Assembly: GCA_006503475.1 (NCBI GenBank) | Contig: RSEH01000309.1 | Coordinates: forward strand, 1 to 50,857 | DNA: 50,857 nt | Source of the DNA: Stentor roeselii | Taxonomy: Eukaryota; Ciliophora; Heterotrichea; Heterotrichida; Stentoridae | Direction of reading: 5' to 3' | Notes under the pieces: model-generated | Database searches by the model: none | What the model saw: only the letters and a program-made list of their open reading frames with translations | What the model was told of the DNA's origin: nothing | In this document: positions 1 to 50,857 of the stretch, piece after piece | Layout: each line of letters starts with the position of its first letter | How positions within the stretch are numbered: the stretch's first letter is position 1 | Program-made: the position numbers and the translations under genes

Positions 1-323
1 TTAAATTCCATAGCGGCTTCATCAACTCTTTCTCTATCATTTGAATCAACTACAAAGATAACAGCTTGAATGCCTTCATAATAATACCTCCACAGAGGTC
101 TTATCTTTTCTTGTCCGCCGACATCCCAGATTGTAAAGTTGATGTTTCTGTATTCTATTCGATCTACATTGAAGCCTATTGTAGGAATTGTTGTGACGAG
201 TTCATTTAGTTTGAGTTTGTATAAAATAGTTGTTTTTCCAGCTGCGTCCAGACCGACCATAAGGATTTTCATGTCTTTCATTCCGAAAAGCCGTAACCAG
301 GCTGATGATAGGAGTTGTCCCAT
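1..323 (-). CDS. ARF1: Arf-family small GTPase (5' part, 3' end outside the window)
   Basis: The reverse strand from the ATG at 321-323 is open to the window edge (107 codons) and reads as the N-terminal half of a class I ADP-ribosylation factor. Visible motifs are an N-terminal MGQ with Gly2 for myristoylation, an amphipathic start, the P-loop GLDAAGKT (residues 24-31), the switch I segment PTIGFNV, the WDVGGQ switch II motif (67-72) and the start of VVDSNDRER. Arf proteins recruit coat complexes to Golgi membranes when bound to GTP. The NKxD and SAK guanine-binding motifs would lie beyond base 1. I see no intron in this part. The family is certain; assignment to Arf1 rather than a close Arf paralogue is an inference from the conserved N-terminus. 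Confidence 0.95.
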
Positions 324-1577
324 TTTTGAATTAAACAGATGGGGACAGTATTTATATTGACATTTTTTAGGCTTGATTTTAAAAGAAAATAAAAAATGTC
401 CGAGCTTTTTACCCAAGGGGTAGAATACACTTTAATCTTAGTTTTTCCTTGTAGGAAATGGTTAATTTATTTGAAAGAGATCTAATAGAAAATGAGTAAA
501 TAGATAGTAAGTTTATGATATTTAGTGGTATTTTCACTTTTTATTCTTTGATTAACTTTGAGAATTAGGCTCGTGACAAAGTTGAATTTAAATTTATAAG
601 TAAAGATATTGATAATGAAATATTTTAGCGACTAGTATTATGATCTTTAATCCTTACTAAATCCTATAACTTCAATCATAGTTGTGTAAAAAATTACTTG
701 ATTGAAAGTTTTATCTGTAAAATCTCAACCATTTTATGCTAATTATCTAAGATTTAGATATTTGCAGTTTTTGTATTATTCTAGAAATATTATTATAAAT
801 GATTTGCTTCTTTAATATTAGAAATAGATAAATTTTCTACACAGATTGGATAAATTTTATTGCATGGTGTTATATGCAGTTATAAGACTTTAGAGTATTG
901 TTTTCACTGATTCTTAGTTCAAATATTAAAGATTCTTGCTACAGCTGCAATAATATATTGCTTCCTGACAGAACCAAATAAAATTCCAGATTCATCTTGA
1001 AATTTTAAATCGACTTTCCTAAATTGATTTTGAAAGATGCAAATACCCAAAATAATAGGTACCTTGACATCCCGTAGACATGAAATCGAATCTTAATGAA
1101 AAATTATAATTTGATATAAGGATCTAAACCGGATTTATTGACTGTTCTTTATTTTCTAGTCAAATATGAGTATTATTTTTTCTTACCCAACTCTTTTAAG
1201 TGAAAACACAATCTGATATTAAAGCCAAACTCTTATGAAAAAATCATATATTAAAGCATCTGGATACTGCTCTTTTAATATTTTTTTTTATAGTTGCTAG
1301 TATTAAAGTCTTAATTACACTAAACCATTTTATTATTCTATTGCTTCTCCATAAATCCAAAAAAAATCTTAAAGAATACATTGAAATTAATCTATATAAT
1401 AACTACTAAAATCTTTTCTATCCCAAACATCTACTCCAAAAAATTATAAGCTATATAAAACTACTAAAATCTTATCAATCCCAAACATCTACTCCCAAAA
1501 ATCATAAAACATCAAATAATTCTAAAATCTCTAAAAAAATCACCAACCTCCAAAAAATCCTTAAAAACTCAATAAAT
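324..1577. other. Divergent intergenic region, Arf / CLASP-like gene
   Basis: These 1.25 kb are AT-rich, with stops in all frames and no RNA gene recognised. The region must contain the promoters of the two divergent genes. The last 250 bases before the right-hand ATG are unusually rich in A and C on the + strand and include the 59-bp duplication listed separately. Confidence 0.6.
1392..1508. repeat. 59-bp tandem duplication upstream of the CLASP-like gene
   Basis: Two adjacent copies start at 1392 and 1451 with the string ctatata and share a long core that includes cccaaacatctactcc. They differ by a few substitutions and a small indel. The second copy ends about 70 bp before the ATG at 1578, so the duplicated block sits in the likely promoter or 5' leader. 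Confidence 0.8.
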
Positions 1578-3794
1578 ATGACAGACTGGACCCTTCGATT
1601 GAAATCCCTTCAACAAATCCAAGACTTCATCCAAAAAGAAGACACAACTCTTTCAGTCTTCCAAGAAACCTACAAAAACCTAAACACTCTTCTAACAACC
1701 GAACTAAAAGACATCCGTTCAGCAATCGTGAAAGAGTCAATAAAAGTCCTAACAACAGCATCCAAAAAATTCAGGAATTCATTCGACTCAACAATAGTCC
1801 TTTACATCGACGCTTTATTTTCCTTATCCTGTTCAACAACAAACGCGATTTCAAAGTCAGCATCAGACGGTCTTAAATCCATCTTAGAAAGCATTTATTC
1901 CTCAAAAGTCCTTCTAAAAGTCCTTGAAAACTCTAAACAAAAGACACAATCCGCTCGACTTCTTTCAACTGAACTTGTTTTTTACGCATTGTCTTATTTT
2001 CCCAAGTCAATTCTCGACACAATCGACAATGAATTCCTTCTTCAAACAATAAAATCTTTCATTTGTGACAGCGGAAAAATCAGAGAAGCTGGAAAAGACT
2101 GTTTTTTAGCTTTTGTCGAAAAATACCCTGAAAAAGGTGACAGGATGATCGCTTTAGTCGTTCCTGTCAGTAAAAAACTCGCAGAAGAACTGAAATCTTT
2201 AAGAAAAACTTACGACATCGACCTGGGAACTGAATTTCCTGCAAATGTCGAAATTTCTGAAGAAGAATGGCAGGTCTTTGAAAAGTTGAACGTTTTTGAA
2301 GCTGTAAGACTCGCGGTTTCGACTCCTGTTTTTCAAAGTTCTTCTGAAATTCACCTTGAAAGTCTTCTAGAAAAAGTTGATAGTCCTGTAATGTTTAACT
2401 AGAGTTGGAATACAAGAGAAAAAGCTTTCTTGAAAATTCTTGAAGTCCTTAAAAGTGCAGCGAAAATCAATGAATTAGAAGTCGCTGTAAAAAAAGTAGT
2501 GGAGCATATCAAGGACTCTCATGTGAAAGTCGTTAGTGCTTGCATGGAATGTCTTATTCACATCGCTGAAGACCATTCAATCACCTTAACCAGTTACTTT
2601 CCTGACCTGCTACAAGTGATTTTAGAGATTTCTTTAAATAAAAAAGAAGAACTCAGTGAAAACGCGAATAAAATCCTTGAGAAACTTCTAGGAACCTACC
2701 CTCCAGATGACTTATTAATCCACTTTCTCTCGATATCTTCCAATAAAACTGCAGTAAAATTCGCATTGATTGAAATAGTTCAATATTTACTTGAAGTTTC
2801 TGAAAGTTTCTGTTTTTCCTCTCATAACATGAACCTTTTATGCAAAAAGTTCTCAGGTCTTGTGAGTGAAGGTTCGAAAACAATGATAATTTCCGTAATT
2901 AAAGCTCTTGAAAAAGCTTGCGACAAAAACGTGTTCGGGACTCTTCAGGCCATTCAAGAACTTCCTTATGAGGACCAGGCAGTGGTATTTTCCAAGTAGT
3001 TCAAAAAGTACTGTCAAGACTATTCAAACTTATTGAACGAGATGTTGAAAGGCTACTCGAAAACAATGATCCCGAACACTATTGACGTCATTGAAGAAGT
3101 TGAAGAAGAAGACTTGACAGGCTCGATATTGGAACCTTCAGAACCTGCAGAAGACCTCAGGTCAGCTGAGGAGATTATTTCAAATTTGCAGTACTACCTG
3201 ACGTATTCACTAATCAGCAAAGCTGAGTTAAAATTCGAGAAAATGCAAGAAATTATTCAAATTCTTTTTAAAAGATTAAACCCTGCTCATAATGAAGAGT
3301 CAAAAAAAGCTCTTCGTAGTTTAGCAGTGATTGGAAAGTATTATCGAGGGGAAAAGGTTGGAGTTGAACTTGTCATCGTTCTTAGCAAAGCTCTTGTTTG
3401 GGATAATCAGGGCCTTCTTCATGATTTAGACAATATCTTGAAGAGTGTTGTTGAGAAACTTAATACTGGCTCTGCTGTCATCGGGATTCTTGAAAGTCTT
3501 AAAAAACTTGAACCACCTGCCTTGCAGATAATGATCGAGTACTTGATAAGCATCATTAAAGAAAGAAATAATGTCAGTTTTTTTGGTAAAGAAATCGGAA
3601 TTCGCTTAAAAGATGTAAGAATTAAACAGTTCTTCGCCCATCCTCATCCTGAAGTACGAAAAAATGTTGTCTTGGCTTTAGCAGAGTTACTCGGAAAAAT
3701 GGAAGAAAAACCGTTTTTAGCGATTTTTAATCAAGGTCAGCAGAAGTTAATAGAAATTTATAGAGAAAAACTAGATTCAGCGGAAGATGCTTAA
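1578..3794 (+). CDS. CLASP-like TOG/HEAT-repeat microtubule-associated protein (three exons)
   Basis: Three open segments in one frame are separated only by in-frame TAG codons. Each TAG is the end of a 15-nt GT...AG stretch, so the gene is read as three exons of about 728 codons. The N-terminus (WTLRLKSLQQIQ, then DLRSAIVKES with the spacing of paired TOG helices) resembles the CLASP N-terminal TOG array. A second array starts with SWNTREKAFLKIL just after intron 1. An acidic linker (about residues 340-375) is followed by more HEAT helices ending in HPHPEVRKNVVLALAELL. CLASPs stabilise microtubule plus ends and cortical arrays, which suits a large ciliate with cortical microtubule bundles. 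The protein is shorter than animal CLASPs (about 1,300-1,500 residues). Other TOG proteins such as XMAP215 relatives are less likely. Two further 15-nt in-frame GTA...CAG stretches (3203-3217, 3615-3629) could also be introns. Confidence 0.8.
2388..2402 (+). other. 15-nt spliceosomal intron 1 of the CLASP-like gene
   Basis: The sequence GTAATGTTTAACTAG begins GTA, ends TAG and is exactly 15 nt. It carries the only in-frame stop at this point. Removing it joins KVDSP to SWNTREKAF in frame, giving a standard TOG helix start with the conserved Trp. Tiny introns of 15-16 nt are known from Stentor and other heterotrichs. Confidence 0.93.
2985..2999 (+). other. 15-nt spliceosomal intron 2 of the CLASP-like gene
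   Basis: The sequence GTATTTTCCAAGTAG is 15 nt with GTA and TAG ends and contains the in-frame stop. Its removal restores ...EDQAV-FKKYCQDYS in the same frame. Same logic and length as intron 1. Confidence 0.9.
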
Positions 3795-3819
3795 GTAAGT
3801 TATTTCTATTTGTTGCTAT

Positions 3820-4545
3820 TTAAACCATTTCGTAGTTTTTCGTTGTTCCTGAACTTTTTCCTGTCAAGTCCTTCACTTTTCCAGTCAGATTTCCAAGACC
3901 TTCTTGAGCCTTCTCAGCTGCGCCTTGCCAGAAGTCCCGGAAAGGAAAAGTGATTTCGTTGTTTATGAAATAATGACGAGCGAATCCGAGGGCAGCTAAA
4001 ATGACGAAAAGTCCTGAAAGTATCCAAAACCAGGCCCTGGAGGCTTTAACAGGGCATCCATATAGACTTTTCTTGGAGATACCGACTACACAGTAGTTAT
4101 TATAAGAAGACTCTTGGATAGCCCAGTCACCTTCTTTTTCACTGCAGGTTAGATCAAAGTAAATTCTTCTGTTTGATATCTGGTTGTTTTCAAAGCAAAC
4201 ATCTCCTCCGGTGAAGGTGATGCGGATCCCATCAGGCTTTTTCTCGACTTTTTGCATTCCTTTTCTGCCGAGAATACTGCAGCTGGCCATCCAGCCATCA
4301 GCAAAGACAATAGTTTCACTCGCAGTAACCAGTTGGCCAGAGCATGTATCAGGTAGTTCATTTTCAAAGTTGAAGCTATAAGTCGAAGGTGTAAACGGGT
4401 TAGCATAGTCAATAATTTCATTGTAATCATTAGTCCCCCTCTTCAGCTTTCCCCAGTCATATACCAGGCCACTTCCGGGATCAGTCCAAGTTGTATCAGC
4501 AGAGACCTGCGCTAGTCGTTGCAAGTAAAAAATGAGAAAAATCAT
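3820..4545 (-). CDS. MRH-domain type I membrane protein (Atg27 / mannose-6-phosphate-receptor-like)
   Basis: A 241-residue protein. A short hydrophobic signal sequence (1-16) is followed by a luminal domain with six cysteines (68, 89, 117, 134, 152, 164). The core FTGGDVC...RRIYFDLTC is the signature of mannose-6-phosphate-receptor-homology domains. A single membrane helix (about 171-190) leads to a 50-residue cytosolic tail ending in YEMV, a Y-x-x-hydrophobic sorting signal. Such proteins cycle between Golgi, endosomes and vacuole; Atg27 helps deliver membrane for autophagy, and M6P receptors carry hydrolases. I cannot tell which applies, because sugar-binding residues are not clear. The ATG lies only 12 nt downstream of the stop of the bL12 gene and in the same frame. 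The 3' end converges on the CLASP-like gene with a 25-bp gap. Confidence 0.8.
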   Translation of the reverse strand: MIFLIFYLQRLAQVSADTTWTDPGSGLVYDWGKLKRGTNDYNEIIDYANPFTPSTYSFNFENELPDTCSGQLVTASETIVFADGWMASCSILGRKGMQKVEKKPDGIRITFTGGDVCFENNQISNRRIYFDLTCSEKEGDWAIQESSYNNYCVVGISKKSLYGCPVKASRAWFWILSGLFVILAALGFARHYFINNEITFPFRDFWQGAAEKAQEGLGNLTGKVKDLTGKSSGTTKNYEMV

Positions 4546-4557
4546 TATAATTCTTAA

Positions 4558-5262
4558 CTATTGGAACTCCACCTGTCCCCCTGCAGCGAGTAGAGCTTCA
4601 TGAATTTTTCCATGAGATTCTTTACTGACACTTTTAAAAAGCACGACAGGACCTTTAGCGACTTCCTCAACTTTTTCTTTAGACTCTTTCAGTCCAAGTC
4701 CAAGAATATCCTTCACTGCTTTAATAAACTTCACTTTCGCACTAGGGTCGAAACTGACAAGTACCAAGTTGTAACTTGATTTTTCGAAGACTCTCGTTGT
4801 TTCTTCTACTTTCACCTCTTCTTCAATCACCTGCTTCACCACCCCGTGTTCTGAAAGCTTTGAAATCAAATCAAAAGAAGAAGAGACTTGCCCGAGACCT
4901 GGAACTTCCTGACCCTTTGAAATTGTATGGCTCGCTGATGACGGTCTTGAGAATATCGGCCAGTCGTAGGAAAGCTGATCAGAGGACTGGACTGATTTTT
5001 TTAAGGTGATTATTTCGAATGTGTTCATTTTTAGGACCTGGTCGTGAATTAAATCTAATTTTTCTAGCTGCTCTGATGAAAAAGAAGATTTTGAGTCACG
5101 GATTTTTTGTTGGTAGTCTTGGGTGAAACGCTGTTGGAATAAGGCTTCTAACTCTTGGAGCTTTGATTGACGATCGGAATCTGGAAGGTGTGAAAGGTTG
5201 GGAATTGAGAAAAAAAGACTGCGGTGGAAGAGTTTGAGCATTTTATTATGAATGGAAATCAT
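4558..5262 (-). CDS. MRPL12: Mitochondrial large-subunit ribosomal protein bL12m
   Basis: The last 75 residues match the bL7/L12 C-terminal domain that recruits translation factors: a YNLVLVSFD strand, the helix KFIKAVKDILGLGLKESKEKVEE, a valine-rich PVVLFKSVSK segment, and the final helix and strand LLAAGGQVEFQ. The first 30 residues are rich in Phe, Leu, Lys, Arg and His without acids, as in a mitochondrial presequence. A variable hinge lies between. At 234 residues it is longer than bacterial L12 (about 120) but normal for MRPL12 of protists. The start may be the ATG at 5262 or the one seven codons later (5241), which gives the cleaner presequence MLKLFHRSLFFS. The C-terminal strand ends where L12 normally ends, so the TAG stop is trusted even though it closes a 15-nt GT...AG string. 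Confidence 0.9.
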   Translation of the reverse strand: MISIHNKMLKLFHRSLFFSIPNLSHLPDSDRQSKLQELEALFQQRFTQDYQQKIRDSKSSFSSEQLEKLDLIHDQVLKMNTFEIITLKKSVQSSDQLSYDWPIFSRPSSASHTISKGQEVPGLGQVSSSFDLISKLSEHGVVKQVIEEEVKVEETTRVFEKSSYNLVLVSFDPSAKVKFIKAVKDILGLGLKESKEKVEEVAKGPVVLFKSVSKESHGKIHEALLAAGGQVEFQ

Positions 5263-5549
5263 GGAATTTGATTAGTTGGGAGGTTTGAGCGAGAATCAAG
5301 TGATTGTTTAAAGGTTTTGAAGGAATTTTATGGATTTTTTTAGATTTGATTTCAGAGGTTTTTTTGTTTTTCATTTAAGAGATGATAACTTTGATCAATT
5401 TAATAGTTTTCAAGTCATTATTTTCTTTAACTTTTCCTTGAAAATTCTTTTAACAATAAAAATTTTGAATTTCATTAAAAATTTACTTGACCAATTAAGT
5501 GAATCAGTCTTTCGAATAGCTTTATATAAATTACTAGATAATAAACTTA

Positions 5550-6317
5550 ATGGAGCCAAACAATTCTTTAGAAAGTCTAAAACAATCAAGTCCAAAAGAA
5601 AACTCAATTGACCGTCGTAAGTTGCAGCTTACTATAGACAAGCTTTATAAAAAAAATTATAACAAACTTGATCCAAATTCATTCAAATATCTTGAGTTTC
5701 AAAGCTTTCATCACGCGACTCCGAAAGAACTGCCTTTCATGCCGAAGCCGCTGAAGTCGAAAGATAAGACTTTTGAGTACTTAAAAAAAAATCATGTCTC
5801 ATTGAAACAAGGGTTGCATATCTGTGAACTTCCAAAGTCACCTTGGGGTTGTCATCGAGCTTACAACGAAAATCAGGAATTTTGCAAGAATCACTTCAAA
5901 AAAGGAAATGAAGACGACTCTCAGATGAATTCTTACAATAAAAAACTCAGACTATACAAGAAAATCGTGAATCAGGTAAAAAATAAAGATATTGTAAGGA
6001 CTTTAGATTATCAGGCAGATACTTTTATGCTGAAAACTCCTTCAGGAAACATGTACTGCAACAAGGAAAAAGATGTTGAGCAGATGTACGAAAGAGTAAA
6101 TCAAAAATTCAGAAGAATCAGGCTTTTTACCTTTGAAAATACTGAAGATGTAAAAAAAGTTGTAGAAAAAAGCTTTTTGAAGAATGGGAAAAGGGTGAAA
6201 TCGAGTGAAGTCACGAATAGACTGTATACTCCTTATCCTAAACCTGAGAAGTTTAGCTATATTACTGAAAAGTATAAAGAATTGTGGGTTCAGGATGAAT
6301 CGGTGAAAGAATTGTAA
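5550..6317 (+). CDS. Unrecognised basic protein
   Basis: A 255-residue, lysine-rich protein with no domain I recognise. A central segment, CELPKSPWGCHRAYNEN, holds two cysteines and two histidines within about 30 residues (LHICELP...GCHRAY...FCKNHF), which could be a small metal site. The C-terminal third has Tyr/Pro motifs such as LYTPYPKPEKFSYI. No signal peptide or membrane segment is visible. Its start is 287 bp from the divergent bL12 start. The codon usage looks normal and the reading frame is intact, so the gene is probably real. It may be a ciliate-specific cytoskeletal or basal-body protein, but that is a guess from its composition. Confidence 0.6.
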   Translation: MEPNNSLESLKQSSPKENSIDRRKLQLTIDKLYKKNYNKLDPNSFKYLEFQSFHHATPKELPFMPKPLKSKDKTFEYLKKNHVSLKQGLHICELPKSPWGCHRAYNENQEFCKNHFKKGNEDDSQMNSYNKKLRLYKKIVNQVKNKDIVRTLDYQADTFMLKTPSGNMYCNKEKDVEQMYERVNQKFRRIRLFTFENTEDVKKVVEKSFLKNGKRVKSSEVTNRLYTPYPKPEKFSYITEKYKELWVQDESVKEL

Positions 6318-6492
6318 CTACTTGTGTAATTTTTAATAGGTTTATTCAATGGTCGCGGTTCATAGCTTTTTAGCTATTAGAGGAGATGTAAATTTGATAA
6401 ACTGTGAAACAAGCATTAAAATAAATCAAGACATAAAGTCAATCCTATATTAAAAAAGTAACTTAATCTTATACTTCCATATTCCCTTTCCA

Positions 6493-7143
6493 ATGAACGT
6501 CCCAGCAAAAATAAGAGAAATCTACTTGACCCCTGACAAGTCAATCCAAATCTCAGACCAGGTGTTTTTCCAAACAGGAGACGACGGAGTTCATCAATGG
6601 GAATCAGGTATAGTTCTATCCCGTTACCTTCTTTCCCTGTCTCCTTCAGGATCATTACTAGAGTTAGGGAGTGGTTCAGGCCTAGTGGGAATAACATGCA
6701 AGAAGTTCACAAGTCTCAACCCCGTAGTTTTAACTGATTTCAACACAAGAGTCTTAGAAAACATGTCAATAAACTTATCAAGAAACTCAGTTTCCGCCAC
6801 AATCCTTTCATTAGACTGGCGCGATCCTTCCACTTACACCCAACCCGCAGACTATGTAGTTGGAAGTGACTTGATCTACGACGGCGCCCCTATTTCAGAA
6901 CTGGTCACTTGTCTTAAGGCACATTTAAACCCTAATGGAAAGATATTTATTGTCATGCCTGATAAGAGAAAAATGACTCCTGTTTTCTTGAAAACCGCAG
7001 GTGAAAGAGGATTAGTTGTTCAAAGTGAAGAACTGGGTGACTGGTTCGTGTCTAGTCCTCATATTGATAGTCGTAAAGGGTTTCAAGAGTTTGCGGAATT
7101 GACGATGAGAAAATATATTTTGTATACACTAAGTGAAGCTTAA
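6493..7143 (+). CDS. Family-16 (METTL21/EEF2KMT-type) protein methyltransferase
   Basis: A 216-residue Rossmann-type SAM methyltransferase. It shows motif I ELGSGSGLVG (57-66), the acidic post-I residue in VVLTDF (D82), VLENMSINLS, and the LDW motif (108-110) usual in this family. The SDLIYD string (125-130) matches the family-16 DxxY motif. An upstream Trp-Glu-Ser-Gly (36-39) matches the conserved W-x-S-G lead of METTL21/FAM86 enzymes. Members methylate lysines of chaperones, eEF1A or eEF2. Which substrate applies here cannot be read from the sequence. The gene converges on the dihydrouridine synthase with a 66-bp gap, and its stop codon lies inside a 39-bp duplication. Confidence 0.85.
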   Translation: MNVPAKIREIYLTPDKSIQISDQVFFQTGDDGVHQWESGIVLSRYLLSLSPSGSLLELGSGSGLVGITCKKFTSLNPVVLTDFNTRVLENMSINLSRNSVSATILSLDWRDPSTYTQPADYVVGSDLIYDGAPISELVTCLKAHLNPNGKIFIVMPDKRKMTPVFLKTAGERGLVVQSEELGDWFVSSPHIDSRKGFQEFAELTMRKYILYTLSEA

Positions 7144-7217
7144 GACTAATGATATCAAAAGTTTTTATTAATTAATGCTTAAGCCTAATGATATCAAAAA
7201 GGTTTTATTTTAATTAC
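7138..7217. repeat. 39-bp tandem duplication between two convergent genes
   Basis: Copies begin at 7138 and 7177, each starting with gcttaag and containing ctaatgatatcaaaa. The first copy includes the last codon and TAA stop of the methyltransferase gene. The second runs into the last codons of the dihydrouridine synthase on the other strand. The whole gap between the genes is therefore made of this duplication. Confidence 0.8.
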
Positions 7218-8214
7218 ATGCGTTTAGTACTTCCGGGTTCACTTTTTCCATGATCTCGAGGATATATTCAATCACAGATGAAAACGATAGTGTCTTATCC
7301 TGCACCTTTTTATTAAGTTCTGCTCTATAAACCGCATTTCCCTTCTGATTTTTAAACAACGGAGTAATCGGTTTGCTCATCAAGACTTTATTACTTTTTC
7401 CAATATTTTCCTGTATCTCTTCACAAGCTGCTGCATATTGAACCAGTATATCTTTACGAGAATGAATATTATCTTCTTCCTGATAATAAAGACTATCAAT
7501 ATTTCTAAAGAAAAAAGGGTCTTCATAACTAAGACGTCCAATCATGACTCCAAGTCCTCGATTCAGATTTTCTTGAATCATATTATGTGAAACAATTCCT
7601 CCATTTATATGAAAACGAGTTGAAGGAAAGTCTCTTTGCAAGTCATAAACCCAGGAATAATTCAAAGGCGGCACTGTCCGATTTTCCGCAGGACTCAAGC
7701 CATTCAAATAAGCTTTTCTCGCATGAATAACAAACTCATCAACACCTGATTTTTTCACAGTGTCAATAAACTCAAATAACTCTTCATATGAATCACGGTC
7801 GTCGACTCCGAGTCGACATTTGACTGTCAAGGGAATTGAAAGTTTTCTCTTCATTTCACTACAAAGCTGAAAAACACTTTCAGGGTTTAACATCAGACAA
7901 GCTCCGAATGAACCTTCTTTTACTTTTCCACTTGGACATCCGCAGTTTAAGTTGATTTCAGAGTAACCCAGGGACTCTAGGATTTGAGCTGAATGACTTA
8001 GGGATGATGGATTTGAACCACCCAGTTGAGCTACTATTGGATGCTCGTTGTTGTGAATGTAGAGGGATTTTAAGTCGAAATTATCTCTTGAGATACCTGA
8101 GGCTGATAACATTTCTGTGTAGATTTTGGTGTTTCTGCTTAGGATTCTCATTAGTTGTCTGAAGTACACAGTGGATATGTCCACCATCGGAGCGATTGAG
8201 ATTTCTTTTTTCAT
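7210..8214 (-). CDS. dusA: tRNA-dihydrouridine synthase, DusA type
   Basis: A 334-residue flavoenzyme that reduces uridine in the tRNA D-loop with NADPH. It shows the FMN-barrel start SIAPMVDIS, the substrate loop YTEMLSASG, AQLGG (62-66), and the catalytic-loop motif NLNCGCPSGKVKEGSFGACLM with Cys93 as the expected acid. Also present are VKCRLGVDD with Lys132, FVIHARKAYLNGLSP with His164, INGGI and the phosphate-binding GVMIGR. The LNGLSPAENR and FGACLM strings are hallmarks of the bacterial DusA (U20/U20a) branch rather than of eukaryotic Dus1-4. There is no targeting presequence before the barrel. Length is normal for DusA. It is transcribed divergently from Sec23 with 40 bp between the two ATGs. 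Confidence 0.92.
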   Translation of the reverse strand: MKKEISIAPMVDISTVYFRQLMRILSRNTKIYTEMLSASGISRDNFDLKSLYIHNNEHPIVAQLGGSNPSSLSHSAQILESLGYSEINLNCGCPSGKVKEGSFGACLMLNPESVFQLCSEMKRKLSIPLTVKCRLGVDDRDSYEELFEFIDTVKKSGVDEFVIHARKAYLNGLSPAENRTVPPLNYSWVYDLQRDFPSTRFHINGGIVSHNMIQENLNRGLGVMIGRLSYEDPFFFRNIDSLYYQEEDNIHSRKDILVQYAAACEEIQENIGKSNKVLMSKPITPLFKNQKGNAVYRAELNKKVQDKTLSFSSVIEYILEIMEKVNPEVLNACN

Positions 8215-8254
8215 TTTTTAAGTGAAGATTGAGATTGAATGGTTTAATGAATAA

Positions 8255-10309
8255 ATGAAGAGTAATTTCTCCACTTGGGAACAATGGACCAATGACGGAG
8301 ACGAAGCAATAAAGAACGTCGTTCCTCTAAGCCTTGTCTATTCTCCCTTAAACCAATCAGTGCCTGAATACGACTTGCTTCCTCCAACATGTCCATCATG
8401 CAAAGTAGTTCTAAACGAATGCAACTATACCCCTCAAGGCCTAACCTGTCTTTTCTGTTCATCCTCAACAAGAATCCGTCCAAGATTCGATTCCAGTTCA
8501 GTTCTAAACGAAATCTGTTACATCCAGTCAACAAAATTGACTCCTTATCGAATAGTTCTAATTCTCGACGGAACCTCTTCAGAATTCGATCATTTCAAAG
8601 AAGTTCTTCTTCAAAGTCTCGCTCTTAGCTCTCATAATTCCGAGTTTTCTGTGATTTTTTTCTTCAAACACGTGTACCTCTTCGACTTTTCCTCTGAAAA
8701 CGCGAGATGCTTTGCTATAAACGGAGAAAAAGACTACCAAACGGAAGACCTAGAGAAAATTTTAAGATTATCTGAAAGTACTGTTGTCCAAAGGTTTTTC
8801 TGTGATCAGTACACGTTAAGCACCCTTCTCGAAACTTTAACAAACCAAGAATCTTCTTCTAAAGGTCAAAGACCTGAAAGATCTGCAGGTGTTGCTTTGA
8901 AAGTTGGAATTGAACTACTTAAATCCGCTGCTGCAGGCACTGCAGGAAAAATTCTTCTTTATTTATCAGGAGCTCCAACGTCAGGTCCAGGGAAAGTCGC
9001 GGGTCTCTCAACAAATGAACCTCTTCGAACATTCATCGACATAAAAAACAACAAAGCAGGGTACTTATCAAAAGCTAAGAATTTTTACGATTCACTTGCG
9101 AATGACTTACAAGTCTCTGGCCATTCAATCGATATTTTTTCATGTTCAATTGACCAGTCAGGTCTTTTCGAGATGGAAAATTTGACTCAAAAAACTGGAG
9201 GTTATTTATTTCTTTATGATTCTTGTGCAAGTATTGAATTCAAGTCTAACTTTTTTAGGTATTTTTCAGACTTTTTAGGTACTTTTTCTAGGTGCTCGGT
9301 TATTGTGCACTGCAGTGAAGGACTTGAAATCTGTGGGTGTGTGTCTTTAGGATTTTCTATTCAAAATGTATCGAAAAGTTCTTCTAGTATTCAAGTTGGC
9401 CTCAGCGGGTCGAATAAATGGGGAATTAATACAATTGATAAAAATACCACCTTCACTTTTTTCTTTCATCCGAAAAATAAAAAAAATAATAAACCGACAA
9501 TGGTTCAGGTGGAAACTAGAGGAATTTCTAATGATGGAAAAATGAAAACTTGGGTAAAACTTTTTGTTTTTAAAAATCCGGATGGGGAGAGTCTTGGATT
9601 TAACTGTGAAACTTCTGCGGTTATTACAGCGAAACTTGCTGTTTGGAGACTGAAAACAGAGGACTTTTTAACTGTTAGCAACTGGATCGACAACAGTCTC
9701 ATCAGCTTCACTAAACGCTTTTCAAAGATAGAAGGAAAAAATGTTTTGATTCCTTCTGAAATTTCTTTATTTCCACAGTTTTTGTATTTTTTGAGAAGGT
9801 CACAGTTTGTTAATAGTTTCAATGTTTCTCCTGATGAAAGTGCTTTTTATCGACAATGCATGTTGAGATATTCAGTTCAAGAGGCTTTATTGATGATTGA
9901 ACCGGTTTTGATGTCTTTTTCTTTCCAGTCTGAATACCCTGAGCCCATGTTTTTGTCTCCGGATGAATTGAAAGATGATAGAATTTTAGTTTTTGATAAC
10001 TTTTTTCAAATCGTTGTTTGGCAAGGACGCGCTGTTTGTGCATGGGTCAAGGAAGGTTATGATAAACTACCTGAATATCAACACGTCAAAGAATTAGTTG
10101 AAAGTCCTTTGAAATATGCGGAAGAACTTGCATTAAATCGATTTCCTTTACCGAAAATTGTGAAGACTAGACCCAGAGACGGGCAAGAAAGACTCATTAA
10201 GGCTAGACTGGATACTAAAAGTAATGGATTACAAGAAACAGAGATTTTTAGTGATGTTATGAGCATTGAGGCTTTTGTAGAAAGATTGAAAATGTTTGTA
10301 TTGAAGTAG
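8255..10309 (+). CDS. SEC23: COPII coat subunit Sec23 (divergent)
   Basis: A 684-residue protein with the Sec23 domain order. An N-terminal lead with VVPLSLVYSPL is followed by a zinc finger with Cys46, 49, 65 and 68, a vWA-like trunk domain (about 95-345, KLTPYRIVLILDGTSSE), a beta-sandwich and helical part, and a gelsolin-like C-terminus. The C-terminal strings ALNRFPLPKIVKT and VMSIEAFVERLKMF match Sec23 closely. Sec23 is the GTPase-activating partner of Sar1 and forms the inner COPII coat with Sec24 at ER exit sites. It is somewhat shorter than usual (about 765) and lacks a clear arginine finger in a string I can place with certainty, so catalytic activity is inferred only from family. 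Sec24 was considered, but the C-terminus and finger context favour Sec23. Confidence 0.88.
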   Translation: MKSNFSTWEQWTNDGDEAIKNVVPLSLVYSPLNQSVPEYDLLPPTCPSCKVVLNECNYTPQGLTCLFCSSSTRIRPRFDSSSVLNEICYIQSTKLTPYRIVLILDGTSSEFDHFKEVLLQSLALSSHNSEFSVIFFFKHVYLFDFSSENARCFAINGEKDYQTEDLEKILRLSESTVVQRFFCDQYTLSTLLETLTNQESSSKGQRPERSAGVALKVGIELLKSAAAGTAGKILLYLSGAPTSGPGKVAGLSTNEPLRTFIDIKNNKAGYLSKAKNFYDSLANDLQVSGHSIDIFSCSIDQSGLFEMENLTQKTGGYLFLYDSCASIEFKSNFFRYFSDFLGTFSRCSVIVHCSEGLEICGCVSLGFSIQNVSKSSSSIQVGLSGSNKWGINTIDKNTTFTFFFHPKNKKNNKPTMVQVETRGISNDGKMKTWVKLFVFKNPDGESLGFNCETSAVITAKLAVWRLKTEDFLTVSNWIDNSLISFTKRFSKIEGKNVLIPSEISLFPQFLYFLRRSQFVNSFNVSPDESAFYRQCMLRYSVQEALLMIEPVLMSFSFQSEYPEPMFLSPDELKDDRILVFDNFFQIVVWQGRAVCAWVKEGYDKLPEYQHVKELVESPLKYAEELALNRFPLPKIVKTRPRDGQERLIKARLDTKSNGLQETEIFSDVMSIEAFVERLKMFVLK

Positions 10310-10560
10310 GGATATTTTGAGATTTAAGGTCTTTTATTGGGTTTGTTTAGGATTTAGAATTAGAATCATTTTTTGGTGAACTACTCTTAAATAAGTTAAT
10401 AGTATTTCTAGTTTGTTTTTAAGTACTGATTGAATATAATTTTTAATAGAATAAGAAAATCTACTTTAAATCAACTCAAATAAAAAAAATCACTCAACAT
10501 CCTAACCCAATAAATCCCAAAAAAGTCAAACTTTAATTAAAGACAATCCTATAACTATAA

Positions 10561-13500
10561 ATGAAAGTAATCGTCTCTCTAGAAATCGGAGGAGTAGAGC
10601 AAAAAGACTTCCACCAAGAGATAAACCTTCAAACAACCAGCGAATATCTCTCCCTAGAAGACCTGATCTCCCATCTTCAAATTTCAGGTATCAGGCACCC
10701 AATAAGCCCAGCCTCAATCATAAGTTACTACAACGAAGACCGTCACGCTTACAGAACTCTAAAAAAAGGTGACCATTTCCACATTCAAGAAACAATAAAA
10801 ATCCTTGTCCGTCACCAAAACCCTGAAAAAGTTCTCGAATCAATAAAATCATCCTTATCTCAACTATCAACCCGTCTAGACTCATTAATTTTAAAAGTCG
10901 AGTCTTCAAAGCCAGTCCAAAAACGTCCATCAAAGCCTTCAGTCCTTCGTCAGTTCTCCGAACTTGACATCGGAGTATTAGGAGCGACTCCCCTGGTGAG
11001 TAAATCAGGACCAGTCGAGAACTGTGCCCTTGACTTCGAAGTTGAAAGAAGAAAACTCGTAGAAAAACTCATGGTTGACGATAATGATAATTCACATCAT
11101 GCCAAAGGAGCGAATATCAGATTTGAAGTAGCAACTTTAGATAATTTGACTGAAATCTTAGAAGCCAAGCCGAAGATCTTGTATTTGATATGCCAAGGGT
11201 ACTACCGCAAAGAACCTACTGCGGAATTCGTCCTTGCCTTTGAACAGAGCTTTGATGGAGGAGTTGGAAATCGAATTGGGTGTTTAGAAGAAGTCACTGC
11301 TGCACAATTAAAGATGGTATTAGACAGCTCTCCTCAGTACTTCCAGATAGTCATTGTGAAAGGCGCTTTTTCACAGGAAATGGCGAAAGTTCTTAGAAAG
11401 GCTGGCTTTCCTTGTGTTTTAGCTGCTCATCAACTGCCTGATAAGCCTTTGATGCAGGATAATCAGTCCAGTGATGACTTTGTGACTGATTTTTGTGTTA
11501 CTTTATTAGGTGGAAAAAGTGTGAAAGAAGCTTTTAAGACACTTTCGGAAAGGTTTCAGGATAAAGAGTCTTGTTGTTGTGCACATGAACATCTGGAGGA
11601 GTGTAAATGGGTGAAAGAATTGGATTTGTCTTTGATTTATGAAAGTCATAAGAATCATACTATTAGCTGTAATTGTGCAGGTCATTTTCAAGCACATAAG
11701 CTTGACTGTAGTTCGGCTATTAATTACTTTTTGAATGAACATCAGGATAGTTATCTGGACTCGAAATCGGGGAAATATTTACTTGTTTGCTGCTGTCAGA
11801 ATAACTTGAAATCTGAAGGGTTGCAACATCAAGGGTTTAACTTTACTATTCATTGTGCGGATGATAACTACTTGGATACTATTTTGTTTGAAGAGAATAA
11901 AAAATCTCAGTTAAATATTATTTCTGAATTACCTGTCAGTTGGAAGCCACCTTATCTTATTAGTGTTACTGATGCAAGGAGAAAAGAAATTCATCAGTTG
12001 CTTAGATTGGTAAGCCACCACCGATGTGTAAACCTTTACGGAGAAGCCGGTATGGGCAAGACAATCCTATTAAAACGTGCAGGTTTCTACGCATACGAGC
12101 GAAGACTTTTCACAGACGGTGTAGTCTATTTCGACTTCACCAAAAAAGACATAGTTTTCCTCTACAGAACCATATCAAAGACCCTAAACTTGCCTGTTTT
12201 CGACCATTACACCGATCTTTTTTCAGTTCTCAACAACAAAGACGTTCTTCTAATAATGGACAACATCGACGAGCTAGTCTGCGAAGATTCAAAAAACGCA
12301 TTTTTCGAGACATACGAAAATTTCCTAAAATTCACAGAAAAGCCTAAATTCATCATTTGCTGCGTAAATAAACTAGATCTAAAAACTTCAGAATTTTTCG
12401 AACTTCCCGGTTTAAACGACGAACAAAAGTGCAGGTTCATAAAAAGACGTCTAGACACTTACAAGCCAAACGAGCGATTTCCATCCACATCATCAAACCC
12501 AACAGAACTTTTAAAATACATCGAAAGTCGAAACCGTAAACTTGGAAGTAGTCCTCGTCATTCAGCAGTATCTCCAGAAATGGCTGTGATAAACACAATG
12601 CGAACAAGAGCATTAGGAAGTTCTTATTTTTTCAACATAATGAAATTTCTTCAATTTGGAGCCTATCGATTCAGTATCGAGGAAATCTGGCAATCAATTC
12701 AACAGAAATACCCAGATGCGAGGATGTCTTTAACTGATATGTTAACCGCGCTTTTAAGACACCCAGAAGCTAGAAATTTGTTGACAGTTGAAGCGGGTGA
12801 AGAGTTTTTTAAGTTAAAGTCTGAAGTCTGGAACCAGCTCCAGGCACAGCTTTTAAATGAAGACCAAAGTCACTTTTACTTTAAAATCGCAATTAAGAGT
12901 TTAGCCTCGATTTCAACTAGTATTCTTCAGGCGGCTTTAAAGGAAGAGTTTAGAATTGGATACGAATTTCGAAGAAGTCTCGCGTTTTTTAATGGAGGAC
13001 TTAATCATGGGATTTGGAAAAGATTTGCAGGGAATGGGGCATTGAAGGATAAGGTTTATGACCCTGGAATGTTCTTTGAAAAGATTGAGTATAACTTCTG
13101 GCATTATATTAAAGAAAATGACCTTCGTAAGATTTTCAATGATTTGCTGAAAGTTAATGATGAGGTTAAAGCTGCATTGTCAGAAATAATTATTTCCACT
13201 GTTTCGATTTTTACACTTTTTGGTAATTTCAGAGATGCTGCTGAGTACATTGAAAGAAGTCGCAGTTGTTGTAAAACTTTTTCACTTGACTTGACATATC
13301 AGATCATTTCATTGATGCAGTGCTCGATCTGCTTAAATGAAGGAAAATTCTTTGAAGTTCAAATAGGACTTGAAAGTATTTCTCAATATTTTAAAGATAC
13401 AAATGACTTCGAAGGTCTTGGCGAGTGTTTTCTTTTAAAGGCACTTGCCTGTGAAAATTTTGATGAAAAAATAAAAAACCTTCAACTCGCATCTGCTCAG

Positions 13501-15453
13501 TTTAAAGATGCGAATTGTTTACCTGGATATGCTCGAAGTGCTTTGGCAATCATTGAAATTAAACATTCTTTAAAGGAACTAGGCGCGGAGCAAGTCTCTC
13601 TTTGTGCAGAGATTTCTGACATCTTTGAAAAGGCTGGGTTAAAGTCATGGAAAACTCGCTCTGACCTGTACCTGTCATCTTGTTACTTCTCATCAGAAAA
13701 GCTGAATGTCGCTAGAGAGATCCTTGAAAACGCTTTGAAATACGTGAAGACCTGCAAAGACTCCAACATAGAAAGAGTGATAATAGAAAAGTTACAAGAA
13801 ATCAACGAGCATATCATCAAAAACAATAAAAATTCAATTTGTCTGCTTAAAGCTTTTCCACTTGTTGAAAAAATCGAAAATGATGTGATTTCAAATGCTG
13901 GGTGCATTTGGAGATTTTCCTCTGTTTTTCGAGTGAACCTCATGAATAACCTTGACGCAGTTAATAAAAAACTTTACATTCGGATGGACACTGCTTCTTT
14001 AGACAAGCTACAAATGTGTCTTAATGAAAAACCTGCGATTCTTCATTTGGCAAGTGAAATGCAAGCTGAAAACTGTTTTTACCTCGAAAAAGAAAACGGC
14101 TTGGCAGACCTTTTAACTTTCAAAGAATTCAAATCGATTTTTCAAGTTTCTCTTTCATATCACAACTTAAAGTTACTAGTCCTGGCTCTTCCTTTTTCCA
14201 AGTCCTTCGCTGAAAACTGCTACCGAGAACTAGGAATAACTCACGTTGTCTATTTTTCCTTCCCTCACTACCCTCAGCATTTCAGTAAAGTTCTTCTAAG
14301 TCTATCATTTGAAAAGTCCATTCACTTCTTTTGCATTCAGTTTTACACTTACCTTGTTCAAGAAGAAACAGTTGCCGTCGCATTCCGAAAAGCGAAGAAA
14401 GAAATGATCGGGTTCATGGGAGGAGAACTGGAAAAATATCCTCATCTTGACCTTGAAAAGGATTTAAATGTGATGGAATGGTGGAGCCTTCACTTTGAAG
14501 ACGATCCAGTTCTTTTAGACGCTGGGAACCCTGCACATGATCAAAAAGTTTTTTTCTTCAGTCCTGATTCAGAAGGGCGAAAAATCGAGTTAAGCTCTAT
14601 TCGCGGTCCTTGCAATGTAAAAAATGACGGCCCGCCACAGAAGACTTACGTCGGAAGACAAGGCGAAATGTTTAACATCATCGAGGTACTCGCACAGACA
14701 CGCTGCATCAACCTCTTCGGAGCTGAAGGCATGGGAAAGACTGAACTAGTCAAGCAAATCGCTTACTTTTTATATGTTCGTAATCGCTTTCCAGATGGAA
14801 TTTACTTAATCGACTTGAAAGATCATCACACTCTTGAAGATGTTTACAGGGACTTTAAAAATCAAGGGTTTAGTGGATTTTCAACTGATATCGACCCTAA
14901 AAGCTTTTTACTTGATAAGAAAATTTTGTTTATACTAGAGAATTGTGAAGTTATGATACAAAAAGCACCTCATACTTTCAACTCTTTATTACAGAAGTTT
15001 GTTAATGAATGTAGAATTTCTGTTATTATCACTAGTGTCAATCATTTACAGAAAAATGAAATTTCTGGAATGAAAAGAATTGCTTTGAGGACTTTGACCA
15101 GGTTTGAGATTTATGCTTATTTGTGTCTTGTTATGCCTGCTTTTGTTTCTCGACAGCTGGTGGATGAAAGTGATAAAGATCATTTTGATGCTGTTATTAA
15201 AAAATTGACTAAAAAGTTTCAGGGAGTGCCTGGAAATGTGGCGAAGTATAAAAGTTTGTTGGAACATAATAAACTTAGCAGAATTGTAGAGATTCTTGAA
15301 GATGATTATGAAGGGTTGTCGGCTTTGCCTGATCTCGCGTTTAAGAGAGCGAGTTCGACTACTACCTATGAAACTACTATGAAAATACCAGTGCTCTCTT
15401 CAGGAAGGTCTAGCTGTGAACACTACTTTAAAATGAATACAACTGAGCAATAA
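10561..15453 (+). CDS. Large STAND protein with duplicated CHAT-like + NB-ARC modules
   Basis: A 1630-residue single-exon protein. Order seen: a possible ubiquitin-like fold (1-85); CHAT-like domain 1 (about 185-335, TLDNLTEIL then KPKILYLICQG at 203-213); a Cys/His-dense insert (338-412); NB-ARC 1 with P-loop GEAGMGKT (494-501) and Walker B VLLIMDN (562-568); winged-helix-like and TPR-like helices (about 700-1090); CHAT-like domain 2 (about 1140-1290, KPAILHL at 1157-1163); NB-ARC 2 with P-loop GAEGMGKT (1387-1394), ILFILEN (1455-1461) and a GVPG motif (1555-1558). In active CHAT proteases a His-Gly and a Cys are catalytic. Here they read Gln-Gly/Gly-Ala-Phe and Ala-Ser-Glu/Leu-Pro-Phe, so both look inactive. 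The family acts as NTP-driven signalling switches, often in immunity or cell death. The role here is unknown. The second module stops soon after its NTPase core. Confidence 0.8.
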   Translation: MKVIVSLEIGGVEQKDFHQEINLQTTSEYLSLEDLISHLQISGIRHPISPASIISYYNEDRHAYRTLKKGDHFHIQETIKILVRHQNPEKVLESIKSSLSQLSTRLDSLILKVESSKPVQKRPSKPSVLRQFSELDIGVLGATPLVSKSGPVENCALDFEVERRKLVEKLMVDDNDNSHHAKGANIRFEVATLDNLTEILEAKPKILYLICQGYYRKEPTAEFVLAFEQSFDGGVGNRIGCLEEVTAAQLKMVLDSSPQYFQIVIVKGAFSQEMAKVLRKAGFPCVLAAHQLPDKPLMQDNQSSDDFVTDFCVTLLGGKSVKEAFKTLSERFQDKESCCCAHEHLEECKWVKELDLSLIYESHKNHTISCNCAGHFQAHKLDCSSAINYFLNEHQDSYLDSKSGKYLLVCCCQNNLKSEGLQHQGFNFTIHCADDNYLDTILFEENKKSQLNIISELPVSWKPPYLISVTDARRKEIHQLLRLVSHHRCVNLYGEAGMGKTILLKRAGFYAYERRLFTDGVVYFDFTKKDIVFLYRTISKTLNLPVFDHYTDLFSVLNNKDVLLIMDNIDELVCEDSKNAFFETYENFLKFTEKPKFIICCVNKLDLKTSEFFELPGLNDEQKCRFIKRRLDTYKPNERFPSTSSNPTELLKYIESRNRKLGSSPRHSAVSPEMAVINTMRTRALGSSYFFNIMKFLQFGAYRFSIEEIWQSIQQKYPDARMSLTDMLTALLRHPEARNLLTVEAGEEFFKLKSEVWNQLQAQLLNEDQSHFYFKIAIKSLASISTSILQAALKEEFRIGYEFRRSLAFFNGGLNHGIWKRFAGNGALKDKVYDPGMFFEKIEYNFWHYIKENDLRKIFNDLLKVNDEVKAALSEIIISTVSIFTLFGNFRDAAEYIERSRSCCKTFSLDLTYQIISLMQCSICLNEGKFFEVQIGLESISQYFKDTNDFEGLGECFLLKALACENFDEKIKNLQLASAQFKDANCLPGYARSALAIIEIKHSLKELGAEQVSLCAEISDIFEKAGLKSWKTRSDLYLSSCYFSSEKLNVAREILENALKYVKTCKDSNIERVIIEKLQEINEHIIKNNKNSICLLKAFPLVEKIENDVISNAGCIWRFSSVFRVNLMNNLDAVNKKLYIRMDTASLDKLQMCLNEKPAILHLASEMQAENCFYLEKENGLADLLTFKEFKSIFQVSLSYHNLKLLVLALPFSKSFAENCYRELGITHVVYFSFPHYPQHFSKVLLSLSFEKSIHFFCIQFYTYLVQEETVAVAFRKAKKEMIGFMGGELEKYPHLDLEKDLNVMEWWSLHFEDDPVLLDAGNPAHDQKVFFFSPDSEGRKIELSSIRGPCNVKNDGPPQKTYVGRQGEMFNIIEVLAQTRCINLFGAEGMGKTELVKQIAYFLYVRNRFPDGIYLIDLKDHHTLEDVYRDFKNQGFSGFSTDIDPKSFLLDKKILFILENCEVMIQKAPHTFNSLLQKFVNECRISVIITSVNHLQKNEISGMKRIALRTLTRFEIYAYLCLVMPAFVSRQLVDESDKDHFDAVIKKLTKKFQGVPGNVAKYKSLLEHNKLSRIVEILEDDYEGLSALPDLAFKRASSTTTYETTMKIPVLSSGRSSCEHYFKMNTTEQ

Positions 15454-15523
15454 GTAATTAGTTATTAATATTGGAATAAATCTCTTCTTACTTCAAGCCA
15501 TTTACTTTAAATTACTTGATTTC

Positions 15524-15952
15524 TTAGAAATTTTCAATAATACTTAAAATTTCCCTCTGCTGAGAATAAATTTCTCTGAAAAGTAAATCAAAGTTCAAAT
15601 TGATTTTTTGAATTTCATTTAAAATTCTTTCCATTTGTTTCTCTGAATCGAAATTTTTAATTTTTTTATGTTTTTCAAGTCTTTTCAAGCTTTTTTCGAA
15701 TTCTTTCTTCAGTTCGAAGGCTTCATCATAAATTTTCTGCGTGCTGCTTTTGGAAAAGTTTTCGTGATCTATGAAAGTTCTGCTTGGCATGTTTTTTTTA
15801 TTAGTTTTGAAGTCAGAGTTTCTTTGAGAAGAGCCTGAGCGTTCTTGTTTCCATTCTGGACGGACAGGACTGTGTTGCCTTGGAGGCACTCTTTCTTTTA
15901 AGTCATTCTCTTCTTCTCGTAGCGGCAAAGGTCTTTTGAATGCCGTGTGCAT
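15524..15952 (-). CDS. Unrecognised small coiled-coil protein
   Basis: A 142-residue protein. The first 60 residues are polar and basic with several Pro and Arg (disordered look). The rest is predicted helical with heptad-like Leu, Ile and Phe spacing (EAFELKKEFEKSLKRLEKHK, then IQKINLNFDLLFREI). No signal peptide or enzyme motif. It converges on the STAND gene with 70 bp between stops. The open frame starts at the first ATG and ends in TAA. It could be a centriolar or cytoskeletal accessory protein, but nothing in the sequence proves it. Confidence 0.5.
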   Translation of the reverse strand: MHTAFKRPLPLREEENDLKERVPPRQHSPVRPEWKQERSGSSQRNSDFKTNKKNMPSRTFIDHENFSKSSTQKIYDEAFELKKEFEKSLKRLEKHKKIKNFDSEKQMERILNEIQKINLNFDLLFREIYSQQREILSIIENF

Positions 15953-16100
15953 AGAATTATGATTGAGATAAATGGCAGGTTTAGAAGAGGGTCGTTTGGG
16001 GAAGAAATTTGAAAGATTTAAGGGGAAAGGGTTTGAGAAATAGGATTTTTTTATGTTTTAGGGAATCTGGCTTTTTCTCACTTTTATGTGAAATGATTTA

Positions 16101-16184
16101 GATCATTATATGTATAGATCATGTGTAAAGCAATAATGATTAGATCATTATATGTCTCGATCATGTGTAAAGCAATAATGATTA
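16101..16184. repeat. 42-bp tandem duplication in the gap before the tRNA gene
   Basis: Copies at 16101-16142 and 16143-16184 match at 40 of 42 positions. Each begins gatcattatatgt and contains gatcatgtgtaaagcaataa. The rest of the stretch from 15953 to 16492 shows no open frame worth calling and holds the upstream region of the minus-strand gene ending at 15952. Confidence 0.85.
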
Positions 16185-16492
16185 TTAATTTACACTGAAA
16201 ATAATAACTAGAAAGTTTGAATATCCAGCATCAAAGACTGGGAATAAGCAACTTGAAAACTTTATTCGAATAGAAAAGGAAATGATATGGTTATAATTCT
16301 TTATTCACTCTGATATCTCAAGCGACCGGATCTGTACTTTTTTCATAGCTCTTCGTTTAAATTAAAAGTTAAACTGTTACATAATAAAAAACCTTCAAAA
16401 CTTAAACTTTTCACTTTACAAGAAAACTTTGAATATCCTCAATAAACCTCCCATCAATTCTATAAATTCCCCTCAAACCTAAAATAATCGAA

Positions 16493-16563
16493 GCATCAGT
16501 AGTTTAGAGGTAGAATGGGACGTTGCCATCGTCTCGACCCGGGTTCAATTCCCGGCTGATGCA
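16493..16563 (+). tRNA. tRNA-Gly (anticodon GCC)
   Basis: A 71-nt cloverleaf. The 7-bp acceptor stem GCATCAG pairs with CTGATGC, with discriminator A. The D-arm is in AGTTTAGAGGTAGAAT (box A), the anticodon loop TTGCCAT has GCC, and the T-arm is ACCCGGGTTCAATTCCCGG (box B GGTTCAATTCC). No intron and no encoded CCA, as expected for a eukaryotic nuclear tRNA. Confidence 0.97.
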
Positions 16564-16568
16564 TTTTT
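16564..16568 (+). terminator. Pol III T-run terminator of tRNA-Gly
   Basis: Five T residues follow the discriminator base directly, the normal stop signal for RNA polymerase III. The last two T's are also part of the TAA stop codon (16567-16569, reverse strand) of the neighbouring protein gene. Confidence 0.85.
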
Positions 16569-17280
16569 AAAGAATTTTCGGATTAGCTTTATTTCTTATT
16601 AAATTTTTGAGTTTTTTTGTTTTGTATCGTTTGGCAAGTACAACCTTTGTAGTAAATTCTTTGATTATCTGATATTTTTCAGACTCATATCCATCTTTCG
16701 AGCTTTTGATCTCCAGATAAAGTTTTTTCTTAAGGTCACTATGAAATTCTTCAACTTCATTTAAAATCTCTGAAGCTTTCATCATTTCTTTCGCATATTC
16801 CTTTGCAATGACTGAGTTTCTTACGACTAAAGACTTCAGATTATTTGTTGTTGCGCTTTTTTCGACTCCTTCTTCATAAGTTTTAATGATTTTTCCGATG
16901 GAAAACTTTCGACGAACGAATTTGTTTTCACTGTCTTGAGGACTGTTGAACCTTGTTGATGATTTCTCGATTTTTGGTAGAATCAGTCGGTTTAAAGAGT
17001 AATCTTTAGGTTTTTCCTCTGTTTTTAGAAGTTTTACTCGAAGTTTCTTTTCCAGTTTCGGGCTGATTGAGTATTTTTTACAGAGTTTGTTTAAAGGACT
17101 CAATTGTTTCGAGTTAAACTGATTTTTCATTCTTTCGACGAAAGTTTTTTTCTCTTCCTCGAAAATTTTTTCAGTTATCGTCGGAGTGAAGGTAGGCTTG
17201 TCAGTCAGATATTGAAGGAAATCGATTGGTTCAGATTTTTTAGGACTGAGATTAAAGTTCATGTTTATTATGAGGATCAT
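16567..17280 (-). CDS. Unrecognised charged helical protein
   Basis: A 237-residue lysine- and glutamate-rich protein with no recognised domain. The middle contains short basic motifs (RLILPKIEKSSTRF, KFVRRKFSIGKIIKTYEEG), and the C-terminal 90 residues look like one long amphipathic helix. There is no signal peptide. Start may be the ATG at 17280 or the Met seven codons in (17262); the second removes an odd hydrophobic lead MILIIN. The 3' end overlaps the Pol III terminator of the tRNA gene on the opposite strand. Confidence 0.5.
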   Translation of the reverse strand: MILIINMNFNLSPKKSEPIDFLQYLTDKPTFTPTITEKIFEEEKKTFVERMKNQFNSKQLSPLNKLCKKYSISPKLEKKLRVKLLKTEEKPKDYSLNRLILPKIEKSSTRFNSPQDSENKFVRRKFSIGKIIKTYEEGVEKSATTNNLKSLVVRNSVIAKEYAKEMMKASEILNEVEEFHSDLKKKLYLEIKSSKDGYESEKYQIIKEFTTKVVLAKRYKTKKLKNLIRNKANPKIL

Positions 17281-17567
17281 CGGGTAATGATTTGAAGTTT
17301 TATCAAGAAATGATCTTGTAATCGATTTAAAAAATTTCTTGAGTTTTTTAGATTTGGGGATTTTTGGATTGTTTATATGTTGAGAAGTTTGTTTGGTTAA
17401 AGGATTAAACTTAAGTTTTATTGAAAATCTTTAGTTTTAATAAGGTTTTCTTGAATAAAATAAATTTCCTTATATAAAATAAGAGTTTCTAGATAATCAT
17501 TATGGTGTCCAAGTAATAAATTTTTACAGGAAAGACTCTAAAACTCTTCCTTACTTAAAAGTTTTTA

Positions 17568-18173
17568 TTATTTAACTAAAATTTTCCTCTTGAGAAACTG
17601 AGGTGTATTTGATTTAGTCGAATTTACTGTAATGTTCCTGATGGATGATCGCTTGAAAGTCAGTTCGGGTAAAATTTCCTTGTTATAAAAAAAAATTTTC
17701 ATGTATTTCTTATAAAACTTGCTACTGGGAGATAAACAACAAGGATATCCCATAAGAGTATTTTCAATTTGAGTTATTTTGGCTTCTTGACTTCTAACTC
17801 TTAGTTTCATCTTCTTAATTTTCCTTTTGTTCTTCAAGCAAACATTTTCAAGTTTCTCAAGTTTATTCATATGCCTGCTGCTCTGGCAACTATAACAACT
17901 GACGTCACTCATAAGACTTACAAGAGACTTTTTCAAGTTCAAAATATCTTCAGTTAAATCTTCCTGATTTCCTGAAAGATTCAAAACCTCTTGATTTGCG
18001 TCTTCAAAACACGAGGACAGTTTTCCAATGTTTTTGAGTATCTTGACGTCTTTAAAAACCGACGATTCATCTCCTAAGTATTGCCCAGTATTAAGCCCAT
18101 AATCCTCCAATTTCGAGGAGTCGTTCGATTCCCCTAATCCAAGAGAATCATAAAAAAGCCTTTTCCTATCCAT
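17568..18173 (-). CDS. Unrecognised coiled-coil protein
   Basis: A 201-residue protein. It has an acidic, serine-rich N-terminus with GLGESNDSSKLEDYG, a helical stretch with heptads around residues 60-80, and a SCYSCQSSRHMNKLEKLENVC segment (three Cys, one His) leading into a basic helix KNKRKIKKMKLRVR. The tail is basic with KRKILVK at the end. No enzyme motif or membrane segment is seen. It is preceded on its 5' side by the 31-bp minisatellite, so its promoter probably overlaps or borders that array. Confidence 0.5.
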   Translation of the reverse strand: MDRKRLFYDSLGLGESNDSSKLEDYGLNTGQYLGDESSVFKDVKILKNIGKLSSCFEDANQEVLNLSGNQEDLTEDILNLKKSLVSLMSDVSCYSCQSSRHMNKLEKLENVCLKNKRKIKKMKLRVRSQEAKITQIENTLMGYPCCLSPSSKFYKKYMKIFFYNKEILPELTFKRSSIRNITVNSTKSNTPQFLKRKILVK

Positions 18174-18232
18174 TTATAACCAATTCTCAAAACTACATAA
18201 AAACCTTAAAACCTTCAAAAAAAAATCATTTT

Positions 18233-18448
18233 GACTATTTCTGGTAAATCTGATTATTTTTAAGACTATTCCTGCTAAATCTAATTATTTTTAAGACTAT
18301 TTCTGCTAAATCTGATTATTTTTAAGACTATTTCTGTTAAATCTGATTATTTTAAGACTATTTCTGCTAAATCTGATTATTTTTAAGACTATTTCTTCTA
18401 AATCTGATTATTTTTAAGACTATTCCTTCTAAATCTGATTATTAATAA
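18233..18448. repeat. 31-bp minisatellite, seven copies
   Basis: Units start with gactatt at 18233, 18264, 18295, 18326, 18356, 18387 and 18418, so the period is 31 bp with one 30-bp unit. The common core is taaatctgattattttta, and copies differ by single substitutions. The array ends at the TAG stop of the dynein gene (18449-18451, reverse strand) and starts 60 bp from the ATG of the next gene. No reading frame crosses it, because each unit carries TAA triplets. Confidence 0.93.
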
Positions 18449-20128
18449 CTAAGAAGATTCCGGTATCTGCAGATGTCCAAGAAGTGCCTTGATCCAATCA
18501 TCATTCTTGTTATGAGAGTACTCTTTATCCATCTGATAAACATAAATCGCTGAAGCCGAGTTTCCCGCAGCGATTCTATATCCATTGTTATCCCATGCGA
18601 GTTTATTCAAAGCTCTAGAGCTAGTGACCTGTTTAGTATAAGGTGTTTCAAGGCTTTTTCCGAGATCCCAGACATCAAGATTGCCTCCTCCATCAGCTGA
18701 AGCGAAAATGCAAGGATTGGTGGGTGACCATTTGACGTCATAGACATATTCATCATAAGCGTCGATGGTCATCAGCTGCTTTTGCCCTCCTTTTTGATAG
18801 AGCTTGACTGTCCAGTCCACAGAACCGACGAGAAGAAGGCCACATTCGCTGTTTGGGTGATTTTGGACACTCGTGATTGGAGCCATCAGACAAGCTGCGA
18901 TTTCGTCTTTTTCCATACTCATTGAACCTTGAAGCACTCCGTTTAAAACGTTGCCGTCTTCAGTGCCCACTGTGTAGCTCCATGGCTCTTCACTTGAAAA
19001 GTCTAAACAGTTTATGCACAGGTCGTGACGGTTCTTGATTTCTGATTAAGGAATACCGAAAGTCTCGGAAGGGTTTTGGAAATAGTTCATTACCCATACG
19101 CAGAATTTACCGTCGCTGGAAAGGGATATCACGTTGCTTGAATGACGACTTTCTGCGAATGCGACTCCCACTATTGGGAATGAGTGCCCTTTAGAAAACT
19201 GAGGAGAGCGTTGAATAGGAAGTGACTTAGACCTAAGATCCCATATAAGAAGCTGTCCTCCATAACTACCAGCCAAGAGCAGATTCGGATCACTAGGACA
19301 GATCTGAGCTTGAGTAATCGAGCTCTGACAATAAACCGTATGTTTCGGCTTCGAAGCATCTTCCAAATGCCAAATATTAACAACTCCATGAGGAAGTTTC
19401 GATTCAATCGAGTCCGATTTGAAATAACTCGCAACAATCATATCATCAAAATGAGGACTCCACTCCAAAGAACTCACACATCTTTCTTCATCCTTATAAT
19501 GCAACATCTGCAGTAATTTCAATTTACTCTTCTGTTCAAAAGCATCTTCAATCTTCTGCTGCAAGATAAAATCTTCAGCAGCATCAAACTGTTCATCCAG
19601 AGCTTTTTCAATGATATTCGAGCATTTTGAGAAAAAGTTCCAAAACTCCTGAGAAGCGACAATTTTTTCAGCTTCTTCTGGATCGATTTCTTTGATTTTT
19701 GCATTTTCAGCGTTTTCGTCTTCTTCTTTTTTGTCGGGTTTTGTGACTCTTTCGAAGCCTGCAGTTCGAACGCCTTTCATAGTGTCTGCTTGTTCCTCGT
19801 CTTCGGAGTCTGTTTGCATTTCGACTTGAATTCCTCTTTCATAAGCGATTGTCTTGGGCTTGGGCACCAGGTAAACCTTGCTGATTGACTTTATTCCGTA
19901 GTCGGACTTTGGAACTATGATGCTTGAATTGTGGCCTGAATCTGCTGAGACACTCAGCGATAGGTCACTGTTGTAGCTTCTGTTCATATCTTCTCTCATG
20001 CTCGGCTCGAGGAACTGAGTGTTGTGAGATCGAGCGTTTTCTCGCTCTTGCTTCGCTTTTCGTAGGGCTTCTAACTTTTTCATTCGCTCTTCTTTACTCT
20101 TCTGGATTGAGTCTTTCAGGTCTGCCAT
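18449..20128 (-). CDS. DYNC1I: Cytoplasmic dynein 1 intermediate chain (two exons)
   Basis: A 554-residue WD-repeat protein after removal of one 15-nt intron. Residues 1-35 form the charged N-terminal helix that binds dynactin p150 and NudE (KSKEERMKKLEALRKAKQER). A disordered acidic segment includes VEMQTDSEDEE, similar to the light-chain-binding region. The beta-propeller carries ERCVSSLEWSPHFDDMIVASY, GQLLIWDLRS, SSDGKFCVWVM, GSVDWTVKLYQKGG, DEYVYDVKWSPTNPCIFASAD and ALNKLAWDNNGYRIAAG, which match DYNC1I in order. This subunit links dynein heavy chain to light chains and cargo adaptors and drives minus-end transport. Axonemal intermediate chains differ in these strings. The C-terminus is slightly shorter than in animals. 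The 3' end abuts the minisatellite. Confidence 0.95.
19042..19056 (-). other. 15-nt spliceosomal intron of the dynein intermediate chain gene
   Basis: On the reverse strand GTATTCCTTAATCAG is 15 nt with GT...AG ends and an in-frame TAA. Its removal joins ...PSETF-E-IKNRHDLC in frame between two propeller blades. Without removal the WD domain would be cut in half. Confidence 0.95.
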
Positions 20129-20751
20129 TTATTGAATGGAAAATTTTTAGGATGTTTTGGGGTTTTTAGGTGGATTTTTTTGGATTTGATTTTGAGGGGA
20201 TGGGTGTTGATTGATGGCTTCTACTAATGAAGGAGCTTATTTATATGTTTATCTGTTTTTTGGTGGAGGAACTGCATTTGGATGTTTGGAAATTTAAAAT
20301 TTTTTCAGATGCTAAAATACTTGTCTTAGAGGAATAAAGAATATTGAAGTTTTAGGATAATACAGCTTTTATCAATTAATTTGTTTGCAAGACCATAAGA
20401 TCCTACGAAAATTACTCAAAAAATGCAAAATCCTTGAAACCTTTGAATTTTAAAACATCTCGATTCATTTATATCTAAAAATATACAGCTAAGTCACTTA
20501 TTTGTGTAATACTGTAATATATAAATCCTGACAAATTACATTAATCTGAAATTTATTAATTTTATGAGGGAACTACAATCAATCTGCAGAGGAAAAGTCT
20601 TTAATTAACTCACCTTGATCTCAAAATGACACTCAATTATTCCTACAATAACTAAATTGTTACCAAAACTACTAAAATTCATTGAAAGACAAACCAAGAC
20701 AATAACTTAGAAAGGAATTAATCTATAAATGATTTATCAACAAAACCAAAG
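20129..20751. other. Intergenic region upstream of the dynein gene
   Basis: 623 bp between the dynein ATG and the 3' end of the next minus-strand gene. No open frame, RNA gene or repeat is recognised. The first 150 bp next to the dynein ATG are rich in G and T on the + strand, and the rest is AT-rich. It probably holds the dynein promoter. Confidence 0.5.
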
Positions 20752-21210
20752 TCAATTTCGAGATTTCATGACTTTCCTTTGTCTGATAACAGGTCTTCTG
20801 AGAGGTTCTTTCATGACATTCTGCAAAGCTTTCTGAAAGAACTCAATGTTAAGGTTTTTCGCTTTAGAAAAGATCCAACTAGGCGAAATCTTAACTCTAC
20901 AAATTTTTCTAGGAGTACTTCTACTGCTTTGCTTTTGACTACTTGAGTAAGTCTCATCCTGAAGCACATTAAGATACCGTTTAGCAGACGAAGACCCTTC
21001 AGAAGTATTCTCAATCATTCCTTTATAACTACTGCTTGTTAAGTTGTTAAAAGAAGATTTCAATGAACAATTTCCTCGAGATGATGGAAACAACGTCAAA
21101 TGTTTCAACTCGAATTTTTTGTGCAAGTCTCGATTTTCTTGTAAAAAAGTTGAAAAAGCTTTGGAAGATTTAAACCTGAATGGCTTGTCTTTCATCTCAA
21201 AGCCTGACAT
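20752..21210 (-). CDS. Unrecognised serine-rich basic protein
   Basis: A 152-residue protein with many Ser, Lys and Arg residues: FPSSRGNCSLKSSF, SSSQKQSSRSTPRKICRVKISPS (shown split here: SSSQKQSSRS then TPRKICRVKI) and a basic end PLRRPVIRQRKVMKSRN. No known domain. The stop is TGA, one of the few in the window. Its ATG faces the acyl-CoA dehydrogenase ATG across 26 bp, so the two must share a promoter. It may be a small nuclear or cytoskeletal protein; this is only a guess from charge. Confidence 0.5.
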   Translation of the reverse strand: MSGFEMKDKPFRFKSSKAFSTFLQENRDLHKKFELKHLTLFPSSRGNCSLKSSFNNLTSSSYKGMIENTSEGSSSAKRYLNVLQDETYSSSQKQSSRSTPRKICRVKISPSWIFSKAKNLNIEFFQKALQNVMKEPLRRPVIRQRKVMKSRN

Positions 21211-21236
21211 GTTGAATAAAAGTTTATATTTTGAAA
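21211..21236. promoter_or_regulatory. 26-bp gap between two divergent start codons
   Basis: Only 26 bp separate the ATG of the minus-strand gene (21208-21210) and the ATG of the acyl-CoA dehydrogenase (21237-21239). Any promoter for either gene must lie partly in the coding region of the other, or the real start of one gene is further downstream. The gap contains ataaaa and tatatttt strings but no clear element. Confidence 0.45.
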
Positions 21237-22877
21237 ATGACGGATTTTTTTCAAGAACCTCCTCATCTTGGGAATCAGTTTGAGGAAGATTATACTTTGA
21301 AGGCTTGTCTTGAATTAATCATGGGGAATGCACTGAAGGGGCATTCTGAGGATTTGAATTCTTTTGGGGAGAGAGTTGTTGGAGAATTGATGGATCATCA
21401 TTTTAATTGTGAAAGATTTCCTCCGACTTTTGATCAGTACTCTGCTTGGGGGGAAAGAATTGACCGAATTTACACCCACCCAAGCTGGAGCCACATGCAC
21501 CGAGTAAGTGCTGAGGAGCACCTAATATCATTAGGATATTCAAACTTTGCATTCAACCGAACAGTCCAATTCGCAAAGTTGTATTTATTCAACCCATCAG
21601 GAGGTCTTTACACGTGCCCTCTAGCAATGACAGACGGAGCGGCATACCTAATAAAGCATATCCTTGCTCCAGACCCGGAGCTCTCAGAGGTATTTTCCCA
21701 CCTCACATCTTCAAACCCTTCAAATTTCTGGACAAGTGGCCAATGGATGACAGAAAAACACGGAGGCTCCGACGTGTTCAATGCAACAAAAACAACAGCG
21801 ACTCACATTTCTTCAGACAAATACAAACTAAACGGTTTCAAATGGTTCACCTCAGCAACAACAGCAGAAGTCACCTTCACACTTGCCAGGGTGGAAGGAA
21901 AAATCTCTTTATTCCTTGTAAAAACTTCTGAAAACAAGAAAAATCTTCAAATTGTTCGATTAAAAGACAAACTCGGCACCCGACAACTGCCAACTGCAGA
22001 AATCATCTTAAAAGACTGTATCGGAAAACTTGTCTCTCCTGTTGGCCAAGGGATTAAAATGATATCAAACATGATGAACATCACTCGTTTGTACAACAGC
22101 ATCTGCGCTGTTTCTAACATGCGAAGAGCTCTCGCTATCGCTCGAGATTTTTCTCATCGACGTCAAGTCTTCGGCGAGTTGCTGTCTTCAAATCAGCTTC
22201 ACAAAGAAACTCTTTTTTTAATGGAGGTGAAATTAAGAGGATGTCTTTTGTGGGTGTTGTTCTTGTCTCGACTTTTAGAAAAAACTGAGAAAAATTTAGC
22301 GGAAGAATGGGAAAAGTACCTTTTAAGACTTTTAACACCTGTTGTTAAGTTGTATACTGGAAAGGTCTGCCCTGAGGTTGTTAAAGAAGGCATGGAAGCT
22401 GTCGGTGGCGTCGCTTTTATGGAAAATTCAGGAATACCTGCATTGCTTAGGGACTCTGAAGTTCTTTCTATTTGGGAAGGAACGACTAATGTTCTTACCT
22501 TTGATGTTGTTAGAGTTGTCAGGCATGATAAAGGACTTGCTTTGTTTAAAGAAGCGGCTTTTAAGGTCTGTTCAAGTCGTGAATTTGAAAGTCGAATTGA
22601 TGTTGTTGCTCAAGTTTTTGAATCGAAAAGGTATCTGAGAAAAGCAGCGTTTGAATTAGGACATATATTCGTCGCGGTCTTGTTTAGAATGGCTGGTAAG
22701 TCTGATGGAACAGGGGTTCAATCGCAACTTTGTGAGTATTGGAAAGGGAATTTTCAGGAAAAGTTTTATGGATTGAAGGATGATCTTGTGGATTTAATGG
22801 CAAATTCTTTGGTTGATGGGAAACCTACTGGATGTGGCAACTTTGATAAGAATAATAAGCCGAGGTATCGACTTTAA
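21237..22877 (+). CDS. Acyl-CoA dehydrogenase, AidB / ACDH-11-like
   Basis: A 546-residue flavoprotein. The N-terminal extension with WGERIDRIYTHPSWSHMHRV is typical of AidB and nematode ACDH-11. The FAD-binding strings GQWMTEKHGGSDV and YKLNGFKWFTSA follow, then LKDKLGTRQLPTAEIIL and the helical domain SNMRRALAIARDFSHRRQVFG (first 20 residues). The C-terminal motif LSIWEGTTNVLTFDVVRV carries the Glu that serves as catalytic base in the family. These enzymes oxidise acyl-CoA with FAD; the AidB branch takes long or unusual chains and in bacteria is also linked to alkylation damage. No mitochondrial presequence or peroxisomal C-terminal signal is visible (ends RYRL), so location is open. The start at 21237 is the first ATG in frame. 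Confidence 0.88.
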   Translation: MTDFFQEPPHLGNQFEEDYTLKACLELIMGNALKGHSEDLNSFGERVVGELMDHHFNCERFPPTFDQYSAWGERIDRIYTHPSWSHMHRVSAEEHLISLGYSNFAFNRTVQFAKLYLFNPSGGLYTCPLAMTDGAAYLIKHILAPDPELSEVFSHLTSSNPSNFWTSGQWMTEKHGGSDVFNATKTTATHISSDKYKLNGFKWFTSATTAEVTFTLARVEGKISLFLVKTSENKKNLQIVRLKDKLGTRQLPTAEIILKDCIGKLVSPVGQGIKMISNMMNITRLYNSICAVSNMRRALAIARDFSHRRQVFGELLSSNQLHKETLFLMEVKLRGCLLWVLFLSRLLEKTEKNLAEEWEKYLLRLLTPVVKLYTGKVCPEVVKEGMEAVGGVAFMENSGIPALLRDSEVLSIWEGTTNVLTFDVVRVVRHDKGLALFKEAAFKVCSSREFESRIDVVAQVFESKRYLRKAAFELGHIFVAVLFRMAGKSDGTGVQSQLCEYWKGNFQEKFYGLKDDLVDLMANSLVDGKPTGCGNFDKNNKPRYRL

Positions 22878-23297
22878 GATTAGGATGTTAAGTTTAGATT
22901 AGAATTTTTAGTTTAAGTGTTTAGTTTATGAAAAATTATGAAATTTATATAATGAGTTTAAAATTATTTTGAGATATTTGGTGGTGTTTATTATTTGAAT
23001 TATGTGAGCCTGTTATCGATTAAGAATTAAAATATTTCTTCCTTGAATAATTTTTTATTTATTAATCCTGAGTTAATAAGAATTATTTTCTAATAAGTGT
23101 GATTTACTTATTATTCAAAGACACATAAGAAATTACCTGGTTTTTTCATCATTTTTCAAACTGATGAATTTCTTGACTCTACCTTTAAATAATTTATGAT
23201 TTGAGTGAATGAAGATTATCCACCTCAAAATTATAAACTTATACAAATTAACTTAAACTCCATGAAAAAGACAAAATTGATATCAAAACCAAAATAA
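22878..23297. other. Convergent intergenic region
   Basis: 420 bp of AT-rich DNA between two convergent stops. No open frame, RNA gene or repeat was found. It probably contains only the 3' ends of the two transcripts. Confidence 0.5.
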
Positions 23298-26078
23298 TTA
23301 CTTAAAAACTTTCACCAAATTTGAAAAAGTCCTCGTCACTCTCCTAACCACAAAAGAACTTGGTCTACTTTTCAGGTATTTTTTCCTTTTAACCATTTTC
23401 CTAATCCTCTTAATTTCTTCAACATGATCAAAATTCTGAACTTTCTCATCAGCCTCGAGCATTAAAAGTCTTTGAAAAGTAAAAAAATCAAGACCAGATC
23501 CATTTTTAAGAGCTTCTAAAAACTTCTGTTTAAGGACCAAATGTTTCATATTTTCCAAATCTGCGAATTCTTCAATCTTTTGATTCCATTCCGGGTTGAG
23601 TCCATCTTGATTGTGTTTGTCAATTAAAGCGCGATTTAATTGCGATGAGAAGTGAAAACCGTGATTAGGTTTATAAGAAGTTGATATTTCTTCAAGTTCC
23701 TTATCAATTTCTAAGTCGTTTTCGAGGTAAACCACGTTTTCTGTGCTATCTTCAGAGCCCACATCAAGATTTGAAATAGAAAAGGCAACTAAAGGTTGTT
23801 TTCCATGACTGGAATAAGAAGATTCGATCATGTCCATGACTGATCGTTTTCGAAAGTTTTTTATCAAAGATTCTAAATTTTTTTGATCATATTCAATCGA
23901 TGACTCGATATTTTCACTGCTTTTTTCAGAGTTTTCTGAGGAACTTTCCTCTTCTTCTATGTTTTTTCTGTTTAGTCTTTTTTTAATGATTTCAACCATG
24001 TAATTTTTTAATGAATTCAAAGTTTCTTGACGTTTATTCGTTCGGATGATGGAAATCAGCTCGTTTTTTATTCCTTGACTGAAAAGACCTTTAGTGATAC
24101 TCTGAATGATAACTTCAGGAGTCATCAGAGATTTAGACTTTTGTAGAAATTTAAAAGCGGTTTTCACTTCTTTTATCATATTTTTCTTAATAGTTTTTCG
24201 TTGCTGAGCTAAAATTTTGCTATTTTCAGGAGATTCCTGGTAAACCAAGTTAAAATCTCCGTTATAACTAGTGAGAAGTACACTGAGTTGTCCAAACATA
24301 TAAATAGAAAAGTTATTGATAAACCTTTCAACACTTTTTTTCGGTTTTCTAAAAAAAAACATTTCTTTTTCTGAATCATTGACAATCAAAGTATTCCTTC
24401 TTTGAATCTCCAGCAATTCAAGTTTTGACTTCCTTTTACTCGATTTGACCATTTGAGTACTTGTACGTCTTAAACGTGGAACCCTTACCGACGCTCTTGA
24501 TTTCCTGAAACTCGGTTTCAAGGACTCTCTACGAAAATCATTATTTTCATTTTTTCCCATCTTAGCCAAGTAATTCTGTTCTTTTTCCTCTGAGACACTT
24601 GCCTCTTTACTGCTACTTCCAGACCTGCTGACTATTTTTAACTGGTTTTCATTTGAAGAAACTGCCAGAAATTCACTTAACTTTAAATTTTCTGCTTTTT
24701 TCTTGGGGAATAGTTCTTGACCCTTTTTTATAACGGTTTTTGCTTTTTTCTTAGGTTTTTCTCTGGAAAAAATACTTTTGGCTAATGGTTCTTCTGCTAT
24801 TGTGGAAAGATGGGTTTCTGGAGACTTTTGAAGAGAATTTCGAGACTTGTGGAAGGGTAAGGAGGATTCTTCTTCGATTTGATTGGAAAGAGGCGATTTT
24901 GGGAGAACTGGGTGAGAACTAGGCTTTTTTGAGGGGTTTGAGGAGGGAAATGATTGAAGGGGTGTTGTTTGGATTCCTTTTGAATTGTCTGATGTTGAGT
25001 GTGATTGTCGAAGAGGAGTGAATTTAGTGAATGGGATGTTTTGGAGATTTTCTACTTCGGGTGATTGATTTTTTAAGCATTTTTCAGGGATTTCGGGGCT
25101 TTCAGGGATTTCGTGTCTTGGAAATGAAGAACTTGCGATTTTAACGGAGGTTTCGGTATTTTCTGAAGAGGATTCTGGATTTATTATAATTTGATATTTT
25201 GGTCTTTGAGGAGATGAGATTGCTTTTGAGTCATTTTTAGTTTTGGTGATTTCTGAAGTTTTTTCAATAACAACAGGGTTTTCCAGTTGTTTCTCTTTTT
25301 TTGAGATACTCAAAGGGCTTTCATCAAGTTTAATCAAATTTTTCAATAAAAATTTTTCATTATCACTTAAATCTTTATCAAAAGTTTTAGTTTCAGGAAT
25401 TTTTATCGGATAATCAGAACAATCTTGCGTCATAAGTACAGAGGTCTGGCTTTTTTCCTCAGATTTTCTCTGATTTTTTTGGCTGAACATTGATTTTGAC
25501 CTATTTTCTTTCCGTTCATTCAAAACCTTTTTCTTTTTAATTTCTTGAATTCTAGTCTCATGTCGATCATTCACTCGATTCACTTTTTTTCCATTTCCTG
25601 AAAAATTTTCAACTAAATCTTCAATTTTTTCCTTTTTTTTCGTTTCAGTGAGACTTTCAGACTCTTCTGATTTTCCTTTGAAAAAGTTAAATTCTTTTTG
25701 AAAGTCGATGCTTTTCTGAGGAGTCCAAAGTGTGGGGAAATCATTTTCACAGGCTTTGGTGCTTGTGCTGGAAAACTTACTTCTTTTATAATCTGATATT
25801 TTTGAGAGAAAGTTTTCGGGTAATGCATCGAATTGATATGGAGAAGAGACTTTTAAACGATTTGAATGGTTGACTGGCCTGGAAATTGAAGGGAAGTAAT
25901 TTGAAGGGGCTATGAAATCTGGATACCTTGGAGGTGAATGAAGCTCTGCTAAGGAATGGACTTTGTATGGCTCGCTGATGTTTATTGGACTACTTAACTC
26001 GGATTTACTTTTTGTTGATCTCCAGCCTTGCAGTTCTGAGTAGTTTTTTCGCTTGTAGGTCTTTTGATGCGCTTTCAT
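23298..26078 (-). CDS. Unrecognised long, mostly disordered protein
   Basis: A 926-residue protein. The first 520 residues are Ser-, Pro-, Lys- and Glu-rich and look disordered (for example PESPEIPEKCLKNQSPEVEN). A basic patch RKSRASVRVPRLRRTSTQMV follows. Residues about 570-700 look folded and helical (KSVERFINNFSIYMFGQLSV, then AFKFLQKSKSLMTPEVIIQS). An acidic serine stretch (EEEESSSENSEKSSENIES) follows, and the C-terminus is basic. No known domain is recognised. The many Ser/Pro sites suggest phospho-regulation, as in cortical or basal-body scaffolds of ciliates, but this is inference. The single 2.8-kb frame supports it as real. Confidence 0.6.
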   Translation of the reverse strand: MKAHQKTYKRKNYSELQGWRSTKSKSELSSPINISEPYKVHSLAELHSPPRYPDFIAPSNYFPSISRPVNHSNRLKVSSPYQFDALPENFLSKISDYKRSKFSSTSTKACENDFPTLWTPQKSIDFQKEFNFFKGKSEESESLTETKKKEKIEDLVENFSGNGKKVNRVNDRHETRIQEIKKKKVLNERKENRSKSMFSQKNQRKSEEKSQTSVLMTQDCSDYPIKIPETKTFDKDLSDNEKFLLKNLIKLDESPLSISKKEKQLENPVVIEKTSEITKTKNDSKAISSPQRPKYQIIINPESSSENTETSVKIASSSFPRHEIPESPEIPEKCLKNQSPEVENLQNIPFTKFTPLRQSHSTSDNSKGIQTTPLQSFPSSNPSKKPSSHPVLPKSPLSNQIEEESSLPFHKSRNSLQKSPETHLSTIAEEPLAKSIFSREKPKKKAKTVIKKGQELFPKKKAENLKLSEFLAVSSNENQLKIVSRSGSSSKEASVSEEKEQNYLAKMGKNENNDFRRESLKPSFRKSRASVRVPRLRRTSTQMVKSSKRKSKLELLEIQRRNTLIVNDSEKEMFFFRKPKKSVERFINNFSIYMFGQLSVLLTSYNGDFNLVYQESPENSKILAQQRKTIKKNMIKEVKTAFKFLQKSKSLMTPEVIIQSITKGLFSQGIKNELISIIRTNKRQETLNSLKNYMVEIIKKRLNRKNIEEEESSSENSEKSSENIESSIEYDQKNLESLIKNFRKRSVMDMIESSYSSHGKQPLVAFSISNLDVGSEDSTENVVYLENDLEIDKELEEISTSYKPNHGFHFSSQLNRALIDKHNQDGLNPEWNQKIEEFADLENMKHLVLKQKFLEALKNGSGLDFFTFQRLLMLEADEKVQNFDHVEEIKRIRKMVKRKKYLKSRPSSFVVRRVTRTFSNLVKVFK

Positions 26079-27372
26079 TTGAATTATTGTAGAGCGAATT
26101 ATACTGATATTAAAATTTGAGTAAAAAAATGATTTTTTTTGGACTAATATTAAATTAATGTTAAAGGATTTATTTTAAATGATTTTTGTTTGGGGTTTAT
26201 GTTAGAGGTTTAAGGTAAATTGAACTTAATTGAAGCAAAACAATTATTTGATAGGATTTAATGCATGAAGTATTATGATAAGATTTTCGGTCTATGAAGA
26301 ATCACTTTAGATCTAATAATTTTTATCTAATCATCAAATATTTACGAATATCTAAAATTAATTAACCTTTAACATGCTTGTATTAATTAAGGATAAACAG
26401 ATCAAGATTCATATATACTGACAGTGATTCATCTGGAAAATAATGTTACGGTTTGGGTATAGTGAAAGATTAAATTTAATTCAGCTCAAAGACTTCATTC
26501 ATTATTTAATAAATTAATTCTAGATATTGCTAGTTTCTATAATAGTTGAACCTTTATTTGTTGATAATCTTGCCTGCTCATTATTAAACGTAGCAGGAAT
26601 AACAGTCGCTATGCTATTTTTAGTCTTCTAAAACTTATCCAGCCTTAAATTTTCCCAATTAATTTGAAGATCCTTGAAACAGAATTCAACTCAAGGGTAA
26701 AAGCAATAAATGTAATTATGACGAATCCAGAAAGACTGATGACTAAAGAACATTTCAAAATCATTGCCACATAAAACACAAATATGCGCATCTCACTTGA
26801 AACTCGATATGCAAAGACAAAGGGATCTTGATGTGTTCTAGAAAAAATCAAATAAAAAATAACCTGATTAAATTTTACAGCTGTTGAAAAAATAACAAGA
26901 CAAGTGAGCTATTTCTCCTGGATCAAACTTAAAAAATCACTGAGAGAGTTCTTCTCAAAGTAAATTAAGTAATAAAGGGAAAGCTTCAGACTTGAATTCA
27001 CTGAAAAAAGTCCTGAATCTCTTAAAGGTTTTCATTTTATCGTCTTTTTTTATTTTTGAGTGCATTTTTGTAAGATTCTAAGTAAATTAATCCTGAAGTA
27101 TTAACAGACTTCTTTGAAGATAACAAACAAAGAAGCAAAGAATTAAGTCTAACCTGCAAACGATTTGAAACTTGGAGTATTTAATCAACAAATCTTCACA
27201 AAGACACTTCAAGAAACCGTTGAATCCATATGAAAGTTTCTTTTGAGGGATGAGGTAGAGATATAGATTTAGTGAAGAGAATCGAAAATAAATCATGTTA
27301 TTACTAAGCATATTAAAAATTTACATGAATTAAACCATTTAGATATTTTATTCGCATTAAATTTATGAAATT
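26079..27372. other. Intergenic region with no supported gene
   Basis: 1.3 kb of AT-rich DNA with stops in all frames at short spacing. Two short reverse-strand frames (26645-26851, 27087-27311) encode hydrophobic stretches and could be remains of a multi-pass membrane protein. They lack a convincing match to anything in the window. The right end is the 3' flank of the kinase-like family. Confidence 0.4.
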
Positions 27373-29970
27373 TTATTTGAGTTTTATCCCCATTTCTCTT
27401 GATATTTCTTGATAAAGTGATATTGCTTCATTGATTGTTGGCCTTGAATAACTATTTTCATCTAGTGTTAGCTTTATGAATGATTTTAAATCATTAGAGA
27501 GAAATAAATTCATATCAATAGATACTAAAGCATCTTGAGTTGAATAATTCATGATTGATTTAAGAGTAATTAAACTGTATGCTAATAATCCGAATTGATA
27601 TATATATGATTTTTCCAAATTAACTGAACTTAATTCCATTTCTTTTATTGAATTTGCTACCTTTACAAGAGATGACCATTTTTTGAATTCTAGATTATCA
27701 GTTGATGCTAATCTTATCACACATCCGTGAAATTCACCTAGATAAATCTGGGAATCTTTGTAAGAAAGATCGAAAGGTGTAACATATTCAATATCAAGTC
27801 CATTCTCACAAATGTCTTTAAGTAGCTTTAGTAATTTCCATAGAATATGTAGTAATTTTAATTGATTAAAGATGTATCCTTTTTTTTTCATTTTACTAAT
27901 TTCAGAAGATATTCTATAAGTGCAAACATCTTTGCTTATTAAAATATAAATAGAATTTCTTTCTGAAAATGCTCAAATAAATTTAATGGGATTGCTATGG
28001 AAATTACCATATCTTTGATAATTTCTTATTTCATTAAAAATACCCTCAGCTTCAACAAATGAACTGTCTAAAAATGTGTATACTTTAACTTCTAAATTTC
28101 GTCCATTATAAGTACATTTTTTATTCAATAATTGAAGATTACCTAATTTTCTTGAATTATAGCTATTTGAATCAATTGTTAATTTCAATGTATCAATTAT
28201 AGGAATATCACTCGGTAAGACAATCTGAATATTTCTTGATTCTTTTAAAAACTTATAGTCAGGATTACTAAAATCAGTTATAAGCTTTAATGTTTTGACT
28301 TTGTATGCAGAAATTGGATCAAGAATTCTACAATCATGACAAAACCCTTGAAAAAATCCTAAAATTTCATCTGAATATTTGATATTCAACTGATGATATT
28401 GTTTTAGATTTTCAAATTCATATTTTTCTATAATATCAAGATAATCAAAAATTATAGAAGATATTTCCTCAATATAATCCCTAAGACTATTGACATTATG
28501 AAATAATTTAATAGCATTCATGATATCAGTTAAAGATCCATTTTCTTTTATGTCCTTATTAATTTTATTTTTGTAAGAAATGAAAGCTAATTTAGCATAT
28601 TTTTTAAAAGAGTATTCATATTTGATTCGTTTAAACTCAAATTTTTCATGAACTATAATCAGTTTTATAATCTCTGATATTTTATCATTTTTACTTAGCT
28701 TAGTTATTTCTTTTATCATTATAGTATCAACCGCTGAAGCATATATACTCAAGTTGTTTTGAATTTCGCTTTTTATCAGGCCTTGCAAAGCCAATTCAAA
28801 ATTATGTATAAAAGTTTCGAATTTTATTTCTTGGATTGAAGGGCCTAATTCTTTATAGCTAAGGAGAAAAGTGCATGACCAATATTCAAGTGATTCTTGA
28901 TTAGAGGTATACTGATTGTAGACATCAATTATTGATTCGAGTGAATCTGTATATTTCAATTTAGTAATTTTATTGGTTGAATCTTCCTTTTCAAATTTGA
29001 GTTTTTGAGATTCAAAAATTGTGTAGAGACCTACAATTTGAACTGCCTTGACCTCCTTTATCTGGATATTTTGATATGATTTTAACTCTGCATGATCAAC
29101 TTCTTCTTTTGATCGTAAAGATGATTCAGAAATCTCAGAAGCCTTCAACAATGACTCAGTTTCTAGATTTTTTTCATCCTTTAATTTCATATTCTCACCA
29201 AATTTGTTTAGGTGCCTATCTTTATCATCATTTATTTTTATATCTTCGTTTATATTTTCGATAAATTCAATTATAACCATTTCTTTATCATCTTTCAATT
29301 TTATTTCTTCATCTTTTAATTTATAAGATTCAATTAACCCCTTTTCTTTATCTTCTTTTAATGTAATATCCTCATTTTTTAACTCATTTGTCTCATTCAA
29401 AATTTTCTCTTTATCATCTATTATTTTATAAAAATTATTAATTTCATCATCTTTACTTTTGATGAGATCTTTCAATCTTTTTATTTCGTTTTCATTCTTT
29501 TCTTCCAACTCCCTGAAAAATTTTAAAAGTTCATTTTTTTCTTTATTAATTGCATCTAATCTCTTTTGCATTTCATCAATAACTTCATTTAATTTAATGA
29601 TCTGTTCATTATTTTTTTCAAATAATCCATTAATTGTAATTTTTGTGTCATCCTTAAATCTGTATAACCCTTTTATTTCTTTATCTTTTTCTAATATTAA
29701 AACTTGATGATTTTTGTTATCATTCAAAACTTTTTTTAAGATTTCCTTCAAATTTTTCACTTTTTCTTTATTTCTTTTTTGAAATCTTTCGAAATTAAGA
29801 AATTTGTCTTGGCCAAGTTTCTTCATATTCTCGATTTGGATTTGAATGAATTTCCAAAGCTGATCACTGCCTTTGTCAATTTTTTTGATGTTTTGTGGGT
29901 AAAATAGAGAGCTAGAGTCATTAAAAGTTACTGAATCAGCATGTACTTCAGGATCTGATATGCTTGACAT
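27373..29970 (-). pseudogene. EYWSC-domain / pseudokinase family member A, interrupted by one TGA
   Basis: Two open segments lie in one frame and are separated only by a TGA at 27973-27975. No other stop occurs between them and no 15-nt GT...AG string covers the stop. The first part (665 residues) has an N-terminal LWKFIQIQIENMKKLG segment shared with gene B, a long coiled coil with TIKLKDEE-like repeats, the EYWSC domain (EYWSC at 362-366) and the N-lobe of a kinase-like domain. The second part is the C-lobe: its catalytic loop reads IEYVTPFDLS (no HRD, no Asn), DFG reads EFHG, and APE is lost. Gene B has a GGA Gly codon where A has TGA. It is either a recent pseudogene, a truncated pseudokinase, a readthrough case or a base error. 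All else in the frame is intact. Confidence 0.75.
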
Positions 29971-30136
29971 ATATAATTATATAGATATTTTAAGTTTGAT
30001 AACCTATTAAAAAATTTAGTCTTTATTGCAAAAAATTTCGTTTTTTTCATGAAAATCTGTTAAGGAATCGGGAATAAATTTTGTTGATTAGGGAAGGCTT
30101 TTGGTGGTTATCAAATAAAAGTTCATATAATAATGG

Positions 30137-30188
30137 TAGACATTAATATATGTCTATATTGAGTTATAGACATTATTAAGTATGTCTA
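30137..30188. promoter_or_regulatory. Two inverted repeats TAGACAT...ATGTCTA upstream of gene A
   Basis: The first repeat has perfect 7-bp arms at 30137-30143 and 30150-30156 with a 6-bp spacer. The second has the same arms at 30167-30173 and 30182-30188 with an 8-bp spacer. They lie about 170-220 bp upstream of the ATG of gene A. Related GTCTAC/GTAGAC repeats lie upstream of genes B and C. Confidence 0.6.
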
Positions 30189-30686
30189 CAATTGAAATTA
30201 TAGTAAATGGTCAACAAACTCCTGTCCACAAAAGAGCTTTTCTTTGCGAAACTTTGCTTAAAAATAAATGTATTCTAATCTATCTAAATTATTATTAGAA
30301 AAGCTTTGAGCATTTGAAGAATTATGATTTTTCAAATTTGATTAACATTTCGATATATATTAATTAATAAGCTTCTATGGATGTTGAGAAATGTACTTTC
30401 TATTTGGTGCTTTGTAATATTTTCACAAGTTAAATATTAAGGAAAAAAATTAAGTATATTGTGAAACTAAGTTACACTGTGAATATTGTGAAGTCTTTCC
30501 CAGATAGCAAGTGAAATTGAAGGAATTTTTTACACGCCTTGTTAATCTTGAAAATGCTCAAGTGATCTAGTTGCCATAAATATCAAGGTTCCATTTCTGA
30601 GTAATTCAAAGAATTTTATGTTCGAATTTCTCAAAAGTGACAATCAAATGATAAACGATGAGATTATTTTTCTGGTTACTTTTTAG
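30182..30686 (+). pseudogene. Possible relic of a BTB(-BACK) protein gene
   Basis: A 38-codon frame at 30182-30295 reads MSTIEIIVNGQQTPVHKRAF and onward, similar in pattern to the start of a BTB domain (V-x-G-x-x-x-x-V-H-K). After its stop the same frame gives KSFEHLKNYDF, as in the BTB FE-x-L-L-x-Y motif. In another frame, 30591-30685 reads FMFEFLKSDNQMINDEIIFL, which fits the BACK-domain L-L-x-S-D-x-L-x-V-x-S-E pattern. Several stops and a frame change separate the parts. This is a weak, pattern-based call. Confidence 0.27.
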
Positions 30687-31304
30687 ACTCGGCATAAATA
30701 TTTTGAAAATATACTGAATATTGTAAGTATGTTTCGATTGAACTTCTTTGTAATAGCTAAAAGATTATTTCACATTCTAAAAACACTTAAAGTATTCGTT
30801 CAAAGAGTGTTACTGAAGCTTCTCAGACTTTCAAACAGCAAATTTCTGCATGAAATATGGTTTTACTTCAGAATGCATTTCCGCAACGTCTTTGCTTAAA
30901 TACTTAAATCCAAACCTAAAACATATAGGAATTTTTAAATGCAGTAAAAACTTAATGAGACAAAAAACTGTATTTGTTCTTCGAGCTTCAAGCCAAACGG
31001 TTCTAAATGCATCGAATTTTTCTTATAATTAGCAAAACAATCAGCAAGAGCAAAGAGATCTGCTCACATTCAGTCAAAGGCTAAAATTATATAATTATTA
31101 GGATTATTTTTTCTATTTAGATTTTCCAAGTTGATTGTATGTAAGAAATAAATTTATCTTTTTAAGATTTAATCAAATCAATCTTTGGTTACATATTCAA
31201 TGTAGAGTGAACAAAATGAAGATAAGTATGAAATTATATACTTATCGCTCAAACTAATGGTATTGATAACATTAGGCTATTTTCTTAATAACTACTTATT
31301 ATAA

Positions 31305-34300
31305 TTACTTAACTAAACTTATTGGTGTAAAATCAGGAAGGCTTTTTAAAGTACTAAGTGCTTCATTGAAAGTTGGTCTAGAACAAGGGTCGATTTCTAG
31401 CATCGATTTTAAAAATTTTTTGCACTCTTTAGAATAGATCAGAGTACTATCAATATCTGAGATTGCTTTTTCAGTTGAATAATTAGATATATTTTTTAAG
31501 GTTAGAATTTGATATGCTATTAATCCTAATTGATAGATATATGATTTTTCTTTATCATATGAAGGTGTAACTAGACATTTTATAGATTCAGCTTTCTGTT
31601 CAGGCGATGACCATTGTTGGTAGAATGATTCATTTATTTGAGAATATGGTCGAATGCAATCATCAAAGTTTGATAATTTTATATTTTTTATTCCTAAATA
31701 ACTACTAAAGTGATAAGGTGTAAGGTATTTTAAATTAAATCCATTCTCATATATCATTTTGAATATGTTGATAAATTCATGCAGATAGTGCATAAACATA
31801 TCTTTTTTAAGTATTAGCCCATATTGTATCAATAAATTGACAAAGTTATCTATCCAATTTCTAGTATCAAAGCTCCCATCAAAAACAATATTAATAGTAT
31901 CATTTTCTAAATATATTCCAATTAACTTAGGGGAATATAGTGATAATTGGGTTAATTTTTGAGTGATTCTTATTTCATTAAAAATACCCTCAATGTTCTT
32001 ATAATTTTCATTAGGAAATTTGAATGTTTTAAGGTAACTACTTCGTTCATCATATGTACAACTACGATAATTCACTTCAATGTCTCCTATTGTATTAGAA
32101 TAACTAGTGTACGAACTTAAATAAGTCATTTTAGATCTATCAATTACAATAATATCGTCAGGAATTACTAATCGAAGTATAAAAATTTCTTCCTTATTAA
32201 TAAGAGATATGCATGAAGTAGGAGATTTAATTTTATTTTTTAATTTATAAGTTTTATCTATACCTTTTGAAATATGATTTTTATGTGTAGGATCACTGCA
32301 AATATTATTGAACCTATAAAAAATTTGATAAGAATAATCAATATGTTGATGATGGTTTCTTTTTAGTTCATCAATCTCAAAATTTTCAATACAAAAAAGA
32401 TATTCGTAAATAAAATCAACAATTTCTTTCAAATAATCTTTAAGTCCTATTGAGTCAAATATTAACTTAATTGCATTCTTAATATCATTTAAATTTTGAT
32501 TATTATTTTTATCCTTAGTCCTTTCAATCTTATATTCAATAAATGAAAATTTGGCATACTGCTTGAAATTGTAATAAAAATGGCCCAATTGAAATTCATA
32601 TTTTTCGAATAAGACAACGAGTTTTATGATTTCTTCAATATGATAATCTTTGATTAGCTCATTTATCTCATTTTCTAAGATCACATCAATCGTTGAAGCA
32701 TATAAACTAAGACAGTCTTTATTTTTGTTTTTAGCAACTTCTTTTATAGCCATCTCTAAACTTTTTAGGAAATTTTGATTACCTAGCCTTGAAAAGCAAG
32801 AGCCTGAGTCTTTACAACTCAATAGAAAGACACAAGACCAATATTCTAGTAGTTCTGCACTAGATGCATAGAGATCATATAACTTTATTATTGATTCAAC
32901 TGGGTCTTCATACTTTAAAACTAGAGAACTTGCATTAGGATCATCTTTTGTTATTTTTTCTATTAAGGAGCTCGAATATGAATAAAGACCTTTAGTTTCA
33001 TTTTCTCGGTGATTTATTGTATTTAATAATTGGATTACTTTTTGGTTATTTTCCGTTGAATATTCTAAAGATTTCTCAATTTCTCGTAATAGATTTAATT
33101 TTTGTAGTTCTTTTTCATTTGGTAATTCTTTGGTCTCATGCAAAATATTATCCGCTTTAATAGAAGGATTGAAACTGTCAATTTCTTCTTTTATAATTTT
33201 ATCTGTTTCATCTCTTTTCATTTCAGAATTAGGCTCTAATTTTTCATTCAATATAATTCCTTTTTGCTCTAAATTTGTTTCTTGTTTTAATGGTAATTCT
33301 AAATGATTAACCTTAAGCTCAGCACCAACCTTTAAAGGTTTTTTTAATTCTATAAAATTCTCATCATTTTGATCTTTCTCTAATTTATTGTCCAAATTCA
33401 ATTGTTCACTTTTATTTGTCGGTTCATTTAGTTTTATATTACTTTCCTTTTGTTTCAGCTCTTTATTATTTTTTTTTTCTTCTTCCTTTAACTTTCTTCT
33501 TTGTTTTCTTGACAAGACTGGTTTATATCCTTGGTCACTGATTTGAGGTTTTTTCATAAGATTATTTTCATTCTCTATTTCTTCTTTTACAGGAATTTGA
33601 TTTAAATCATGTTTAGTTTTGATAGTTGGTTCTATCTTTTTTTCTGATATTTCAGGTTTTTTCATAAGATTATTTTCGTTCTTTATTTCATCTTCTACAG
33701 AAATTTGATTTAAATTATCTTCAGTTGTAATAATTGACTCAATTTTTGTTTCTGATATTTGTTTAACATTTGGACTATAAAATTCTTTATGAACATCTTC
33801 CTTTAATTCCTCATTATCAGATTTCTTAATAAACTGAATAACTTTTATATCATCCTTCAATGATAACTCACAATCATCATTTATTAATTCTTGGCTATGC
33901 AATTCTAATGTTTTCAAATGTAAGTTTGATTCTTGTTTATCAATTTGTTCAATATTAGTATGAAGAAATTCATTTACTTCTCCTAATGATTTTTCTTGAA
34001 GGCCTACGCTAGCCTCTTGATTTTTCTTGTCTAAATTGTGAATATCTTCTAATTTAGACACATTTTCTAAATCAGTTTCTTTTTCTTTTATATTTAATAT
34101 TTGATCATCCTGTAAAGACTCTTCGATAATTTTATCATTCTGTTCACTAATTTTCAAAGAATTTTTAAGTTCAAATTCAATTTTCTCTTGAAATTTCCCA
34201 AAAAATTCAATAGTTTTTGCTAATTTTTTTTCTTGATTATCTTTATTTGTTATAATTTCATTTAAATTATTCATATATTCTTGTACATTATCTTTAAAAA

Positions 34301-34709
34301 TCCCAAAATTTTTTACTTCTTCGGCTTGTTTACTAATTACTTCACTCATCATCTTCTCAAGTTCGTCATTTGATTTAATAAAGTTCATGATTTCAACATC
34401 CTTTTTTTTAATAATTTCATCGATTTCTTGTAATAATTTCTTGTTTTCTTCTTCTTTTTGAGTTAGCTGGCTTTTCAGCTTCTTATTTTCTTCTACAAGT
34501 TTGATAAGACAATCTTTGAACTTCTTCAATTTTTGTTTATTTTGATCTTTAAAGATCTTGAATTGCTTACTTTTTGTATCGCCTAACTTTTTTATTTGAA
34601 GTATTTGACTTTGAATGGATGTCCAAAGGTCGTTTCCTTCTGTAAAGTTTTCAAGATTTTCAGGTTTTCTTTGCTCTGGAATGTTTGAAAAGGCTGGAGA
34701 GCTAGACAT
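31305..34709 (-). CDS. EYWSC-domain / pseudokinase family member B
   Basis: A 1134-residue protein. The N-terminal LWTSIQSQILQIKKLGDTK matches gene A. A coiled-coil and low-complexity region (about 30-570) includes a 36-residue tandem repeat. The helical EYWSC domain follows (EYWSC at 622-626, then YASTIDVILENEI), and the last 270 residues form a kinase-like fold. That fold keeps a late SPE motif (WSSPEQ) and the terminal SRPTFNEAL helix. The catalytic loop reads LKYLTPYHFSS and DFG reads NFDD, so His, Asp and Asn of the active site are gone and it should be inactive. No membrane segment. It probably works as a structural or signalling scaffold. It is in tandem with genes A and C. Confidence 0.85.
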   Translation of the reverse strand: MSSSPAFSNIPEQRKPENLENFTEGNDLWTSIQSQILQIKKLGDTKSKQFKIFKDQNKQKLKKFKDCLIKLVEENKKLKSQLTQKEEENKKLLQEIDEIIKKKDVEIMNFIKSNDELEKMMSEVISKQAEEVKNFGIFKDNVQEYMNNLNEIITNKDNQEKKLAKTIEFFGKFQEKIEFELKNSLKISEQNDKIIEESLQDDQILNIKEKETDLENVSKLEDIHNLDKKNQEASVGLQEKSLGEVNEFLHTNIEQIDKQESNLHLKTLELHSQELINDDCELSLKDDIKVIQFIKKSDNEELKEDVHKEFYSPNVKQISETKIESIITTEDNLNQISVEDEIKNENNLMKKPEISEKKIEPTIKTKHDLNQIPVKEEIENENNLMKKPQISDQGYKPVLSRKQRRKLKEEEKKNNKELKQKESNIKLNEPTNKSEQLNLDNKLEKDQNDENFIELKKPLKVGAELKVNHLELPLKQETNLEQKGIILNEKLEPNSEMKRDETDKIIKEEIDSFNPSIKADNILHETKELPNEKELQKLNLLREIEKSLEYSTENNQKVIQLLNTINHRENETKGLYSYSSSLIEKITKDDPNASSLVLKYEDPVESIIKLYDLYASSAELLEYWSCVFLLSCKDSGSCFSRLGNQNFLKSLEMAIKEVAKNKNKDCLSLYASTIDVILENEINELIKDYHIEEIIKLVVLFEKYEFQLGHFYYNFKQYAKFSFIEYKIERTKDKNNNQNLNDIKNAIKLIFDSIGLKDYLKEIVDFIYEYLFCIENFEIDELKRNHHQHIDYSYQIFYRFNNICSDPTHKNHISKGIDKTYKLKNKIKSPTSCISLINKEEIFILRLVIPDDIIVIDRSKMTYLSSYTSYSNTIGDIEVNYRSCTYDERSSYLKTFKFPNENYKNIEGIFNEIRITQKLTQLSLYSPKLIGIYLENDTINIVFDGSFDTRNWIDNFVNLLIQYGLILKKDMFMHYLHEFINIFKMIYENGFNLKYLTPYHFSSYLGIKNIKLSNFDDCIRPYSQINESFYQQWSSPEQKAESIKCLVTPSYDKEKSYIYQLGLIAYQILTLKNISNYSTEKAISDIDSTLIYSKECKKFLKSMLEIDPCSRPTFNEALSTLKSLPDFTPISLVK
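33543..33758 (-). repeat. 108-bp (36-residue) tandem repeat inside gene B
   Basis: Two complete units begin at 33758 and 33650 (reverse strand) and a third degenerate start is at 33542. Each unit starts ISE, contains DLNQI or NLNQI and ends ENNLMKKP. The unit is a multiple of three, so the protein frame is kept. It sits in the linker before the EYWSC domain. Confidence 0.85.
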
Positions 34710-35303
34710 ATTTATAAATCTTTGTAAAGAAATAAGGAAGTTTTCGAATCTTAGAACTTACTTACAGAGATATGATTGAATATTAGTACTTATGAGAGAG
34801 TTTAAGAAAATTTATATTTACATAAAATTTCTTAATGGACTAAAAATTTGATTGGATAAAAAATCATATTTAAAAATTTTTAGGTTGTAGACAACTAAAT
34901 TTTTTGTGTCTACAATAGAACATATTTTTTTAGTTAAAAAATGTATTAATATTTCAGTTCATTAGTGAATGAATTGTAAAGTTTAAGACTTTTTCTGTTT
35001 TCTTAATCAATCAATCCAAAGCAATATAAAAAATTTCACGAATTAACGATTCTTCATAAAATAGCTAAAAGTTTAGAGTCTTGGATTGATTATCTTTATT
35101 TCAAATCATTAGGTATCTTTAATGCTGAGAGTCTGGTATATGTGTAATTCTAAGTGAATCGATAATTAAGAAAAACTTTCGCTTAAAACCTATAAGAAAT
35201 ATATAAATTTATCTATTCAATATCTAGGAAAATCTTTGAATAATGGATTTATATTTGTTTTTACTTGAAACATTTTCCAAATTTAATGCACTAATCTAGT
35301 TAT
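34710..35303. other. Intergenic region between family genes B and C
   Basis: 594 bp of AT-rich DNA. It holds the upstream region of gene B with one inverted repeat (34885-34915) and otherwise no open frame or RNA gene that I recognise. Confidence 0.5.
34885..34915. promoter_or_regulatory. Inverted repeat TTGTAGACA...TGTCTACAA upstream of gene B
   Basis: Perfect 9-bp arms at 34885-34893 and 34907-34915 with a 13-bp AT-rich spacer, 175-206 bp upstream of the ATG of gene B. This is the longest arm match of the four repeats of this type. Confidence 0.65.
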
Positions 35304-38300
35304 TTATCTAATTTTTGTTAAGAAACCCAACAGCTCTTTAAAAGTTGGCCTGCTCAAATAATCTTGATTCAGCATTCCCTTCAATAAACCTTGAACACTT
35401 TCATTAAACTCATAAAATCTCTGACAGTCCAAATAAGGTTCATGATCCAAGCAGCTTTCAACATCCTTTAAAGTAATCAGCTGATAAAAAATGATTCCCA
35501 AGCTGAAAACATTAGCTTTTTCCAAATCAAAATTTTCTAAATTTTTCTTCTTAATTGCTTTTTTCTTTTCAGGGGCAAAATACTTTTGAGTTTGTTCGAA
35601 ATCCCAGAAGTCTTTAACAAAATACCTGGACTCATTGATTTTGATGAAAGTATCATCAAAGTTGAGTACTTTGTACTTAGAGTCTTGAGTTTTCACCAAA
35701 AAGAAAGGGTTGACATCTGAGTAATGGACTTGATTTTCTATCATTTGACAGAAAGACTTGACTAAAGAAGAAAAAATTTCAAGTATCTGAGAAGCGGGTA
35801 GAATTGTTTTTTTATGAATGATATCCGCTAAACTCTCGGAAAACCACTCAGTTACTAGAAATAAAATGTTTCCGTGTCCACAGGTGCCATAATATTTCAA
35901 GAAATTGTTTGAGACGAATGAAAGTTTAGATAATTTTGTAAAAGCTCTGATTTCTTTGAAAACTTCTGATAAGTCTTCAAAATTATCTGATAATGGTTTG
36001 TAAGCTTTTATGCAGACTGGAATTGTTAAATATGTACCATTGTGGATGCTTGCCTTGATGTTATTTATAGAAGATACACATCTTGCATACTCGTTTATTG
36101 ATAGTTGGGTAATTTTAATTATATGAATATCAACTGGTAAAGTATTCTGAAAATCTCTATCATTACTGAATAATCCAACTTTATTCTGAGTAATTTTTTC
36201 AATTTTTTTCAACAACCTGCTAATCCAATTCCTAACCATCAAATCCTCACAAACCCGATCAAAAGATTGAATTTTCGAAATGGCTTCTTCAATTTTAGCC
36301 TGATCATGAAAAGCTCTAGGATTGGCCAACATATCATCATTAATAACTTCAGCATAAGTAAAAATCAAATTCGCTAAAAGTCTTTCAAAGGCAACAGGAG
36401 CATTAGCAATAATAATTTGCTCAAGAGCGCGTGAAACTTTTAAACCCAAGACCTGTCCCTTGCTTTTCTTAACCATTTCAGTGATAGAAGTGATTGCATC
36501 TTTTGCATTATTTTTAAACCCAAATTCATATTTTTGCATATGTTTTTCATATTTCTTGAAAGTTTGAATCATTCTGATAATTTCAGCGAAAGAGGCCTTT
36601 TCATGCAGATCTTTTATCTCAGTCATTAGAATCGCATCGAGACTATCAGCAAAGACTTCGAAGCTATCCTGGCTGCCGTTGTTGAAAGCTCCGAAAATCG
36701 CCCAGTCAAAGTTTTTTAAAAAGGAATCAAATGAAAATTTGCTGTTGCAAGGACCATAGTCGCGACAGACATGCAGAAATAAGCAAGACCAGTATTCAAG
36801 TACTTGTGGCTCCGTCATGACTTGTATGTACTTGTCTTTAAGTGATTCGATATCGCAAGAACAGGTTAATTTTAAGATCTCTTCATTTGGGTAGTGGAGG
36901 AGAAGCTTTTTCTTAAGGGTTTTTGAGTAGTCATCTATTCTTATTTGACGAATTTGTTCTCCTTCCTCATCTTCTTCGTATTTTTGAACTATTTCTTTAT
37001 CTAGTGAATCTATTTCTTCTTTTTGCTTGGAAATCGCTGCTCGTAATCTTTGAATGCATTCTTTTTTTTGATTGGCTAGTCCTAATATTTCTTTTTCTTT
37101 GTTGCTGATGCTGGTTTTTAGTGATTGGATTTCTTCTTGGCTTTGTTGTTCTAATAATCGTAGTTCTTCTTCTAGTTGATCTATGCTTTCTTGAAGATTT
37201 TTATTTTCTTGTTCTTTTTCTTTTATTAGTCGTTGAATTTCATCTTGCTTTTCTTTTAGTTTTTGCTTGAGACCTTGTATTGCTTGGCCATATTGTTCAT
37301 TGAGTAGTCTAATTTCCTCTTTATATTTCTTTTTTATTGACTTAATTGTCATTGTTATTTGATTGTTTAATTCATCTATTTCTTTCTTATGCCTGGATTG
37401 AATTTCTTCAATTATTTCTTCATTTTGTTTATCGATCTCTTCAATTTCCCGTTCTTGCCTTTTTATTAAATCCTCCATTTCTTGATCCTTTTGTTCTCCA
37501 AGTTCATTGATTTCCCTTTTTTGTTTTTCTTGCATAATTCTTATCTCTTCGAATTGCTGATATCTATATTCTTCTTCCTTTTGCTTGATCCATTCTTCTA
37601 TAGTAATAATTTCAATCTTCTTTTCCTTAACAAGGTTCTCAATCTTTAACTCCTTTTCTCGATACTGAGCTTGAACTTTTTGCAATTGCTCTCTTTTTTC
37701 ACGGCTTCGAGTTTGATAATTTTCAATGATTTTCTGAATTTCTAGTTCATCTCCAGAAATTTCATTTCTTTTTTGATCTCCTAATATCAGAAGTTCTGCG
37801 ATTCTTGCCTTATCAAGAGTTCCAAATTCATAATCTTTGAGTGCTCCAAGTTTTTCAAGTTCAAATTCTTTTTGATATAGTTTTGTGTTGAGTTCTTCAA
37901 TAGTTATTTTTCTTTCTTCCATGATTATCGCGAATTCTTTCTCTTTTTCATTGAGGTAACTTTTTAATTCATTGTTTTTGCTTTCGAGTTCTGATAGTTG
38001 AGATTTTGTTGAAGAATGTTGCTGTTCTTTAAGTTTTCTTTCAAAATCTTCTTTGCTTGTTTTAAACTGATTTTGTAATTCTTCTTCTTTTTCTTGAAGC
38101 TTACTTTCGAAATCTTCTTTAATTATTTTAAACTCATTTTTGAATTCTTCTTCTTTTTCTTGAAGTTTTCTTTCATAGTCTTTTTCTTTTATTTCAAGCT
38201 GATTCTTTAATTCTTCTTCTTTTTCTTGAAGTTTTCTTTCAAAGTCTTTTTCTTTTATTTCAAGCTGATTCGTTAATTCTTCTTCTTTTTCTTCAATCTT

Positions 38301-38825
38301 TCTTTCAAAGTCTTTTTCTTTTGATTCAAGTAGATTTCTAAATTCTTCTTCTTTTTCTTTAAGCTGACTTTCAAAATCTTCTTTGCTTGCATTAAACTTA
38401 TTTTTAAATTCTTCTTGAAGTTTTCTTTCAAAATCTTCTTTTCTTGCTTTAAACTCATTTTTTAATTCTTCTTCCTTTTCTTCAAGTTGTCTTTCAAAGT
38501 CTTTTTCCTTTGTTTTAAGCTGACTGATAAATTCATTTTCGTTTGATTGAAGTTGCTTTTGAAAGTCATCTTCTTTTGTTTTTATCATAGTTTGAAATCC
38601 TTCTTCTTTAGTCTTAATCATATTTCTGAGATTTTTTTCTGTGACATTTAGTTCTTCCCAGAGTTTAGCTTCTTGCAAGTTTAGATCTGAGAGAATCTCT
38701 TCTGTCTTTTCTTCATCATCATCAGATAATATTGAGTCTAGATCAATTTGGGTAAAATTAAAATCACTGAGTTCTTTGCTAGATTGTTTAAATTTTTCAT
38801 CACAATATTCGCCTTCAGAATTCAT
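35304..38825 (-). CDS. EYWSC-domain / kinase-like family member C with hendecad coiled coil
   Basis: A 1173-residue protein. An acidic start (1-58) is followed by 19 consecutive 11-residue repeats (60-265, one unit 8 long) of the type EKEEELKNQLE and KEKDFERKLQ. A heptad coiled coil runs to about 620. The EYWSC domain comes next (EYWSC at 677-681, then FADSLDAILMTEI), and a kinase-like domain fills about 905-1173. The N-lobe keeps VCIK, the C-lobe keeps FAPE and LSRPTFKELL. The catalytic loop reads VHYSDVNPFFLV (Asp kept, Asn lost) and DFG reads NFDD, so phosphotransfer is doubtful. The coiled coil would form a rod up to about 80 nm if fully extended. It diverges from gene D over a 633-bp gap. 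Confidence 0.87.
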   Translation of the reverse strand: MNSEGEYCDEKFKQSSKELSDFNFTQIDLDSILSDDDEEKTEEILSDLNLQEAKLWEELNVTEKNLRNMIKTKEEGFQTMIKTKEDDFQKQLQSNENEFISQLKTKEKDFERQLEEKEEELKNEFKARKEDFERKLQEEFKNKFNASKEDFESQLKEKEEEFRNLLESKEKDFERKIEEKEEELTNQLEIKEKDFERKLQEKEEELKNQLEIKEKDYERKLQEKEEEFKNEFKIIKEDFESKLQEKEEELQNQFKTSKEDFERKLKEQQHSSTKSQLSELESKNNELKSYLNEKEKEFAIIMEERKITIEELNTKLYQKEFELEKLGALKDYEFGTLDKARIAELLILGDQKRNEISGDELEIQKIIENYQTRSREKREQLQKVQAQYREKELKIENLVKEKKIEIITIEEWIKQKEEEYRYQQFEEIRIMQEKQKREINELGEQKDQEMEDLIKRQEREIEEIDKQNEEIIEEIQSRHKKEIDELNNQITMTIKSIKKKYKEEIRLLNEQYGQAIQGLKQKLKEKQDEIQRLIKEKEQENKNLQESIDQLEEELRLLEQQSQEEIQSLKTSISNKEKEILGLANQKKECIQRLRAAISKQKEEIDSLDKEIVQKYEEDEEGEQIRQIRIDDYSKTLKKKLLLHYPNEEILKLTCSCDIESLKDKYIQVMTEPQVLEYWSCLFLHVCRDYGPCNSKFSFDSFLKNFDWAIFGAFNNGSQDSFEVFADSLDAILMTEIKDLHEKASFAEIIRMIQTFKKYEKHMQKYEFGFKNNAKDAITSITEMVKKSKGQVLGLKVSRALEQIIIANAPVAFERLLANLIFTYAEVINDDMLANPRAFHDQAKIEEAISKIQSFDRVCEDLMVRNWISRLLKKIEKITQNKVGLFSNDRDFQNTLPVDIHIIKITQLSINEYARCVSSINNIKASIHNGTYLTIPVCIKAYKPLSDNFEDLSEVFKEIRAFTKLSKLSFVSNNFLKYYGTCGHGNILFLVTEWFSESLADIIHKKTILPASQILEIFSSLVKSFCQMIENQVHYSDVNPFFLVKTQDSKYKVLNFDDTFIKINESRYFVKDFWDFEQTQKYFAPEKKKAIKKKNLENFDLEKANVFSLGIIFYQLITLKDVESCLDHEPYLDCQRFYEFNESVQGLLKGMLNQDYLSRPTFKELLGFLTKIR
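38031..38648 (-). repeat. 33/66-bp repeat encoding 19 hendecads in gene C
   Basis: The protein repeats every 11 residues, with Phe or Leu at unit position 7 and Leu, Ile or Phe at position 11, and pairs of units alternate to give a 22-residue (66-bp) superperiod. One unit is three residues short. A 4-7 hydrophobic spacing is the hendecad pattern, which makes straighter or right-handed coiled coils. Confidence 0.88.
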
Positions 38826-39458
38826 TTTATAATTATATATTGAAAGTCAAGTATTACAAGTTAAAATTAACCATTTAAAAATTTTGATGTTTTGTAGACT
38901 TTCAGCGTCTACAATTCAAAATTTTATATTAACTACAAAAATTTAGCAAATTTTAATTCAATATGAGGAAATTTATATTATAAAACTATATTAGAGGTTT
39001 ATAAAGTCACTAAATTTACAACTTGCCTTATTTACACATATTGTTTCTAATCAAGTGAATCTCACTATATCTCAATTTATATTTTCATCATAACATATAA
39101 ACGATGAAATGCTTGAGTTTGATGAACTAAGAGTAATTATCCTAACATTGGATTTACTTAGTAATCAATCTCTTTAAGTATATCTTCAATCAGATAAAAT
39201 ATTAAAATATATTAGAGATAAATTAGAATGATATTCTTAAAGTAATATAAATAAAATAGATGATAAACTTTTGATATCTTTGAGTAACTCTTATAAAGTA
39301 TTACGAAAGAAGTATTATTAAAGCAAAATATTTCCAAGTTAATCAATATCGAATATTATTCATACCTACTTGTTATTGACTCAGTATTTAACACCTTATT
39401 TTTATTTTCTCTATAACTCTATTGGGACAGCCAAATTTTCCTATTGAATAAATAATAA
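38826..39458. other. Divergent intergenic region between family genes C and D
   Basis: 633 bp shared by the two divergent promoters. One inverted repeat (38892-38914) lies on the gene C side. Near gene D there is only a pyrimidine-rich stretch (about 39390-39440) and no copy of the repeat. No open frame found. Confidence 0.5.
38892..38914. promoter_or_regulatory. Inverted repeat TTGTAGAC...GTCTACAA upstream of gene C
   Basis: Perfect 8-bp arms at 38892-38899 and 38907-38914 around a 7-bp spacer, 67-89 bp upstream of the ATG of gene C. Arms are the same sequence as the inner eight bases of the repeat upstream of gene B. Confidence 0.65.
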
Positions 39459-41297
39459 ATGTCAAGCAAACTCTATGAGTACTCATCACATCTGAGGACC
39501 ACTTTATTTAATTCTCATTCAAACAGCGAGTTCCTTACAATTGACTATAAAGCTGAACTACCAGTTCTAGTTAATTACATCGAGTTTGCCTTAGGGAATG
39601 AAAACCTTTCTGAGTACTGGTCCTGCATATTTCTAATTCTCTGTGAAGACAAAAGTCCCGGCATCATTAAAGCGTTGACATTTGACTTATTTATCCAGTA
39701 CTTCCAATTCGCTTTGAATTCAGTGCTAAAAAAAGCTAATAGCAGCCTCTTAGTCGCCTACGCAAGCTGCATTGATGGATTCCTCGTAAATGAGATCATA
39801 AATCTTGAAGAATCTGAAAAATTACCTTTTGTGATCAAAATATTAGAAGTAATCTTTCCTTTTCAAAACCTTCTTCCACTTGATAACTCAGCCTTCAAAG
39901 CGAAAGCTGAAATAGTGATGTGCTCGATTTGGGAAAATATTGAAAAATTCAATCAAAGAGAAGTTCCAGGTGACGAGGTGGTTTTGGTGACTATGCAAAT
40001 GTTTATTGCTTTTAAATCAGGACTTAATGTGCAAAGCATGGTTTTTTCTTTGTCGGAAGCCGCTTTTGAATATGTAAACTCGCTTGAAGCGGATAGATTA
40101 GATCAGAAAGTCGCCGCAGGTACTGCAGAAATGATTAAACAACTTGGAGAAATGACTGATGATCAGCAAGTCAAAAGTAAAGCTCAAGAACTATTGATTA
40201 GATTTGGAATTCGATGGGCACCTCGAGAAGAACGCAATCTAAGTTTACCTCGAGAAGAAAGTGATTTAAGCTTACCTCGAGAAGAACGCAATCTAAGCCT
40301 TCCTCGAGAAGAATGCGAAATAAGCTTACCTCGAAGAAAACGCGATCTAGGCTTACCTCAAAGAGAAAAATATTTAGACCCACCTAAAAAAGTAGAAAAT
40401 CAAGGGATTAATGAGTTTATTGGAAAAATGAAAGGATCTCAACATATTCAAGAAAATGAAATCATTATCACAAATCCTCCGATATATGCGATGCAGAGGA
40501 AAGATGTGCATACTAGCATCAATATAGGAACGTATCATAATAAAAAAGTCTGCATTAAAACCTATAGAGTGCTTAATGGAAATAACACACAATTACAAAA
40601 AGCTTTTGAAGAGATAAAAGTTTATGAAAGACTTTCTGAACAGGCAAATGAAAACAATTGCTTTTTGAAATACTACGGGACAGTCGCAAGTGTAAACTCT
40701 TTAAGAATGGTAATGGACTGGTATGAGAAAAACCTGATGGAAATGATAATCGATCTTAAAGACAAAAATTTCAAAATCAATGAAATTTTATTCACTAATG
40801 TTGCTCACAAACTCATCAACTCATATAGGCTAATGTTGGAACTTGGTATTCTTCATAACGACATCAAGCCTCATAATATCATGGTTGATGAGAAGAATTG
40901 GTCTTTTAAGATCATCGACTTTGACCTCGCATTGCTGAAAATGGAAGAACTGACCTTTTCAAATACTGGAAACTTTTTAATTAAAGGAACTATGAGTTAC
41001 TTGGCACCTGAACTGAAGCAAGCTTTAAAACAAGGGCAAAGTCAATTTAACTTTAACAGGGAAAAAGCAAATGTTTATTCTTTAGGATTAGTGCTTTATC
41101 AGTTTTTGTTGTTGAAAGATAAGATTCCTAAACATCAAGAAATATTATTAGATATTGATGGGTTTTCAGGATGTTCTGATCGAACGAAACAATTGTTGAA
41201 GACGATGCTGCAAATGGATCCAACACAAAGATCAACTTTTAAAGAGACTTTAGCACTGGTGAATAAAATAGAAGTGACAGCTTCATTTGGAAATTAA
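39459..41297 (+). CDS. EYWSC-domain kinase-like family member D (active-site residues kept)
   Basis: A 612-residue protein without the long coiled coil of genes A-C. The EYWSC domain is near the N-terminus (EYWSC at 52-56, then VAYASCIDGFLVNEI). Helices follow to about 250, then a 9-residue repeat (255-308) and a kinase-like domain (about 345-605). The kinase part has VCIK (Lys367), HNDIKPHN with Asp468 and Asn473, DFD at 487-489 in place of DFG, APE at 516-518, a VYSLGLVLYQ helix and PTQRSTFKETL. The glycine-rich loop is very weak (SINIGTYHNKK). It therefore keeps the Lys, Asp, Asn and Asp needed for catalysis and may be an active atypical kinase. It is the best reference for the fold of the whole family. 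Confidence 0.85.
   Translation: MSSKLYEYSSHLRTTLFNSHSNSEFLTIDYKAELPVLVNYIEFALGNENLSEYWSCIFLILCEDKSPGIIKALTFDLFIQYFQFALNSVLKKANSSLLVAYASCIDGFLVNEIINLEESEKLPFVIKILEVIFPFQNLLPLDNSAFKAKAEIVMCSIWENIEKFNQREVPGDEVVLVTMQMFIAFKSGLNVQSMVFSLSEAAFEYVNSLEADRLDQKVAAGTAEMIKQLGEMTDDQQVKSKAQELLIRFGIRWAPREERNLSLPREESDLSLPREERNLSLPREECEISLPRRKRDLGLPQREKYLDPPKKVENQGINEFIGKMKGSQHIQENEIIITNPPIYAMQRKDVHTSINIGTYHNKKVCIKTYRVLNGNNTQLQKAFEEIKVYERLSEQANENNCFLKYYGTVASVNSLRMVMDWYEKNLMEMIIDLKDKNFKINEILFTNVAHKLINSYRLMLELGILHNDIKPHNIMVDEKNWSFKIIDFDLALLKMEELTFSNTGNFLIKGTMSYLAPELKQALKQGQSQFNFNREKANVYSLGLVLYQFLLLKDKIPKHQEILLDIDGFSGCSDRTKQLLKTMLQMDPTQRSTFKETLALVNKIEVTASFGN
40221..40382 (+). repeat. 27-bp (9-residue) tandem repeat in gene D
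   Basis: Six units of nine residues start at residue 255, of the type PREERNLSL, PREESDLSL and PREECEISL, drifting to PRRKRDLGL and PQREKYLDP at the right end. The first four share the DNA string cctcgagaaga. The array is a linker between the helical domain and the kinase-like domain. Confidence 0.9.
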
Positions 41298-41578
41298 TAG
41301 TTTAGATAATAGTTTATGGAGGAAAGATTTTATAATCTAAAGTAGAGATGTCTTGATTTTTTTTAAAGAACAATATCAATAATCCAATTAATTTGTTAGA
41401 ATTATTGAATCAGCCTAATAATACGCCTGATTGTTAATTATAGAAACGAATATAATAATAGGAAAAGCAAAGTAACGAAGGGGTCTAATGGGATTGTCTA
41501 ATGCACAATGTTAAGTGATGTATTAATCAAATTTTGTCTATTATCAACTGCATAAATATTTTACTATGTTATTGATAT

Positions 41579-41794
41579 TTATCTAAGAATGAAATGCGAT
41601 CATACTGATATCATTCTACTAATATTAAATTATTTGAAATAAAGGTAGGTTTTTGAAAATAATATATTGTTTAGTTTATGAATTTCTATTAAAACAAGGA
41701 GTTATTCATAGTGATTTGATTCATCCTTCCAAAGAAAATATTTCTTTTAAACTATACCAAATCTCAAAGCTAAATCAGGTTTATGATACTATAT
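41579..41794 (+). pseudogene. Relic of a sixth kinase-like gene, closest to gene E
   Basis: Within the 580-bp gap between genes D and E (41298-41877), bases 41638-41794 read GRFLKIIYCLVYEFLLKQG then VIHSDLIHPSKENISFKLYQ. This aligns with RYLNIIRDLVFYFKVMVELG and IFHSDIRPHNMFVDDYWSIK of gene E, across the catalytic loop. Further left, the 17-nt string ttatctaagaatgaaat (41579-41595) equals 42019-42035 in the N-terminal part of gene E. Stops and large deletions remove the rest. The remainder of the gap shows nothing else. Confidence 0.65.
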
Positions 41795-41877
41795 AAGTTG
41801 ATTAATATCTCTATTAGTCTTTGAGTATTCGGATTAGACTTAAATCGTCAAATTTTCTATTGTTTAATCGAATATAA

Positions 41878-43395
41878 ATGAATCGTGAGTTTGTATGTGA
41901 GTATGAAGATTGCAACAATAAATTTGTTTCTGTCTGTAATCGTTGTCAGCCAAGTAAGGTCTTTTGCATCAAACATTGTGCAAAACATATTAAGCAGACT
42001 AGGCACATACCGAATGAATTATCTAAGAATGAAATCGAAGCGATATTAATAAAAAAATATAGGAGCTTGACAAAGGAGACTATATCCATGATCGTCGATG
42101 CAAGCAATCAGATTATTAAAGAAATTAATAGAAAAGCAGCCTCAGTACTTCAGACAATAAAAAAATACAAAACAAATTTGTCGATCATTCAGAAAATCAA
42201 GGAAAATCTAACTGATCGTAAAAGACTTGATAGAATAATAACCTCTGCTAAGAAACTATTTCATCTTAGCAGTAAACATTTTCAAACTCTTGAGAAACCC
42301 TTAGAAAAAATAACTGAACGTTTTTCTAAAAGCACTATTCGAAAAATTGAAAAATCTGCATCGAAACCATTTCGAATAGCTTCTAATAACCCTACAGAGA
42401 AATATACTAAAAAAACTTCAAAGAAACAAAAACCTTTTTCGATATCAGCTGATTACACTGGAGGAATAAATGAAAGTATATCTTTTCCAAGTTTTGATTT
42501 TGATATAATTACAATTGATAAAGAGTTAGTTTATATGAATAAAACATCAAGATATACAATACATAGAGAAAGTAACCCATGCAATTTTTATGATGGCATC
42601 TTTGATAAAGAGAAAGTTTGCATTAAAGTTTATTCTTTGAAAAGTGAGCAGTCAGAATTATCAATGGTTAAAAAAGAGATAAAATTATTTGAAAAATTAT
42701 CATCTCAGTTGAATTATGAAGGCTTTTTAACATATCATGGTGCATTTATTGAAAATAATTCAATTAATCTTGTAATGGATTGGTATGAGTATAATTTAAT
42801 TGATATAATCAATATGTGTCAAGGAAGATCTTTTAAATTTAGTGAAACTCGATATTTGAATATAATAAGAGATTTGGTATTTTATTTCAAGGTAATGGTG
42901 GAATTAGGAATTTTCCACAGTGACATAAGACCTCATAATATGTTTGTAGATGACTATTGGAGCATTAAAATTATTGATTTTCAATTAGCGACTATTAATG
43001 ATCATGAGTTTGATGTTATGGAATCAAAAAACAAGCCTATAGAAAATTGTGAATGCTATTTTTCACCTGAAATAAAATTAGCATTGAGCAGTAAGACAAA
43101 CTCACCCAGTTTCGATATAGTAAAATCAGATATTTACTCATTGGGAGTTGTTCTATACCAACTCATGACTTTCAACAACTCATCCATTTATAAAATGAGT
43201 CATAATATGATCATCGCTGATATTGATAATGTAAGTAATTTCTCAAAGGAAACAAAAGATATTATTAAGAAAATGCTTATTATCGATCCAGCTTCTAGAC
43301 CGACATTTTCAAATATCTTAGACCTTGTTGATCAGAATCCAATCTTATATAGAACATTATCACCATTGAAGCCAATCAAACATTTATTTAGCTAA
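41878..43395 (+). CDS. B-box-like zinc motif + kinase-like protein, family member E
   Basis: A 505-residue protein. Residues 1-45 hold a B-box-like metal motif with Cys7, Cys12, Cys20, Cys23, Cys30, His33 or Cys34, His37 and His43. A helical coiled-coil part (55-165) and a basic linker follow. The kinase-like domain (about 215-490) is most like that of gene D: VCIK (Lys250), HSDIRPHN with Asp349 and Asn354, DFQ at 367-369 instead of DFG, SPE instead of APE, and IYSLGVVLYQLMTF. The catalytic Lys, Asp, Asn and Asp are kept, but the glycine loop is not obvious. It lacks the EYWSC domain, so the family appears to have exchanged N-terminal parts. B-box plus coiled coil suggests oligomerisation, as in TRIM proteins; this is inference. 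Confidence 0.82.
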   Translation: MNREFVCEYEDCNNKFVSVCNRCQPSKVFCIKHCAKHIKQTRHIPNELSKNEIEAILIKKYRSLTKETISMIVDASNQIIKEINRKAASVLQTIKKYKTNLSIIQKIKENLTDRKRLDRIITSAKKLFHLSSKHFQTLEKPLEKITERFSKSTIRKIEKSASKPFRIASNNPTEKYTKKTSKKQKPFSISADYTGGINESISFPSFDFDIITIDKELVYMNKTSRYTIHRESNPCNFYDGIFDKEKVCIKVYSLKSEQSELSMVKKEIKLFEKLSSQLNYEGFLTYHGAFIENNSINLVMDWYEYNLIDIINMCQGRSFKFSETRYLNIIRDLVFYFKVMVELGIFHSDIRPHNMFVDDYWSIKIIDFQLATINDHEFDVMESKNKPIENCECYFSPEIKLALSSKTNSPSFDIVKSDIYSLGVVLYQLMTFNNSSIYKMSHNMIIADIDNVSNFSKETKDIIKKMLIIDPASRPTFSNILDLVDQNPILYRTLSPLKPIKHLFS

Positions 43396-44415
43396 TTTGA
43401 TTAAGTAAGTTCCTTTAAATTTAATTCTTTATAGATATCACAATAATAATGATTATTTACCAAGTATAAATTAATATTGGTCTGAATAGTAGTATTTTAA
43501 ACTGATTTTATTGAATGGAAGTACTTTCTGAAGATATAACCTTCTTACTTTATTAAAAAATTCGAATATAAATATAGTGAATTTCTCATCAAGAATTCAT
43601 TTACTCTTATTTATTTTATTAATTTTTGCAGTTGCGGTTTTGAGAATATTATGAGAACGAAGCAAAATTTAGACTGAAGATATTTTGAAAATCTTAAGTT
43701 GTTGCTTGAGATGATTATTTCATAGTTTATTTTGTGTTGATTTTCGAAAAATATATAAACTTAAGTGATCAGTATCCTTAAAATATAAAATAATCCATCT
43801 TCGAATTGATAAATAATAGCAGTTATAGTATTATATATAAAAAATAATTCTTGTTTTTGTTGTTTTGATTTCAGTTCTCACAGTATATTTTACACCCACC
43901 GATAATTAAAACTATCTCAAGCTTTTAAATATATAATCAGCATCGATTACACATTCCAAAAGAAATGGTTATAATTAAAATACAAAATTATAGATACCAA
44001 ATTCTTAGATTCATGTTATACAATATAAATTTTTTTTTTCGGTTTTCAAGCTAGATAATTCTTGATCTCTTAATTATTTTCATGTGTGATTACTATTATG
44101 TGAAATTATAGCTGGTCTTCGAGTATTAATAAATTTATATTACCCAGCATGATTAGCCTACTAAATATGAATTAGTTATTTAGATGATTAGAAATTTCTT
44201 GTTATGATAAATTTTAAGTAATTTTTTGATGTAATTAGATTGTACTGGATCTTCAATATTTTTATTTTTGAAGGTTTTTTTTACTCATTACTTAAATATT
44301 AAATCAGTCAACATTATTATTCAAAATTAATTTTTATTTTGGAAGGGATTTAATTGATTTATTAATTTATATCAAACCAGCAAGCATCAATATTCTAAAT
44401 TATCTATTGAATAAA
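43396..44415. other. Convergent intergenic region
   Basis: 1.0 kb of AT-rich DNA between two convergent stops. No open frame above a few dozen codons, no RNA gene and no kinase-like relic were found. Confidence 0.5.
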
Positions 44416-47400
44416 CTAATTATATAATGATAAAACACCACTTTTCATGATTGAATTTTGATCTCGAGTTCTCATATTTTTTATTTTATCTTTAAATTTC
44501 TTCAAAACTTCAAGCATTTTGTACATCTCAATCAAACACTCGATTCCAATAAACGATAGAACACTGTAAATTACAACTTGACTAAAAAAAGTCATCCAGT
44601 AATCAGTTTCAATGAATGTCATAATAAAAATAGATAAAAATACAATTAATAAAACAAATTCTGATAGGATAAGCACAATTCGCCCAGTTTTTTCTTTTAA
44701 ATTTGCATAAAACACAAAATAACTCAAACAGACCATAGAAGAGAAGCTATGAATTCCGAATTGCAATGAATAGTTTTCATCACAATAAATTTGACTATAA
44801 ATAAAAACAAATCGTCTTATTAAAAAAAACGAATAAAAGTAAAGACAGGCAGTATTTTTATTATAGTCGAATTCTTCAAATAAAGTAGAGTAATTTCGAT
44901 GTACTTGGCTATCTGGAATATTTGTTATAGTTTCTTTATTCCTTGATATAAAATAAGCGACAAGAAAAGGGCTGATAAAGAAAGACATCTTTGTAAATCT
45001 TACAATAGCAAAACTAGCCAAACTATAGCTTATATAAAAAACAAAAGACTCATACCTTGGCTCCTAAGTATAATTTACTGAAAACAACTGATAAAACCCA
45101 AACACCCCAAAGTCCAAATAACTCTGAATCAAGAACCTTAAATAAAACCCGTATTTATAGTCTTTTAAGTATCGAGTAAACTTTTTCGATATAAACTTAA
45201 CATCAACCCTCGAGAAACAAAAAACAAATGGCCAAATTAAAGTCGTTCCGACAATAATAGTAATCTGAATTCCTAAATTAAGAATCATGTTAGAAGTATT
45301 TATTCCAAGTTCTTCAGAATCTCGAAAAGTCTCCGGACTTACATGGGAATCAATAAAATAACTGAAAACATTAGGCAAAAATTCAAAACTTACCATTGTT
45401 GAACAAAACTTTCGAATTGCTGGAGTCATTTTGAATGAACTTATCGGGATGTACCACATAAGTTGAAGAGTGCTGAATAACATCCAGAAACTTGATGGGT
45501 TTGAGTTAAAAGACACAAACATTGAAACTGAAGTTATTCCTAAAGTTGCTACCTGAGAATTTGAAATGATTGTATTCAAAGTACCTGGGATAAATTTGAA
45601 CTCTTTCAATGTAAAGTTAAAAGAGTACTGAGATAAAGTTTCATTTTTGGTAGTCAATACTGGAAACTTATTTATCTTCAAAGTTCCTTTCGTCCCATTG
45701 ACTATTGATTCTTGGAAGTCAATTTTTAACCAAAAGTCTAGATTTTTGGAATTTTTTATGTGGACAAGCTTAAACTGTTTGACTGATGGAATATCCAAAG
45801 AGAAATCAGTGAGGTTCAATTCAGTCTTAACCTCGTTTTCAAAAGAAAGCTTCAAATGATTATTAACCTGAACACTTATACTTGCTTTAAAGTAACTCAG
45901 AGCACATCTACCAGAAATGAGGGTTGTTGGAAAAGCACAAATGCAAGAAGAGTCAATCAAACTAAAGGACTCAGAACATTTTACACATTTTTCAAGTGTT
46001 TCGCAGACTTCGCAATAATCTGCACATCGATCGCACTTTTCACCAGATAAGAAAAACCCTGCTTTGCATTTGCACATATCATGAGGGTCAGAATTTTTAT
46101 CTTTACATGAATCACATGAAATGTTATTATGACAAGTTAAACACGAAGCATTGCATTTGATACACGAATCTGAAGACAAAAGAGACGACAGATTCCAATA
46201 TCCTTCTTTACATTGGCATTTTTGACTGACTAGCTCTGCATTTAAAGAGATGCATTCAAAGCATTTTCTGGTTTTATCACATGTTCGACACCAAGGGTCG
46301 CACTGTGCGCAAATTTTTGTCAATTCAAATGAAGCTATTTCAAAATAATCACTTTTACACTGAGTACAATTCACTAAATTGACACATGTTTCACATCCTT
46401 CAGGACATTTGACACAGGTTAAGATTCCTGAAATGTTCTGAAGCAAGTATCCCTCGATGCAAGTGCATTCATTTCCATTAAATACACTGTTAGTCATCAG
46501 ACATTCAGAGCATTTAAGATCGTTTTCACAAGTCTTGCACGATTCAAGACATTTTATGCAATCATCATCAGCGGCTTTGTGAAAAAGCCAATACCCTTCA
46601 TCACATACTTCACATGAAGACAAATCCAGGCATGACTTGCAATAAGTCTTGCACTGCGAACAATCTGAAAATGTTCCAGAGTTGAAAATAGGCCAATATC
46701 CAGTGAGACATTCGCAACTCGGAACTGAAGCTTTCGATGACTTGCAGGTCGAGCAGGTAGTCCCATCAATGCAAGTCAAGCAGAAATCTGAACAAATCTG
46801 ACAAGAGTAGCCTCCGTTATTTTCTATAGCTTCCCAGTAGCCATCACTGCATCGGCATTCATTCAAAATATCAGAAAAACTTGACTTGCAAGAAAGACAC
46901 CCTGAAGAATCGCAAGTAAGGCATCTTGAAGGGCAAGCCTGGCATTTATTGCTGGTCTGGTTTTTCCAAGAGTGATTTGGACACTCGCATCCAGAGATCA
47001 AAGGAATTGATTCAGGGTCCAGGCAAGAAAGGCATGAAACTGAATTATCGCAGGTGAGGCAGTCGACATGGCATTTTTCACAGTGATCAAATAACGAGTT
47101 TATGTTTATCGGAAAATATCCTGGATCGCAATTGCAATGTGGTAAAAATGCATTTGGTGACTTACAGGTGAGACATTCTGATGATGATTGACAACTTGAA
47201 CAGAAATCACTACAAGGGTCGCATTTTTGTAAAATACCTAATATATATACCGGGAAATACCCTGATACGCATTCACAAAGTCCAGATGCGTTAATAGACG
47301 AATAGATGTGACATGACAAACAGCTTGCGCTTGATTCACAGGTTAAACATGAAGGCGAACAATTTTGGCAAATAAGCTCAGTTGCTGACTTGTATGGCCA

Positions 47401-49044
47401 AAAACCCGGCTCGCATCCGCAAAAATCAAGAGTTGTGGGAATAGAGTTATTGGCTTTGCATATCGAGCAACTGGTACTATCTGAACAATTCAAACAGTAA
47501 AGGTGGCAAGTTTTACATTTTAACATCTCAAGAAAATATCCTGATTGGCATTCACACTTATTGTTCACAAGTATCGCGTTTTGATCCTCGCAGCTTAGGC
47601 AAGTAATAGAATTTACACAGGTGCTGCACCCATCCATGCATTTAGCACAGATATTGATACCATTTGACTGGCCTGATATATAATAGCCATTTAAACAATT
47701 ACAATTTCCGTTTACTACAAACTTGAAGTCTCCCTTACATGATAAACACTTGCCAGGTTCGTTACATTGTAAACATTCAACACTACAAGATAAGCATACT
47801 CCACTACTATTATAAAAGCCTTGGTTACATTCACAATAAGAGTTAGCATCAAGGAAAGCATTAGAATCAAGACAAGTCAAACAATTAACAGGATTATTGC
47901 AGGTTTTACATTGATTTAAACAGGGTTTGCAGTTAGAAACTGATCCCAGCAATGCAGTTAAATTGTAATAACCTTCTTTACATTTGCATCCAAACGTTCC
48001 ACTTGGAATTGAGTTTGTGTCTTTGCATGATAAGCATGTATAATAATCTATACAGGTCTCACATTCTAAGTAGCATATAGGTAATTGACAATAGGTCGAA
48101 TTTCCTGTAAGTCCGCATATACAATATTTTGAAGTACCGTTGAAAAAGGTACTGCTAAATGGACAGTTCAGAGGTTCAAGACATGCTATTTCATTAGTAC
48201 AGCCAAAATTGCAGGTGCATATTGAATTATTAGCACTTGCTGATTGAGTAGATTTCGAAGGCATACAATAAGTTTTAGATGACTCAACAAAAGCTGTTTG
48301 ACAAGTTGCAGCGCAAGGAGAAGCAAGACAAGTAAAAGAACTCACTGATGAAGAGTAAAGATTTGAAATACTTATGATTGAATTTGTTATTAAAAATCGA
48401 TACATAAAAAATTTCATACTTAAACCTGAAGGGCCTGATGTCCTTCCAAGTTGACCCAAAAGACTCAAGCCTGTTTCTGAATACGATAATGACAAACTAT
48501 CACTTTTTACAAGTCCTCCAGTACTTGAAAAGGTGATCGTTGTAGAATCGATAGAATACACAGCGATTTCCCAAATATTATCAATATTTTTGAAAGTGTT
48601 TAAAGATGTAATGCCCGAGGGAGCACATAATGTTGCTACCCCGCAGTGATATTTTAATGAGTGGTCAGTCTGTCTGAATATAGTTAATCTATTACTGAAG
48701 TTTGATGAATAATAACGACGATAGATTGCTACTTGGTTGTTTGCGGATTCGACTATATAAAACCAGATAACTACACTGAAAGGAGAAGTTAAAGTAAAGG
48801 AATTTGTAATCAAGTTGTTAGGAGGAAGTGTAACTCTATCACTATCGATTGAAAAATAAATTCCTCGGTCTGAATATTTCACATCGTTTATAGTGTCAGC
48901 ACTTGAATCACCATTCACAGCGTGGTACCCATTTCCTGAGTTGTCGAAGAAGACCTGCCCGATGTTATAAGAGAAGCGATAATCAATCAAAGAACCGAGG
49001 GAAATTATTTTCATCGCGAGAAACCAAGATAAACACCCTTTCAT
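44416..49044 (-). CDS. Large Cys-rich multi-pass surface protein with LamG-like N-terminus (two exons)
   Basis: About 1537 residues after removing one 15-nt intron. The ATG at 49042-49044 is chosen because it starts a signal peptide (MKGCLSWFLAMKIISLGSL); upstream in-frame ATGs at 49107 and 49095 give a poor lead. A LamG/concanavalin-like domain fills about residues 25-245. Sixteen Cys-rich repeats of about 50 residues follow, each with a C-x2-C-x5-C-x2-C core (for example CLTCDNSVSCLSC) and a C-x-C-x2-G-Y/W/F turn, as in furin-like and growth-factor-receptor repeats. A beta-rich part comes next, then about seven or eight membrane helices with short loops and a charged C-terminal tail. Proteins of this design are common in ciliates, mostly of unknown function; adhesion or sensing at the cell surface is plausible. 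Confidence 0.82.
45064..45078 (-). other. 15-nt spliceosomal intron of the Cys-rich membrane protein gene
   Basis: On the reverse strand GTAAATTATACTTAG is 15 nt with GTA and TAG ends and carries the in-frame stop. Its removal joins YQLFS to EPRYESFVFYIS in frame within the membrane-helix region, adding about five more hydrophobic segments. Confidence 0.92.
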
Positions 49045-50857
49045 TTTAGAATTATTTTTCAAATCATTTAGAGACGAAAGAGTTACAAAATGCATTGTAA
49101 GACTCATAAAATTATTAAACAATTTTTCTTAGAATATTAGAGTTCTAATTGAAAAAGAGCTGAATATCTAGATTTCCTCGTTGTTTTATATCAAAGGAAT
49201 AATTAATTCAACAGGTAAATGGAAAGTAAGGAATACTAAAAATGAACTCTCACATTAGAGGAAATATAAAAAAGGCTTATATTTATGAATTATTCTTATT
49301 GGTAAAACTTGATGATCGTTAGAGGTATCTTAATAAATTTATTCTTTTCATTTGTTTCAACTCGTTAGTGAAGTAGGATCTATTTGATCGTATGTTCATA
49401 TTGAAAAATTTTCAAAAAAAAAGTTTATTAGTTGGAATTGAGAACTATTAATCAAAAACCTAATATTCATTATTTTTAGATCTTAGAGAGTTTTAAGTTT
49501 CAAAATTAGATATTTTATCTATTTTTATATATTAAAACATTCAAAGATTTGTGTTAAGGACAATTTTCCTAAGAACAATCAAAACTTGTTAGTTAGCCAT
49601 TCCAATTTATGAAGACTCGAAAGGATCACGCATAGAATGAAAGTACTAATTATGAAAAAAGGGCATTTTTCAAGTATATTCAAAAATTTACATTCCTAAG
49701 ACGTATAATTGGATCAGTAGTAGGTTTTTGGATATTTATAGTGTTTCAGACCCTTTTAAGACTTAAACTTGATGATAAAAGTAAAACTATCAGAGAAATA
49801 AATCATATTTAAAATGATTTTTGACATATGCCCATTTAGCCACAATGAATAATAAAGTTGGAAGATAATGAAAAACATACCAAGAACTAGATAAATTGAT
49901 AGATATTCATTAAATTAGTGGTAAGTTTAAGTCTAAATTATTAATTTAAGGACATGATGGTAACAATAATAATAAAATTTTAAATTGTGGCTGACAAGTT
50001 CGGCAAAGTATCATTGAACTGAAATAATTATCTTATAAGTTAATTTTACCGAAAACATTAATTTTATTATCATAAGAATTATTTTAGATTGCTTCAATTA
50101 ATAATAACAATCAAAGCAGGTATAGGATTTATTTAAATAAGGTTTCTAACGAATACCAGGATGATTTATAAATGAATAATCTTTTTACTGCTTTGGAATT
50201 GCATTTAATTGATATAAATTTCTAATTAAAACTTAAATATTACCAATCTTGAAAAATTTTATTTCTAAAAAACTGATTAAAGACCAGGAATTATATGAAA
50301 AAGCATGGACATTTAAGCAATCTTATTCAAATTTCAAAACTGAATAGATGAATTTTTTATGCAAAATGTACCGTGAATAGAATCGAATAAAGAATAATAT
50401 GAGGAATATGTAAAATTTTGAATTAACATGAGACTTATTATCAAAGTTAATATAAGAGATAAAAAGTAAACTGAAGAAACCAAACAGAAATATTCCTCAA
50501 TTTAGATTATTACATTAATAGTACTTGAAATAATTAATGAATCTAATTTAATTTAAACTAGTAATTTGATGCAATTCAGAACTTCAAAAATTTCATTATA
50601 ACAAAATAATAAGAATAGTAATGAATCAATCACAAAAATATTAAATTTTATTAGATTTTCTTTCACTCAATATAAATTTTATAATTAAATTTGATTAGAT
50701 TTTGATGATTAATATAAACAACTTGATTCAAATTTTGATAATTTCTAACCTTATAAATTTTATGATTAAAATTATAGGGTCTTTTTCTAATACTACTGGA
50801 TTTATACTATATCTTATTGCTATTTTTATATATTTTATCAAGAACTTAAAGATTTTC
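49045..50857. other. Right-end intergenic region with no supported gene
   Basis: 1.8 kb of AT-rich DNA with dense stops on both strands. One short + frame near 49690-49815 reads RRIIGSVVGFWIFIVFQTLL with no start and no second match, so it is not called. The part next to 49045 is the upstream region of the Cys-rich gene. Confidence 0.5.

Follow-up and report, generated by a model that had tools for sequence, protein, structure and literature searches.

The window analysed here is a stretch of 50,857 nucleotides from Stentor roeselii, in which five neighbouring genes, A to E, lie at the positions given in Table 1 and were read under the standard code. In the common layout, a front domain of about 260 residues is followed by a linker that varies and then by a kinase domain. 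An earlier note on this DNA, made from the letters alone, had described a helical domain preceding a kinase-like domain in A to D, and this order was found in all four. The N-terminus varies as it had reported: it is coiled-coil-like in A to C, D starts directly with the helical domain, and E carries a B-box-like motif.

Among the 33 family frames that were read, the stop codon was TAA in 16, TAG in 10 and TGA in six, while one frame was cut by the end of its locus. Two of the six TGA stops close whole-looking frames (L017 and L026) and four close broken or shortened ones (A, L025, L021 and L048). An internal stop was absent from 80 of 82 genome matches to the kinase part. The host, a heterotrich ciliate, looks like one with the standard code; TGA as a general Trp codon, by which A would become one frame, was rejected on the stop usage across the frames.

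Table 1 Genes of the cluster and their features, with the basis of each assignment
Feature	Position	Strand	Basis
Gene A, not a single open frame	27373-29970	-	Translation, standard code
A kinase-like remainder, TGA-interrupted	27373..28263	-	Translation; 199 sense codons after TGA
A helical domain, residues 312-569	28264..29037	-	hmmsearch with A1 profile, i-E 2.6e-88 (A within profile); D front end, E 2.9e-12
A coiled-coil-like charged N-terminal region, residues 1-309	29044..29970	-	Translation; coiled coil judged by eye
Gene C, 1134 codons, fully open	31305-34709	-	Translation, standard code
C pseudokinase-type domain, residues 867-1122	31344..32111	-	Family kinase profile; catalytic residues
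C helical domain, residues 572-830	32220..32996	-	D front end, E 2.2e-11; A1 profile
C long charged coiled-coil-like N-terminal region	32997..34709	-	Translation; coiled coil judged by eye
Two-copy 108-bp repeat in C N-terminal region	33541-33760	-	Repeat search
Gene B, 1173 codons, fully open	35304-38825	-	Translation, standard code
B pseudokinase-type domain, residues 913-1170	35316..36089	-	Family kinase profile; catalytic residues
B helical domain, residues 627-882	36180..36947	-	D front end, E 1.0e-13; A1 profile
B coiled-coil-like N-terminal region	36948..38825	-	Translation; coiled coil judged by eye
33-bp (11-residue) tandem repeat, 18 copies, in B N-terminal region	38025-38609	-	Repeat search
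Gene D	39459-41297	+	Translation, standard code
D helical domain, residues 1-258	39459..40232	+	A1 profile; predicted model, 12 helices
D linker, 27-bp tandem repeat, 5.2 copies	40220..40359	+	Repeat search
D protein kinase domain, residues 340-602	40476..41264	+	Pfam PF00069, E 2.5e-26; catalytic residues
Gene E	41878-43395	+	Translation, standard code
E B-box-like Cys/His motif replacing helical domain, residues 7-43	41896..42006	+	Cys/His pattern
E protein kinase domain, residues 223-485	42544..43332	+	Pfam PF00069, E 7.6e-25; catalytic residues

The helical front domain and its family

The front domain common to A to D spans about 260 residues upstream of the kinase-like domain. A profile (A1) built from 12 aligned copies, A to D included, delimited it at the residues listed in Table 1 with E 3e-88 or better in each of these four members of the profile. 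As an independent test, the front end of D was used alone as query; it recovered B, A and C (E values in Table 1) and, judged by these matches, the resemblance is more than chance. With the same query, E was 5e-17 or better for members on C200, C157, C64, C124, C38 and C50. That the domain is a local curiosity, private to the four genes of the window to which the earlier note had confined it, could draw on the exact string EYWSC, which was seen in six family copies only (A to D, L012 and L016); the matches of the D front end and the further members detected by profiles refute this reading, to which we give practically no credence. When 36 front ends were read, the helical domain was whole in 27 and partial in two, and its combination with a kinase domain occurs well outside A to D. 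As 23 of the 27 whole domains lie in frames of 512-612 residues with the layout of D, this gene is the usual form, and it is A to C, with their coiled coils, that are out of the ordinary. Among 19 more distant fronts, 11 scored above all 950 shuffles with the profile, and with a second profile the scores of four others exceeded those of every one of 960 shuffles and of 94 unrelated reading frames; in L035, L079, L081 and L082 the domain was found by neither profile. L077 to L079 had been chosen since their kinase match extended into the front, a bias toward detection, and L079 still failed.

The strings said to be shared by A to D were recovered in part. EYWSC is present in all four and F-L-x2-C in B, C and D, whereas A has FLLSY; YAS-x-hydrophobic-D occurs in A, C and D and not in B, which has FADSLD. 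Variants at the EYWSC site within the family are EYWCC, EYWSI, HYWSS, RYWST, NYWSI and EYWMV. A DNA pattern for EYWSC, which takes in TCN serine and leaves out AGY serine, gave 10 genome matches (three for its reversed control), six of them family members; those on C40 and C244 fall outside family frames, and those on C344 and C383 are unassigned. EYWSC was rejected as a defining mark because the string varies and at least two of the 10 matches lie outside family frames. It is simply the best-preserved stretch of the helical domain, and the bare motif is weak evidence.

The kinase part was found at about 90 places in the genome, 58 of which have open frames of 520-650 amino acids. These places do not equal 90 genes: two lie in one frame on C178, some of them are broken, and the weakest matches probably include unrelated kinases. 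No more than 10 kb separates 39 of the 90 places from another one, against 3.5 expected under uniform placement, and the expanding family that had been proposed is borne out by these numbers. As far as sequence goes, A to D make up a small part of a larger family, and A to E read as members of a lineage-expanded kinase family, a known kind of system. Placing the kinase in a named group was abandoned, as its best PDB sequence matches (an unspecified Ser/Thr kinase, MRCK, Chk1 and B-Raf) are too mixed for assignment.

The domain had been described as assignable to no known family, and a Pfam search with the 12 copies agreed, giving nothing above noise (best E 0.022; nine unrelated families, one member each); the PDB searched by sequence gave nothing beyond a single match at E 0.13. 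The front of D was predicted, with moderate confidence and from four input sequences, to be all-helical with 12 helices (pLDDT 76.7, pTM 0.69). Foldseek returned nothing at E 0.001 or better for this model, either in general or against a viral library; its best E was 0.033 with a TM of 0.22, and the top query TM among the best 50 matches listed was 0.42. The domain might be a diverged HEAT-, ARM- or TPR-like repeat missed by present profiles, a possibility that we take seriously without leaning towards it: the 12 successive helices, together with designed and natural helical-repeat proteins that are frequent among the best 50 weak Foldseek matches listed, speak for it, while the Pfam repeat models were unmatched and the empty Pfam, PDB and Foldseek results just given argue against it. 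Viral contigs searched with the helical profile yielded 26 pattern matches and no relatives, and prokaryote genomes searched with protein D yielded 41 and none, both within a reach of fairly close relatives. A limited literature search, which does not establish absence from print, found no publication on the front domain or the layout.

Exchange of the front end

The earlier proposal that the N-terminus is exchanged is upheld by two sister pairs in the kinase tree that have unrelated fronts. L010, with a helical front, is sister to L011, with a B-box-like front (99/97); L011 and L010 are 57 % identical from residues 148/183 onward with no significant match upstream, and the breakpoint, as located by this alignment, is inside the helical domain. 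L023, with a helical front, is sister to L065, with a putative STAND-type NTPase front (100/100). Compared with the curated Pfam scores, L065 reaches 23.6 against 27.2 for nSTAND3, 20.9 against 26.7 for NACHT and 22.1 against 21.2 for AAA; its relative L067 passes nSTAND3 (28.9/27.2), NB-ARC (23.8/23.5) and TPR_10. L065 is the sole NTPase fusion seen, and its kinase lacks the DFG Asp. On the sequence evidence, other modules have taken the place of fronts at least twice, namely a B-box-like start and a putative STAND-type NTPase region.

The pattern C-x4-C-x7/8-C-x2-C-x6-C-x2-H-x3/4-H-x3/5-H is present in E, L011, L021 and nine other proteins (L054-L062), and its Cys/His order in E agrees with the B-box consensus. 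Searching the genome with the first 210 residues of E gave 116 matches elsewhere at E 1 or better, many of them weak. One B-box-like gene, L056, adjoins a kinase gene on C179 and might be seen as an incipient fusion; by a rough estimate, chance would produce a couple of neighbours of this kind.

In the genome, the first 84 residues of A clearly match gene C (E 7e-7) and nothing else apart from a weak hit at E 0.007, and the idea of the coiled-coil start of A as a borrowed module was dropped on these grounds. The kinase tree unites B and C with support of 91/92, which falls short of the program's star, and by long branches that were flagged as possibly false. Because this node is sub-threshold and long-branched, the coiled-coil form cannot securely be traced to one origin.

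Catalytic residues and selection

D and E match the Pfam Pkinase model with 93.1 and 88.2 bits (curated cut-off 31.7) and are among the 28 of 34 kinase domains that retain the catalytic Lys, HRD Asp, loop Asn and DFG Asp. Both lack the HRD Arg and the DFG Gly, which are typical and not indispensable, D having HND/DFD and E HSD/DFQ; 17 of the 28 intact kinases are non-RD. B and C score 251.9 and 202.9 bits with the family kinase profile and were not matched by Pfam Pkinase at E 1. The Lys and HRD Asp are kept in B, in which the loop Asn is replaced by Phe and the DFG Asp by Asn; C keeps the Lys and has Tyr for the HRD Asp, His for the loop Asn and Asn for the DFG Asp. An in-frame TGA at 27973-27975 divides gene A: 665 codons precede it and 199 sense codons follow, and the product of this 3' part is 39 % identical to residues 964-1119 of gene C (E 1.6e-30). 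Inspection by eye for a tiny intron around this TGA found no GT in the preceding 15 bases; read-through of the single TGA is possible. Three of the five cluster copies (A, B and C) look catalytically dead. The kinase-like part had been taken as the common output, which holds for the ordinary kinases of D and E but not for B and C, without some catalytic residues, or for the interrupted A.

The closest family pair is under purifying selection, with a dN/dS of 0.26 for the front and 0.21 for the kinase. Where pairs were measured, the front had diverged faster than the kinase. Between A and C, dN/dS is 0.41 (bootstrap 0.23-0.61) for the helical domain and 0.73 (0.49-1.03) for the kinase-like part; the ranges overlap, and the kinase-like ratio was the higher one in 192 of 200 bootstraps. 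Between these two genes, constraint seems to be stronger on the helical domain than on the kinase-like part, unlike in other family pairs. A kinase-like ratio of 0.26 between B and C speaks against relaxation, tempered by a dS of 3.12. No sign of positive selection was seen in the family pairs, all measurable ratios being below 1.

These data also bear on the reading that A to C are decaying copies, which would have lost kinase function after duplication and in which the coiled coils are functionless, repeat-driven expansions. The TGA in A, the catalytic residues gone from B and C, the internal tandem repeats in all three, the raised A/C kinase-like ratio and the damaged copies elsewhere (internal stops on C38 and C200; a kinase that stops short in L021) are consistent with it. 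Nevertheless, B and C are fully open, whereas none of 2000 dinucleotide-Markov sequences of the same length and make-up stayed so, and the A/C ratio of the helical domain argues in the same direction. The 199 codons past the TGA of A are likewise open (0 of 2000 by chance), so that its interruption is either recent or tolerated. Decay of all three copies is, in our judgement, rather unlikely; A may simply be decaying.

Proposed account and known systems

The account that we favour, and hold to be probable with moderate confidence, is that of a paralogous kinase family with exchanged fronts, a regulatory helical front, scaffolds in B and C and active kinases in D and E. The helical front would serve in docking and regulation: it would recognise a partner, and either keep the kinase off or bring it to its substrate. 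The Arg before the catalytic Asp of RD kinases is tied to switching by activation-loop phosphorylation; in the non-RD members such switching is less likely, and the front is the better-fitting source of control. B and C at least would most likely be oligomeric pseudokinase scaffolds or regulators and not enzymes, because of their long coiled-coil-like starts and lost catalytic residues. D and E are predicted from their retained catalytic residues to remain active kinases.

Non-RD kinases are frequent in immunity, and the family might be an innate-immune-style repertoire for intracellular sensing, with a use like that of NLR and RIP/IRAK kinases, with exchangeable sensors on a non-RD kinase output and pseudokinase copies as decoys or regulators. 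The STAND-type and B-box-like fusions to family kinases, the non-RD majority among the intact ones, the clustered expansion and the faster divergence of the fronts fit this, but the dN/dS ratios give no hint of positive selection, the single NTPase fusion has lost its DFG Asp and none of the observations point to infection; we consider it improbable. Equally improbable is a ciliate with a combinatorial sensor set, in which helical, B-box-like and STAND-NTPase fronts would stand on interchangeable and mostly non-RD kinases of one family, with coiled-coil pseudokinases retained next to active copies as oligomeric regulators. If true, this set would be an independent counterpart of the innate-immune or self-recognition kinase repertoires of plants and animals.

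On the favoured account of a paralogous kinase family, the locus offers a concrete kinome expansion with a front domain unknown to Pfam and a mapped swap breakpoint, and the cluster sets apparently active and dead copies side by side. Natural sister pairs (L010/L011) make the input diversification of a kinase family testable. Heterotrichs are giant single cells able to regenerate, and the family is a lead on signalling diversification in single cells.

The kinome of Stentor coeruleus is reportedly expanded, as Reiff and Marshall are said to have described in 2017. Fused/STK36, ULK4, SCYL and VPS15 are kinases with HEAT/ARM superhelices and resemble A to D in that a kinase or pseudokinase is joined to an all-helical domain; their helical part lies near the C-terminus and is recognised by Pfam, whereas that of A to D, which Pfam does not recognise, is N-terminal. 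In MLKL and RIPK a helical or sensor part is joined to a kinase or pseudokinase. The MLKL pseudokinase was the first PDB structure match for the whole D model, with RIPK1 among the matches listed; however, the best 50 of the 1860 matches with E 0.001 or better concern the kinase fold, with 15-21 % identity, and the four-helix bundle of MLKL is not among these 50. B-box zinc-finger proteins are alike in the Cys/His pattern of E, L011, L021 and L054-L062, but the Pfam B-box model did not match E, L011 or L054, and in E, L011 and L021 the motif is linked to a kinase. The Stentor kinome is described as massively expanded, with the DYRK family singled out (PMC9371601). CdaH, the Fused kinase of ciliates, is reported to carry an armadillo domain, to which a HEAT domain of STK36 is related (PMC10565251).

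A helical front domain and its spread in the genome

The earlier note had described four adjoining genes, A to D, that carry an EYWSC domain ahead of a kinase-like domain, and a fifth, E, with a B-box-like start; all five were confirmed as neighbours. The domain common to A, B, C and D is real and about 260 residues long, as judged from a search with the front end (the part N-terminal to the kinase) of gene D, an alignment and a profile. The motifs proposed for it hold in part: F-L-x2-C/S is departed from by gene A, which reads FLLSY, and YAS by gene B, which reads FADSLD.

Features of the window
Feature	Position	Strand	Remarks
Genes A to E	27373-43395	A-C, -; D and E, +	five neighbouring genes
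Gene A, in-frame TGA	27973-27975		199 open codons beyond
Gene B, start	38025-38609		about 18 copies of a 33-bp repeat; higher-order units of 66 bp and 123 bp
Gene D, linker	40220-40359		tandem repeat
Further protein	45064-49107		long, cysteine-rich repeats, hydrophobic C-terminal segments; probably a surface protein, judged by eye

The idea that the domain is confined to these four genes had to be abandoned: in the genome searched (44.4 Mb in 522 contigs, of which the window is contig 241), a search with only the front end of D brought up 17 places with an E of at most 1, and for 12, counting the query, E is 1e-10 or lower. Each of the 12 is followed by a kinase, intact or broken, or by a kinase-like part, and no case of the helical domain without a kinase was found among them. 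Thirty-six family fronts were read, namely the 12 copies of a first profile (A to D included), 19 more distant ones, gene E and loci L011, L021, L032 and L065; L024, L048 and L051 were set aside, their fronts being badly broken or truncated where a locus or contig ends. The first profile recognised 11 of the 19 distant fronts with scores from 10.6 bits upwards, the best of 950 shuffled sequences reaching 9.6. A second profile added L064, L026, L084 and L077 at 13.3-27.9 bits (among the controls, 960 shuffles scored up to 8.7 and 94 unrelated reading frames up to 8.6), and neither profile detected the domain in L035, L079, L081 or L082. Only its last third, following a B-box-like start, is present in L011 and L021, and E, L032 and L065 (the last searched as part of L031) gave no match to the first profile. 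The domain is thus whole in 27 fronts, partial in two and absent from seven, with E, L032 and L065 judged by the first profile alone; 27 of 36 is not an unbiased share, as the 19 distant loci were found via their kinase part and L077-L079 were chosen because the match extended into the front, which favours detection of the domain.

Structure prediction on the four window copies gave a model of 12 helices (mean pLDDT 76.7, pTM 0.69), more confident for residues 1-160 than for 161-220. Foldseek returned nothing at E 0.001 or better from the PDB and a viral library, many of the weak matches being helical-repeat proteins, and Pfam and PDB sequence searches were empty or gave noise. On these grounds the front domain is, as modelled, all-helical and without a Pfam name, and perhaps a diverged alpha-solenoid.

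Two genome searches, which score best candidates only, gave 90 places with the kinase part: 71 of the 82 first-search matches, the others being fronts or the second piece of one gene, and 19 new ones. These are places and not genes (two on C178 occupy one frame), and the weakest-scoring may include unrelated kinases. Open frames of 520-650 residues were printed for 58 of them; that at C88:90264 measures 743 residues in one search and 559 in the other. Within 10 kb of another lie 39 of the 90, against 3.5 expected under uniform placement. Copies L025 (C38), L048 (C200), L021 (C157) and L024 (C321) are broken, shortened or, in some readings, interrupted by internal stops, which indicates that decay is under way in the family.

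Contig C244, which carries L008, begins with about 145 bases of telomere-type repeats of CCCTAACA. In a Blepharisma study, CCCTAACA is given as the telomere repeat of that ciliate and UGA as a tryptophan codon (PMC9942806). In the present genome, two family frames that look whole end in TGA, and no internal stop occurs in 80 of the 82 family matches. The host is taken as a heterotrich or near relative that would use the standard code. The TGA in gene A represents either a recent nonsense change or read-through.

Exchange of front ends

In a kinase-domain tree of 27 rows, 8 of 24 inner branches are well supported, and two of these pair unrelated fronts: L010 with L011 (99/97) and L023 with L065 (100/100). 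Residues 148-535 of L011 align to 183-573 of L010 with 57% identity, and no significant match was found before these positions, which indicates that the B-box-like start replaces the first 182 residues of the helical domain. Past the breakpoint, dS is 0.91 for the remaining helical tail and 0.61 for the kinase, values of the same order. The kinase of L021 ends early (profile positions 2-182 of 263). Gene E matches L010 from its residue 213 onward and, in contrast to L011 and L021, showed no helical tail with the first profile. Because E and L011 align across much of their length (31%), a single B-box capture common to both, followed by loss of the tail in E, is possible.

The B-box-like start of E recurs at 116 further places in the genome with an E of at most 1, often as a weak match. 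Together with L054-L062, these places form a large set of often small proteins with a B-box-like Cys/His start and helices; the Pfam B-box model did not match L054, the one member tested. The P-loop NTPase region of L065 reaches the Pfam cut-off for the general AAA model only, and its relative L067 passes those of nSTAND3, NB-ARC and TPR. STAND-type NTPases were seen in L065 (C282; a candidate), L066 (C469), L067 (C402) and L068 (C339) and on C20, C162 and C383, with TPR-like repeats read at the C-termini of L066-L068. NLR-like proteins of a heterotrich-type ciliate would merit separate study.

Catalytic residues and constraint

The Lys, HRD Asp, loop Asn and DFG Asp are all kept in 28 of the 34 kinase domains compared, the set being incomplete in B, C, L032, L064, L065 and L083; gene A, L021, L024, L025 and L048, cut or broken, were not among the 34. 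The intact kinases often lack the HRD Arg (17/28) and the DFG Gly (24/28), and HND with DFD is common to D, L010-L015 and L020. From the residues kept or lost, D and E are likely active enzymes of the non-RD type, without Arg before the catalytic Asp, and B and C likely pseudokinases. Outside the window, a second active/dead neighbour pair was observed: L064 (C45:18135 onward), dead by its residues, lies directly downstream of the intact L034.

Among seven intact paralogues, mean identity is 39.5-52.7% for the kinase and 26.9-33.8% for the front. Gene D follows this trend (45.2 versus 28.2%), B is intermediate (30.9 versus 23.3%), and in C the gap has nearly gone (26.7 versus 23.3%); the window cluster is atypical of the family. 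The dN/dS values are indications only, as divergences are large and the method (NG86) is simple. The comparison of A with C gave a dN/dS of 0.41 for the helical domain (bootstrap 0.23-0.61) and 0.73 for the kinase-like part (0.49-1.03), the latter being higher in 192 of 200 bootstraps. Six measurable kinase values from other pairs are 0.20-0.37, kinase dS being saturated in three of nine pairs, B versus C included. A second alignment of B and C gave 0.26 for the kinase-like part, which conflicts with relaxation, yet at a dS of 3.12 is too saturated to weigh. For one close pair, L036/L080, purifying selection was shown (0.26 for the front, 0.21 for the kinase). The frames of B and C are long and not expected to stay open by chance; with the constraint comparisons, this favours the reading of both as putative retained scaffolds with spent kinase domains. 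Gene A may be like them, or on its way out.

Proposed working and relation to known kinase families

Modular layout, front exchange and loss of catalytic residues are established here at the level of sequence. In the mechanism proposed, the front would recognise a partner and then control or place the kinase, linkers would vary through tandem repeats, as in gene D, and the coiled-coil-like starts, judged by eye, could make A-C oligomeric. An immune-style reading of the family is bold and unproven, and we consider it improbable. Kinase families that have expanded in one lineage and have odd architectures are a known kind, reported for Stentor by Reiff and Marshall; this family differs by its helical domain, which is N-terminal and unnamed, by a front exchange that could be mapped and by the cluster of dead and active members.
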